Assembly (NCBI GenBank): GCA_951799405.1
Contig: OX637363.1
Coordinates: 9,300,001 to 9,364,000, forward strand
Length of the DNA: 64,000 nt
Source of the DNA: Agapetus fuscipes
Taxonomy: Eukaryota; Arthropoda; Insecta; Trichoptera; Glossosomatidae
Reading direction: 5' to 3'
This document shows, in pieces, positions 1 to 64,000 of this stretch; the first letter of the stretch is position 1, and each line of letters begins with the position of its first letter. The translations under genes were made by a program, and so were the position numbers. The notes under the pieces were generated by a model. That model was not told the origin of the DNA. It made no database searches and worked only from the letters and a program-made list of their open reading frames with translations.

Positions 1-276
1 ATTACGTCATCGATTTTGGCCGATTTTCGACCCCCCCCCCCCCCTTACAATCATCCTATAGTCATTATCTAATGATCCCCCCCCCTCTTGCTGTAATAAT
101 GGACGAGCTTAATAATTAATAATGTTATATTACTTACATAATATTTTGTATATTTTGTAGAAATTGGTATTTACAAGAACGACGTCACTTTTGGTACTCG
201 TACATCATTTGCCATCATCCGCAGACCAGACTCCCCCCCCTTAATGCGAATGACGTAATATATGGACAGCCCCTAT
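1..276. mobile_element. MITE with C tracts, cut by window start
   Basis: Begins inside ATTACGTCATCGATTTTGGC, has two long C runs and ends with GACGTAATATATGGACAGCC, the inverted end. Same family, other orientation, as 10625-10826. Confidence 0.65.
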
Positions 277-297
277 GGTCTTATGCATGCATTTTTT

Positions 298-510
298 TTT
301 ATCTGCCGACGTTTCGCCTTCACGAGTGGAAGGCATTTTCAAGGCGAGTTACAACGGCGTGGCGGTCTTCGCTGTCTCTTTGGTCGCCTGTCGTTGCTAA
401 CTGGTTGGAGTTTTGTCGTGTCTTGCTCATTGTCCTTCGTTTCGGGTGGAGGGTAAGTGTGGCGGGGGGGGTCCGGTGATTTTCGTGAAGGCGAAACGTC
501 GGCAGATAAA
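298..510. mobile_element. 28-bp TIR MITE
   Basis: 298-325 and 483-510 are exact inverted repeats (TTTATCTGCCGACGTTTCGC...). The 157-bp centre has no coding signal. Confidence 0.75.
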
Positions 511-692
511 TGGTCTAAGCCGAAAAGTCACAAAAACAATTCAGTATATAATACCGACCGTGAAAGTGTTAGTGAAAGTTTAAAACTTTATAGAATATGC
601 TTTCTTGTTTTCTCCATATTTAGTTTCGACACCCAATAACTACACATACCATGATGACTTGATCGATTGTAAACATGTTATTTATTGAGAAT

Positions 693-965
693 GTTCCTAA
701 ATTTATAGGATGGTATATGGCTGACCACCCATGCTGTAGAAAATGGTTAACTTTGCCAATGACACCTCCAGATATCATAAGTCAATGGTCACTTCTGTTT
801 CAGGGTCGGCAAGAGTTGCAGGGTGTATGTGCATTTGAGTTTCTATGTTGTAGGTTCACATGCGGCATGTGCAAGCGCGAACTTGTACGTGTCTGCTTGT
901 GAGAATGCATATAATGTGAATCCCCCAATGTTACATATTTTTGCAACTTAGATTAGATTAGACTT
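693..965 (+). repeat. REP-270
   Basis: Nearly complete, tail GATTAGATTAGA. Confidence 0.7.
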
Positions 966-1765
966 ATCATATGATATCCTACATCGTAACATCCTACTAC
1001 CGAGAAATGCTCTACTCAAATATATTCATAAGTTGAAGCCTGGAACAATTTTAATTCTTTCCAAAGATTTGGCAGATGCTGAGAATTTATTTTTTGTCAT
1101 ATCTCTCAGCTGTACAAAACCAGTCTTCTGAGTTGAAATCACTTATTAGCTATTTATCACCTTGAGTATCTAACTGCAATAATCTGGAACCCACCTGGGG
1201 TGGGAGGTATCTAATAATTATAATATTAGGGTAATTTATTTTGCTGAGCACTGTTTTCGCCCTCTACGAGCTTGGTCGTTGCCGCAGAAAGCACCAATGC
1301 TCAAGCAATACCCAGTTGGTGTAAGGTTGGATGGACCCTTTGATTAAACCTTTACCGATGACTAGATTTATAGTTCAACCTAGCAAAAAGCATAATTGTA
1401 AAATTAAATATTTTTTCGTGCTCCCTAGAAACGCATTTCAAAATAAATATAGTTTTTTGGTAATCCAATAAAAATATCGATATTTATAATATCGTTGTTT
1501 TACAAAATAGATATCGGTACTTTTGATGTATCGCCCATCCCTACTCTGTCAGCTGCTTTTGACAGATCACATCACGTGCGAGTGTTTACAAAATATAAAC
1601 GAAGAAAACAAAAGTCAAAATTAAAGATTCGTGGCATAATTGTTTCTATAATAAACTCAGCACAGGAATTAACATAGATAAATTTTGGTGTCACTCAGCC
1701 GGGTTGCAAAGGGAAGAAACAATTATTTTGTTGGACAAAAACAATTTTTCATATAACATGGAACA
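966..1765. other. Gene-free stretch
   Basis: A partial SINE-like body (GTTGCCGCAGAAAGCACCAA, AAACCTTTACCGATGAC near 1260-1360) and AT-rich sequence; no coding frame. Confidence 0.4.
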
Positions 1766-1912
1766 TGTCGACCTTCGCTCTGACCAGCCCACCATCGCCT
1801 TCAAAAGAGGACTTAAGAAAATGCTGTTTTCGAAGAGCCACGGCGCCCTTGAGATGGTCTGTGATCATTAAACGGCGCCACCGGAAATAAATCATCCATC
1901 ATCATTAAAGTG
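1766..1912 (+). pseudogene. LINE 3' scrap (QPTIAFKRGLKKML type)
   Basis: Encodes DQPTIAFKRGLKKMLFSKSH then a stop. The 3' UTR CGGCGCCACCGGAAATAAAT ends in (CAT)n. Same family as the reverse copy at 16441. Confidence 0.55.
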
Positions 1913-2162
1913 AATGTTGAAATCTTGTTTTAAATATTTTGTTTTCGTTTGTTGAGGCCCTGTATTTTCAGCGTCAGCTTATGTGGCTTTAAACTGGTCC
2001 AGAAACTACCCACACCATTGAGGTAAGTGCGTCCTTTTCATTCAGTATACAGTCGCTATGCTAACGTTAGACTTACCTAAACGTTAACGGATTAAGAGCC
2101 ATTATAGCATAACGTTAGGGATAAAGAGCCATTATAGGATAATAATAAAATAGGAGTCGTAA

Positions 2163-2290
2163 TAAAAGGAGAGCTTGTATGAAAAAGGTTATGACTCTGG
2201 ATGAAATGAAAGAAGTATGCAAGGACAGGAAGAAGTGGCGGCTAATCTGCAATGCTGATTTGTAATGTTGGTTTATTAGTTTGCTACATT
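2163..2290 (+). pseudogene. RTE-type LINE 3' scrap
   Basis: About 110 bp matching the last codons of the 24-kb LINE (CMKK..., EMKEVCKDRK...WRLICN) and a few bases of 3' UTR. Confidence 0.6.
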
Positions 2291-2503
2291 TTTTGCATAA
2301 TAAATTTTTGACTTTTTTTGTATCGATTTCTTTTTAAGGTTTTGTTATTTTTACTTTCTTGCTATAGCCGAAGGCTATAAAGAAAGTTATGATTTGGTGT
2401 GAAAAAAAAATTTCGAGGTTTTCACGGAAATGAGTTGTCCTGGTGCAGGACATGCCAAAAAACACTATCTTTCAAAAACGTCCGTCTGTATGTATGTATG
2501 TAT

Positions 2504-2959
2504 TGTAACGAAATACACTGGTAGATGTTTATTGGTGTACGTGTGTTTTGAGAGAATGTTCTAGCCCAGACGATTGTAATTGTAAGGTGTGTATGTAGGT
2601 AGGAAATGGACTCTTCATGAAATAAATATGTCCAGAATCGTCTATACAACTGTGGTAGTGGAACTTTCTAGGGCAGGCCGGAATGGCCCCTAGGTTCCGC
2701 TATAAGAAGGGCGACAATCGGCTGAAGTCAGTCAGTCTTCGAAGCACTCACACAGAGGAGTATCTAGTTGCCAGGGCGACCAATAAGGTGTAAAATAAAT
2801 GTAATCTGTACGAAATAAATAAGTGTGTTAAAATAAATCTGTTAGAATAAGTCTGTTAAAAATAAATCTATTGTAAGAAAGTCTGTGTAAATAAACTGTA
2901 TGGCTAACTTGTGTTAAACTTGTGTTTTAATTAAAAGAACCCTAAGGAAAAACGTAACA
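2504..2959 (+). repeat. Left LTR of copy 1
   Basis: 456 bp, TG...CA termini, reads identically to 5118-5573. It carries a TATA/initiator pair and several AATAAA-like signals after it, as expected of U3-R-U5. Confidence 0.88.
2701..2736 (+). promoter_or_regulatory. LTR core promoter (TATA + TCAGT initiator)
   Basis: TATAAG at 2701 is followed about 29 nt later by overlapping TCAGTCAGTC (first TCAGT 2728-2732), the normal spacing of an arthropod TATA box and initiator. The right LTR repeats it. Confidence 0.6.
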
Positions 2960-3409
2960 ATGGTGTCGGTGTGAAGTTTAAAACCAAGTACCAAGTAAAA
3001 ACTGTGCTTGAGACTTTTGAAAAATATATGTGGACAACATAATAAAAACTGATGAATAAAAAAAAAAAGTTTTAAATAAAACTGATTAAACTTGAATTAA
3101 AAACGATCGTGTGGTTACCCGCTAAAAATTTGATTGAAGTGTGGATAGATAACGTGTTAATAATATTGCGTTAGTGTTTGTAAATACTCATTAGCCGATG
3201 ACGAAGCAAAGTAAATAATCATTATCTAATATCATTATTTGAAATTTAAAAATAAATATTAAAAGGCGGTACCTACCTACCGTCAGTATAATTAGATAAA
3301 TTATTATTTTGCCAAAGTACGTATTTAAAATAACTTTATATATAAAACTCATAACCCGTATTAAATAAATTTGCAAATATTTTTGTTTTGAAGTTTCTTA
3401 AAATAAAAA

Positions 3410-5074
3410 ATGGCTAAGGTGAACATCAAGGACCTCAAAGTCTATGAGCTTAAGAATGAGCTTCTGGAGAGGGACCTGGAGACCTCAGGAGGGAAGGCGG
3501 CCTTACAGGCACGCCTCATGGAGGCCTTGGAACAGTCAGGCGAAGACCCGGCATATTTTGTCATGGCGTCTGGAGGGGACCGCGAGCGAGCCGTGGAAGA
3601 GTTTAAAACAAAGATGGCTGCCAACTTCAAGAGCTTGAGGGAAGACCTAGCTGGTTGGAAGGAGGAGATGGCTAAAAACCTAGCCTTAAAAATGTCGGTG
3701 GACACTGATAGTGTAAAATTCAGTGATAATCAGGATGACAAAAAGGCCGATATGTCAACTGAGGATGAGTCATCTCAGAAGTTGGGGAAGGGAGACCTGA
3801 AGGCCAAAAACAACGGCCAGCCCAAGGCTGAGGACGCAGCTGACAGCAAAGATGACAAAGATGATGTCAAGTCGGCTGAAAACGGCAAGAGTGACTCGGC
3901 CGAGGTGAAGGCTGACAAGGATGCGAAGGAGGAGACGGACGCCAAGGAGGAGGATGAGGACGCCAAGGACAAGAAGGGCAAGGCCAAGAAGGCCAACAGT
4001 GTGAAGAAGAAGCCCGCGCCCAAGAAGAAGGCGGAGGAGGCCGTGGAGGAGGCTGCCAAGAAGAAGAAGGCCGTGGAGCCGCCGGTGCCCGTGCCCGCGG
4101 GCCGGGGCATCCCCATCGACCACATCCCCGACGTGGAGGTGGCCATCTCCAGGTTCAAGATGGAGGACCTCAAGTTCCTGTACAATCAATTGTGCCGCAC
4201 GAACCTCATCAAGCGCAACAAAAAGAAGTTCAAGGGCTACGAGTTTGAGAAGGACACGCCTGAGCACAAGGCCAAGCTGGAGGAGGTGCAGAAGCTGGAG
4301 CCCAAGCAGCTGCGGACGCTGTGCGAGAAGCTGGGCTTGGACAAGAGGGGCGCGCCCACGGAGCTGGTCAGCAGGGTGGTGGGCTTCCTGCTGCTGCCAA
4401 AGCAGGTCTCCTCGCACGCCAGGGGGCTGATGAAGGAGAGGCCGGTGACTGACCGCGGCGAGGCCACGGGAGGCAGGCCCAGAAGGTCCGCTGCTGCTAT
4501 TGTCAAGAGAGGTTACTCTAACGAGGAGTATGAAACAGATCCGGAAACCAAAGTGCGGGGACCCAAAGTCAGCAGGGATGATTTAGGGGATTTAGATGGC
4601 TCGTACAACCCGAGTGGCTCCGGACAGGAGGCGGACTCTGACTTTGACCCGTCAGTGAGGAAGGGGGGCGCTCCCTCCCGCAAGCGCCGCGCCCCCGCCC
4701 GCAGGGGCTCAGCCAAGCAGAGCAAGCAGAAGGGACGACCCAAGCATGGCGCGGCAGGAAGCAACCCAGCGAGTCAGAGGACGAGAGCGAGAGTGAGAAC
4801 TTCGCTTCCGAGCAGGAGAGCGGCTCCGACGACCAAGGATTCTGATCCTTTGACGCCGGCGAGCAAGCGGGGCCTAGGAGTGGTGGCCGCCCGGGGACGC
4901 GAAGCGGTGCCCCCAGCCAAGGAAAGGCGCCCATGCCGGCCGCCAAGAGGAAAGCACCCCCCCCCCACACCAGCCAGCAATGACGGGCAAAACCCTAAGG
5001 GGAAAATTCCGTGGAACGTCATTTTTCCTGACCACTGGATGCAACTGTGGGTCAAACTGCCCGTACCTTCTTAA
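3410..5074 (+). CDS. Gag-like SAP domain fused to captured DEK protein (retrotransposon ORF, copy 1)
   Basis: 554 aa, ATG in an AAAAAATGG context. Residues 1-45 form a SAP domain (VNIKDLKVYELKNELLERDL) with a helical stretch to about 95, like N-termini of some insect gypsy Gags. Residues 100-215 are acidic then Lys/Ala-rich. Residues about 245-332 match the DEK core: RFKMEDLKFLYNQLCRTNLI, KFKGYEFEK and LRTLCEKLGLDKRGAPTELV, with the usual DEK tail LxFLLxPK. DEK is a chromatin architectural protein that binds DNA through this SAP-containing module. Residues 333-554 are basic and low-complexity, partly out of the presumed ancestral frame. There are no polymerase domains. GC content jumps near nt 4000, consistent with a captured cDNA. 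The product probably binds nucleic acid; function unknown. Confidence 0.82.
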   Translation: MAKVNIKDLKVYELKNELLERDLETSGGKAALQARLMEALEQSGEDPAYFVMASGGDRERAVEEFKTKMAANFKSLREDLAGWKEEMAKNLALKMSVDTDSVKFSDNQDDKKADMSTEDESSQKLGKGDLKAKNNGQPKAEDAADSKDDKDDVKSAENGKSDSAEVKADKDAKEETDAKEEDEDAKDKKGKAKKANSVKKKPAPKKKAEEAVEEAAKKKKAVEPPVPVPAGRGIPIDHIPDVEVAISRFKMEDLKFLYNQLCRTNLIKRNKKKFKGYEFEKDTPEHKAKLEEVQKLEPKQLRTLCEKLGLDKRGAPTELVSRVVGFLLLPKQVSSHARGLMKERPVTDRGEATGGRPRRSAAAIVKRGYSNEEYETDPETKVRGPKVSRDDLGDLDGSYNPSGSGQEADSDFDPSVRKGGAPSRKRRAPARRGSAKQSKQKGRPKHGAAGSNPASQRTRARVRTSLPSRRAAPTTKDSDPLTPASKRGLGVVAARGREAVPPAKERRPCRPPRGKHPPPTPASNDGQNPKGKIPWNVIFPDHWMQLWVKLPVPS

Positions 5075-5102
5075 AGAAAAGACTGTTCCGGGGCGGAACA
5101 GT

Positions 5103-5117
5103 CTAAGGGGGGGATAA
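5103..5117 (+). other. Polypurine tract of LTR copy 1
   Basis: A G-rich purine run directly abuts the right LTR, the plus-strand priming site of LTR retroelements. Confidence 0.7.
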
Positions 5118-5573
5118 TGTAACGAAATACACTGGTAGATGTTTATTGGTGTACGTGTGTTTTGAGAGAATGTTCTAGCCCAGACGATTGTAATTGTAAG
5201 GTGTGTATGTAGGTAGGAAATGGACTCTTCATGAAATAAATATGTCCAGAATCGTCTATACAACTGTGGTAGTGGAACTTTCTAGGGCAGGCCGGAATGG
5301 CCCCTAGGTTCCGCTATAAGAAGGGCGACAATCGGCTGAAGTCAGTCAGTCTTCGAAGCACTCACACAGAGGAGTATCTAGTTGCCAGGGCGACCAATAA
5401 GGTGTAAAATAAATGTAATCTGTACGAAATAAATAAGTGTGTTAAAATAAATCTGTTAGAATAAGTCTGTTAAAAATAAATCTATTGTAAGAAAGTCTGT
5501 GTAAATAAACTGTATGGCTAACTTGTGTTAAACTTGTGTTTTAATTAAAAGAACCCTAAGGAAAAACGTAACA
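5118..5573 (+). repeat. Right LTR of copy 1
   Basis: 456 bp, reads identically to the left LTR; followed by GTAT. Confidence 0.88.
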
Positions 5574-6660
5574 GTATGTATGTATGTATGTATGTATGTA
5601 TGTATGTGTGTGTGTCACTTTCCAAAGTATAAGACCTAGAGATACCAAATTTTGGCTACATCAACTTTTTTGGACATGTATTAAGTGTGAATAACATGGC
5701 ATTACACCAACTTGAAAATTCAAGATGGCTGCCATACAAAAAAAACATAAAATTGCACTTTTCTCAAAAACGGCTCCAAGAATTTTTCTTAAATTTTCAG
5801 AGTTGCCACTAATTAATTTTAAACTTAATAAATTAGTTATGGCAACACTCTTACTAATCTGTGTCTATGGGCTGCCATATGAAAAAAACAAACGATTGTG
5901 ATTTTCTCGAAAGTTAAGGGGTCAACAAAAGAATAATGATCTACAATATTATGGACAACATAAATTTCTACAAATTTACAAAAAAAAATTTTTGAAAAAA
6001 TATATATAAAGCACCGTTTACACGACCTGAAATTTTAAATCGAAAATATTACAAAAACCTATTAAAATGCAAGATATTTAAATTTGTTTTAGATTTGATA
6101 GAAAGAACAAGCTTATCACTTTAATTCGTAACCATTTTTTTTTTACTTTTTTGAAAATTCAAGATGGCTTCCGAAGAGCTGAAAATTTAAAATGCGATTT
6201 TCTCAAAAACGGCTCCGACGATTTTTCTTATTTTTTTTGTGAATCCATTTATATAATAGTGCTATCTAATAATTATAATCATTTCTTCATCATAATCTCG
6301 GTTTAGGGAGTTGCCATATAAAAGAAAAAAATAATGGAAAAATTCTCGGCAGTTAGAGGGTTAATAAAAAAGTAATGTAGTACAAATGTAAAATAATAAT
6401 AATAACCTATATATTGCCATCATTATTTTTTCCAAAAAGTGAATCAAAAGTATAGCCGCCATACAAAGTGAAAATTTTCCATACAAAATGTAATAGCAAT
6501 TTTCTGGGTAGTCAAAGGGTTAAAAATAGATAAAAGGCTGCGATTCTTAAAATTTTATAAATACCAATAATAATCAGTCGTTCCTTTTTCAAAATATAAC
6601 TAAAAAGTTTACCCACCATACAAAGTACTAGTTTGCATACAGAAGGGTTCAATGACCATC
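5574..6660. repeat. Older repeat split by LTR copy 1
   Basis: (GTAT)n then AT-rich DNA with internal direct repeats: AAAATTCAAGATGGCT at 5716 and 6152, TTTCTCAAAAACGGCTCC at 5760 and 6200. The left part before the LTR (2350-2503) has a CTATAGCCGAAGGCTATA hairpin. No coding frame. Confidence 0.5.
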
Positions 6661-6663
6661 TAT

Positions 6664-6864
6664 AATAATCTAGAATATAAGTTGCAATGAAATATAAACA
6701 TTCAAAACTAATATGAAATGCATGCCCACAAACAGGTACGTGTAAGTTCGCGCTTACGAATGCTGAATTTGTACTTACAAATTAAACCAAATCCAAATGA
6801 ACATAAAACCTGCAACTCTTGCCGACCTTCCTTGAAACAGGGGTGACATTGACAAAGTGAATTA
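6664..6864 (-). repeat. REP-270, partial
   Basis: Lacks the 5' end; diverged. Confidence 0.62.
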
Positions 6865-6874
6865 TTTTTTACAC

Positions 6875-7558
6875 TTTGAGAGGACTGAGAAATGCGAGAA
6901 AATTGAGATAAGACTGAATGAAAAAAGAGTGGAGGTCGTGAAAGAATTTGATTATCTGGGAAGCGAGTTTGAGTCGAATGCGAAATTGACGAAATAATTG
7001 GAAAAGCGCGCTAGTAGAGAAAGAAGTGTAATGGAAACGATTGGAAGAATTGCAAGAAATAGGAAACTTACGAAGAATATGAGATTGGCGGTCCACAATG
7101 GCATATTGGTTGGTGGAAGTGAGGCTTAATGAATGTGAGCTGAGTAAAGTATGTAAGTACGGTTGAAATGGCTTACCTGAGAGCAATGGCTGGAAAGACA
7201 CTGAGTGATAGAGTACGTAATGCTTGAGTGATGAACGAGTGTGGTATAAAAGAGAATATGAGAATGAAAGTACAAAAAAATACGATGAGATGGTTCAGAC
7301 ATCTTGAAAGAAAGGATGATGAACAACTAACGAAGAAAGTGTACAAAGGAAATGTCAGAGGAAAGCGCGGAAGGGGAAGGCTGAGGAAAAAATGGTTAGA
7401 CCAAATAGGTGAGATTGCGAAAGAATGGATTCTGCAGAGTGAGAATAAGAGAAGAGTATGTATGAAAAAGGTGATGACAGCAAAAAGTGGAGGCGCATCT
7501 GCGGAGGTACCGGCCACCCCTAATGAAACGGTGGCAGGATACAGTACAGTACAGTACA
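6875..7558 (+). pseudogene. RTE-type LINE 3' fragment
   Basis: Homologous to the C-terminal part of the 24-kb LINE (RLAVHNGI, RWFRHLERKDDE, RGRGRLRKKWLDQI) but with stops and frameshifts. It ends in the tail shared by 56640 and 62265 (GGTACCGGCCACCCCTAA) and a (TACAG)n repeat, which defines RTE subfamily II. Confidence 0.72.
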
Positions 7559-7602
7559 GAGGTCAGCTTCATACCAACCTATGAGTCGAGGATCTTTCTT
7601 GT
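7559..7602 (-). repeat. REP-270 5' scrap
   Basis: Only GGTCAGCTTCATACCAACCT and adjoining bases, abutting the (TACAG)n tail of the LINE fragment. Confidence 0.5.
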
Positions 7603-7872
7603 GTAATTGGTACTTTTTCAAATAAATCAACAAAATATTTATATTCATTTAAGTATTTATATGCCTATATCCATATTGTACGAGTATGCAGGTACACACC
7701 GCGGTGGAATAAAATTGATTTATTATTGATATATTATATTTTTATTGAAACGGCATTAGCTGGTAGATGATTCTAGCTTTACATACGTCATACAGTGGGT
7801 TAATTTTTGCAAGAAAGTCGAGTACAGATTCTGTGCAATTTATTTATATTTAAATGTAATTTATTATTCATA

Positions 7873-8155
7873 TTCCTTGACTTATAGGTTGGTATGAGGC
7901 TGACCACCCATACTGTAAAAAATGGTTCACTTTGCCAGTTGCCGTCACCAGTTTGCCAGTTACCGTGTTTGCCGTCACCCCTGTTTCAGGGAAGGTCGGC
8001 AAAAGTTGTGGGGCTTATGTTCATTTGAGGTTTGAATTTTATTTGTAAGTACACAATCAGCATTTGTAAGCGCGAACTACACGTGTTTGTTTGTGGGCAT
8101 ACATCTGAGAGCTTTGAATGAATATATCCTTGCAACTTGATTATAGATAGGATAC
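7873..8155 (+). repeat. REP-270
   Basis: Complete, with an internal partial duplication of TTTGCCAGTTACCGT near 7935-7975. Confidence 0.7.
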
Positions 8156-8314
8156 AAGTGTGACATTTGCCCGCTGAGAAAAAAGTTCAGTGTCTATTGG
8201 CCATGCATTCTTCACAAGTGAGGTTTACCCCTTAAATATCATGCAACCGTAGTCCGTAGGTACAGTGCAACAATCATAACCTCTCTTGGTAAGAAAAACA
8301 TGAAATCTATAATA

Positions 8315-8574
8315 ATCTATAATCTAAATTGCAAAGATATGTTAACATTCAAAACTCATATAAAATGCATGCCCACAAACAGACACGTGTAAGTTTGCGC
8401 TTACAAATGCTGAATGTGTAGATACTTACTTACAAATGCAAACCAAACCTGAAATGAACATAAAGTCGGCAACTTTGGCGGACCTTCCCTGAAACAGGGG
8501 TGACATTGACAAAGTGAACCATTTTTAGAGTATGTGTGGTCAGCCTCATACCAACCTATAAGTCAAGGAATAAG
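8315..8574 (-). repeat. REP-270
   Basis: Complete, followed head to tail by the next copy at 8608. Confidence 0.7.
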
Positions 8575-8597
8575 TTAAAAAAATGGGAATATAAGGG

Positions 8598-8863
8598 TCT
8601 AATCTAATCTAATCTAATCTAAGTTGCAAATATATGTAACATTAAAGATTCGCATTACATGCATTTTCACAAGCAGACACTTATAAGTTCGCTCACTCAA
8701 TAGTTTGCGCTTAAACATGCCGCATGTGGACCTAAAATATAAAAACCTGAATCTCAAATGAACATACACCCTGCAACTCCTGTCGACCTTCCGTAAAACA
8801 GGGGTGACATTGGCAAAGTGAACCATTTTCTACAGCATGGGTGGTCAGCCGCATACCATATTT
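8598..8863 (-). repeat. REP-270
   Basis: Complete; tail (TCTAA)n at 8598-8621. Confidence 0.7.
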
Positions 8864-8948
8864 GCAGAATTAAATTTTTCAAACTGTCATTACACACAAA
8901 GTGCTAGTGGTACAGCCTCTATGTGTACCTAATGTTTTATGTTGCAGA

Positions 8949-9047
8949 TGATTTTCATCCAGATTGGAGCCGGTCGGATGTCGGCAATTTTCCGCATATC
9001 CGCGACTTGACGGATTTGGAAGCAGCTGCTCTACTGGCAAACTGACA
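8949..9047 (+). CDS. Possible terminal exon of an unseen upstream gene
   Basis: After an acceptor-like TTTTATGTTGCAG, one frame reads DDFHPDWSRSDVGNFPHIRD then LTDLEAAALLAN and TGA. It is compositionally protein-like and unlike the flanking repeats. I cannot name the protein and see no matching exon upstream. It may be a real last exon on the + strand, a transduced fragment or chance. Confidence 0.25.
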
Positions 9048-9086
9048 TGTGAAGAATCAAGATTGGTGGTCACATACCTCATACCA

Positions 9087-9520
9087 TTGAGTAAGAACAT
9101 AGAGAAGCAGAAACTGACTTACTGTATTGATACATACCACTTTTGTCTCAGTCCTGTCAAATGTTGCAGTTGTGTAGTCATACAAAACATGTTTTTACCT
9201 ACGTGTCTAATTTTATGTTTTCTTGCTTTCTCCATTTTGTGTTTTGACACCCAATTACAACACATGCCATAATGTCTTAGAATAATGCCTCTTTCCTTTA
9301 AAATTAGTAAATTTTATCAATCACAAGATTTATACCGCTGGCGTCTATGTTACGACTGCTCCGGGAATAGTATGCATGCGGCAATGCTGTCACCTTTCTA
9401 GAAACATTTTTACATTCACCCAAATTTCTTTGTACACATGGAAATGCAACTGTGAGTTCTTTGTTCTTTTTCTCACTAATGTCCATTTTTCTAAGTGGGT
9501 TGAAACAGATATACATCGAC
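9087..9520 (+). mobile_element. REP-480
   Basis: Homologous to 28988-29486 but missing the last about 60 bp. A piece of the missing end (TAATTTCTAGCCCACGG) stands alone at 10190-10250. Confidence 0.62.
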
Positions 9521-9941
9521 GGTTAAAAGGAAGTGACGTTTTGGTCAAAAATGAGTTATGAATGCTATCCTACTTAAAATTTTCCGCTCTTTCTAATGTG
9601 CTAACTCCCATAGCTCTATGATAATTTTTATGGTTGTTTATGCCCAAGCAAACAACTGCGTTTTTGAAGTATGGTTTTGGTGTAACCGACAAGATTTTGG
9701 CCTTTTTTGTCTTAAATGCGCTTGTGACATAAAAAAATAGTAAAACGTTGTAAAACCATATGAATAGGAATGCCAATAAATGCCTTTATTTTTTCAGATT
9801 TTAGAGCCGTTTTGATTTTAACGATATGTTAAAAATTAAAAAAGTTATGCCATTTTTCTACAATGTCAAACTTTAAACTGCTCTCCTGAACAATTTAGTT
9901 TCTGTCGCTTATGCCCTATTGCCTTTTAACCATTGATATTG

Positions 9942-10188
9942 TTCCTTGACTTATAGGTTGGTATGATGCTGACCACTCATACTGTAAAAAATGGTTCATT
10001 TTGCCAATGTCACTCCTGTTTCAGGGAAGAGTTGCAGGGCTTATGTTCATTTGAGATTGGGTTTTTATATTTTAGGTCCACATGCGGCATGTGTGAGCGC
10101 GAAATTATGCATGTCTGCTTGTGGGAATGCATTTAATATGTATCTCAAATGAAACATATCTTTGCAACTTAGATTTAGATTTAGATAT
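9942..10188 (+). repeat. REP-270
   Basis: Complete; tail TTAGATTTAGATTTAGA. Confidence 0.7.
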
Positions 10189-10624
10189 TTTCTATTTTCG
10201 TTAAAATAATTTCTAGCCCACGGATATTATAAGTTAATGGTCACCAGTCGCCACCTGACTCTGTTTACCTGAAAGCTGATCACTAATATTTGTGATGAGA
10301 GATAATGAATGATATTGTGTGTCATGTATCAGAAGAGCAATACTAAATATTTGCATAGCAACATTGATGTGTTTAGACAGGGAGTTGTTGTGGTAACAGA
10401 TGTTTATTATGTGTCAGTATTTTCCATCAGTAAACAAGCCACTGTACATTTCCCACTCGCCTCATTCATTTCACTGATTATGATTATTGGACTAAGAAAA
10501 CCTTTAAACTAAAGTAAACCATTATTGACTGCTGGATTCATGTCCCCTCCATAATGTGATGGCATTTTGCAATCTGTAAAAAGCAGCTGCCTGCAACCTT
10601 GACCAGAGCCTGCAGAGCATGGAG

Positions 10625-10826
10625 CCTGTCCATATATTACATCATTCGCATCAAGGGGGGGAATCTGGTCTGCGGATGATGGCAAATGATGTACGAGTAC
10701 CAAAAGTGACGTCTTTCTTGTAAATACCAATTTCTACAAAATATACAAAACATATCAAGGGGGGGGGGGGGGGGGGGGTCAAAAATCGGCCAAAATCGAT
10801 GACGTAATTTATGGATGGCCCCATGG
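10625..10826. mobile_element. MITE with G tracts
   Basis: Ends TGTCCATATATTACATCATT and GATGACGTAATTTATGGATG are inverted; an internal G18-type run is at 10760-10778. Confidence 0.68.
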
Positions 10827-10842
10827 CTCTCCATTGCACAAT

Positions 10843-11188
10843 CAAATCTAATCTAAGTTGCAAAGATATGCATTTGGGCCCTTGAGGTGTGACACACACA
10901 AAAACGGCGCTCTTTTATCATGTGGAATATAAAATAAATCATCATAAATAAATATATACCTATGTAACATTGGGGACTCACATTATATGCATTCTCACAA
11001 GCAGACACGTACAAGTTTGCGCTTGCACATGCCGCATGTGAACCTGCAACATAAAAACCCAACTCTCAAATGGGCATACACCCTGCAACTCTTGCCGTCC
11101 TTCCCTGAACCAAGGGTGACATTGGCAAAGTGAACGATTTTCTACAGCATGTGTGGTCAGCCACATACCAACCTATAAGTCAAGGAAC
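10843..11188 (-). repeat. REP-270 with insertion
   Basis: Split near its tail by the fragment at 10869-10958. Confidence 0.68.
10869..10958 (+). repeat. LINE/SINE-C tail fragment inside REP-270
   Basis: GGGCCCTTGAGGTGTGACAC and AAATAAATCATCATAAATAA interrupt the reverse REP-270 copy at 10843-11188. Confidence 0.55.
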
Positions 11189-11459
11189 TTATACCACAAG
11201 TTATTTTTTTTAAATCACAGATAATGATAATTATGTATAAACATCAAAACAAATGCAGAATACAAAATTCTAATTTAAAAAACCCCAGTCCTAGCCACCA
11301 ACATTACAGATCAATCGCCATTTCTTTCTCCTCAATAAGTGACATTAAGCTTTTAAAATACATTCTGCTGTATTAAAAAAATGTAATACTACACTGTTAG
11401 ATTAAGTCTAAAAGCATAAAGATGATTCTTTGTAGACATGGTATATAACTCGAATCACA

Positions 11460-11690
11460 TAGAATTTGACTGCATCATTTGGTGTCGTTGCAGGACCGTC
11501 CACTTGGAATCGGCTGCGTCCGAATGTGCGTGCCAAGAAGAGTATTGAATCCTTCAAACAGGGAATGAAGACCCTCCGCGTCAACACTAAAAGCGCCCTT
11601 GCAGTGACAGAAGCTACAAAACCATGCTCTACAAATTCTTGTATGTATTATAACCTGTAATGTACAATAATGTGTGTGTAAATAAATCTA
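11460..11690 (+). pseudogene. L2-like LINE 3' scrap
   Basis: Encodes FGVVAGPSTWNRLRPNVRAK and SIESFKQGMKTL, the standard end of CR1/L2-type ORFs, then a 3' UTR ending in AAATAAATCTATCTATAC. Confidence 0.55.
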
Positions 11691-11693
11691 TCT

Positions 11694-12208
11694 ATACCGG
11701 TCCATAGTTCAGTGGTAACACTTCGGACTCTGAATGGGAAAGTTGTGGGTTCAATTTCCGACAGAGCACAAAAAATATACCATTTATATTTTCAAATTTG
11801 CTCTTGAGCTCACTTTGCTCACTGGGTTGAAAAATTCATAAACCTTTACCAATGACCGGTCACCAAAGGTCCATCCAGCCTTACAGCAACTGGGTCTTGC
11901 TTGAGAATTGGCCCTTTGTAGGGACGACGATCAAGCTCGTAAAAAATATTGATAGCTCAATTGGTAGAATGCTTGCATTCCATGCCGAGAGCAAAAGTCG
12001 ATCTCAAGGTTTACTCAGCCTTCACAAATAAATGAGAACCAGCTCCACCGGGAGCTGGGAAACGCCCACTTCAACTGAAAGTGGTTAGTGTGAGGCCGGC
12101 CCCCTTACCTGTAAAAATAAATAGGTCCCGAAGCGCAACATGCGACCCCTTCGGGGATAACCCAGGCAAGAAGTTACACTATATGTGTAGCTTAGTTGCG
12201 TTTTTTTT
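11694..12208 (+). mobile_element. Dimeric SINE (SINE-D), reference copy
   Basis: Two tRNA-like modules in tandem: head 1 (CCATAGTTCAGTGGTAACAC, GTGGGTTCAATTTCC) with the SINE-A body, then head 2 (GATAGCTCAATTGGTAGAAT) with a different body (GAACCAGCTCCACCGGGAGC, GTAAAAATAAATAGGTCCC) and tail TATGTGTAGCTTAGTTGCG plus T run. About 510 bp. Confidence 0.72.
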
Positions 12209-12547
12209 ATCCATCTATCTATCTATCATAGTAGCATCACCTGACCTGGAGAGAAAACATGGTGCAACACTTGCTTATGAAATTTGGAGTCACGTTGCAT
12301 CAAAATAATGACAAAGCTTTTCATGAAAACAAATATTTTGATCTATCAATGCTTGCGGAGTACCCGGCTAGGAAACAAAGTAAATAAAGGCCGTGTGTAC
12401 CTTGCATGTTTACTCAATAAGACTATGATGAGTTGCATTTCAAAATTTCAAAGGTAGAGTGAATACCTAGACACTTAATTCCCAATTCACCAGGCACCTC
12501 TGAAGGAATTAGATTTCATATTAAAATTATTGTTTATTTAATATTTT

Positions 12548-12778
12548 GATGTCTTGGTCCCATACTGTATAAAATGGTTTACTTTGCCGATGTCACCCCT
12601 GTTTCAGGGAAGGACGGCAAGAGTTAAAGGGTGTATGTCCACTTGAGATTTGGGTTTTTATGTTGTAGGTTCACATGTGGCATGTGCTAGCGCTAACTCG
12701 TACGTGTCTGCTTGTGAGAATGCATATAATGTGAATACCCAGTGTAACATATCTTTGCAACTTGGAGTAGATTAGATA
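12548..12778 (+). repeat. REP-270
   Basis: First about 30 bp missing. Confidence 0.68.
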
Positions 12779-13289
12779 TATTGGACCGGAAATTATTTTA
12801 ATGCAAACAGATGTTATATCCGTTTCAACCCACCTCAATGCAAATCGTCTTTAGCTGGAAACAGTTTAGGCAAAAAAGAACTCAGGTAGCTGTTTATTTA
12901 GTAAGTAGATTATTTACTGAAAAGAAAACATTTGAGCAAAATGTTGGATATTTTTTTGTAGAGAGGAAAGTAACACTTATCTTTGTCTGTCAGGTGTGGG
13001 TAAATATACAAACTTGCGGCAGACAGTGCCCAAACCGAAATAGATTCTAGTGACACTTTTATCTTAGAAAATATTGTAACGAAAAAATCTGCAGTTTCAT
13101 TCAAACATGCTGTGAGAGCAAGTTGTCTTAAAGTAGTGCTAGCGCGTGGCCAGTTGTGTTGTGTACATTCATAAATAGTTTGTGGCATCGATTAAAGTAG
13201 AATAAATAGATGGAGTATGTCAGTTTATTCCTATGTGGCATGTAACACAAGGAGATACCAATGAAAAAAGAGATGCAAGATAGCTAACA

Positions 13290-13529
13290 GTGCTATTCTT
13301 AGATATTTTGGTCGTCCGTTGAGCCCACGCTTTGACAAACTAATGATGCCTGGGCTGGAAGTTTCATTACCACGGTAATTCTTACCCACCGAGTTTTGGT
13401 AATATTTGTATGAAAACTTATCAGCTGTTCACTTGCGGCCATCTTGGATTGACAGGTCTTCATACAAATGCATCATTAGTTTGTCAAAGTGTGGGCTCAA
13501 CGGCCGACTAAAATGTCTAAGAATAGCAC
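13290..13529. mobile_element. 59-bp TIR MITE with a nested palindromic insert
   Basis: Arms 13290-13348 and 13471-13529 (GTGCTATTCTTAGA...GCCCACGCTTTGACAAAC) pair with few mismatches. The centre (13350-13470) is a copy of the GGGCTGGAAGTCTCATCACC palindromic MITE lacking most of its right arm. Confidence 0.72.
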
Positions 13530-13721
13530 CGTAAGTGATTTGTCAAAAAGAGATATAATTTGTGAAATAATATTTTTTTTTGCCTTACTAACAATAGTTT
13601 TTCTGACACGCTAAACGGCTCTAATGCTTCATCTATTTTTTATTGAAATTTTGTGTTATTTGAGGAATGTGTGTCACCTGTTGTAACATCCTAATCAATT
13701 GTACATTTGAATATTTCCCCT

Positions 13722-13908
13722 TAGAAAATGGTTTACTTTGCCAATGTCACCCCTAATTCAGGGAAGGACGGCTAGAGTTGTAGAGTGTATGTCCATTTGA
13801 GATTTGGGTTTTTATATTGTGGGTTCACATGCGACATGTGCAAGCGCGAACTTGTATGTGTCTGCTTGTGAGAATGCATATAATGTGAATCCCCAATGTT
13901 ACATGATT
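13722..13908 (+). repeat. REP-270, both ends truncated
   Basis: Starts at AATGGTTTACTTTGCC and stops at AATGTTACATGATTG. Confidence 0.65.
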
Positions 13909-13933
13909 GATTAGAAAAAAGTTTCTTCAGGAA

Positions 13934-14203
13934 CAGGGCTAGAAGTCTCATCACCACGGTAATTCTTACCTACCGAATATCGATAATATATGTATTAAGA
14001 CCTGTCAATCCAAGATCAGCTGTTCACTTGCGGCCATCTTACAGTGATTCTTACCTACCGAATATCGATAATATTTGTATTAAGACCTGTCAATCCAAGA
14101 TCAGCTGTCCACTTGCGGCCATCTTGGATTGACAGGTCTTAATACAAATATTACCGATATGCAGTAGGTAAGAATTACCGTGGGGATGAGACTTCCGGCC
14201 CAC
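13934..14203. mobile_element. Palindromic MITE, internally duplicated
   Basis: GGGCTAGAAGTCTCATCACC...GGTGATGAG-type ends with GGCCATCTTGGATTGACAGG centre. A left-arm segment (ACCTACCGAATATCGATAAT) is present twice. Confidence 0.7.
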
Positions 14204-14327
14204 TTAAAGTTGGCATTTCTGCGTGTCATGTCTGCACAGACATTGCGTGCACGCTTAATTGTTTTGTTCATTAAATTTGTCAATTTTTAAAGAAAAAATA
14301 CATTATTATAGAACACCATGGCATATG

Positions 14328-14420
14328 CATAAACACTTACACCTGTTTGTTTGTGGGCATGCATTTGGCATGAGCTTTGAATGTTAATATATCCTTGCAA
14401 CTTAGATAATAGATTGGATG
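14328..14420 (+). repeat. REP-270 3' fragment
   Basis: Only the last third, tail AATAGATTGG. Confidence 0.55.
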
Positions 14421-14805
14421 TCAAACAAAAACTTGTATTAGATCTCATACTAGTATCTACACACAGCATCAGAACAGTTCTCATTTCTAATATGGTCCAG
14501 ATATTTGAATTCCTTTGAGCTCAGTAATGTTTATGAAGACAGGAGGAGCATGCAGGTTTACAAACGAGTATTTGGACTTAAAAGCCACCATCTGTTGATG
14601 GTTTTTAAAAGGCTTTGCACACTAGACGCATGCTGCCCGGTTTGTCAATGTTTTCATTTCTATCCGGTGCCGAATGGGAAGTCACTAGTGTATGGAGATG
14701 TATGAAAGCTTTCAGTTTGTCCGGCAATCCATAGACAATCCGGGGGAGAATCCGCTGTGTCTGAAAAGGTCCGTAGGGTACAACATAATAATTGCCTCTT
14801 TATAT

Positions 14806-15012
14806 CTACCATTTATATTTTGAATGTGCTCTTCGCTGAGTTGAAAAATTCATAAACCTTTACCAAAGACCGGTCACTGAAAGGTCCATCCAACCTTACA
14901 ACAACTGGGTCTTGCTTGAGAATTGGCGCTTTCTACAGCGACGACCAAGCTCGCAGAGGGTTCTTGAGGTGTGATACACACAAAAACAGCGCTCACCAAA
15001 TAAATCATCCTA
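14806..15012 (+). mobile_element. SINE-C, 5' truncated
   Basis: SINE body followed by a different 3' tail: TTGAGGTGTGATACACACAA and AAATAAATCATCC. That tail matches the 3' end of the CR1/L2-like LINE at 60290-61158. Confidence 0.62.
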
Positions 15013-15047
15013 ATATTATTATTATTATCTGTTGATATATTCCGGTC

Positions 15048-15542
15048 CGGTCCGTAGTCCAGTGTTTACACTTCGGACTCGTAAATGGAAGGTTGTGGGT
15101 TTGAATCCTGGCGGAGCACAAAAAATATACCATTTATATTTTCAAAGTTGCTCTTCGCTGGGTTGAAAAATTCATAACCAAAGACCGGTCATCAAAAGGT
15201 CCATCCAGCCTTACAGCAACTGGGTCTTGCTTGAGAATTGGAGAACGACGACCTAGCTTGTAAAAAGTCCGATCGATAGCTCAGTTGGGAGAATGTTTGC
15301 ATTCCATGCCGAGAGCAAAGGTTCGATCCTAAGGTGTACTCAGCCTTCACAAGAAATGAGAACCATCCCTCCCGGGAGCTGGGATACCCCCACTTCAACT
15401 GAAAGTGGTTAGTGTGAGGCCGGCCCCCTTACCCATAAAAATAAATAGGTTCCGAATCACCACATACGACCCCTTTGGGGATAACGCAGGCAAGAAGTTA
15501 CACATATAGAACACTATATGTGTAGCTTAGTTGCATTTTTGT
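15048..15542 (+). mobile_element. Dimeric SINE-D
   Basis: Same two-module architecture as 11694; a 16-bp shorter first body. Its tail TGTGTAGCTTAGTTGC ends about 540 bp before the SV2-like start codon. Confidence 0.72.
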
Positions 15543-16039
15543 TTGCATTGTGATGTATAAAGCTGAGGCCTGAGTGCATTGCCCTGTTTGTCATCAGAAC
15601 AACTCCCTGCCTGAGCTCTGCTGGAGTCTAAACAATCTAGATAACCTGCGGCAGTAACTGACGGCAAACAAACACCTACATACGCAGTTCTCACCTGCAC
15701 TATATATAGGAGAGCCACACATCATATAGTATCTTATCATATACCCTCTGATAGGCGATACCTAAAGCAGAGATGTCTGCTAGAACAATAACTCTTACAC
15801 TGTTCCATATAACAATGAGGTCCGTACATGAACGGACATTGTCAAAATTTTAACCGGGTCGCTAGGGAAAAGGTAAACCAATATTTTGTTGCTGGTCTAA
15901 AGACCGTAAAAGTGTGCCAAAAAGTAAAATTCTAAATTAAAATTTGTGCCAAGTCCGTTGTAAATTTACTATGTACTAAATGTTCAATGACGCTTTTGTA
16001 ATCCATAAAATTAATTACACTTTTGAATACCGTAATAGA

Positions 16040-16044
16040 TCAGT
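16040..16044 (+). promoter_or_regulatory. Possible TCAGT initiator of the SV2-like gene
   Basis: An arthropod-type TCAGT initiator lies about 40 nt before the ATG at 16080. No TATA box is obvious at -30. A short motif like this occurs often by chance. Confidence 0.2.
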
Positions 16045-16079
16045 GTTAGAAAGACAATAGTGTGTGAAACAAAGTGAAG

Positions 16080-16191
16080 ATGGTGGAAATTGTTGGTAAC
16101 GATAGAAATGGATCGAGAAGGAGCTCTAAAGTCGTTGAAGTGTTTGTGGTTGCAAAGGACAACAATAATACAAGCAAGGATGTGGAGAGTG
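16080..16191 (+). CDS. SV2-like transporter, coding exon 1 (start codon)
   Basis: ATG at 16080 opens a 37-codon hydrophilic N-terminus (MVEIVGNDRNGSRRSS...) ending at a GTGAGG donor. It leaves one nucleotide, which with the first two of exon 2 makes Gly. The phase fit plus the cytosolic-tail character is why I chose this start. A GTG in frame 6 nt upstream is not used. Confidence 0.75.
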
Positions 16192-19100
16192 GTGAGGAAT
16201 TGTTCATTCATTCATTGTTTTCTCTGTTTCTGTTTTTTTTGTTGTTTTTTAGATTTTGTCTGGTGTACGGGTTTCCAGAATCTGTACTTATTTATTGGGT
16301 TGCCAACTGAATATCAAACTTGTTATAAAAGTAAGAAAGTCCTGGGCTGGAAGCCTCATCACCATGGTAATTCTTAGCTACCAAATATTGGTAATATTTG
16401 TATAAATAATAATCAGCTGTTTACTTACAGCCATCTTGGATTAATGATGATGGATGATTTATTTCCGGTGGCGCCGTTTAGTGATTACAGACCATCTCAA
16501 GGGCGCTGTGGCTCTTCGAAAACAGCACTTTTTTAAGTCCTCTTCTGAAGGCGATGGTGGGCTGGTCTGATTGACAGGTCTTTCTACAAGTATTACCAAT
16601 ATTCCATAGGTAAGAATCACCGTGGTGATGAGACTTCCAGCCCTGTTCCTGAAGAAGCTTTTTTCCATGCATTGTAATTTAGATCTTGATTAAAAAGACA
16701 AATATTAGAAGAAATAACATCTGACAGCTGAGAGTAGCTAAACCTTAGACTTCCTAAATGGCAAATGCTAAGGAAACCAGCTGCACAGTGTATCATTCTA
16801 CTTGTAATATTTCAATCCTGGAATGATTCCATGTAAGATTGTAGTTCCACTGTTGTAGGAAATACTCTGCAATCATTGATCAAAATAAAATAAACTAGAT
16901 GGAGTTTATAAATATTTAAAAATATAAATGGTTAAACATTGTTTTAATTCACTTTATTTTATTTGTTTATGCTCTGAGCATAAACAAATAAAATAAAGTG
17001 AATTAAAACAATGTTTAACCATTTATATTTTTAAATATTTATAAAAATGGACTTTCACTGTGTTAACAGATCAACACTAAAAAATATTATAGATGGAGTT
17101 TGTTAGTTTCTTCCCATAATAATATGCGTGGCATGGAAACGAGCAAGGTAGACAATGAAAAAAGTGACACTAGATAGCTTGTGGATTGTTTTCTCTATTC
17201 GGTTGTAGGTCAGAAGCCTAAGGAAAAGATTTGTCCAGTAATTCATAGATAAACCTGGCTCTCCATCTGCTCTGATGAAATATCCTCACTTATACCCCCT
17301 CCTCTCGTCACAACAAGGGCAACTCGTAGAACGGCTCACATTCAACCATTTGCAGTCGATATCAAAACTATGAGAACTTGGTGTTTTCACAACTCATTCC
17401 TCTGCCAAACTGCCCGCTTATGGAATGAGTTACCGGTATCTGTGTTTCCATCCCAATTTAACCTTGCCCTTTTAAAATCCAATATCAATCACCATTTCCT
17501 CTCAGTGTCTCAAAACAAAGCAACGCTACACACACCACAGCACTGCGCAGCTAACGGCCCTGCAACCGGACATGGACAACTGCCACATCACCAACACCTC
17601 TGCGGCACTATAACAAGTGTCATAGACCCTTAGAGTCTCTCGAATCTAGGGAGTCTCCCGCATAGGTTTTCTTAAAAAAAAAAAAAAAAAAAGTGTTGGG
17701 TCTAAAATGGGCTATTGGCGTAGTCTTTTTCGCACACAGCTTTAATGCTCCATCTATTTATTTTATTTTGAACGATACATTTCAGAAAGCAAAACTCGTA
17801 GTACGACTCTCATTTATTGCAGTCAATCTTAAAACTATGAGAACTTGACGTCTTCATGACTCATTCCTTTGTCAAACTGCCCGTTTATGGAATGATCTAC
17901 CAGTATCTGTGTTCCCTTTCCAATTAAATCCGGTTTTATTTAAAACCAACATCAATCACCACTTCCTTGCAGTGCCCCACGACAGAAGCAACGATTCAAG
18001 CAACACCTCTGCGGCACCCTTCTAGGGTAACATAGACCCCCATGACTTTCAAGAGTTGGGGAGTCTCCTGCACAGGATTCCTTAAAAAAAATGGAATCAT
18101 TCAGAGCTATAAAAGTGAAATGTCACAAGTGAGTGTGACTTCCATCCTCTGATTCAGGATTAAGTTAGGGATGTATTGGTGTGTCTGTGTGCAGGAGACG
18201 CTAGCAAGTCCCCCGCTGACTTTGAGACGGCCATCGCGCTGGCCGGCTATGGCAGGTTCAACCTGCTGCTGCTGCTGTGTGCCTTTCCCGGCTTCTCCAC
18301 GTGTGTGTACGTGACCACGGCGCTGTCCTATGTCACCAGCAGCGCAGAGTGCGACCTCAACCTCTCCATGGTGGACATGGGCAGGCTCAACATCATCACA
18401 TACGCAGGTACCACATTCCCAGTCGCCTTGCCCCTTTACAATCTTGTTTCTGATGTCACCAATCTAGCTGTGTGCCAGAGCACCAACTCTGATTTAAGGT
18501 AATGAATCTTTGATGATCAGGTTTCACTTATTGTATTATTATTTCAGGCTTATTTATTTTTCATTACAATTATTGTGTTTTTGTGTGTGTCACACCTCAA
18601 GGGCCCTCTCCGATCACGGATAAGACTTTTTAAAAAGGTGTGTCTTGAGCCATGGTGTGCTCCTGTATTCAGGAAGTGTGTGTTGCCAGGCATGGTGTGC
18701 TCGGCCATGCTGTGGGGCTTCCTGTCGGACACGCTGGGCCGTAAGCAGATCATGGTGTGGGGCTTCCTGGCCGTGGGCGTGTGCGAGCTGGGCGCCTCCC
18801 TCAGCCAGGCCTACTGGGTGCTGCTCTCCTCCAAGTTCCTCACTGGCTTCTTGTGAGTCCCTCCCACTTGATCCATTTCATTAGACTTTGGGGATATGGG
18901 GTTGTGACAGTCGATGAAGTCACAATCACACCCCGATATTCCCAAAAGAATGTTCTGTGAATAAGATTTTGAAATAAAACATTTATGATATTGAGAACAC
19001 TAGGAATTTTATTTAATGAAGTTACACAGTTAAAAAAAAAACGCAACTAAGCTACACATATAGTGTAACTTCTTGCCTGCGTTTTCCCGAAGGGACCTAT

Positions 19101-22100
19101 TTATTTTTACAGGTAAGGGGGTCGGCCTCACACCAACCACTTTCAGTTGAAGTGGGGGTTTCCCAGCTCCCGGGGGGGCTGGTTCTCATTTCTTGTGAAG
19201 TCTAAGTAAACCTTTTGAGATCGAACTCTTGCTCTCGGCATGGAATGCAAGTATTCAACCAATTGAGCTGTCAACCTTTTTTACGAGCTTGATCATCGTC
19301 GCTTCAAACCGCCAATTCTCAAGCAAGATCCAGTTGCTGTAAGGCTGGATGGACCTTTGGTGACCGGTCATTGGTAAAGGTTTTATGAATTTTTCAACCC
19401 AGCGTAGAGCAAATTTGAAAGTATAAATGGTATTTTTTTGAGACTTTTTAAAGTTTGTGTATTCACACAGTGAAAATTCATTTTTATAAATAATTATAAA
19501 AAATTATAAAAAAAAACACAGAGTTTTATTTTCACAAATTGAGTATTTAATACCACCTCAAGTACTTTCGACTTATTCACGTCATTATCAAGAGGATACT
19601 CTTGAGTATCCTTCTCGTATATCTTGTATATCTATGATCTATCTTGTATATCTTGAGTATTGAGAGTATCCTCTTGGTATTTTTTTGTACTCTGCCAGGA
19701 ATCGAACCCACAACCTTCCCATTCAGAGTCCGAAGTGTTACCACTGAACTACGGACCGGTCGAATATTCTATATATAGGTATTTGAATATTCAAATGAAT
19801 TTGTAAATAATTGTTACAACGCAAAAATCTAGACCAGAAACAATGGCCGATGAACGACAGTCGGAGAGACATGTTGTTCGCAAGGTAGCCAGGCACGGAA
19901 GAGATCGTCATCAAGTCTGCGTGAAAGGACATCCAAGATGGAGTCCTTGGAACACGCCACCAGTCAGGGCGTCATCTAGTGGCTGTGAACAGAACTATTA
20001 AATGGCAAAATGATTTCAATTTTTCCGCCATTAGACTAACCCCCACATTCACCAATTTTATTAACACTTCCTTTAGGCCACACTGGCGCTTGATTGCTAA
20101 ATTCCGCTTCAAAAACAAACCAGCACCGCCTGCAATTGCTTCTCACTTGCCTGCTGTGTTCGCAGCTTCAACGGTCCGTTTGCCGTCCTCATCTCGTACA
20201 TCTCGGAGCTGCACAGCGCCTCAGTGCGGGCCAAGGTGCTGGTGTACCTGGGCGCCTTCTACGCTGTGGGCAACACCAACCTGCCTCTCATAGCATGGAG
20301 CATCATCCCCCAGGAGTGGGACATACAGCTCTTCGGGGGATATATAGGTAAGCACCAACTAACTAAGGGACTCTAGGGTGATGACGGATATTTTCGGCTG
20401 CGTCATTCGGTCTAAATTAGAGTACGATGTTGAGGTATTGACACCTCACCAGCGGAAGTACATTAATATGTTAGAGCAGCTCCAGAAGAAGTTCCTGAGG
20501 AACCTCCTCATGAGGACGCAGGGAAACTACCCTCAGTTCATGCACCATGAGGAACTGCTTAAACTGGCTTCAGGAACTTAGAAACTAGGCGCAACGGGAC
20601 CCTTATGGTGCTTTCTCATAAAGTCATTGAAAGGTTAATAGACATTCCCAGCCTGTTGGAGGGTTTCAGGTTGTACGTGCCCAATGACTATAGTCGGGGG
20701 CGAGGTCATGATTTATTTCATGTACCGATGAGTCGCACTGACGCTTGGCGCAACATCCTTTAACTCGGAGTGTTAAACTCATTAACGAATCAAAGATTGA
20801 CATATTTCAATATTATTTAGACCTAATCTTATCGAAGTTGCAAAGATATGTAACATTGGGGATTCACATTATATGCATTCTCACAAGCAGACACGGACAA
20901 GTTTGCGCTTGCACATGCCGCATGCGAACCTACAACACAAAAACACAAATCTCAAACGGGTACACACCCTGCAACTCTTGCCGTCCTTCCCTGAAACGTT
21001 GGTGACATTGGCAAAGTGAACCATTTTCTACAGCATGGGTGGTCAGCCGCATACCTACCAACGTATAAGTCAGGGAACCATAACCATGTCAAAATTATGG
21101 TTATTTTATTTAAAATCAGCAGGTAAAATATGTATTAATAATCTTTTATTGAATGACAGACTTGTTTGCAATCACACATAATTTTTTCTAACTTTTATTC
21201 ATTTGTTTCAATTCCATAAACATTATAGTTCCATATTCAAACTTATTATACCTAACTGTTTATTTGATTTATTCAATTTCAACAAACCATAACCATAAAA
21301 TAAGTCATAATATTTACTTCCTATTTGCTCTTCTCTACTTCATGGACAAATGAAAAGAAATCTTGATTGGTTTGTTCAGTCCTCCACTCGTGGCACGTGT
21401 TCCTGTCTCTGTTCAGCCTGTGCCCCCTAGCCGCCAGCCTGGCCATGGCCTGCCTCCCGGAGAGCCCCAAGTTCCTCATGTCCCGCGGCAGGAACCAGGA
21501 AGCGCTGGCCGTCTTCAGGAAGATATTCTCCATGAACACGGGGCTGCCGCCGGAGCAATATCCTGTAAGGAACTCTACACATTGATTTTCTGCTAGAAAT
21601 GTTTGGAAGTAAGAGAACAATATCCCAAATATAAAGACATTAAAAAATTATCTACAAAACGTGTAAATTTGATGTTGCGTGCTATCAGCATGTGCTTATT
21701 GACACTAGAACTTTGTACAAACTTCAACTGACAGACTGGACACGAGTATCTCTTGTCTTTGGTGTGCTTTCTCATGTGACACTTCAACTCCCCGATCGTG
21801 TAGCACGCCACCTCACACATATCACACTTAAATAACCTCTCCCCAGTGTGCCTCTTAATATGCAGCTCTAAACCTTTCTTCAGATATGTTTTAAAGTCGC
21901 ACATATTACAATGAAACCTGCATTCAGCCTTGTTCTTCTTAGAATGATTTAAAAGTTCAACACACGTTACAAACGTCGCGCCACATGTTTTGCAATTGCT
22001 TAATATTATAATGTCGATTCATATGCCCTTCCAATATCTTATTTCAAATCGTACAAAGAAATCTCTTTTCCTCAACGTTTTCCTCGATGTTTTTGTGGGT

Positions 22101-25100
22101 TTCATACGTTTCCCGATATTTAAATTGTTTGCCGCGCAATGCACACGTGTAGTACATTTTATCGCTGTGTGTTTTTTCATGACACGTTTTTACGACTGCC
22201 GGGCTGTGCGAATGTTTTGTCGCACTAGTCACATTTGTTTGCATGTTTGAAAATATAAATGGTATATTCTTTTTGTGCTCCACCGGGATGCGAACCCACA
22301 ACCTTCCATTTACAAAACAGTGTGCTAAGAATTGTTGCCGCTCCCCAGGTGAAAGAGCTGGAAGAGGAGCTGGGCGGAGATGCAGGGAAGGTGCTGCCGC
22401 GCGGCTGGGAGGCGGTGCGAGGAGGCCTGCAGCAGATGCGGCCCCTGGTGCTGCCTCCTCACCTCAGCAACATCCTGCTCATCTGCTTCATACACGCCAC
22501 CGCCACATTCGGGTGAGACACCTGCCCACATTTAATGGAAGATTATAAAAATCATCAAGTAATAACATAGAAGAGCTGAAACTAATTAACTGCATTGATA
22601 CATACTATCTACCACTATAATCTCAGTCCTGTCAAACATTGCAGTTGTGTATTCATACAAAACATGTTTTACGTTTCAAATTTTATGTTTTCTTGCTTTC
22701 TCCATGTTATATGTTGACACCCAATTAGAACACATGCCATTAATGTCTTAAAAGAATGCCCTTTTCCTGCAAAAATCTTCAATTTTGTCAATCACAAGAT
22801 TTATACCGCATGCATCTAGCACTGGTCCGGACATAGTACATAAGCGGCAATATTGCCAACTTTCTAGAAACATTTTTACATTCGCCCGAGTTTTTTTGTA
22901 CACATTGAAATGCAGCTGTGAAGTTTGTTGTTCTCTTTCTTACTAAGAACATTTTCATAAGTAGGTTGAAACAGAGAGATATTGTCTATTTTTGTTAAAA
23001 TAATTTCTAGTTCACAGATATAATATGTCAATGGTTTACGCTGTTTTAGGGGCAACACCCTAAGATTGTGGTTCCCGCAGATCGCCACCATCATCGGGGA
23101 CTACAACTCCCGCAGCAGCGACCACTCCTCCACCATGTGCGACATCCTGTCTGGCCACGTGGCCAACAAGAGTGACTCCCTGCTGCATGTGGACCATCCG
23201 CTGCTGGACTGCGTCAAGGTCGAGCATGCTTACCAGTGTCTCACAAAAGCTTCACATAAAAAATGGCATTATTACAAAACATAACTGCCTGTGTAATTCC
23301 CAATACACATGCCATGACATCTAATCTAATCTAAGTTGCAAAGATATGTTACATTGGAGATTCACATTACATGCATTCCCACAACCAGACACGTACAAGT
23401 TCGTGCTTGCACATGCCTCATGTAAACCTACAACATAAAAACCAAATCTCAAATGGGCATACACCCTACAACTCTTGCCGTCCTTCCCTGAAACAGGGGT
23501 GACATTGGCAAAGTGAACCATTTTTACAGCATGGGTGGTTAGCCGCATACCAACCTGTAAGTCAAGGAACATACACGACGAATTACATTCTATAAATCAA
23601 TAAATAACAATATCTATGGACATCAAAACAAAATCTTATTATAATCCCCATCTTCTTTTAAACTTGTCAAATTTACCAGCAAAAATAAGTTCAAATGCCT
23701 GCACTCAGCGTCTACGCATGCCAATCTTGCAGAAAAATATTATAGCTTCTCTCACACTTCACTACACCTGTTTCAGAGAAGGTCGGCAAGAGTCGCAGGG
23801 CTTATGTTCATTTGAGATTGGGTTTTTATATTGTAGGTCCACATGGGGCATGTGCTAGCGCGAACTTATACGTGTCTGCTCGTGGGAATGCATTTAATAT
23901 GAATTTCAAATGATGTATATCTTTAAAACTTAGATTTAGATTTTAGATTAGACCAATCTGCTTATTACGAGCTACCAAAGAATTTCTCCCAGGATTCTGG
24001 TTGTTAAATTAAAAAATAAAAATATGAGAGTTTTTTTGGTGACTTGTTATGCCCCAGTAGACTCAGAGTGCATGGATGTGAAAATGAGCTTCTGGAAGGA
24101 ATTGAATGAAACTATGCGCGAAAGTAAGAGTAATGAACATGTTATAATTTTGTGTGATATGAATGGATGGGTGGGTATGCAAAGAGATGAATGTCAAAAA
24201 ATTATCGGCCCCAGTGGACGAGGATCAGTCAATGATAATGGGTGACGTCTGATTGCGTTGTGTACAGAACACAGCCTTTTTGCTGCAAACACATGGTTCC
24301 AGCATAAGGATGTGCATCTGTACACAAGGCAGATTGTAGGAAGTCGCACAATCATTGACTACATTTGCGTGGATGAAAGATTGAGAGGAGCCGTAAGAGA
24401 TAGTCGAGTCTTCCGTGGCCCTGATATAGGCAGTGACCACTATCTCTTATGTGCTCAAATAATGCTTGGTGAAGTAAAAAAGAAGAAGCGTAAGAGGAAA
24501 GTAAGAACGCCTAGAATAAAAGTTGAAGAATTAAATGATGATAATGTGAAAGAGAGGTACGTATCAGAGCTCCAAAAAATTTTAAGCGTGAATGAACTAA
24601 GGAAGAATGTGAAAGAAGAAAATATTGAGAAATTGTGGGAGTACATGAAAGGGCGAATAATTGCATGTGCTAGGAAAGTGTGTGGAGAAACAAAAGTAGG
24701 AAGACTGAAAGGGGATGCATGGTGGAATGATAAAGTGAAAGAAGCCGTGAAAGAGAAGAAAAAATGCTATGAAAAATGGTTGAATGACAGGAATGATAGA
24801 AAACTAGAGAACGAATATAAGGTAGCAAAACGAATGGCAAAAAGTGTAATTTATGAAAGTAAGTTGAATGAAGAAAGTAAGAGGGATGAAAGAATCAATA
24901 AAAATTTCACTGAGAGCAAAAAAGAATTCTGGAGGTGGATCAACACTAACAGGAATAAAAAGTCTATGTTGATCACCCCAGGAGTCAAAAATGCTGCCGG
25001 TGAGATGTTGTGGGAGAATGAAGATGTATGCAAGAGATGGAAGGATTATTTTGAAGAGATCTCTGGTCAGGGTGAAAGAAGAAGCTATGCTAAAATGAAA

Positions 25101-28100
25101 GACGAGAATAAACTAAGAATTATGAAAGAAGAATTGAATGTCTGTATTAGAAGTCTGAAAAACGGGAAATCAGCTGGGATCGATGGCATAAATGGTGAAA
25201 TGATGAAAGTAGGAGGAGAATGCGTGTTAGAATGGATGTTTGCATTGTGTAAACTTTGTGTGAAAGCTGGAGTGGTACTGATGGACTGGAGGAAGGCAGT
25301 CATTGTCCCTATTTACAAAGGTAAGGGGGACAGAAAAGACTGTCAGAACTTCAGACCAATCAGTCTACTCAGTATACCAGGGAAAGTTTTTTGTAAGGTG
25401 ATAATTAAGAATGTGATTCTGACTACTGGTGGAAGGGTTTCCGATATACAGTCCGGTTTTATGACCGGTAGAGGCTGTGTTGATCAGATTTTCACTCTAC
25501 GACAACTTGTTGAAAAACAGCTGTTGGTGAGGGGAAGACTGTTCACGGCCTTTGTAGATCTAGAGAAGGCTTTCGACTCAGTGGACAGAGGTATGTTGTG
25601 GGATGTTCTGAAAGAATATGGAGTGAATGGGGCTCTCCTAAATGCGGTGCATGCAAACTATGAAAATAGTATGGCATGTGTTCGTATTGATGGCGAGTAC
25701 AGTGAATGGTTTGAAGTTTTTAAGGGTGTAAGGCAAGGATGTGTGATGAGTCCATGGCTATTTAACATAGTCATGGACAAGTGTGTCCGAGATGCTAGGC
25801 TTGATGATTGTGGATTAATGATAGGAGAGAGCAAAGTGAGTGTTCTACTGTATGCAGACGATGCGGTCCTTGTCTCTGACTCAGCATTGGAACTACAAAC
25901 AATGCTCTCTAGACTGAACGAAGCTTTGAAAGATAATCATCTGAAATTGAATGCAAGGAAGACGAAAGTTCTGATTTTTGAAAGAGATGATGAAAATATG
26001 AACTATGAGTTTAAAATAAATGGAATGAATGTCGGAATTGTCGAGGAATTTGTATATCTGGGAAGTAAGTTTGAAAAAGATGGAAGAATGACAGGTGAAT
26101 TTGAAAGAAGAATAATGAAGGGAAGGTGTGTACTGGGTGCCACCGCTGGTATAGCCAAAAACCAAAACTTATCGAAAAATGTTCGATTGGCGGTACACGG
26201 TCGGTGGTATACTAGTGCCCACTTTGATGTACGGAAGTGAAGCTTGGACGATGAATGAGAGTGAAATTAGTAAAGTCCATACGGTCGAAATGGACTTTCT
26301 AAGAAGTATGATTGGAAAAAAACGGAAAGATAGGGTGAGGAATGAGTCGGTGAGAGAAGAATGTGGTGCAAGGGAAAGTATAAAAGTAAAAATCAAAAGG
26401 GGTTTGTTAAAATGGTTTGGACATATGGAAAGAATGAATGACGAAAGACTGACGAAGAGAGTGTACGCTGCAACTATGATAGGAAGCCGTGGTAGGGGAA
26501 GACCGAGGAAAGTATGGATGGATCAAATTTCCGAAATAGCGAATGAATGGGATATTCAGAGTCATAACAAAAGGAGAGAGTGCATGAAAAAGATTATGAC
26601 TCTGAATGAAATGAAAGAAGTATGTAAGGACCGAAAGGAATGGCGGTTGATTTGCAACAATGGCGGTTAGGGCATTAATTCTAAGTGTAATATTAATTTT
26701 AATTTTACTTAATTTTAATTTTGATTTGTAATGTGTCTCATTCTGAATTTCTGTATATCATTTATAATTTTTTGTGCTCCTTGACTGATAGGTTGGTACG
26801 AGGCTGACCACCCGTGCTGTAAAAATCGGTTCACTTTTGCCAATGCCACCCCGGTTCAGGGAACGGCGGCAGGAGTTGCAAGGTTTATGTCCATGTGAGG
26901 TTTTCTTTATTTGTATGCACACATGCAGAATGTGTAGGCGAGAATCTACATGTGCCTGTCTGTGGGCATGCATTTCATATGAGCCTTAAATGCTTACATA
27001 TCCTTGCAGCTTAGATTATAGATTATAGATTATAGAACCCATGTTTTTATTTTATGGGTCTGCTACTTATCAAAGAAATTCAACAACAATGCCATAGACC
27101 CCAATTAGAGTTGAGGTGGACTAATTCAAATTCCCCTACATGCATTATTCAAGTATTGAATTAACCTACCATTATTTAAATATATTTTGTATTGTTTGTG
27201 GATTAACACTGTGAAAATTCATATTGTTTAATTTTATAATTTTTTGATGAATTAAAAACACTGTTTATTTTCACGGATAAATTTATTCAAAAAGATTAAA
27301 ATCCTTAAACAAATTACGAACGTTTTCGACCTAGTAGGTCATCTTCAGGTACGTTTTCGACCTAGTAGGTCATCTTCAGGTATCATACCTGAAGATGACC
27401 TACTAGGTCGAAAACGTTCGTAATTTGTTTAAGGATTTTAATCTTTTTGAATAAATTTATCCGTGAAAATAAACAGTGTTATTCATCAAAAAATTATAAA
27501 ATTAAACATTATTTAAATGTTTATTTTGTACTCTCGAAAATTCCAAACATCAATGTTTGATTTGCAGTTGGACACTGGTGCCACCACGTACGTGAACAGC
27601 GCCATCATCGGCCTGGGCACCATGGTGGGCTACCTGACGGGCGGGGCCATCATCTCTGCCGTGGGCAAGCGCCGGCTGGCCTGCAGCACGCTGATCATCA
27701 GTGGCCTCTGCTCCTTTTGCCTGTTCTGGAGCTCCTCCCTGCTGGAGACCGTGGCACTCTTCACCGTGTTCATCTCCGTGGCCGGCGTGGGCTGCAATGT
27801 GCTGTTCTCCGTCACAGTGGACATGTTCCCCACAGCCATCAGGTAGGCAGCGTTCCAGGATGTGACGTCGATGGATCTTCCGATCTTTGGAGTGTTCCGT
27901 TAGGCCCTGGAAGACTGTCGGATCCATCTACGTCATTTTGACGTCACATCGTGGCTAGCCAGCCGTGCTGCGTTTTGGCGGGACTCATATTCTCCGCATT
28001 TTATTTTTGAAAATTATCAATGATATCTTTATTTTTACTACTTAAAAAATATATATGGTTGTGATCCTTGAAATGTACTCTACAAACCCATAGTATTATA

Positions 28101-28851
28101 AACCGTTTTCCCCACCACTGCAATTACCCTTTTGTGTGCCAGGACACTTGAACCATTGTGACGTGAAGTCGATATAGGCAGAGCCAGAAAAAGTAATCAG
28201 TACTTACTGTGTAACCGTATATTGTGTAATATAAATCTTGAAAAATAAATAAATTGCAGTTTGATTAAAAGAACCCAAATACAATCGTAACAATATGTAT
28301 GAATATGTGTGTTTATATATTCCAGGGCCATGGCTGTAGCTCTGCTGCTGATGTGTGGCCGCGTGGGCACCATCACAGGAGGCAGTGTGTTCCCCTACCT
28401 GCTCAGCCTGGGCTGCTACGCTCCGTTCCTCTTCATAGGGATCATCATGATCGGTGAGAGACATTCACACATTGTTAGGTTTGGGTTGGATTTACTGTTG
28501 TTTGACATATTTACGGTAATAATAACTACACAGTTAAAATTTATTAATTGGATATTAGATGAACCGTTATAAGAGAACTTACATTATTGTGGACGTTTTG
28601 TTAGCGACGTAGCTTACGTCTTCAGGAGACAACCTCTCTGCAGGTAATGATCTTCAATTTAACAAAAAAAAAACGTAGGGAGGGTCGGCGATATATTTTG
28701 GTGACGATGATCTTCAATTTTCCAAAACCTGCCCTCCCCCCTAGATTTGATACTGGATACTTGTAATATATTTTAATGTTTTTTCCTTGTTACAGTTGGA
28801 GGACTGCTGTGTTTTGTGCTTCCCAGCACTTCTCAGAAGAAGATGGAGTGA
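16080..28851 (+). CDS. SV2/SVOP-like major facilitator transporter, complete 10-exon gene
   Basis: I joined coding exons 16080-16191, 18195-18407, 18690-18852, 20166-20347, 21380-21564, 22349-22512, 23050-23218, 27568-27842, 28326-28453 and 28796-28851. They total 1647 nt, in frame, giving 548 aa plus a stop, the usual size for insect SV2-like proteins. The product should be a 12-transmembrane MFS carrier of the synaptic-vesicle-glycoprotein-2/organic-cation group. Visible hallmarks are an N-terminal ADFETAI segment, TM1, the CDLNLSMVDMGRLN loop, MFS motif A (GFLSDTLGRK), the PESPKFL motif after TM6, a luminal loop between TM7 and TM8 (GGNTLRLWFPQI, cysteines and an NKS sequon), and TM8-12 with DMFPTAIR. 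Substrate and tissue are not shown by the sequence; many insect members are poorly characterised. Introns are full of repeats. Exons are GC-rich against AT-rich introns. Confidence 0.88.
16345..16645. mobile_element. Palindromic MITE with LINE insertion
   Basis: Same family as 13934; arms GGGCTGGAAGCCTCATCACC and GGTGATGAGACTTCCAGCCC, split by the LINE scrap 16441-16568. Confidence 0.72.
16441..16568 (-). pseudogene. LINE 3' scrap inserted in a palindromic MITE
   Basis: Reverse copy of the 1766-1912 sequence (QPTIAFRRGLKKVLFSKSHS). It interrupts the palindromic MITE at 16345-16643 between CATCTTGGATT and GATTGACAGG, giving a duplication of about 4 bp. Confidence 0.6.
16905..17045. repeat. 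Perfect 70-bp-arm palindrome (SV2-like intron 1)
   Basis: Left arm 16905-16974 and right arm 16976-17045 are exact reverse complements by eye around GCTC-T-GAGC. AT-rich; no coding content. Confidence 0.85.
17250..17692 (+). pseudogene. Jockey-like LINE 3' end, copy A (SV2-like intron 1)
   Basis: Encodes RTWCFHNSFLCQTARLWNEL and FNLALLKSNINHHF, the C-terminal end of insect jockey-like RTs. The 3' UTR has ACACCTCTGCGGCACTATAA, TCTAGGGAGTCTCCCGCA and a poly(A) tail. Nearly identical to 29590-30023. Confidence 0.65.
17745..18096 (+). pseudogene. Jockey-like LINE 3' end, older copy
   Basis: Diverged relative of 17250-17692 (AACTGCCCGTTTATGGAATG, GGGGAGTCTCCTGCACAGG) with a short A run. Frame not intact. 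Confidence 0.55.
18195..18407 (+). CDS. SV2-like transporter, exon 2 (TM1 and first luminal loop)
   Basis: The acceptor is TGTGTGCAG and the donor GTACC. It encodes DASKSPADFETAIALAGYGR followed by a leucine-rich TM1 and the loop CDLNLSMVDMGRLN, very characteristic of the SV2/SVOP group. It ends one nucleotide into the Gly codon that opens exon 3. Confidence 0.9.
18573..18650 (-). repeat. CR1/L2-like LINE tail fragment (SV2-like intron 2)
   Basis: GTGTGTGTCACACCTCAAGG and GATCACGGATAAGAC match 60330-60370; it sits 40 bp before exon 3. Confidence 0.6.
18690..18852 (+). CDS. SV2-like transporter, exon 3 (TM2-3, MFS motif A)
   Basis: It encodes MVCSAMLWGFLSDTLGRKQI and the following helix. GFLSDTLGRK is MFS motif A, the cytoplasmic loop between TM2 and TM3. 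The donor is GTGAGT at 18853. Confidence 0.9.
19033..19762 (-). mobile_element. Dimeric SINE-D, interrupted (SV2-like intron 3)
   Basis: Reverse copy: tail at 19033, second module to about 19290, first body to about 19440, head 1 at 19690-19762. Between 19440 and 19680 lies an AT-rich foldback-family insertion. Confidence 0.68.
19440..19680. mobile_element. Foldback-family insertion inside SINE-D
   Basis: Contains TATTCACACAGTGAAAATTC, ACCTCAAGTACTTTCGACTT and TATCTTGAGTATTGAGAG, related to 59395-59515 and more loosely to 27225-27508. Confidence 0.45.
20166..20347 (+). CDS. SV2-like transporter, exon 4 (TM4-5)
   Basis: The acceptor is TTCGCAG and the donor GTAAGC. It encodes FFNGPFAVLISYISELHSAS, then a helix with AFYAVGNTNLPLIAW. 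ISELHSASVRAK is the equivalent of the conserved TM4-5 loop of sugar-porter-like MFS proteins. Confidence 0.9.
20385..20772 (+). pseudogene. LINE fragment with RT-tail similarity (SV2-like intron 4)
   Basis: The frame RSKLEYDVEVLTPHQRKYIN and LEQLQKKFLRNLLMRTQGNY resembles the post-RT region of jockey/R1-type LINEs. A stop and a frameshift follow (20580). Confidence 0.5.
20823..21077 (-). repeat. REP-270 (SV2-like intron 4)
   Basis: Complete, tail absent. Confidence 0.7.
21380..21564 (+). CDS. SV2-like transporter, exon 5 (TM6, PESPKFL)
   Basis: Bounded by TTGTTCAG and GTAAGG. It encodes WHVFLSLFSLCPLAASLAMA (TM6) and then PESPKFLMSRGR, the family motif after TM6, and the start of the central cytoplasmic loop. 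Confidence 0.9.
21640..22252 (-). pseudogene. Antisense C2H2 zinc-finger pseudogene in SV2-like intron 5
   Basis: The reverse strand shows consecutive C2H2 fingers: CKTCGATFVTCVELLNH, CDFKTYLKKGLELHIKRHTG, CDMCEVACYTIGELKCHMRK and CPVCQLKFVQSSSVNKHM. The TGER linker is intact once. The upstream part has a finger lacking its second cysteine (CALRGKQFKYRETYETH) and ends in a frame change near 22044. No introns or start are evident, so this is most likely a decayed retrocopy. Confidence 0.65.
22243..22318 (-). mobile_element. SINE tRNA-head fragment before SV2-like exon 6
   Basis: Reverse head GGGATGCGAACCCACAACCT with the first body bases. The rest is absent. Confidence 0.6.
22349..22512 (+). 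CDS. SV2-like transporter, exon 6 (central loop and TM7)
   Basis: Bounded by CTCCCCAG and GTGAGA. It encodes a charged stretch beginning VKELEEELGG and then the TM7 helix LPPHLSNILLICFIHATATF. A SINE fragment ends about 30 nt upstream of the acceptor. Confidence 0.88.
22555..23040 (+). mobile_element. REP-480 (SV2-like intron 6)
   Basis: Homologous to 28988-29486 along its length; ends just before exon 7. Confidence 0.65.
23050..23218 (+). CDS. SV2-like transporter, exon 7 (luminal loop)
   Basis: The acceptor is CTGTTTTAG and the first residues are GNTLRLWFPQI. Two cysteines and an NKS glycosylation sequon fit the luminal TM7-8 loop of SV2 proteins. The inferred donor GTCGAG at 23219 is weak. 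It is preferred because it gives phase 0 into exon 8; a nearby alternative donor or a small skipped exon is possible. Confidence 0.75.
23319..23569 (-). repeat. REP-270 (SV2-like intron 7)
   Basis: Complete. Confidence 0.7.
23765..23952 (+). repeat. REP-270, 5' truncated
   Basis: Starts at CACCTGTTTCAGAGAAGG. Confidence 0.68.
24006..26760 (+). mobile_element. RTE-type LINE, 5' truncated, in SV2-like intron 7
   Basis: It begins inside an apurinic endonuclease domain (VTCYAPVD, DMNGWVGMQRDE) and runs through reverse transcriptase to a C-terminal segment with MYGSEAWTMNE, KWFGHMERMN and RGRPRKVWMDQI. These are features of RTE-like elements of insects and flatworms. Its 3' UTR runs directly into a REP-270 sequence (26777-27035). 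Confidence 0.8.
24024..26670 (+). pseudogene. LINE endonuclease-reverse transcriptase, broken
   Basis: The longest open segment is 24258-26240 (660 aa). RT blocks visible: FRPISLLSIPGKVFCKVI, FVDLEKAFDS, GVRQGCVMSPWLFNIVMD and the catalytic box YADDAVLV. The frame is broken by a TGA at 24243-24245 within the endonuclease and by a frameshift near 26180-26200, after which the tail continues in another frame to 26670. The 5' part of the endonuclease is missing, so it is dead. Confidence 0.82.
26777..27035 (+). repeat. REP-270 (reference description), 3' end of RTE LINE
   Basis: About 260-280 bp, starting CCTTGACT-ATAGGTTGG, containing GCTGACCACC, GGTTCACTTTGCCAATG, a GCATGTGCAAGCGCGAACTT-like core and GTGTCTGCTTGTG, and ending GCAACTTAGATT followed by ATTAGn or ATTATAGn microsatellite. 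No terminal inverted repeat, so probably a retroposon end. Here it directly follows the RTE LINE 3' UTR. It is the most frequent repeat in the window, roughly 24 copies. Confidence 0.72.
27225..27508. mobile_element. Long foldback element before SV2-like exon 8
   Basis: Two complementary arms of about 125 bp around TACCTGAAGATGACC; the left arm carries an extra tandem 31-bp copy of the centre-proximal segment. Ends in TTTAATTTTATAATTTTTTG. It stops 59 nt before the exon. Confidence 0.75.
27568..27842 (+). CDS. SV2-like transporter, exon 8 (TM8-10)
   Basis: Bounded by GATTTGCAG and GTAGGC. It encodes LDTGATTYVNSAIIGLG and three hydrophobic helices ending in VDMFPTAIR, the conserved D-x-F-P-T-x-x-R motif at the start of the TM10-11 loop. 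Confidence 0.9.
28200..28292 (+). repeat. LTR-end remnant before SV2-like exon 9
   Basis: AAATAAATAAATTGCAGTTT, GATTAAAAGAACCC and CGTAACA resemble the 3' end of the DEK-element LTR. The left boundary is not resolved. Confidence 0.45.
28326..28453 (+). CDS. SV2-like transporter, exon 9 (TM11)
   Basis: Bounded by ATATTCCAG and GTGAGA. It encodes AMAVALLLMCGRVGTITGGS and FPYLLSLGCYAPFLFIGIII, that is TM11 and the beginning of TM12. Confidence 0.9.
28550..28645 (+). repeat. Partial arm of the 57783-type foldback MITE
   Basis: GGATATTAGATGAACCGTTA and TAGCGACGTAGCTTACGTCT; the remainder is missing. Confidence 0.55.
28796..28851 (+). CDS. SV2-like transporter, exon 10 (terminal)
   Basis: The acceptor is CCTTGTTACAG. 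It encodes VGGLLCFVLPSTSQKKME followed by TGA at 28849-28851, the end of TM12 and a short cytosolic tail. The first AATAAA after the stop is near 29568, so the 3' UTR may run through the repeat at 28988-29486. Confidence 0.88.
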
Positions 28852-28987
28852 CACTGCTCTAGGATAGCAACCAGATGCTCAGCCATATTTTTATGAATAT
28901 GCTCACATAAGTGCACACACACACACACACAAATAGGAAAATTGAGAAGGTTTAAAAATAAGTATGTATACAAGTAACTAGTTGATG

Positions 28988-29486
28988 CATTGAGTAATAA
29001 CATAAAGGAGCAGAAACTTACTAACTGCATTGATACACACTATCTACCACATTTGTCACAGTCCTGTCAAACGTTGCAGTTGTGTAGTCACACAAAACAC
29101 ATTCTCAAATTTTATGTTTTCTTGATTTCTCCAATTTGTGCTTTGACACCCAATTATAGCACATGCCATAATGTCTTAAAGGAATGCCTTTTTCCTTAAA
29201 AATTCTTCAATTTTATCGATCGCAAGATTTATACCGCATGCGTCTATGTTCGGACTGGTCCGGGCATAGTGCGCACGCAGCAATGTTGCCAGTTTTCTAG
29301 AAACATTTTTTCATTCACACGAGTTTTTTTGTACACATGGATATGCAACTGTGAAGTTCTTTGTTCTCTTTCTTGCTAACAACCATTTTCGTAAGTAGGT
29401 TGAAACAGATGTATAATGTCTATTTTCATTAAAATAATTTCTAGTCCACAGATATAAGTCAATGGTTTAAACATAAGGATGTAAAT
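28988..29486 (+). mobile_element. REP-480 with 16-bp target duplication (3' of SV2-like gene)
   Basis: The 499-bp insert is flanked by the direct repeat AAGTAACTAGTTGATG (28972-28987 and 29487-29502). Inside: CTCTTTCTTGCTAACA, TTTGACACCCAATTATAGCA and TAATTTCTAGTCCACAG. No inverted repeats and no poly(A). It lies in the probable 3' UTR of the SV2-like gene. Confidence 0.7.
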
Positions 29487-29589
29487 AAGTAACTAGTTGA
29501 TGAACAAAATATTTCCAAGGACTCTGTAGACTGATGTGATAATGCCTCAAGAAGGTGAAACATGTTTAAATAAATAAAATACAAATATT

Positions 29590-30023
29590 AAATGGCGTCT
29601 GCTCTGATGAAATATCCTCACTTATACCCCCTCCTCTCATCACAACAAGGGCAACTCGTAGAACGGCTCACATTCAACCATTTGCAGTCGATATCAAAAC
29701 TATGAGAACTTGGTGTTTTCACAACTCATTCCTCTGCCAAACTGCCCGCTTATGGAATGAGTTACCGGTATCTGTGTTTCCATCCCAATTTAACCTTGCC
29801 CTTTTCAAATCCAATATCAATCACCATTTCCTCTCAGTGTCTCAAAACAAAGCAACGCCACACACACCACAGCACTGCGCAGCTAACGGCCCTGCAACCG
29901 GACATGGACAACTGCCACATCACCAACACCTCTGCGGCACTATAACAAGTGTCATAGACCCTTAGAGTCTCTCGAATCTAGGGAGTCTCCCACATAGGCT
30001 TTCTTAAAAAAAAAAAAAAAAAT
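29590..30023 (+). pseudogene. Jockey-like LINE 3' end, copy B (intergenic)
   Basis: Nearly identical to copy A over about 430 bp including tail, so both are young 5'-truncated insertions. The residual frame is 29702-29965. Confidence 0.65.
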
Positions 30024-30360
30024 TTTTGAACTTTCACTGTAATGGTCGGCGTTAGATAACCAATTGTTTTTGAGTTTTTTGCGGTCAGACAATTTTATTT
30101 TTACAGATTTTCGATCTGCCGATGTTTCCACTTTCACAAGCAGAAAGTATTTACTAAGCTGGTTATCAAACAGTCAATGTTATGGTCGAGGGGGTTGAGG
30201 TGCATATTCAACTAGCGTATTTGGAACAGAATTACGTTGGTTCGAATCTGCGTCTGACTCACTTGACCATAACTTCGACCTTGGTTCAACAGATGCATGC
30301 CATTGCATCTACACAAGCTTCTGCTTTCGCACGAAGACAACTGGCCAGGCAAAATAGGTT

Positions 30361-30681
30361 TTTTTTTTTTTAAGAAATCCTGTGCAGAAGACTCCTTAGA
30401 TTCTAGAGACTCTAGGGGTCTATGACACTTGTTGTAGTGCCGCAGAGGTGCACGAGCTTGGTCGTCACTACAAAGCGCTAATACTCAAGCAAGACCCAGT
30501 TGCTGTAAGGCTGGATGGACCTTTGGTGACCGGTCATTGGTAAAGGTGTATGAATTTTTTAACCCAGCGAAGAGCAAATTTGAAAATATAGATGGTATAT
30601 TTTTTGTGCTCCGCCGGGATTCGAACCCACAACCTTCCCATTCAGAGTCCGCAGTGTTACCACTGAGCTATGGACCGGTCA
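30361..30681 (-). mobile_element. SINE-A (tRNA-headed), reference copy
   Basis: Read in reverse: a tRNA-like head with A box (TAGCTCAGTGG) and B box (GGTTCGAATCC), a body with AAGGTCCATCCAGCCTTACA and GGTCTTGCTTGAGTATT, then a 3' tail (ACCTCTGCGGCACTACAACA, AGAGTCTCTAGAATCTA) and poly(A). The tail matches the 3' end of the jockey-like LINEs at 17250 and 29590. Pol III promoter expected. Confidence 0.8.
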
Positions 30682-30937
30682 GGCAAAATAGGTTGGTGAA
30701 TTGAATTCCTTTCCGCAAATCTATTTAAAAAAAAAAGCACATCCTACTGCCAGCCAGTTAACAGCAGCAAGCATTCGTGAAGACCGCCACACCGCTTCGA
30801 TAACCAGCCTTGATAGAAGCTCACCGCAGATATGGGTGAAATGTATGGAAGCTCCCGCTGCAATGGACCACAGCAACAGATTCCCGAAAAAAACTACGGG
30901 TATTTTTTGACAATTTGCTGTATGCCATTAACAAAGC

Positions 30938-31107
30938 GCTATTCTGCTAAATTCCTTACGACCTAAGGCGACGAGCTGGCGATTCGTGTCCAAAAATAAG
31001 ATGTACCTACTGTGATATTTTATCTATGGAGTCCTTTCCCAAGCGCTAGCGCTCCCGACTTGTATGGATATCCAAAGTGTAAGGAATTTCGCAGAATAGC
31101 GCTTCAG
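30938..31107. mobile_element. Small MITE with about 24-bp TIR
   Basis: GCGCTATTCTGCTAAATTCC and GGAATTTCGCAGAATAGCGC are inverted ends; duplicated at 31737-31893 with a shortened right end. Confidence 0.6.
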
Positions 31108-31182
31108 GTTACAGAAAGAGTTTTTGTTGATATGAGTTTTGAATGTTAACATAATATCTTTGTAACTCAGATTATAGATCTC

Positions 31183-31502
31183 TTTTTTTTTTTAAGAAAT
31201 CCTGTGCGGGAGGCTCCCTAGATTCTAGAGACTCTAGGGGTCTATGACACTTATTGTAGTGCCGCAGAGGTGTACGAGCTTGGTCGTCGCTACAAAGCAC
31301 CAATACTCAAGCAAGACCCAGTTGCTGTAAGGCTGGATGGACCTTTGGTGACCGGTCATTGGTAAAGGTTTATGAATTTTTCAACCCAGCGAAGAGCAAA
31401 TTTGAAAATATAAATGGTATATTTTTTGTGCTCCGCCGGGATTCGAGCCCACAACCTTTCCATTCAGAGTCCGCAGTGTTACTACTGAGCTACGGACCGG
31501 TC
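31183..31502 (-). mobile_element. SINE-A, within duplicated segment
   Basis: The duplicate of 30361-30681, part of the 0.8-kb tandem duplication rather than an independent insertion. Confidence 0.8.
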
Positions 31503-32189
31503 AGGCAAAATAGGTTGGTGAATTGAATTCCTTTCCGCAAATCTATTTTAAAAAAAAAGCACATCCTTCTAAGCATTCGTGAAGACCGCCACACCGCTTC
31601 GATAACCAGCCTTGATATAAGCTCACCGCAGATATGGGTGAAATGTATAGAAGCTCCCGCTACAATGGACCACAGCAACAGATTCCCGATAAAAACCACA
31701 AGTATTTTTTGACAATGTACTGTATGCCATTAACAAAGAGCTATTCTATTAAGTTCCTTACGACCTTAAGGCGACGAGCTGGCGATTCGTGTCCAAAAAT
31801 AAGATGTACTGTGATTTTTTATCTATGGAGCTCTTTCCCAAGCGCTAGCGCTCCCGACTTGTATGGATATCCAAAGTGTTAGAATAGCGCTTCAGGTTAC
31901 AGAACGAGTTTTCATTGATATGAGTTTTGAATGTTAACATATCTCTGTAGCTCAGATTACAGATCTCTCGAACTCTCCTTTAGTTTTTTCATTATTTCCC
32001 AGGGGTAGAGTTCATATTTCTGGATGTACCCGACAGCTTTTATCAACAGAGGAAGTAGGTAGGTGCTGGCTGAGGTACAAGGTACTTGCAAGGCATATTA
32101 TAACAATAGTAATTATTATTATTAGCCACTATCTCGCTCAGTGTACACTGGCATCGATGTATAACAACTAGATGGGCTAAGAAAGCAAT

Positions 32190-32495
32190 AAAAAAACGCA
32201 ATGCAACAAAGCTACACATATAGTATGACTTCTTGCCGCGTTATCCCTGAAGGGGTCGCATGTGGCGAGTTGAACCTATTTATTTTTACAGGTAAGGGGG
32301 CCGGCCTTACGCCAACCACTTCAGTTGAAGTGGGGGTTTCCCAGCTCCCGAGAGGGCTGGTACTCGTTTCTTGTGAAGGCTGAGTAAACCTTGCCAGTAT
32401 TTTATTTTGGGGTTTGAAATAAACACAGAAACGGGAAATTATTTCTGACACCCTCGGTGGGATTCGAACCCGAGCTCACGGCATGGAATGCAAGC
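32190..32495 (-). mobile_element. SINE-B (second module only)
   Basis: Reverse copy carrying only the second tRNA module, with a spacer (TATTTTATTTTGGGGTTTGA) not present in SINE-D. The head is cut off at 32495 by a G-rich repeat. Confidence 0.65.
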
Positions 32496-32664
32496 AAGGG
32501 CGGATTTAGGGGGGGGGGGGGGGGACGACGACGACACAGGGGCACATGCCCCCCCAGACAGTTGTTGAGTTTCCATCACAGTACATACTTATAGGCAAAT
32601 CAAATTATCAGAGTTGTTAAAATAAAATATAATAAATCTAGGTTTAAGTTAGAATTACGGTCGT

Positions 32665-32885
32665 TTGACATTTTGACAATTATATTAATTTTAAAACTAA
32701 ACAAATTTCAAAACTTAATTTAACTTGGATATTTCACGAACCGTTTAGAGAGAACTTACATCATTCTCGACGTTTCGTCGGCGGCGTAGCCAACATCTTT
32801 AAGAGAACATCCTCTCTGCACGACGACTGAGGATGAACTAAGTTTGCAGTGATTTGTGACAATATTGTTTTCAGTCTTCATTCTC
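32665..32885 (+). repeat. Single arm of the 57783-type foldback MITE
   Basis: ATTTCACGAACCGTTTAGAG, GAACATCCTCTCTGCACGAC and CTGAGGATGAACTAAGTTTG match the left arm at 57783. Confidence 0.65.
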
Positions 32886-32892
32886 AGAGATT

Positions 32893-33146
32893 TCCTTGAC
32901 TTGTAGGTTGGTATACGGCTGACCACACATGCTGTAGAAAATGGTTCACTTTGTCAATGTCACCCCTGTTTCAGGGAAGGTCGGCAGTAGTTGCAGGGTG
33001 TATGCCCATTTGAGATTTGGTTTTTATGCTGTAGGTTTACATGCGGCATGTGCAAGCGCGAACTTGTGCGTGTCTGCTTGTGAGAATGCACGTAATGTGA
33101 ATCCCCAATGCTACATATATTTGCAACTTAGATTAGAGTAGAGACA
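32893..33146 (+). repeat. REP-270
   Basis: Complete, intergenic. Confidence 0.7.
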
Positions 33147-33221
33147 CGTTGCTTACATATAAAATGGCAAAAACATTTCATATTAAATTAATTTAATTAA
33201 ATTAGGCATCTCAAGAGCCCT

Positions 33222-33455
33222 CTGCGAGCTTGGTCGTCGCTGTAGAAAGCGTCAATTCTCAAGCGAGACCTAGTTGATGCAATACTGGATGGACCTTTAG
33301 TGACCGGTCTTTGGTAAAGGCATATGATTTTTTTTCACCAAGCAAAGAGCATATTTGAAAATATAAATGGTTTATTTTTTTGTGCTCCGCCGGGATTCGA
33401 ACCCACCACCTTCCATTAACGAGTCAGAAGTGTTAACCACTAGACTACGGACATT
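33222..33455 (-). mobile_element. SINE-C
   Basis: Reverse: tRNA head (GTCCGTAGTCTAGTGGTTAA read on minus), body, and a tail truncated after CTCGCAGAGGGCTCTTGAG. Confidence 0.6.
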
Positions 33456-33705
33456 TCAATATGTCGTGATCGAGACAGCATAATCAACAATGTATGGCGT
33501 TAAAGGCGGTGCATCATGCCGATTGGAACTAAATCAAATTCATAGCCACTCTGTTGATTAGTACCTCCATATACACTGTACAGTGACTGGCAGGCGAAGC
33601 GAGCAGTTCAGTACTTCTTCTAAAGTTAGCCAGCCGGGGAGACAACTAAAGCTCTCTGCTTTATCTGACAGTTCATATTCTGAAGCGTTAACTTAACCAA
33701 GTTGT

Positions 33706-33895
33706 GAAAGAGTGGATCAGAAACAGCTGAAACAGAAAAGAGTGGATCAGAAACAGCTGAAAGAGAAGAGAGTGGAACAGAAACAGCTGAAACAGAAGAG
33801 AGTGGATCAGAAATAGCTGAAAGAGAAGAGAGTGGAACAGAAACAGCCGAAATAGAAGAGTGAAACAGAAACAGACAAGAGAGAGTGGAAGAGAA
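33706..33895 (+). repeat. 30-bp tandem repeat
   Basis: About six units of GAGTGGATCAGAAACAGCTG plus AAAGAGAAGA, intergenic, purine-rich on the + strand. Confidence 0.8.
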
Positions 33896-34074
33896 GCAGC
33901 CAAAAGTGAGTAAGCTGAAATTATCTATGTATCTAAGCCCCATATTCACCAATCCTCTTTATGCACATACACTTCCGTAAGCTATAGTGGCGCTTAGAAT
34001 GGTTTTATTTATAGGCACGTAACGTTATTATTTTGCCAAAAAAAGAACCATCTAAATGTTCTTTATTGAGTCTT

Positions 34075-34215
34075 GTCTTGTCTTGTATCCTGCCGCCTTT
34101 CCTCTAGGGGTGGCCAGTACCTCCACACAAGTGCCTCCACTTGACTCTGTCCTTGCATACTTCTTTCATCTCATCTAATTTCATCACTCTTTTCATGCAT
34201 GCTCTTCTCTTGTTT
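34075..34215 (-). pseudogene. RTE subfamily II 3' scrap
   Basis: Reverse copy of the LINE end with the tail pentamer (TCTTG)n at 34075 and GGTGGCCAGTACCTCC. It is joined to a deleted REP-270 remnant (34216-34290). Confidence 0.6.
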
Positions 34216-34290
34216 TGGGTGAAATGGGCAAAGTGAACCATTTTTTACAGTTTATTGGTGGTCAGCCTCTATATATCTTTGCAACTTAGA

Positions 34291-36046
34291 TTAAATATAT
34301 ATAATGAATTCATATCATTTAATTAAAGATCCTAAATTTCCGACTATGATGCTATTATTCAAAAAAAAATTCACCAAATTTTGTAAAACAACATGAGTAT
34401 CCGAATATACTTCATTTACCTTTTTACATTGTTTTAAAGGATGGTACTTACTTTGATACTTACGTATTTACTTACATTTAAAATTATTTAAATTTGGGGG
34501 AAAAGTGATGTCATTCGGTTACTAGGGAAAAGATAAACGAATGTTTTTTTTTTTATTGAAGTTTGCTTGCCGAGGAAAAAAATATAGATTCAAATTTGTG
34601 CCAAATCCATTGAATTGTCTTTTTTAACAAGCTTTTAAATCATTAAATTTAATTCCTCCATCAGTCATGTAAGAAAGCTCGGTCAGAACTCAGGGGATAG
34701 ATGTTTCAAAGCTCTAGTTATATGTTGATCCGGTCAAACATGTAAAAATAAAATTTTCGAAATAAGAGTCTTGGAAAATCACCCCTTCACGCTTCATATT
34801 GTGAAGGGGTTAGCGTAAAGGTGTTTGCTCAACCTGCGAATATAAATAGGTTCTACAAGCCTACGCCAAGTTTCAGGAATCGGAACCGCTGCATACTTAC
34901 CTACTTAGCGTGGCGCTCAAAGTAGGGTGACTGTGATTCTGATGGGTTTTATCCGACAAGTCGAAATATTATTTTTCACAAATATAGCTTGTACAGAAAG
35001 TGTGCGTAGCCTACAAGATAAAATTTGTTTTATTATAAATTACAGATCAAAGGTCGTGTCGGTGGAAAAGGTCACTAAAATAAATTTTGTTTAAATAAAT
35101 CCAACGTATTTTGTGCTAATCGGATTTTAGCTCAATTAGCACTACCAAAAATAATATAGAAATCGCATGAAGTATATTCTATAGACTATGATCTGTGGCA
35201 TGGAGATAACAGTCACCCAAGCTTTCAGTACCTATAGGTACCTATGATGAAGACAAGGAGTCGTATGATAATTATCAATTCAGAATTCTAATAAATCAAT
35301 TCATTCAAAGAATTATTACGTAACAACATATTTGTTTATTTATTTATTTCTGAGCGCAGACAAAACACATCGTTTTTTTTTGTGTCAGTTCAGATGAAAG
35401 ATGTAGAACTTTGTATTTTGGGTGCCACAAGGACGCCCCGGGTTCAACGCGTGATGAGACCTATACACTTCCAAAAATTCACGATAAAGCCCCAAGTACC
35501 TACAACATATTTAGTCTGTAATTAGAAATGAGTAATGAGGAATCGTAGACGCTTTATCTTGTTTGTCTTGTCCAGAATATGTGGAGCACACCGTCTGCAG
35601 ATCGAAGGTTACCTTCCTACCACCAATTAATGTAAGACTCAATGCTCTGCCGGACCCACCGTTCCATTTCTGTACATATTTAAGTTTGCACGTCAACAGG
35701 CAAGACCGCTGCAGGCAGAGCCAACAATATAACAACTTCACTAATCATATCAGAGACTTCGCGACAATACAAGCAATTACAAGCTTTGATTCATTTCGTC
35801 GCTTGTTTTGTGTTGTGGCTCTCGTGCGCGCTGGATGCTGGATGCAGTTTCTTATTGTTTGCGTCATTTCTGTGCAACGTGTGCAAACTTTCTCGTGATT
35901 AAATTATTTCAACGTTCAACAAAAACAATTTTAAGCTTTTCAATAATCAGCATTTCTTTCATCAGACGTTGTTTTAGTTTGATCTTTTTTATTTATTTAT
36001 TTACGAGTACCTGCACTTATCGCTCCTTGCATCTCGCATCCCGGCA
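34291..36046. other. Upstream region of the perilipin gene
   Basis: No repeats of the main families and no convincing coding exon; short frames near 35560-35900 lack protein character. The promoter and 5' UTR of Lsd-1 should lie here, but no clear TATA/initiator pair is visible. Confidence 0.35.
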
Positions 36047-36179
36047 ATGCCTCACCTAGACAGTAAACTCGCGCACTCCTACCGCACCTACAGCGACGTG
36101 ACTTCTGGAAAAGTCTCCAGCAAGGGAAATGGATATCTGACCAGCAAGACCCATTCATCCTCATCCAACAATCACAAGG
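36047..36179 (+). CDS. Lsd-1: Perilipin-1, coding exon 1 (start codon)
   Basis: ATG at 36047 in context CGGCAATGC. It encodes MPHLDSKLAHSYRTYSDVTS and a Ser/Lys-rich run, ending one nucleotide into a Val codon before a GTTAAT donor. The phase matches exon 2 exactly. Confidence 0.78.
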
Positions 36180-39100
36180 GTTAATATTTACTAATCTTCT
36201 AAATCAATACAGTCTGATCACGTGTCACAACTTGAGTGTTCTCATCATACCACAACTTGCAAGAGATTTTCTGGATTATTATTTTTGTTATTATTTATTT
36301 GTTTTTTGTAACTAGCCGCCATTCCGCTAGGAGTGGCCAGTACCTCCGCAGATATGTCTCTACTTTGTTCAATCCTGACAGACTTCTTTAAACTCAATAC
36401 ATACGAGGTGTCTAATCACGTGTCACAACTTGAATGTTCTCATCGTCCCACAACGAGATTTTCTGGATTATTATTGTTATTGTTATTATTATTTACTTGT
36501 TTTTTGTAACTAGCCGCCATTCCGCTCGGAGTGGCCACTACTTTCGCAGATATGTCTCTACTTTGTTCGATCCTTAAACACTTATTTGATCTCAATACAT
36601 ACAAGGTGTCTGATCACGTGTCACAACTTGAGTGTTCTCATCGTCCCACAACGAGATTTTCGCTAGTAGTGGCCAGTACCTCCGCAGATATGTCTCTACT
36701 TTGTTCTGTCCTTACAAATCTCCTCAACATTCATCACTCTATTCATGCAAGATATTCTCTTTTTTTTGGAGATTCCTGTCATTTGCAATCTCACCTAATC
36801 GATAAATCCGTTCTTTCTTCGTCATTTCATTCTTTATTTAATTTCCAGTGTCTCACAACGCTTCCACCAACACGGTGGCCTTGCCTCAACTCCAGTCTGT
36901 GGGGAGGATTGCTGCCATTCCAATCGTTGAAACAGGAATAGGGCTAGGAGAAAAATTGTACTCCAGGATAAAGGTAAGGTTTTTTTTCTTTTTTTATCGA
37001 TTCTTACCTACTTCCTTCCTATCAACATTAAGTACTTTCTAGCAGCATGTACCTATTCTTTTTTTTTTTTAAATAACGTAATTATTTTTATCTCTAAGGG
37101 CTGTTGCACCAACCTCCAATCAATATTTGATTGACATATCAAATTTGATTGCTGAATTCTGGTAAGAACCTCGGTTAAATATTTTTCGGAAGTGGATAAT
37201 ATTATGATGGAATTTAAACAGTTAGATTATGTACATCAGATGATTTACGGATATGCAACCAAATTTTTGATTTGATGGGAGAAATCACACTTTTCTGATT
37301 GGAGTTTGGTGCAACAGGCCCTTAATCTATCCCGTAAACAGGCCCGGATTAACCCCTCTGGGGGCCCTGGTGCGGGGTAAAGCTCGGAGCCCCCTATATG
37401 CCCCCCCCTCAGTGAAAATCCCCCCCCCCCTTCCCTCCAACTTTTCCATAACCTCAAAGATGCATATATTTTCCGAAAAAAAAGGACGTTGAAGTTTTTT
37501 CTAAACAATATTTTTTAGCTTTTGGGGGGCCCCTCGGTAGCGTATGCTTCATAAGACTTACACCCAAAAGATATTTTGTTGTAATGCTTGTAAACTAATT
37601 TCTATTAAGCCTGTCACCGGGGGCCCCTTTAGTCACAAATGCCCGGAAAGACCTGGGCACTGATAAAAATATAAGAGTTTTGTTGGCCCTGTGGGGGCCC
37701 CCTGAGTGTGGGGGCCCTGGTTCGGTTGTACCGCTCGAACCGCCCTTAATCCGGGCCTTCGCGTAAATATTCATTTTGCAGTATAAACATTTGATTCGTA
37801 TTTTTATTCCATTTTGAATTATTTCGGATGAGATACTTTACAATAATATACCTTAAGGTAAAGAGATTTTTAAGCTTCAAGCAGAGGTTCGCACGTCAAT
37901 TGGCATAGACATTATTGTGTCGTCACCCTACCGAGTTGCTAGGTAAAAGGCATACCTATATTTTCTTATTGAATGCTAAAGACGACAGTCTTTAGCAACG
38001 AATAACAAAAAATTCAAAATTAAAAAATGTTCCGACCTTATCGAAACAGTTATCGAAGTTTTATTCATTTGTTGAACAGTGGTGTCACCCTTCTTCACCC
38101 AAGCTTACATTCTTGTTTTGACAGTTTACCTATTGTAAATAATTCAATTTGTTTTTTAAATTATGTACTTATTTACATTTATTTTTTATTTATTATTTTG
38201 TGGCAGAGTTGTCGGCAACTTATTTTTTACACATTCTCTAGAGTCTCTATATTTCAGTTTGGTGCGTTATTTTCTCCATGTTTCTCCTTGATAAAGAGTT
38301 GACCTTCTGTAGGCTATCTGCCTCCGGGGCTATCACCAGCTCACTAATGTTAAAAAATGTCGACACTTGACGAAAATATTATTATAAAAATGTCTTTATA
38401 ATTGACTGTATAATAAATCATAATAAAAATAATTTATTTTTATTAATTTCATCATGAAGTTTATATTTATAGATCAATCAAGTATTGTCATAAGCAGGAT
38501 GTGAGGAGCGCACCTCATTATGGGGAGACTGATAATACATATGTTGTATTTTTTTAGCTGTTTGATGTTGTGTTGACCCCTGTCAAGTGTTTGGGGTCAC
38601 AGGGGGCGCTGATTGCCAGAAATCTCTTGATAGGTGATGTCTTATAGGTTGATAGGTGATGTTTTATAGGTTTTTTTTAAGAACTCCTGTGCGGGAGACT
38701 CCCTAGATTCTAGAGACTCTAGGGGTCTATGACACTTGTTGTAGTGCCGCAGAGGTGTACGAGCTTGGTCGTCGCTACAAAGCGCCAATACTCAAGCAAG
38801 ACCTGGGTGCTATAAGGCTAGATGCAACTTTTTAGTGACGAGTTTTTGGTAAAGGTTTTATGAATTTTGTCAACCCAGCAAAGAGCATATTTGGAAATAT
38901 AAATTGTATATTTTTTTGTGCTCCGCGGGGATCCGAATTCACAACCTTCCTTTTACGAGTCTGAAGTTTTGCCACTGGACTACGGACCGGTCCAAGGTTG
39001 ATAGGTGATGTCTTATAGGTTGATAGGTGATGTCTTATACAGTAGGTTGATAGGTGATGTCTTATAGGTTGATAGGTGATGTCTTATAGGTTGATAGGTG

Positions 39101-42100
39101 ATGTCTTATACAGTAGGTTGATAGGTGATGTCTTATAGGTTGATAGGTGATGTCTTATAGGTTGATAGGTGATGTCTTATAGGTTGATAGGTGATGTCTT
39201 ATAGGTTGATAGGTGATGTCTTATAGGTTGATAGGTGATGTCTTATAGGTTGATAGGTGATGTCTTATAGGTTGATAGGTGATGTATTATAGGTTGATAG
39301 GTGATGTATTATAGGTTGATAGGTGATGTCTTATAGGTTGATAGGTGATGTCTTATAGGTTGATAGGTGATGTATTATAGGTTGATAGGTGATGTCTTAT
39401 AGGTTGATAGGTGATGTCTTATAGGTTGATAGGTGATGTCTTATAGGTTGATAGGTGATGTATTATAGGTTGATAGGTGATGTCTTATAGGTTGATAGGT
39501 GATGTCTTATAGGTTGATAGGTGATGTATTATAGGTTGATAGGTGATGTCTTATAGGTTGATAGGTGATGTATTATAGGTTGATAGGTGATGTCTTATAG
39601 GTTGATAGGTGATGTCTTATAGGTTGATAGGTGATGTCTTATAGGTTGATAGGTGATGTATTATAGGTTGATAGGTGATGTCTTATAGGTTGATAGGTGA
39701 TGTCTTATAGGTTGATAGGTGATGTCTTATAGGTTGATAGGTGATGTATTATAGGTTGATAGGTGATGTCTTATAGGTTGATAGGTGATGTCTTATAGGT
39801 TGATAGGTGATGTCTTATAGGTTGATAGGTGATGTCTTATAGGTTGATAGGTGATGTATTATAGGTTGATAGGTGATGTCTTATAGGTTGATAGGTGATG
39901 TCTTATAGGTTGATAGGTGATGTCTTATAGGTTGATAGGTGATGTCTTATAGGTTGATAGGTGATGTCTTATAGGTTGATAGGTGATGTATTATAGGTTG
40001 ATAGGTGATGTATTATAGGTTGATAGGTGATGTCTTATAGGTTGATAGGTGATGTCTTATAGGTGATGTATTATAGGTTGATAGGTGATGTCTTATAGGT
40101 TGATAGGTGATGTATTATAGGTTGATAGGTGATGTCTTATAGGTTGATAGGTGATGTCTTATAGGTTGATAGGTGATGTATTATAGGTTGATAGGTGATG
40201 TCTTATAGGTTGATAGGTGATGTCTTATAGGTTGATAGGTGATGTCTTATAGGTTGATAGGTGATGTCTTATAGGTTGATAGGTGATGTCTTATAGGTTG
40301 ATAGGTGATGTATTATAGGTTGATAGGTGATGTCTTATAGGTTGATAGGTGATGTCTTATAGGTTGATAGGTGATGTCTTATAGGTTGATAGGTGATGTC
40401 TTATAGGTTGATAGGTGATGTATTATAGGTTGATAGGTGATGTCTTATAGGTTGATAGGTGATGTCTTATAGGTTGATAGGTGATGTCTTATAGGTTGAT
40501 AGGTGATGTATTATAGGTTGATAGGTGATGTATTATAGGTTGATAGGTGATGTCTTATAGGTTGATAGGTGATGTATTATAGGTTGATAGGTGATGTCTT
40601 ATAGGTTGATAGGTGATGTATTATAGGTTGATAGGTGATGTCTTATAGGTTGATAGGTGATGTCTTATAGGTTGATAGGTGATGTCTTATAGGTTGATAG
40701 GTGATGTCTTATAGGTTGATAGGTGATGTCTTATAGGTTGATAGGTGATGTCTTATAGGTTGATAGGTGATGTCTTATAGGTTGATAGGTGATGTCTTAT
40801 AGGTTGATAGGTGATGTATTATAGGTTGATAGGTGATGTCTTATAGGTTGATAGGTGATGTCTTATAGGTTGATAGGTGATGTCTTATAGGTTGATAGGT
40901 GATGTCTTATAGGTTGATAGGTGATGTCTTATAGGTTGATAGGTGATGTCTTATAGGTTGATAGGTGATGTCTTATAGGTTGATAGGTGATGTATTATAG
41001 GTTGATAGGTGATGTATTATAGGTTGATAGGTGATGTCTTATAGGTTGATAGGTGATGTCTTATAGGTTGATAGGTGATGTCTTATAGGTTGATAGGTGA
41101 TGTCTTATAGGTTGATAGGTGATGTCTTATAGGTTGATAGGTGATGTCTTATAGGTTGATAGGTGATGTCTTATAGGTTGATAGGTGATGTCTTATAGGT
41201 TGATAGGTGATGTCTTATAGGTTGATAGGTGATGTCTTATAGGTTGATAGGTGATGTATTATAGGTTGATAGGTGATGTCTTATAGGTTGATAGGTGATG
41301 TCTTATAGGTTGATAGGTGATGTCTTATAGGTTGATAGGTGATGTCTTATAGGTTGATAGGTGATGTATTATAGGTTGATAGGTGATGTATTATAGGTTG
41401 ATAGGTGATGTCTTATAGGTTGATAGGTGATGTATTATAGGTTGATAGGTGATGTCTTATAGGTTGATAGGTGATGTATTATAGGTTGATAGGTGATGTC
41501 TTATAGGTTGATAGGTGATGTCTTATAGGTTGATAGGTGATGTCTTATAGGTTGATAGGTGATGTCTTATAGGTTGATAGGTGATGTCTTATAGGTTGAT
41601 AGGTGATGTCTTATAGGTTGATAGGTGATGTCTTATAGGTTGATAGGTGATGTCTTATAGGTTGATAGGTGATGTATTATAGGTTGATAGGTGATGTCTT
41701 ATAGGTTGATAGGTGATGTCTTATAGGTTGATAGGTGATGTCTTATAGGTTGATAGGTGATGTCTTATAGGTTGATAGGTGATGTCTTATAGGTTGATAG
41801 GTGATGTCTTATAGGTTGATAGGTGATGTCTTATAGGTTGATAGGTGATGTATTATAGGTTGATAGGTGATGTCTTATAGGTTGATAGGTGATGTCTTAT
41901 AGGTTGATAGGTGATGTCTTATAGGTTGATAGGTGATGTCTTATAGGTTGATAGGTGATGTCTTATAGGTTGATAGGTGATGTCTTATAGGTTGATAGGT
42001 GATGTCTTATAGGTTGATAGGTGATGTCTTATAGGTTGATAGGTGATGTCTTATAGGTTGATAGGTGATGTCTTATAGGTTGATAGGTGATGTCTTATAG

Positions 42101-45100
42101 GTTGATAGGTGATGTCTTATAGGTTGATAGGTGATGTATTATAGGTTGATAGGTGATGTCTTATAGGTTGATAGGTGATGTCTTATAGGTTGATAGGTGA
42201 TGTATTATAGGTTGATAGGTGATGTCTTATAGGTTGATAGGTGATGTATTATAGGTTGATAGGTGATGTCTTATAGGTTGATAGGTGATGTCTTATAGGT
42301 TGATAGGTGATGTCTTATAGGTTGATAGGTGATGTCTTATAGGTTGATAGGTGATGTCTTATAGGTTGATAGGTGATGTCTTATAGGTTGATAGGTGATG
42401 TCTTATAGGTTGATAGGTGATGTCTTATAGGTTGATAGGTGATGTATTATAGGTTGATAGGTGATGTCTTATAGGTTGATAGGTGATGTCTTATAGGTTG
42501 ATAGGTGATGTCTTATAGGTTGATAGGTGATGTCTTATAGGTTGATAGGTGATGTCTTATAGGTTGATAGGTGATGTCTTATAGGTTGATAGGTGATGTC
42601 TTATAGGTTGATAGGTGATGTATTATAGGTTGATAGGTGATGTCTTATAGGTTGATAGGTGATGTCTTATAGGTTGATAGGTGATGTCTTATAGGTTGAT
42701 AGGTGATGTCTTATAGGTTGATAGGTGATGTATTATAGGTTGATAGGTGATGTCTTATAGGTTGATAGGTGATGTATTATAGGTTGATGATAACAACTGC
42801 TATACCTTGCATACACTGAGGATGTGATTTTTTGTCCCCAGGATTTTGAGCATTAACGTCTCAGTAGAGGTATGCTCAAACCCTCCTCGTACCCGTCCTG
42901 TATGTATGTGTCAGAAGGACTCACAGCACATGGACGCTCATACAAAGCCATGTATTTTCTCAAGTGACGGAAGGCCTAAGTAAAAGCAACGGCACAACAA
43001 AACAAGAACCTCTAGGTCAGAGGCGTGCCAACGACTCTAAAAGTAAATGGTTCGATGTTACTGAAGCTAATAGCATACCTCGGGTGGCACTCCTTGTGGG
43101 ATTGTTTCTAGATCACGAGTAGCGTGAAAAATGATATGGGTGCATAATACAAAATAATACAAAAAAATCTAAGGACAGGATTACTGTGAATCCGCTGTGG
43201 ATGCAGCTTGGCAAAAGGAAGCCCAAAATTGCTGAAAGGCAGAGGAATTTGATTTCGTAGCAACACGTAACCGATTGGGCCAATATCCAGCTGGAGGATC
43301 CAATATCCAAGGAGCGCAACCCGATCAGAGTGTTGCAATGGACAGTGCCACAAGATGTGAGGTAGTAGTAAGGTACATGAACAGTTGTCTTGTGTAATCT
43401 AGAACAGAGATCGAATGGTCTCGAATATGCAAGAAAGATCTCTTTTACGCCTATATAAAGGGACTGCAATGGGGCATCAGGGGAGTGTTGATTAAACCAT
43501 TGAGCCGTGAAGCCGAAAGCTAGAAATCAATTGTTGTAAATTGCGAACCGAATTGTCTAAAATAAATAAAATGCAGTTTAATTAAAAGAGAACCCAGTAA
43601 AATCATAACAGTGTGTTGTTTTCCTTGTCTGCAGGAGTCCAACGCCCTGACCAAATGGTCCCTGTCCACAGCGGAGGCCACCCTGCTGGTGTCCGTGCAG
43701 CTGGCCCTTCCCGCGGTCTCTTACTTCAGCGCCCCGCTGCTGCTGGTGGACAGCGTGCTGTGCCGCAGCCTGGACATCGTCAAGCAGAGAGTGCCGGCCG
43801 TGTACCTGCCCACTGAAACTGTAAGGAACATAACACATTCCAACAGAAAGAAGTATGTAGGGACAGAAAGAAATGGCTGTTAATCTGTACCTAATGCTGG
43901 CGGCTAGGGTTTTTAAAATTAGTATTCTGTTTTAGTTTTGATGTCCGTAGATATTATTATTTATTGATTTTAATAATGTAATTTGTTGTGTACGTTCCTT
44001 GACTTATAGGTTGGTATGCGGCTGACCACCCATCTATAATCTATAATCTAAGTTGCAAGGATATATTCATTCAAAGCTCTCAGATGTATGCCCACAAACA
44101 AACACGTGTAGTTCGCGCTTACAAATGCTGATTGTGTACTTACAAATAAAATCCAAACCTCAAATGAACATAAGCCCTGCAACTCTTGCCGACATTCTCT
44201 GAAATAGGGTTTTTTTTTTTTATACTTAAATGTTATTTATTACTCGTATTCCTTGACTTAATAATAATAATAATAATAATTGGACAATTTGTATACAGCG
44301 CCGTTTAGTGGCACTAGCCACCCCAGGGGCGCTTTTATGTGTTGAAGCTTCTGTTAAACAAATGTGTCTTAAGCAACTTCCTGAAACTGCCAACACTGGT
44401 CTCTGTTCTCAACTCCAGAGGTAGACTATTCCAGCAGGATGGACCAGCCGAACTAAAAGCCCTGTCTCCGAAACCAGTTCTGTTCCGTCGAAGAGGCAGT
44501 TGAAGCCTGTTTACGGCGTCACTCTGTGCAGAACGAAGAGTGCATCGTTTTCCACCTATCTGGTCGACTCTGCACAATTCACACAAGTACGATGGGGCAA
44601 CTCCTCTGAGGGCATTAAAAACAGAAACACATATTTTGTACTCAATCCTCTCTGGGACTCGCAGCCAATGAAGGCGCCGCAACAGAGGAGAGACATGGTC
44701 AGTTTTTCGTCCTCCTAAAAGTAATTTGGCTGCAGCATTAAAGACGGACTGCAGTCTAGACTGCTGAAACCTTGGAAGACCCCAGAACAGACCATTGCAA
44801 TAATCCAGTCTCGACACAACAAAGGACGCAATGAGAATCTTAGCAGCTTCGGATGTCAAACAGTTCCTGACCCATCTCAACTGCCTCAGGTGAAAAAAAC
44901 AGGAGCTCACAGTCGAGCTTATTTGCGTACTCATGGAAAGAGTGTTGTCAAGATGGACCCCAAGAAACTTAATTGAGCTAGATGGATATACATCCAGGCC
45001 CATTACTTTAATTGGTGAAGAGCCAAGCAAGTGTTTCCTACCAGGAGACGACATCCAGATGAATTCTGTCTTGTCTGGATTCATTCTAAGGCGACACCTT

Positions 45101-48100
45101 GCCATCCACTCAGCCACCACTTCAATGCACCGGACCATCTCAAGACTACAGGCATCTGTCATAGATGGCTGACAGAAACGACAAAGTAGAATATCATCAG
45201 CATAAGAATAGTAGCTGGTGCCGTTCATCAGTACAGTGCTCTCAAGATCATTTGTGTACAGGGTAAAAAGTAAAGGCCCGAGCACAGATCCCTGAGGCAC
45301 ACCACAGTCCATGGGCATACCTGATGACTCACCATCAACATCCACAGTCTGACATCTGCCTTTCAGATATGAAGATAGCAGTTTAGATACTCCTCCTCGG
45401 ACTTATAGGTTGGTATGAGGCTGACCACCCATACTGTAAAAAATGGTTCACTTTGCCAATGTCACCCCTGTTTCAGGGAAGGACGGCAAGAGTTGCAGGG
45501 CTTATGTTCATTTGAGATTGGGTTGTTATATTGTAGGTCCACATGCGGCATGTGTTAGCGGGAAATTATACATGTCTGCTTGTGGGAATGCATTTAATGT
45601 AAATCTTGAATGATATATATCTTTGCAGCTTAGATTAGATTAGATTAGATTTACCAATGACCGGTCACCAAAGGTCCATCCAGCCTTGCAGCAACTGGGT
45701 CTTGCTTGAGTATTGGCGCTTTGTAGCGACAACCAAGCTCGTACACCTCTGCGGCACTACAACAAGTGTCATAGACCCCTAGAGTCTCTAGAATCTAGGG
45801 AGTCTCCCGCACAGGATTTCTTAAAAAAAAAAGTATGGGAGTGAAAATTCAGGCTGCTATCAAAAATAATAGCCAGATCCTTTACTTGTGGTGATGTTGC
45901 AGCTGTACCACAATGCCCAGGAGCTGGTGGAGAGCGTGGTGGTGCGGCCCGTTCTGCGGCGCGCCGACTCCGTGAAGCAGCTAGGGACAGCGGTGCTGGA
46001 GTCCCGCGTGTCTGTGTATGCTGCCCAGTCTCTGGACAGTGCGCTGGACAAGGCCGACAGCTACGTGGACAAGTACCTGCCAGACGACTCCCAGGATACA
46101 ACAGATGGTGAGGAGACGACAACTAACACTCTAGTTTTAAGTAAGAGTCTTAGGCTTACACGGCCGGCTGATGATACTGGAGTGATGTTTTCCTGGATCT
46201 GTTGCCGTGGTCTATGGGAGCTGGAGCTTCCCGGTGTTTTGCCCATGTCTACAGTGGGCTTCTTCAGCGTGAAGTGTGATGATGAAGATGATCTTGATGA
46301 AAACTGTGATGAAAGTGTGTGTACATCAATGGCGAAGGGTGCCATACAAGCTGGTTCCCATCGGCTTTCCGTTTAAAATGAGCCAGAAATGATAATAAAG
46401 TAGACTGCATGGTTTCAATGGGAAAAAAATACATATTCAGTGTTACTTATTAGATTTTCTTATTCTAAGCTTATCACCGGGCATAGCTATGCCCGGTGTA
46501 AAAAGTTATACCTGGCATAAAAATTTCTTACTTATAATCATGGCATAAACAAGGAATTACTGTTCTCAAGAAATTATTTTTCCATGTTACCACACTGAGG
46601 CTGCGCATGCGCAGATTTTTATTCATGCCTCTAGCGCGCATTTTAAATTTTTTTGACATTCCAATCTGACAGCTTACACACCACGCAGGAGTTACTTTTT
46701 TGATGATGAATCCAAGAAAACGTTTTTTTTAAATAATATTCTCTGTAATTTGTTCATTCACATTTATTGTTAAAAAATATTCTTAATAACTTCCTAGTTT
46801 TATTCTGAAGTAGTATTATAAAAAAAGTGTACACATGTTTAATTAGGTTTTTATTGACACAAGCAAAAGGTATAATAAAATAAAATTTAAAAATTCTGCG
46901 GAATAAAAACTTTTCTGGATATAATACCTATTTGATTGTCATTTTCCATTAAGGCTGTGTTCAAAATTAAAAATCCCGTTGTTTTAAAAAATATGTTTCT
47001 TATACTTTATGGCCTTAGTAAAAGAGTGACATTAATAAAAAAAATCACGCGTGTTAAATATTTTTTTATATTGTAACGAAATACACTGGTAGATGTTTAT
47101 TGGTGTACGTGTGTTTTGAGAGAATGTTCTGGCCCAGACGATTGTAGTTGTAAGGTGTGTATGTAGGTAGGAAATGGACTCTTCATGAAATAAATATGTC
47201 CAGAATCGTCTATACAACTGTGGTAGTGGAACTTTCTAGGGCAGGCTAGAATGGCCCCTAGGTTCCGCTATAAGAAGGGCGACATTCGGCTGAAGGGAGT
47301 CAGTCTTCGAAGCACTCACACAGAGGAGTATCTAGTTGCCAGGGCGACCAATAAGGTGTAAAATAAATGTAATCTGTACGAAATAAATAAGTGTGTTAAA
47401 ATAAATCTGTTAGAATAAGTCTGTTAAAAATAAATCTATTGTAAGAAAGTCTGTGTAAATAAACTGTATGGCTAACTTGTGTTAAACTTGTGTTTTAATT
47501 AAAAGAACCCAGGAAAAACGTAACAGTGGTGTCCGGTGTGAAGTTTAAAACCAAGTACCAAGTAAAAACTGTGCTTGAGAGTATTGAAAAATATATCTGG
47601 ACAACATAATAAAAACTAATGAATAAAAAAAAAAAGTTTTAAATAAAACTGATTAAACTTGAATTAAAAACGATCGTGTGGTTACCCGCTAAAAATTTGA
47701 TTGAAGTGTGGATAGATAACGTGTTAATAATATTGTGTTAGTGTTTGTAAATACTCATTAGCCGATGACGAAGCAAAGTAAATAATCATTATCTAATATC
47801 ATTATTTGAAATTTAAAAATATATTTTTTTGTAAAATAATTTGTTTTGAAGTAAATTATTTTGAAGTAAATTTAAATTTTTGTTAAAATAAAAAATGGCT
47901 AAGGTGAACATCAAGGACCTCAAAGCCTATGAGCTTAAGAATGAGCTTCTGGAGAGGGACCTGGAGACCTCAGGAGGAAAGGCAGCCTTACAAGCACGCC
48001 TCATAGAGGCCTTGGAACAGGCAGGCGAAGACCCGGCATATTTTGTCATGGCGTCTGGAGGGGACCGCGAGCGAGCCGTGGAAGAGTTTAAAACAAAGAT

Positions 48101-51100
48101 GGCTGCCAACTTCAAGAGCTTGAGGGAAGACCTAGCTGGTTGGAAGGAGGAGAGGGCTAAAAACCTAGCCTTAAAAATGTCGGAGGACACTGATAGTGTA
48201 AAATTAAGTGATAATCAGGATGACAAAAAGGCCGATATGTCGTCAACTGAGGATGAGTCGTCTCAGAAACTGGGGAAGGGAGACCTGAAGGCCATAAACA
48301 ACGGCCAGCTCAAGGCTGAGGACGCAGCTGACAGCAAAGATGACAAAGATGATGTCAAGTCGGCTGAAAACGGCAAGAGTGACTCGGCCGAGGTGAAGGC
48401 TGACAAGGATGCGAAGGAGGAGACGGACGCCAAGGAGGAGGATGAGGACGCCAAGGACAAGAAGGGCAAGGCCAAAAAGGCCAACAGTGTGAAGAAGAAG
48501 CCCGCGCCCAAGAAGAAGGCGGAGGAGGCCGTGGAGGAGGCTCCCAAGAAGAAGAAGGCCGTGGAGCCGCCGGTGCCCGTGCCCGCGGGCCGGGGCATCC
48601 CCATCGACCACATCCCCGACGTGGAGGTGGCCATCTCCAGGTTCAAGATGGAGGACCTCAAGTTCCTGTACAATCAATTGTGCCGCACGAACCTCATCAA
48701 GCGCAACAAAAAGAAGTTCAAGGGCTACGAGTTTGAGAAGGACACGCCTGAGCACAAGGCCAAGCTGGAGGAGGTGCAGAAGCTGGAGCCCAAGCAGCTG
48801 CGGACGCTGTGCGAGAAGCTGGGTTTGGACAAGAGGGGCGCGCCCACGGAGCTGGTCAGCAGGGTGGTGGGCTTCCTGCTGCTGCCAAAGCAGGTCTCCT
48901 CGCACGCCAGGGGGCTGATGAAGGAGAGGCCGGTGACTGACCGCGGCGAGGCCACGGGAGGCAGGCCCAGAAGGTCCGCTGCTGCTATTGTCAAGAGAGA
49001 TTACTCTAACGAGGAGTATGAAACAGATCCGGAAACCAAAGTGCGGGGATCCAAAGTCAGCAGGTATGTATTAGGGGATTCAGATGGCTCGTACAACCCG
49101 AGTGGCTCCGGACAGGAGGTGGACTCTGACTTTGACCCGTCAGTGGGGGAGGGGGGCGCTCCCTCCCGCAGGCGCCGCGCCCCCGCCCGCAGGGGCTCAG
49201 CCAAGCAGAGCAAGCAGAAGGGACGACCCAAGCATGGCGCGGCAGGAAGCAACCCAGCGAGTCAGAGGACGAGACCGAGAGTGAGAACTCCGTTTCCGAG
49301 CAGGAGAGCGGCTCCGACGACCAAGGATTCTGATCCTTTGACGCAGGAGCCGGCGAGCAAGCGGAGCCGAGGAGCAGTGGCCGCCCGGGGACGCAAAGCG
49401 GTGCCCCCAGCCAAGGAAAGGCGCCCATGCCGGCCGCCAAGAGGAAAGCACCCCCCCCCCACACCAGCCAGCAATGACGGGCAAAACCCTAAGGGGAAAA
49501 TTCCGTGGAACGTCATTTTTCCTGACCACTGGATGCAACTGTGGGTCAAACTGCCCGTACCTTCTTAAAGAAAAGACTGTTCCGGGGCGGAACAGTCTAA
49601 GGGGGGGATAATGTAACGAAATACACTGGTAGATGTTTATTGGTGTACGTGTGTTTTGAGAGAATGTTCTGGCCCAGACGATTGTAGTTGTAAGGTGTGT
49701 ATGTAGGTAGGAAATGGACTCTTCATGAAATAAATATGTCCAGAATCGTCTATACAACTGTGGTAGTGGAACTTTCTAGGGCAGGCTAGAATGGCCCCTA
49801 GGTTCCGCTATAAGAAGGGCGACATTCGGCTGAAGGGAGTCAGTCTTCGAAGCACTCACACAGAGGAGTATCTAGTTGCCAGGGCGACCAATAAGGTGTA
49901 AAATAAATGTAATCTGTACGAAATAAATAAGTGTGTTAAAATAAATCTGTTAGAATAAGTCTGTTAAAAATAAATCTATTGTAAGAAAGTCTGTGTAAAT
50001 AAACTGTATGGCTAACTTGTGTTAAACTTGTGTTTTAATTAAAAGAACCCAGGAAAAACGTAACAATATTAATTTTAAAGTTAGTTTTTTTTATATAACT
50101 TAAAAAATGACGCCACAAAAAAATATTTAAAAAAACGGTTTTTTTTAATACATTTTTTGCTCACATTTTGTTGTTTTGTATTTTGGAAATATTTTTTTTC
50201 TTCATAATTATAGAATGATACAAATTCTAGTAGGTGGTGTGATTTTTAATAGAATAATGTGAATTGTTTTTGCGATAATATGAAAAAACTTACACTTATT
50301 AACTTATTTAATTCTTGAAAACAGTTTTTTCATATTTGTATATAATTCTTTTTTGTATACTTTTTGTGCCCTAATGTTGCTAATTCTGTTCAAATTTGTC
50401 AAGAATTGCGAAAATCCATCCATACTTTTGACCACGATTGACACTTTTGACAGATGTCATTTGACAAAAACTTGTTATTCCAAGCTTATACTACCCTCCA
50501 ACCAGGAATAATGGCTCTAGGTCGTTAAGCCAGGTCTATACCTGAGTTATCTTTATGAAATGATTATAAGTAACAATTTATTGCTATTCCCTCGTTATAC
50601 CAGGCATAAATCTTATTCTCAATTTATAAGTAACACTGATTGTTTCTTTGGTTTTAAATGTATTTTTTTACTTTGTGCCTATATATTTTAACTACTTTGT
50701 TACATCATTTTAAAAGGAAAGCCGATGTAAACCAGCTTATATGGCACCATTTTCCACTTGTGTACACTCGGGGTTTACATGTGAAGAATGATGAACTCTG
50801 CATATGAGTTGTGTTGTGGAGCAGTGACATCTGTTTATTTTGCATGTGAAACTGTGGGGTATAACAGCAAACCATCTTGCTTCTACAAGCACGTGTTTGT
50901 CACTTAAAATATTCCAAGTTTCACAATGAAATTCATAGATGGCGCTTTTTCATCGTCACACTTCACGCTGAAGAAGCTCATCGTAGACGTGGGCAAAACG
51001 TCCAGAAGCTCCAGCTCCCATAGACCACGGCAAAAGATCCCAGTAAATGTCACTCCAGCAACTGTAGTTTTAGATTCACTGCACAATCTGTCATCAGAAC

Positions 51101-54100
51101 GGACTGCTATTTTTTGCCAAACTTCACAGGAGAAAAATTACTAATAAATGGCAAGAGCAAGCTTTCAAATAAGACAAATGTCTAATAAACGGCAAGAACA
51201 AGCTCCCTTTAGAGACAAATGCTTGATAGATGGGAAGAGTAAACTCTCTTTAGTACCAAATGCTTAATAGATGGTAAAAGCAAGCTCTTTTTAGTGACAA
51301 AATGTTTCATGAATGGCAATAACAAGCTCTTTACAGAAACAAATATTGTTAAATGGTTAGAGCATTCCTACATCTTGCAGAAAAGTATAATAGTCCGGTC
51401 AATAGCTCAGTTGGTAGAGTGCTTGCATTCCATGGCATGAGTTCGGGTTCTAATCCTATCGAAGATGTCAGAAATGATTTTCCGTTTCAGTGTTTATTCT
51501 AAACCCCAAAAATAAAATACCGGCAAGGCTTACTCAGCCTTCACAAGAAATGAGTACCAGCCATCTCAGGAGCTGTGAACCCCCCACTTCAATTATTGAA
51601 GTCTAAATCTAAATCTAAATCTAAGCTGCAAAGATATGTATCATTTGAGATTCATATTAAATGCATTCTCACAAGCAGACACGCACAATTTCGCACTTAC
51701 ACATGCCGCATGTGGACCTACAATATAAAAAACCCAATCTCAGATGAACATAAGCCCTGCAACTCTTGCCGACCTTCTCTGAAGCAGGGGTGACATTGGT
51801 AAAGTGAACCATATTTTACAGTATGGGTGGTCAGCCGCATACCAACCTATCAGTCAAGGAAGTGGTTGGCGTAAAGCCAGCCTGTAAAAATAAATAGGCT
51901 CCACTCGCCACATGCTAAACCTTTCGGGGAAAACGCGGCAAGAAGTTACATTATATGTGTAGCTTAGTTGTGTTGCACAGAGAAGAAACGGTATTTAAGA
52001 GGTGCAATGCGCTATCAGCTTGCATAGAACCAATTTAGAGTGGGTGCACTTTGTCCGTCTAGAAATTCCATATCACTACGCTTCACAGTGCAGCGATTCA
52101 TTATTAAAAATACATGTTTATCCTGCGCAGAGAGTGCTGCATCAAATTATGAAGCAGCTCCCATTAGAACCGGTTCCAGCCGTGGGATGCACTTTGCTCT
52201 CCCTCTGTTACGTGCCAGCAGACTCATCCCACGCACAGTGTCACCACATGCGCCGCAGACAGGCCGCGCATCGCAATAGCCAACTCACTCCCTTAGTGCT
52301 TGTTTGCCGTATACACCATTAAGCTAATTTTACAGGAGCTATGTTTTTGTGTTTTTTTTTTTTTTTAAGAAATCCTGTGCGGGAGACTCCCTAAATTCTA
52401 AAGACTCTAGGGGTCTATGACACTTGTTGTAGTGCCGCAGAGGTGTACGAGCTTGGTCGTCGCTACAAAGCGCCAATACTCAAGCAAGACCCAGTTGCTG
52501 TAAGGCTGGATGGACCTTTGGTGACTGGTCATTGGTAAAGGTTTATGAATTTTTCAACCCAGCGAAGAGCACATTCGAAATATGAATGGTATATTTTTGT
52601 GCTCCGCCGGGATCCGAATCCACAACCTTCCATTTACGAGTCCGAAGTGTTGCCACTACGGTCTACGGACCGGTCCAAGATATACCTACTTAAATGTTAT
52701 TTATTTGTTGTGTTCCTTGACTTAAAGGTTGGTATGAGGCTGACCACCCATACTGTAAAAAATGGTTCACTTTACCAATATCACCCCTGTGTCAGGGAAG
52801 ATCAACAAAAGTTGTAGGGCTTATGTTCATTTGAGGTTTGGATTTTATTTGTAAGTACACATTCAGCATTTGTAAGCGCGAACTACACGTGTTTGTTTGT
52901 GGGCATGTATTTGAGAGCTTTAAATGTTAATATATCTTTACAACTTAGATTATAGACTGTAGGTCTGGCATTATAATAATCCATACAAATAATTATAATT
53001 TTACATTTAATACTAAAAAGAATCGTTTTAAAATGGTTTTATGCATTGAAAATTGCTTAAAGTGGAGATACGGCAAAATAATTGGACCTCGACCCGACGC
53101 TCGCGATAATCTTTCAGTACTTGTTTGGCGTAAGCGCCAAAATACATATAACATACAGCAATGTGTTGGTGTGACGTCATGCCCACGTGCGTCATTGGCT
53201 TACAATTGTAGATGACGCAGTCACGCGTGCGCCTCCAGCGTTTAGTGGATATACGGCAGCGCAAACGCAACTAAGCTACACATATAGTGTAACTTCTTGC
53301 CGTGTTATTTTTACAGGTAAGGGGGCCGGCTTTACGCCAGCCACTTCAGTTGAAGTGGAGGTTTCCCAGCTCCCAAGAGTGCTGGTACTCATTTCTTGTG
53401 AAGGCTGAGTAAACCTTGCCGGTATTTTATTTTGGGGTTTGAAATAAACACCGAAACGGGAAATCATTTCTGACACCCTCGGTGGGATTCGAACCCGAGC
53501 TCACGGCATGGAATGCAAGCACTCTACCACCTGAGCTATCGACCGGACACTCGAGCTCAATGCTCGAGCTATAATCTATAATCTAAGTTGCAAGGATATT
53601 TTCATTTAAAGCTCTCAAATTCATGCTCACAAACAAACGCGTGTAGTTTGCGCTTACAAATGCTGAATGTGTACTCACAAATAAAATCCAAGCCTCACTG
53701 AAATAAAATTACAAACACAGAAAATTGTATGTGAAAATGTTGAATAGCTCGCACATTCGAAGACAAATATATATTTTTCTTAGTTTATATTGTGTAGACT
53801 TTGATTCTTAAGGCTCGGTATATTGAACTGTAGTAATATTTTAGTCAACTATTACTTGAACTTTTATTCAAAATACTCAATCTCGAGTTAACTAAAACCG
53901 AACATTTCCGAAGTATGAAGCCACGCCCCCAAGTCTTGGAAATAATTAAAATGCCATTCAAAAGCTTTAAAACAAACAACTATTCATAAAAATCATATGC
54001 CTAACCTTCATTAAGCTAGAAAACGAGACAAAAAATGCTCAGTTTGCAACAATTTTGATGTATCCTTACATTAAAAAAGAACAGCTGCTGTCAGTGAAGC

Positions 54101-57100
54101 GCCGCCATCTTGAAAATCGAAAGTTAAAGTTACTAAATATTTACTGCCGAAATTCGGTGAGTGAAATATTATGATGATTTAACTAAAATTGCATTTTAGT
54201 TAACTTTACGATACTTCAAAATACCGGGCCTAAGACAACTGCATTAAAATGTCACACATATTTGACATGATTGGTCTATACGGCAAACAAGCACTCGAGG
54301 AGAGAACTATGTCTAAATGCTTATCAGCAACCACGAGCACTTGTAAGTGTGCCATTAACTAAGTAAACTGTCTGAACTTTAAGGGAGATAGGTGGCACAA
54401 TGTAACCTAGGTACTTACTTGTAATTACTCCACTTTGTCCAGAGTCCAGATCTGCAGACTGGCCAACGTGTTATCAGACTCAATTCAAAATAATTCCTTT
54501 GGTCGACGGAGAACATCGTCTAATGCAGCGTTTCCTAACCTTTTTCAGTCGCGGACCCCTTGGAAATCAAGCACAATTTTCTCGCACCCCCTTTGTAAAA
54601 AAAGCAGCAATCAATATTGGACGATTTAGATTGACCGGTCTGTAGTTCAGTGGTAACACTTCGGACTCGGAATATGAAGGTTGTGGATTCGATTCGCGGC
54701 GGAGCACAAAAAATATACCATTTATATTTTCAAATTTGCTCTCCGCTGGGTTGAAAAATTCATAAACCTTTACCAATGACCGGTCAACAAAGGTCCATCC
54801 AGCCTTACAGCAACTGGGTCTTGCTTGAGAATTGGCGCTTTGTAGCGACGACGATCAAACTCGTAAAAAGTTCGATAGCTCAATTGGTAGAATGCTTGCA
54901 TTCCATGCCGAGAGCAAGGGTTCGATCTCAAGGTTTACTCAGCCTTCACAAGAAATGAGAACCAGCCCTTCCGGGAGCTGGGAAACCCCCACTTCAACTG
55001 AAAGTGCGGTTGGTGTGAGGCCGGCACCCTTACCTGTAAAAGTAAATAGGTCCCGAATCGCCACATGCGACCCCTTCCGGGATAATGCAGGCAAGAAGTT
55101 ACACTATATGTGTAGCTTAGTTGCATTATTGCTTTTAATTTTAAAATTAAATAAAAAATATGTTAATAATAAACGCACAACAGCAACACCAATACGGTTA
55201 ATTAACGTGAAGGTTGGTGTTGCTTTTTTTAAAGTACATAAATTAGTGATGTTTGGGTTTATGTTACTACCAAGTTGTAGTCTCAAATCGGATTCCACTT
55301 ATAATGTGTTTCTGTATTTGTTTTTAGTATAAACAAGAGCAGAGAATGCCTTTTCACAGAGGTATTGATCTGTAATGTTGACGGCTAGGGTTTATTAAAT
55401 TGGAATTTGTTTTCTGTTTTAGTTTTGATGTCCATACGTGTTGTTATTTATTGATTTTTAAAAATGTACTTTGTTGTGTATGATCCTTGACTTATAGGTT
55501 GGTATGTGGCTGACCACCCATGCTGTAAAAATGGTTCACTTTGCCAGTGCCCCCCCTGTTTCAGGGAAGGACAGCAAGAGTTGCAGGGTGTATGTCCATT
55601 TGAGATTTGATTTTTATGTTGTAAGTTCACATGCGGCATGTGCAAGCGCAAACTTGTACGTGTCTGCTTGTGATAATGCATATAATGTGAATCTCCAATG
55701 TAATATATATTTGCAACTTAGATTAGATCGAATCTAATCTAAGCTGCAAGGATAAATATCATTTAAGATTTATATCAAGTGCATTCCCACAAGCAGACAT
55801 TTATAATTTCGCGCTAACACATGCCGCATGTGGACCTACATTATAAGAACCCATCTCAAATGAACATAAGCCCTGCAACTCTTGCCGTCCTTCCCTGAGA
55901 CAGGGGTGACATTGGCATAGTGAACCATTTTTTCACAGTATGGGTGGTCAGCCGCATACCAACCTATAAGTCAAGGAAGAGGAGATAAGATTAGATATGT
56001 GGTTGATAAAAGCAGTAAGTGTTTCAGTGCTTCTTCTGATGTTTCCTTGCAATTTTTCTTTACATTCACCCATAAACTTGATAAAGAGAATTCTTCAAAA
56101 TAACATTTCAATGCTGAAGGAGAATTGCTTGAAGGAGTCTTTTGGTGGCATTTATTACTGTTAGATGGTCCAGAGATGTGACTGCGGACCCCATACATAT
56201 ATTCGCGGACCACAGGTTAGGAAACACTGGTCTAATGAGAAGTGTAAGGTTCAAAAACTAATGAACCCTTTAATGGATACATGCTATAAAAAATTAAACC
56301 GATAAGGCTGCATAGGCTCGGGAGAATTAATTTACTTTTTCTTGGACTATACTCTCGATTGTCTCGTGCAGGGTTATGCTGTTACATTGTTGCAAAAGAT
56401 AAAAGTTAATTGAACTAGAAATGAATCTTGTAATTAATCAATCATGCATTTTTCATTTCATTGATTGTCTTTACACTAAAGATGCAACTAATAGTTTTTA
56501 TAGTGAATAGTCGAGTACCAATTAATTACTACCATTCCCTGTGACTCAATTTTTACAAAAAGTGAGAATTTGAGTGGTTTATGTAAGCCTGGCTTCATTA
56601 CCTTATATTACTTTGTCTGTTGTTTCTTGGGCACACCTTGTCTTGTCTTGTCTTGTCTTGTATCCTGCCGCCATCCCTCTAGGGTTGGCCGGTACATCCA
56701 CACAAGTGCCTCCACTTGACTCTGTCCTTGCATACTTCTTTCATCTCATCTAGTTTCATTACTCTTGTCATGCACGCTCTTCTCTTGTTTCCACTCTGTA
56801 AATTCCATTCATTCGCAATCTCACTTATCCGATCAATCCATTCTTTCCTAGGTCTTCCCCTTCCACGCTTACCTATTACATTCCCTTTGTACACCTTTTT
56901 TATCAGTCGGTCTTCATTCATCCTTTCAATATGTCCAAACCATCGCATCACACTTCTTTGAACTTTCACTTTCACGCTTTCTTTTACTCCGTATTCATTC
57001 AGAACCCATTCGTTTCTCACTCTATCTTTCAGTGTTTTTCCTATCATACTTCTCAAATGAGACATTTCTATGGTGCATACCTTATTTACTTCTCTTTCAT

Positions 57101-60100
57101 TCACCGTCCACGACTCGCTTCCATACATCAGGGTCGGCAACAATATACAATTGTGTACCGCCATTTTAATTTTCTTCGGGATCCTTTTATTTTTTGCTAT
57201 TCTACGAAACGCTCCAATCACGCATCTTCCTTTGCTGACAGTATGCATTTTGTTCGAGGCTTTGTTTTCATTTCTGTGAGCTTTGGGGATTTTGTACATT
57301 GGGCAGGCAGCTAAATTACCCAATAACCCTCCTCCTTCTGCATCAGGGCTTGGGACCAAGGAAGTGTCACAAGTGATCTTTTCAAGGACAAGGTGGAAAG
57401 AAGTTTTACTGTATTTTGTCTCCTTCGGCGATCATCATGGCTATTTTGACTTTGGATGCTGCGGCTCGAAAAATGGACTTCGTGCTTCTGCTGAACCACT
57501 GTCGCAAATTTTTCAGCCACAATGTCCTTCGGCGTCCCTGAGATCTTCTCCCCTCAATCTTGCTATGTATGATAAGATGAAGGAGACGGTATTTCTCATT
57601 TCTCAAAATGTGACAGAAGTACATCAGTTTCCTCTGCTTAATGGTTGGCAGAAGCTCTTTTGTAGTGCGCGTTCGTTGGAGGACTTCTTCATTGGTGACT
57701 TGATCATGCCAAGAGATCCGAAGCATTTTTTGGTAGAGACACATCACTGTATTTTGTGTTGCCAGTTTAATTTAATACTTATATTAATTTTCGGATATTT
57801 AACGAACCGTTCGGTGAGAACTTACATTATTCTCTACGTTTCGTCAGCGACGTAGCCGACGTCTTCAGGAGAACATCCTATCTGTACGGTGACTGAGGAT
57901 GAACTGAATTTGAAAAACACTTTGTCACAAATCACTGACTAGTGCGGTGTGTACAGGTAACATAATACCATCTAGTGATGTGGAATACACACAAGATGAA
58001 AGTGGTATGTGTGACAGACCAAAACATAATTACTACCTTCGTTCGAAGGTAGTCAGTGATTTGTGACAAAGTGTTTTTCAAATTCAGTTCATCCTCAGTC
58101 ACCGTACAGATAGGATGTTCTCCTGAAGACGTCGGCTACGTCGCTGACAAAACGTAGAGAATAATGTAAGTTCTCACCGAACGGTTCGTTAAATATCCGA
58201 AAATTAATTTAATTGTCAAAATGTCAAACGACCGTAATTCTAACTTAAACCTAACTAATTTAATACTATTTGCCTGTATCTTCCAGGATGTGAGGACAAA
58301 GCAGCTTCTCCGGAGACTAACGGAGCCAGCACGGGCAGCTGCCTGCGTGCGCTGCAGACCATGCAGCACGCTGACCGCTTCTCCCGCAAGCTGCAGCGCA
58401 GGCTGACCCGGCGCACGCTCATGGAAGCCAAGGCGCTGAAGGAGCACACCACCGAGGCCATACACGTACTCATCTACGTGGCTGAGCTGGTGAGTAGTTA
58501 CAATAATTATTACCTCACAGCTTAAATTCATTTATCGGATATCACACAAACCGTTATGAGCATTACTAGCGCTGTGGCCGAGATTTCTAAGGCGCCCGCT
58601 ATCTACCATTCAAATCTATACAAAAATGATATTAAAGGGGGTATAATAGAGGCCTGTGGCGCCCTTTTATGCCTGGCGCCCTGGGCGGTCGCCTACCTAG
58701 CGCCGGCCCTGGTTATGAGAGAACTTACAGTCGACAACCATACCATGTTAAAAGCACCAGTTCTCGTCCAATCACCGAAGTTAAGCAACATTGGGCGAGG
58801 ATAGTACTTGGGTGGGTGACCGCTTGGGAACACCGCGTGTCATTGGCATTTCTTTGATCGGTGCGTAGTCCAATGGCAACACTTCGGACTCGTAAATAGA
58901 AGGTTGTGGATTCGAATCTCGGCGGAGCACAAAAAATATACAATTTATGTTTCCAAATATGCTCTTCGCTGGGTTGAAAAAAAACCTAAAATGTTTATCA
59001 AAGACCGGTCACTAAAAAAGGTACATCCAGCTTTGCAGCACCTGTGTCTTGCTTGAGTATTGGGGCTTTGTAGCGACGACCAAGCTCGCACACCTTTGCG
59101 GCACTACAACAAGTGTCAATAGACCCCTAGAGTCTCCAGAATCTAGGGAGTCTCCCGCACAGGAGTTCTTAAAAAAAAAACAAAAAAACGCCTAGTTCTT
59201 AGCTTCTCAAGGACAGGCTAAGCTGTTTGTTTGTTTGACGTTTTGTAATTTTTCATACATACTCTTCAAAAGCCAGGGGTATGTGCATTGTGGTTTCGAA
59301 ACCTGATTATTTTTTGCCTATTTCTCGGAAAGAAACCTGATGGTAGGGTGTTAAAGACTTTTACAAAGGACTCTTGATAATGACCTGAATCTTGAAGGTC
59401 AAAAGTGCTTGAGGTAGATAAAATTATTGTGAAAATAAAACTACGTTTTGAAAAAAAAAAAAAAATTTAAATTGAAATTAATTTTCACTGTGTGAATACA
59501 CAAACCCTACAAAATTTACTTTTACAAAGGCTTATTGTCCAATGTTGAACATCCCTGTGCTGACCAGATCCTTGCCTGTTCTCCAGGTGGCCACGGATCC
59601 CAAGCTGGCGCTGCAGAAGGCCGGGGAGCTGTGGGCCTCGCTGAGCCAGGACGAGCCAGAGAACCAGGAGAGGCCGGCCACCCTGGAGCAGCTGCTGGTG
59701 ATGCTGACAAGGGAGAGCAGCAGGAGGCTGGTGCACCTCATCAACTATACCACCAGCGGGGTCAGCAAGTTCCCCAAGTAAGGCACCCAACACACCCACT
59801 TTAAAAAGGTACGTGGTTGTAGTTGCTGGTGTCTCCAGCAACTACAACCTCGCGCGGACAAACACTGAGGTCAGCTGCATCACAAAGCAACTACCTGGAC
59901 ATCCCTGCAAGCTTTTTTCGGAGACAGGGCATTCAAGGCGGCCGCTCCAATGACTTGGAATGCTATTCCCGCCTCACTGATGGAACTGGATTTGGAGAGA
60001 CTATTTAAAAGCAGTCTCAAGACTCACCTCTTTGTCCAATCATATGGACAAGCGCCTTTGTAGTGACACACTGTCATAAAAGGCGCTATATAAGTTTTGT

Positions 60101-61486
60101 AATGATTTATTTATTACCCAATACCAGCTGTACTATTACTGTTACTGTATCCTGCCGCCGTTTCACTAGGGGTGGCAGGTATCTCTGCAGATGGGTCTAC
60201 TTTTTTCTATCCTCTTTCATCTCTTAAACATTCATCACTTTCTTCATACATACTCTTCCCTTATTATATATATATATACAAGGATAATTTATTTATAAGG
60301 TACACATAATTGAAGAGCGCCGTTTTTGTGTGTGTCACACCTCAAGGGCCCTCTCAAATCACGGATAAGATTTTTTGTAAAGATGCGTCTTTAGTGCTCC
60401 TTTAAAGACACCAACAGTTTCTGCCTTCCTCACATTAGGTGGTAGTCTGTTCCACTCCATTGGGCCCGCAAACCGGAAAGCACGGTCCCCAAAATTAGTG
60501 CGTGTCTGACGTGACGGCTGGACTAAGTCAACCACCCCACACCCTGCAGATCTGAGAGTTTGGCGTCTCAAATCTATCTCAATAGGTGAGAACATGTCAG
60601 ACAGGTATGAAGGAGCCGTACCATTGACAGCTTTGTAAACCATCAAACAAACACGGTAGACCACCCTCTCCGGAAAACGAAGCCAATGCAGTTCTTTCAA
60701 CAATGGAGTAATATGATTAAATTTGGACATCCCGAAAATGAGTCGTGCTGCAGAGTTCAGCACAGATTGTAGTCGGCTGAACTGTTTTTTCGGCTGACCT
60801 ATATACAGCGTTGAGCAATAGTCAACCCGAGACATCACAAAAGCGTTAACCAGGGTCCTGACCGCCCCTGATGGTAAACATCTCCTGATTGCCTTAATCT
60901 GGCGAAGTTCAAAAAACGAGGAGGATACCGTGTTATTCAACTGCTCTCCCATTGTGAGGTTCCGATCCAGTGTGACTCCTAGAAGTCTCACTGAATCTGA
61001 CGGCTGAATCAGCTGTCCCCCAATGGAGAGTGGTACGCGAGTTGTCAGGAGATGATCACGCCTGGACGTAGCCGCCCACATTATTCTCACTGTACAACTC
61101 GCAAAGTCACTGTCGGAGGTCGGTACAACAGAGAAAGAGAGAGATACTGTGAACAAAAATGACAGACGATTCAGACAATGTCTCCTTCTTCTTTTTATAT
61201 CTATTAGAGCTATATTCTTTGCTTTATTCCAAACTGCTAAATTCAGACCGACTTCACTTATTCCATTGTTCCTTGTTCCAGGTCGATGGTGAACAGTTTA
61301 CGAGATGCTTCGGCCAAGCTCACGGTGGTGGCGGACTCCCTGATCAAGGTAATCTCCCGCTCAGTAGACCAGGCGCCGCCCTGCAGTGTAAACCAAGGCA
61401 GGGCATGGTCACTGGCACACACCCTCAGGCACATCCTGGCCCTCAACCTGCTCATAGCGCTGGGGAGACAGGAAAACGGCTTCTAA
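36047..61486 (+). CDS. Lsd-1: Perilipin-1 / lipid storage droplet surface-binding protein 1, complete 7-exon gene
   Basis: Joined exons 36047-36179, 36849-36973, 43635-43820, 45903-46107, 58287-58489, 59587-59777 and 61282-61486 give 1248 nt in frame, 415 aa plus a stop. Perilipins coat lipid droplets, mainly in insect fat body, and control lipase access under adipokinetic hormone/PKA signalling. Family features: a basic, serine-rich N-terminus; the PAT segment (TVALPQLQSVGRIAAIPIVE, YSRIKESNALTKWSLSTAE); LVDSVLCRSLDIVKQRVPAV and YLP; the 11-mer-like amphipathic region (RRADSVKQLGTAVLESRVSV); and a basic FSRKLQRRLTRRTL segment in exon 5. Intron 2 holds a large minisatellite and intron 4 a second DEK-bearing LTR element. 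The symbol follows the Drosophila orthologue. The C-terminus is the least certain part. Confidence 0.87.
36212..36810. repeat. 198-bp tandem triplication with antisense RTE tail, perilipin intron 1
   Basis: The motif TCACGTGTCACAACTTGA recurs at about 36217, 36415 and 36613, a period of 198 bp. Each unit carries an antisense RTE 3' end (TAGCCGCCATTCCGCT or GTGGCCAGTACC). The third unit runs on into more antisense LINE sequence (GCAATCTCACCTAATCGAT). Confidence 0.65.
36849..36973 (+). CDS. Lsd-1: Perilipin-1, exon 2 (PAT domain start)
   Basis: The acceptor is TAATTTCCAG and the donor GTAAGG. It encodes SHNASTNTVALPQLQSVGRI and AAIPIVETGIGLGEKLYSRI, the start of the PAT domain. Confidence 0.88.
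37335..37765. mobile_element. GC-rich MITE-like repeat (perilipin intron 2)
   Basis: Ends CAGGCCCGGATTAACCCCTC and CGCCCTTAATCCGGGCCTTC form inverted repeats; internal GGGGGCCCTGGT and C-runs. Confidence 0.6.
37766..38621. other. Intronic stretch without recognised features
   Basis: AT-rich perilipin intron 2 sequence before the minisatellite. Nothing supported. Confidence 0.4.
38622..42787 (+). repeat. 22-bp minisatellite, about 170 copies, perilipin intron 2
   Basis: The unit is ATAGGTTGATAGGTGATGTC plus TT, 22 bp, in two main variants (GATGTCTTAT and GATGTATTAT). Rare units carry an extra ACAGT (near 39040 and 39110), and one unit is short (near 40066). A SINE (38669-38995) splits the left end. 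The last stretch contains a 770-bp higher-order duplication. Confidence 0.95.
38669..38995 (-). mobile_element. SINE-A inserted in the minisatellite
   Basis: Reverse tRNA-headed SINE. The poly(T) end abuts TTATAGG and the head GGACCGGTCC abuts AAGGTTGATAGG, so AGGTT may be the duplicated target. Confidence 0.8.
43332..43610 (+). repeat. LTR-like remnant before perilipin exon 3
   Basis: Ends AAATAAATAAAATGCAGTTT, AATTAAAAGAGAACCC and CATAACA then GTGT. A TATATAAAGG sits at 43452. A GTGT-TGCA start near 43332 would give a solo LTR of about 280 bp, but a second GTGT-TG at 43485 is also possible. Confidence 0.4.
43635..43820 (+). CDS. Lsd-1: Perilipin-1, exon 3 (PAT domain core)
   Basis: The acceptor is TTGTCTGCAG and the donor GTAAGG; 62 codons, phase 0 at both ends. 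It encodes ESNALTKWSLSTAEATLL and LVDSVLCRSLDIVKQRVPAV, the most diagnostic perilipin-1 block. Confidence 0.92.
43846..44032 (+). repeat. RTE subfamily I 3' UTR running into REP-270 start
   Basis: GTATGTAGGGACAGAAAGAA and GGCGGCTAGGG match the end of the 24-kb LINE. After about 110 bp of AT-rich 3' UTR it enters CCTTGACTTATAGGTTGG, where a reverse REP-270 copy abuts it. Confidence 0.55.
44033..44213 (-). repeat. REP-270, partial
   Basis: Tail (TATAATC)n at its start; abuts the + strand REP-270 head at 43997-44032. Confidence 0.65.
44262..45398 (-). pseudogene. CR1/L2-like LINE 3' half, reverse, perilipin intron 3
   Basis: An intact 336-codon frame (45345 down to 44335) covers the RT from CGVPQGSVLGPLLFTLYTND through SYADDILL to SRLDYCNGLFWGLP, FGDRAF and a final THLFNRSFN. 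It is 5' truncated, so no endonuclease is present. The tail is an (AAT)n run at 44260-44281. Confidence 0.78.
45400..45648 (+). repeat. REP-270 (perilipin intron 3)
   Basis: Complete, inserted at the 5' break of the reverse CR1/L2-like LINE. Confidence 0.7.
45645..45832 (+). mobile_element. SINE-A, 5' truncated
   Basis: Body and LINE-like tail only; it starts inside TTTACCAATGACCGGTCACC and ends in poly(A) just before perilipin exon 4. Confidence 0.75.
45903..46107 (+). CDS. Lsd-1: Perilipin-1, exon 4 (amphipathic region)
   Basis: The acceptor is GATGTTGCAG and the donor GTGAGG. It encodes LYHNAQELVESVVVRPVLRR, ADSVKQLGTAVLESRVSVYA and ALDKADSYVDKYLPDDSQ, matching the insect Lsd-1 helical region. 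Confidence 0.92.
46110..46400 (-). repeat. Repeat X, left inverted copy (perilipin intron 4 start)
   Basis: In reverse reads HFTLKKPTVDMGKTPGSSSS and HRPRQ; it pairs with 50705-51085 on the other side of the DNA element. Probably a diverged LINE piece. Confidence 0.5.
47072..47525 (+). repeat. Left LTR of copy 2
   Basis: 454 bp, TGTAACG...CGTAACA. The initiator region reads GAAGGGAGTCAGTC instead of GAAGTCAGTCAGTC in copy 1. A primer-binding-like TGGTGTCCGGTGTG follows. Confidence 0.88.
47895..49568 (+). CDS. Gag-like SAP domain fused to captured DEK protein (retrotransposon ORF, copy 2)
   Basis: 557 aa, same architecture as 3410-5074. Relative to copy 1 it has in-frame gains of one Ser codon (near residue 117) and two codons (near 482) and about twenty scattered substitutions, all outside residues about 221-367. 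That block, which contains the whole DEK core, is unchanged; I found only one silent nucleotide difference in it (C/T in the LGL codon run near 48824). Indels in multiples of three suggest that the frame has been held open. Confidence 0.82.
   Translation: MAKVNIKDLKAYELKNELLERDLETSGGKAALQARLIEALEQAGEDPAYFVMASGGDRERAVEEFKTKMAANFKSLREDLAGWKEERAKNLALKMSEDTDSVKLSDNQDDKKADMSSTEDESSQKLGKGDLKAINNGQLKAEDAADSKDDKDDVKSAENGKSDSAEVKADKDAKEETDAKEEDEDAKDKKGKAKKANSVKKKPAPKKKAEEAVEEAPKKKKAVEPPVPVPAGRGIPIDHIPDVEVAISRFKMEDLKFLYNQLCRTNLIKRNKKKFKGYEFEKDTPEHKAKLEEVQKLEPKQLRTLCEKLGLDKRGAPTELVSRVVGFLLLPKQVSSHARGLMKERPVTDRGEATGGRPRRSAAAIVKRDYSNEEYETDPETKVRGSKVSRYVLGDSDGSYNPSGSGQEVDSDFDPSVGEGGAPSRRRRAPARRGSAKQSKQKGRPKHGAAGSNPASQRTRPRVRTPFPSRRAAPTTKDSDPLTQEPASKRSRGAVAARGRKAVPPAKERRPCRPPRGKHPPPTPASNDGQNPKGKIPWNVIFPDHWMQLWVKLPVPS
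49612..50065 (+). repeat. Right LTR of copy 2
   Basis: Reads identically to the left LTR of the same copy; preceded by the polypurine tract and followed by ATAT. Confidence 0.88.
50705..51085 (+). repeat. Repeat X, right inverted copy
   Basis: GGAAAGCCGATGTAAACCAG, CACTTCACGCTGAAGAAGC and AGCTCCAGCTCCCATAGACC match the reverse of 46180-46370. Confidence 0.55.
51128..51362 (+). repeat. Degenerate tandem repeat, period about 47 bp
   Basis: Five imperfect units built on AATAGATGGTAAAAGCAAGC and TTTAGTGACAAATGC. Confidence 0.65.
51393..51972 (+). mobile_element. SINE-B interrupted by REP-270
   Basis: Head GTCAATAGCTCAGTTGGTAG and body to about 51598, then a reverse REP-270 (51600-51866), then the tail (GTAAAAATAAATAGGCTCC, TGTGTAGCTTAGTTG). 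Confidence 0.68.
51600..51866 (-). repeat. REP-270 inside SINE-B
   Basis: Complete; tail (TAAATC)n. Confidence 0.7.
51973..52350. other. Unassigned intronic stretch
   Basis: Moderately GC-rich; a frame of about 100 codons (52002-52322) has no recognisable domain. Confidence 0.3.
52351..52676 (-). mobile_element. SINE-A
   Basis: Full length, reverse, poly(T) at 52351. The B box is slightly degraded (GGGATCCGAATC in the reverse reading). Confidence 0.78.
52711..52968 (+). repeat. REP-270
   Basis: Complete; about 35 bp of shared upstream sequence (AAATGTTATTTATT). Confidence 0.7.
53265..53552 (-). mobile_element. SINE-B
   Basis: Reverse; complete head (reads GTCCGGTCGATAGCTCAGGT), B box GGGTTCGAATCCC, the TTTGGGGTTTGAAATAAA spacer and tail. 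Confidence 0.68.
53566..53700 (-). repeat. REP-270 3' half
   Basis: Ends at AAATCCAAGCCTCACTG. Confidence 0.62.
53701..54517. other. Unassigned intronic stretch
   Basis: AT-rich perilipin intron 4 sequence with several TTAACTAAAAT/ATTTTAGTTAAC pairs near 53860-54210; possibly a degraded foldback element. Confidence 0.3.
54633..55133 (+). mobile_element. Dimeric SINE-D inside the hAT-like element
   Basis: Head 1 GTCTGTAGTTCAGTGGTAAC, head 2 GATAGCTCAATTGGTAGAAT, tail TGTGTAGCTTAGTTGC; complete. Confidence 0.72.
55365..55485 (+). repeat. RTE subfamily I 3' UTR preceding REP-270
   Basis: Homologous to 43870-44000 (GACGGCTAGGG..., TAGTTTTGATGTCC) and continues without a break into the REP-270 copy at 55486. 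Confidence 0.55.
55486..55728 (+). repeat. REP-270, tail-to-tail pair, left member
   Basis: Complete and contiguous with the upstream RTE 3' UTR; its tail meets the next copy. Confidence 0.7.
55729..55976 (-). repeat. REP-270, tail-to-tail pair, right member
   Basis: Complete, reverse; probably inserted into the ATTAG tail of the left member. Confidence 0.7.
56640..57345 (-). pseudogene. RTE subfamily II LINE 3' fragment, perilipin intron 4
   Basis: The reverse-strand reading frame (56679-57359) contains RCVIGAFRRIAKNKRIPKKI, MYGSESWTVNE, RWFGHIERMNEDRL and RGRGRPRKEWIDRI. The tail is (TCTTG)n at 56640-56662. It is open but only the C-terminal fifth of the ORF. Confidence 0.75.
57346..57760 (-). 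pseudogene. Second RTE-family LINE C-terminal fragment
   Basis: Reverse strand 57406-57747 encodes MLRISWHDQVTNEEVLQRT, KQRKLMYFCHILRN and a GRRSQGRRRTLWLKNLRQW tail. This pattern is typical of the C-terminus of Heliconius-type RTE endonuclease-RTs and differs from subfamilies I/II here. Confidence 0.7.
57783..58208. mobile_element. Long-TIR foldback MITE before perilipin exon 5
   Basis: Arms of about 160 bp (57783-57941 and 58049-58208) are nearly perfect inverted repeats, beginning TTAATTTTCGGATATTTAAC. The 107-bp centre is unrelated. Confidence 0.82.
58287..58489 (+). CDS. Lsd-1: Perilipin-1, exon 5
   Basis: The acceptor is TATCTTCCAG and the donor GTGAGT. It encodes GCEDKAASPETNGASTGSCL and a basic helix FSRKLQRRLTRRTLMEAKAL. 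A long inverted repeat ends 78 nt upstream of the acceptor. Confidence 0.88.
58730..58853 (+). pseudogene. 5S rRNA-like sequence joined to SINE-A
   Basis: Matches 5S rRNA along its length: ACCATACCATGTT, TCTCGTCC-ATCACCGAAG, TTAAGCAACATTGGGCGAGG, TACTTGGGTGGGTGACCGC and GGGAACACCGCGTG, ending in a short T run. Several substitutions (for example AAAAGCACCAG in the loop region) argue for a pseudogene or SINE head rather than a functional gene. It touches the tRNA-headed SINE at 58857. Confidence 0.75.
58857..59172 (+). mobile_element. SINE-A fused behind a 5S-like sequence
   Basis: Head GCGTAGTCCAATGGCAAC and GGATTCGAATCTC, body, LINE-like tail and A run. It directly follows the 5S-like segment at 58730-58853. 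Confidence 0.75.
59395..59515. repeat. Foldback-family fragment (perilipin intron 5)
   Basis: AAGTGCTTGAGGTAGATAAA, AAAATAAAACTACGTTTTG and ATTTTCACTGTGTGAATACA match, in reverse, the insertion at 19440-19680. Confidence 0.5.
59587..59777 (+). CDS. Lsd-1: Perilipin-1, exon 6
   Basis: The acceptor is TTCTCCAG and the donor GTAAGG, two nucleotides into a Lys codon. It encodes VATDPKLALQKAGELWASLS and TRESSRRLVHLINYTTSGVS. Confidence 0.87.
59818..60120 (+). pseudogene. L2-like LINE 3' scrap, perilipin intron 6
   Basis: The frame GDRAFKAAAPMTWNAIPASL followed by LFKSSLKTHLF matches the end of the CR1/L2-type ORFs nearby. The 3' UTR GGCGCTATATAAGTTTTG and AATGATTTATTTATT complete it. Confidence 0.6.
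60125..60262 (-). pseudogene. RTE subfamily II 3' scrap
   Basis: Reverse copy of the LINE end (GTATCCTGCCGCC, GGTGGCAGGTATCTCTGC) with a short (TACTG)-like tail. Confidence 0.55.
60290..61158 (-). pseudogene. CR1/L2-like LINE 3' fragment, reverse, perilipin intron 6
   Basis: The reverse frame (61156 down to 60359) encodes the post-RT part: LLGVTLDRNLTMGEQLN, SRVDYCSTLYIGQPKKQ, RQTRTNFGDRAFRFAGPMEW and a final TLYKK-like end. Its 3' UTR contains TTGAGGTGTGACACACACAA (antisense at 60330-60349). Confidence 0.75.
61282..61486 (+). CDS. Lsd-1: Perilipin-1, exon 7 (terminal as modelled)
   Basis: The acceptor is TTGTTCCAG. It encodes SMVNSLRDASAKLTVVADSL then IKVISRSVDQAPP and ends at TAA 61484-61486. 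A usable GTAATC donor follows IK at 61349, so a splice to an exon outside the window, giving an isoform with another C-terminus, cannot be excluded. Confidence 0.7.
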
Positions 61487-61581
61487 ACGTTCAAACCTAT
61501 TCCATGTTTAATATGAGTACAACTAAATCATTAGCGCTAATGGACTCAGATTTTTTTTTATTTGGGAAATACATGTTTTGA

Positions 61582-61868
61582 CCAGTCTGTAGTCTAGTGG
61601 TCAACACTTTGGACTCGTAAATGGAAGGTTGTGGATTTGAATCCCGGAGGAGCACAAAAATATACCATTTTTATTTGCTGGGTTGAAAAATTCATAAAAC
61701 CTTAACCAAAGACTAATGGTCCATCCAGCCTTACAGCGACTGGGTATTGGCGCTTTGTAGTGAAGACACAGCTCGCTAACACTTCTGCGGTACTACAACA
61801 AGTGTCGTAGACTTCTAGAGTCTCTGAAATCTAGGGAGTCTCCCGCACAGGATTTCTCAAAAAAAAGG
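61582..61868 (+). mobile_element. SINE-A
   Basis: Head GTCTGTAGTCTAGTGGTC and GGATTTGAATCCCGG, slightly shortened body, full tail with CTAGGGAGTCTCCCGCACAG and an A run. It follows perilipin exon 7 by about 100 bp. Confidence 0.75.
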
Positions 61869-61924
61869 TAGCATTGTCGCCAACTGTGCTTGCTCACAGT
61901 GCTGTAAACTAAAAAAATCCCTGA

Positions 61925-62148
61925 TTATGACCATCCATACTGTGGTTATAAAATGGTTCACTGTGCCAATGTCAGCCCTGTTTCAGGGAAGGTCAGCAAG
62001 AGTTGCAGGGCTTATGTGCATTTGAGATTTAGTTTTCATGTTGTAAGCACACATACAGTTTGTGTAAGTGCAAACTAATGCTTGTGAGAATACATTTAAT
62101 AAAAATCTTAACTGTATACCTTTGCAGCTTAGATTATACATTGTAAAT
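61925..62148 (+). repeat. REP-270, diverged
   Basis: First bases lost; core altered (AGTTTGTGTAAGTGCAAAC). Confidence 0.62.
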
Positions 62149-62264
62149 TGTTATCGGGAATCCATTTTTTATTTACTATGGGTAATGTCACTTGCAGAGG
62201 GATAATTTAAGTCCATTAGAGCCAATTTATTCATAGTCCTTTAAATAGTTATAAGGTGGAAAAC

Positions 62265-62755
62265 TTTAGACATATTGTGGCAACAATATACTGCCGACCC
62301 TGATGTATGGAAGCGAGTCATGGACGGTGAATGAAAGCGAAGTAAATAAGGTATGCACCGTAGAAATGGCTCATTTGAGAAGTATGACAGGAAAAACACT
62401 GAAAGATAGAGTGAGAAACGAATGGATTCTGAATGAATGCGGAGTAAAAGAAAGCGTGAAAGTGAAAGTTCAAAGAAGTGTGATGCGATGGTTTGGATAT
62501 ATTGAAAGGATGAATGAAGACCGACTGACAAAAAGAGTGTATAAAGGGAATGTAATAGGTAAGCGTGGAAGGGGAAGACCTAGGAAAGAATGGGTTGATC
62601 AGATAAGTGAGATTGCGAATAAATGGAATTTACAGCGTGGAAACAAGAAATTAGATGAGATGAAAGAAGTATGCAAGGACAGAGTCAAGTGGAGGCACTT
62701 GTGTGGAGGTACCGGCCACCCCTAAAGGAATGGCGGCAGGATACAAGACAAGACA
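62265..62755 (+). pseudogene. RTE subfamily II LINE 3' fragment
   Basis: Encodes MYGSESWTVNESEVNKVCTV, RWFGYIERMNEDRL and RGRGRPRKEWVDQI (62303-62725), then the shared 3' tail and an (ACAAG)n repeat. It is closely similar to the reverse copy at 56640. Confidence 0.75.
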
Positions 62756-62937
62756 AAAGTGGTTATTTGTCATTGTCGCTTATGGTTCAGACGGTAATCT
62801 CTACTGAGCAAGTTTGAAATAAAATAGTGCAGATTTATTCCTATCGAGTCTCTTGATGATAACTTTGACTCTATTTTAACAGTCATTGTGTTGATTAATA
62901 ATTCATTAAAATAAAAAGTAATGGATTGTCAATCCTA

Positions 62938-63190
62938 GTTCCTTGACTTAATGTTGGTATGCAGCTGACCACCCATGCTGTAAAAATGGTTCACTTTGTC
63001 AATGTCACCCCTATCTCAGGGAAGGACGGCAAGAGTTGCAGGGTGTATGTCCATTTGCGATTTGGTTTTTATGTTGTAGGTTCACATGTGGCATGTGCAA
63101 GCCCGAACTTGTACGTGTCTGGTTGTGAAAATGCATGTACTGTGAATCTCCAATGTAACATATCTTTGCAACTTAGATTAGATTAGAATC
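62938..63190 (+). repeat. REP-270
   Basis: Complete, tail TTAGATTAGATTAGA. Confidence 0.7.
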
Positions 63191-63208
63191 GATTATTTTA
63201 ATACCTGT

Positions 63209-63377
63209 TCTGGGCTGGAAGTCTCATCACTACTGTAATTCCTACCTACCAAATATTAGTAATATTTGTATGAAGAGCGATTTCACTTGCGGCCATCTTG
63301 GATTGACAGGTCTTCATACAAATATTACCGATATTCGGTAGGTAAGAATTACTGTGATGATGAGACTTCCAGCCCTA
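63209..63377. mobile_element. Palindromic MITE, compact copy
   Basis: 169 bp, ends GGGCTGGAAGTCTCATCACT and GATGATGAGACTTCCAGCCC; the cleanest copy of this family here. Confidence 0.75.
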
Positions 63378-63835
63378 GGGAGGCAAAATAGGTTGGTGTA
63401 TTCCATATCTCTTCACAAATTTATTTTGAAAGAATCCCGTCTACTATACTTACTCAAAAAAATTCTGCACAGTTTTGCACCATTATATTTTTATTTTTCA
63501 TTGTATCAGAAAAATATATTAATGATTTATTATATTTTCATTTTAACATTAATAAACCTGTATTTGGCAACACTGCAGTTTTTCATTTCAATCCTTTTCC
63601 CAGTGTTGCTTAGAGTCATGTTTTTATCTTAATATACCTAATCTTCAATGTTGCGTTGAAGTTCCATCTATTAAATTTGAACTTATATTTAGTTTAAAAT
63701 TAACTTCAATCAAAGCTGCGAGATGATGAACCGTATGTACATTTTTTTAAGAACAGAAATTTATGAAGCCACTGAAGACATGAGACTGCAGTTGAATCTG
63801 TCTAAGTGACGGCCAGACGTATCAACCATACATCC
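63378..63835. other. Unassigned stretch
   Basis: Starts with GGCAAAATAGGTTGGTG, the phrase next to SINE-A in the 30-kb duplication; the rest is AT-rich with no gene. Confidence 0.3.
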
Positions 63836-64000
63836 TTCTAAATCTAAATCTAAATCTAAGCTGCAAAGATATGTATCAATTGAGATTCATATTAAATGCA
63901 TTCCCACAAGCAGACATGCATAATTTCGCGCTTACACATGCCGCATGTGGACCTACAATATAAAAAACCCAATCTCAAATGAACATAAGCCCTGCAACTC
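63836..64000 (-). repeat. REP-270, cut by window end
   Basis: Tail (TAAATC)n then the 3' half. Confidence 0.68.

Follow-up and report, generated by a model that had tools for sequence, protein, structure and literature searches.

A family of short LTR retrotransposons in Agapetus fuscipes carries an intronless copy of the host DEK gene fused to a SAP-headed Gag

A short LTR element with a Gag-DEK fusion ORF

The window, the whole stretch of 64,000 nucleotides analysed here, contains at positions 2504-5573 a complete, short LTR element of 3070 bp, which we call copy A and whose features described below lie on the forward strand unless stated otherwise. The 5′ LTR with TG...CA ends (2504-2959) and the 3′ LTR (5118-5573) are both 456 bp long and show 0 differences from each other. 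The element is flanked by GTAT on both sides, a 4-bp target duplication that is weak on its own because the flanks sit within an ATGT microsatellite. Directly 3′ of the 5′ LTR is a putative primer-binding-like site, TGGTGTCGGTGTGAAGT (2961-2977). This TGGTGTCGG... site is a candidate primer-binding site only; a tRNA scan of the window found no tRNA gene. At the opposite end, a purine tract, AAGGGGGGGA (5105-5114), is separated from the 3′ LTR by the three bases TAA. The intact LTRs and polypurine tract noted in the initial annotation were thus borne out.

The leader (2960-3409) lies upstream of the ORF and, together with the start of Gag, aligned at 86-90% identity over ~345-370 bp with six SAP-Gag loci (L076-L081) picked from the match list. 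The fusion ORF of 554 aa (3410-5074) was delineated from the ORF listing and from Pfam, PDB and protein searches. It opens with the SAP domain of the Gag head (3425-3532; residues 6-41, PF02037, E 5.9e-10), followed by the rest of the Gag head with a coiled-coil remnant (3533-3691), a longer in-frame version of which is found in the copies L011-L014. A structure model of the ORF, of low confidence (mean pLDDT 45) and used for helix placement only, has a helix at residues 58-97. By comparison with the host gene, the intronless DEK part that follows (3692-4973) begins with the start codon of coding exon 1 and extends through coding exon 10; it includes the DEK core (4094-4405), which is delimited by PDB DEK chains and the host comparison. 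The tail (4974-5117), including the purine tract, is unlike the next host exon and is probably of retroelement origin.

The initial annotation had described this ORF as the only long one. On the forward strand, the description stands, since no other frame of at least 150 aa exists in the 2158-bp internal part; on the antisense strand, however, a frame of 270 aa runs from stop to stop at 3770-4582, most likely a side effect of GC-rich codons. Its statement that polymerase genes are lacking also holds for copy A, where Pfam showed no protease, reverse transcriptase or integrase domain in the fusion ORF, the sole forward frame of at least 150 aa. The other copies were judged to be polymerase-free from their length and alignment. 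Without these enzymes, the element should need help in trans.

The DEK part corresponds to a host gene in the same genome

As judged from sequence comparison, the DEK identity of the ORF rests on a PDB match, two protein matches and the comparison with the host gene. Residues 170-349 match the DEK chain 8kcy_K (E 1.1e-13), and the ORF matches two lepidopteran DEK proteins, P0001 and P0002 (E 6.5e-66 and 6.5e-54, respectively), which were the sole two matches among the 7994 candidates scored. Both SAP and DEK hits had been anticipated in Pfam. The SAP domain was found, whereas no DEK model was named in the Pfam search of the ORF and DEK was seen via the PDB and protein searches. Pfam also indicated that the C-terminal DEK_C domain (PF08766), present in P0001, P0002 and at the host DEK gene, is absent from the ORF. 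Beyond about residue 440, the frame departs from DEK, and the ORF tail is partly out-of-frame DEK. A protein search restricted to the first 109 residues gave nothing informative, nor did IMG/VR scans with the fusion ORF and with the SAP-headed metagenomic protein P0003.

The DEK_C profile identified three places in the genome, and the host DEK gene lies on contig C11, where the DEK_C exon is identical to Eumeta DEK at 51 of 51 residues. Upstream of this exon, the gene has ten coding exons with GT-AG borders, numbered here with the start-codon exon as coding exon 1. Their joined frame of 535 aa has no stops and is 54-56% identical to P0002 and P0001 over ~320 residues. At the two other DEK_C places (L072 on C9 and L073 on C1), we observed no adjoining DEK core match within the 3-kb loci.

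The element copies follow the coding exons of host DEK in order, with the introns absent. Nucleotide identity is 90-98% in most exons and 73-78% in the acidic coding exon 3, and coding exon 4 together with the first part of exon 5 is not evident in the copies compared; part of the DEK acidic stretch is missing from the element. The host exon after coding exon 10 and the DEK_C exon are also absent. An intronless host sequence thus lies between the LTRs, and its host locus is identified in the same genome. Identity at this level ruled out a chance likeness to DEK. The possibility, raised in the initial annotation, that the ORF is the ordinary Gag of an autonomous family merely resembling DEK draws on the Gag SAP head at its start; it is already refuted by the match to most host coding exons, and we regard it as practically nil. 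Neither is the SAP head the SAP box of DEK itself, because it precedes the DEK start codon and occurs in SAP-Gag loci. The central claim of that annotation, capture of host DEK by an LTR element and fusion to a Gag-type SAP head, finds support in the presence of both the host gene and SAP-headed Gags in this genome.

A multi-copy family with recently moved members

A second family member, absent from the initial annotation, occupies positions 47072-50065 of the window on the forward strand (copy B). Its LTRs of 454 bp (47072-47525 and 49612-50065) are identical with 0 differences, its fusion ORF is open for 557 aa in the frame listing (47895-49568), and a clean target duplication, ATAT, is found at 47068-47071 and 50066-50069. 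Copies A and B are 97.5-98% identical in aligned stretches, and their LTRs differ at 9 of 456 positions. No further copy was found in the flanks (L009 and L010).

Searching the genome (618 Mb) with the DEK protein, we found at least 67 DEK-bearing places with E ≤4.3e-66, far beyond chance (67 of 1313 first-look candidates were scored). The LTR search gave at least 40 matches of 98-100% identity (40 of 1091 candidates scored), and four solo LTRs with target duplications are among these loci. A hand tally of both genome lists and the window, based in part on the list entries alone, gave at least about 92 separate family places. The LTR search put forward in the initial annotation revealed a multi-copy family rather than one element, but not the autonomous partner with the same LTR that it was also meant to uncover: there was none among the 30 of the 40 scored LTR matches inspected (L041-L070).

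We examined 32 copies, namely L011-L040 and the two window copies, 12 of which had two full LTRs in the sequence examined. In all 12, the LTR pair differs by 0-1 base, and 11 have equal 4-bp target duplications. The close similarity of their LTR pairs shows that these 12 moved in recent times. This recent age is limited to the young copies, as L011-L014, which are the most diverged, are outside the 12. Several members deviate in organization. L019 and L024 have longer frames of 662 and 665 aa, and the tail of L019 contains the arginine-rich part twice as a tandem duplication. Two DEK places located 2.5 kb apart on the same strand (G000, C26:9184012 and C26:9186545) are possibly a tandem pair with a common LTR.

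SAP-headed Gag relatives

SAP-headed Gags are abundant in the same genome as the element. P0003 had at least 146 matches (116 of 1738 candidates scored), mostly in frames of ~460-510 or 799-834 aa and three in frames of 1880-1896 aa. A different, older type of head, borne by L011, L013 and L014, leads to L082-L084, three loci among the 66 matches listed. These three continue into a capsid-like part, in which L084 has a stop. In L082 and L083, this part reads HNLPTFDGKTSWEEYMTLFE, which may resemble a Ty3-type Gag capsid. Pfam assigned no Gag family over the cut-off to L082 and L083, with PNMA at only E 0.1, below the cut-off, and a PDB search with the L083 piece returned nothing. The 4-bp target duplications are as in Ty3/Gypsy elements, although not specific to that group. 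The 631 bp upstream of the L082 Gag have no clear likeness to the LTR of the family. Because two different Gag heads sit on the same DEK payload, we suggest a later exchange with resident Gags. Elsewhere (G000, C8:12693060-12696535), one SAP-Gag match is separated by ~1.6 kb from a DEK-element match on the other strand.

The joins and the origin of the family

The 5′ join is the start of coding exon 1. L011, the element copy nearest to host DEK in protein, matches the host at 58 of 58 bases around the start-codon exon, beginning four bases before the exon. Those four bases, ACAG, are also present in the Gag loci, and ACAGAG is common to host and Gag at this join. The reading frame passes from Gag through 11 bases of the DEK leader into the DEK start codon. 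Up to the join, L082 and L083 each agree with the older element L014 at 104 of 110 bases, and they have Gag thereafter, where the element has DEK: the likeness to the element ends with GGAACAGAG, followed by ACAATG in both loci and by CTCTTAAAAATG in L011. The 3′ join, defined from the host side only, coincides with the end of coding exon 10 to within 0-3 nt. This exon ends CACACCAG, the element continues CCAGCAATGACGGG, and the next host exon begins CCAAAAAG, so that the break may lie 0-3 bases past the exon border. The exact 3′ join string was found in 26 of the 30 loci L011-L040 and the start-codon string, which is inside the DEK exon, in 25 of the 30. The initial annotation had looked to the host gene for capture junctions at exon boundaries, and both joins were indeed located near host exon borders.

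Splicing was at first our preferred join step, as favoured by the host side, where the 5′ join is at an AG before coding exon 1 that resembles a putative splice acceptor and the 3′ join is at the donor of coding exon 10. A provirus beside or inside DEK would have been read through, and splicing would have linked Gag to the start-codon exon at one end and a downstream part of the element to coding exon 10 at the other. This explanation was weakened once the Gag loci showed no donor: L082 and L083 read ..GGAACAGAGACAATG at the join, without a GT. In addition, the LTR, the leader with the Gag head, and the tail are unmatched in the 16-kb host DEK locus, save for one 23-bp match (E 0.033), and the tail of copy A (queried as 4979-5117) had no match within these 16 kb. 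Capture via a spliced chimeric transcript is, in our estimation, unlikely. Template switching onto DEK mRNA appears to fit better than splicing because no splice donor is present in the two Gag loci whose likeness to the element extends to the join.

We consider it probable, at roughly 0.85, that this is a non-autonomous LTR family, presumably of Ty3 type, which was born when a reverse transcriptase copied spliced DEK mRNA along with the RNA of a SAP-Gag retrotransposon and which has since spread in trans. The reverse transcriptase of a SAP-Gag element would have switched from its own RNA onto the spliced DEK mRNA and then back. The resulting product would have consisted of the LTR, the leader, the Gag SAP head with its coiled coil, DEK coding exons 1-10 with a shortened acidic part, and a retroelement-type 3′ end. 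It would thereby have retained the cis requirements for moving, namely the LTRs, the leader with the Gag start and the purine tract. With enzymes supplied in trans by relatives, it could have spread to many copies, with DEK probably now being mostly a passenger.

Divergence and selection on the carried DEK

The carried DEK and its Gag head have changed in several ways. In the young copies, the Gag coiled coil is reduced in length relative to L011-L014. The element lacks a segment around the coding exon 8/9 border, and its frame is shifted across the acidic exon 9, which reads arginine-rich and then returns to DEK before drifting again.

The synonymous difference from host DEK is 0.126-0.152, set against the identical or nearly identical LTR pairs, and the fixed differences between the host and the 24 usable copies comprise 22 synonymous and 1 non-synonymous changes, a ratio that largely reflects host constraint. 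Both observations would suit capture of DEK in a related species, followed by entry of the element into this lineage by horizontal transfer or introgression. However, the same pattern is expected if the host gene and the element diverged since an old capture, and we hold an origin outside the lineage to be quite improbable.

We also considered that the Gag-DEK protein serves the element, for example by chromatin tethering or by blocking host silencing, and has been kept by selection. Frames of at least 500 aa are open at 65 of the 67 scored DEK places, with stops inside the match at 5 of the 67. We rejected such open frames as proof of selection, since the antisense frame is also open and the protein-score search that yielded the copies favours intact ones and ranks them first. 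Also in favour are the pN/pS values between the host and single copies (0.27, 0.23 and 0.22, with 0.07 for L011), though much of this is host constraint. Among 24 of 29 copies (25 had a qualifying frame, and L015 lacked the end marker), SAP codons 1-45 gave a pN/pS of 0.22 and codons 46-94 one of 0.95; the corresponding values were 0.49 for the DEK N-terminus, 0.96 for the core and 1.23 for the part that follows. Thus, the SAP head and the DEK N-terminus speak for a protein kept by selection, whereas the core and the part after it speak against it, and the constraint on the SAP head may stem from exchange with functional Gags. The drift of the tail from the DEK frame likewise argues against such a role.

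We counted synonymous and non-synonymous changes by branch for 24 of the 32 copies (L012, L013, L015, L016, L022, L034, L039 and L040 were left out). The branch to L011 has 10 synonymous and 5 non-synonymous changes, in favour of a kept protein, in contrast to 8 and 23 on the young branch (Fisher p 0.011). Three other young copies gave p values of 0.013-0.021, which are not independent. L014 compared with two young copies showed no difference in branch ratios. Copies A and B differ with pS 0.025 and pN 0.020. Pairwise pN/pS between older and young copies ranged from 0.40 to 0.80 overall, with core values scattered between 0.41 and 2.94 on few changes. These values suggest that DEK in the young lineage evolves close to neutrally. 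The benefit in packaging, targeting or silencing escape proposed in the initial annotation is therefore not supported, and a current function of Gag-DEK for the element seems doubtful to us. DEK may have been constrained once and is now close to a passenger. A more speculative and rather improbable extension is that Gag-DEK was a working selfish protein in an early phase. Its SAP domain and coiled coil would have bound the partner Gag and its DEK core host chromatin, making it easier for the element to find or keep open chromatin; the constrained L011 lineage would then be a remnant.

Comparison with known gene-capturing retroelements

Transduction of a cellular gene by a retroelement is an already known phenomenon. 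LTR-mediated retroposition in metazoans, in which the reverse transcriptase of an LTR element switches template onto host mRNA, was reportedly described by Tan et al. in 2016. Retrocopies of this kind are usually single loci, unlike Gag-DEK, which has LTRs and propagates as a family. TRIM, LARD and other non-autonomous LTR elements are short, have no polymerase and are moved in trans; unlike TRIM and LARD, the family described here carries a long ORF with a host gene. Acute transforming retroviruses, the defective carriers of oncogenes, have Gag fusions and need a helper, and the maize element Bs1 is without a polymerase of its own. To our knowledge, the source gene, Gag relatives, join sites and many recent copies are seldom found together in one genome for captures by LTR elements in animals.

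Bs1 is outlined as an LTR element with a composite ORF made up of retroelement and host gene sequence (a transduced H+-ATPase and parts of two other genes) in connection with template switching in plants (PMC13317346), and in its joint retroelement-host ORF it resembles our family. Bs1 contains fragments of three plant genes, whereas the present family carries, in many copies, one animal chromatin gene that is present from its start codon onward over most of ten coding exons. Like the family, acute transforming retroviruses have taken up a host gene, a capture which, as outlined in PMC515179, appears to depend on a chimeric transcript. Unlike them, the family is dispersed in the germline, no env or tumour setting was seen, and the joins fit template switching on a spliced mRNA. 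TRIM elements are the topic of a report on ants (PMC3532108). No DEK-bearing retrotransposon was named in the titles and abstract openings of the literature searched, a scope that most subscription papers fall outside. The family is an unusually clear case of a jumping element carrying off a host gene and allows capture by template switching to be tested at single-base resolution. It also represents a chromatin gene multiplied by a retroelement, with the carried DEK differing from the host gene at ~13-15% of synonymous sites. Elsewhere in the window, long frames at 24246-26670, 44335-45402 and 60359-61297 resemble LINE-type reverse transcriptases by eye.
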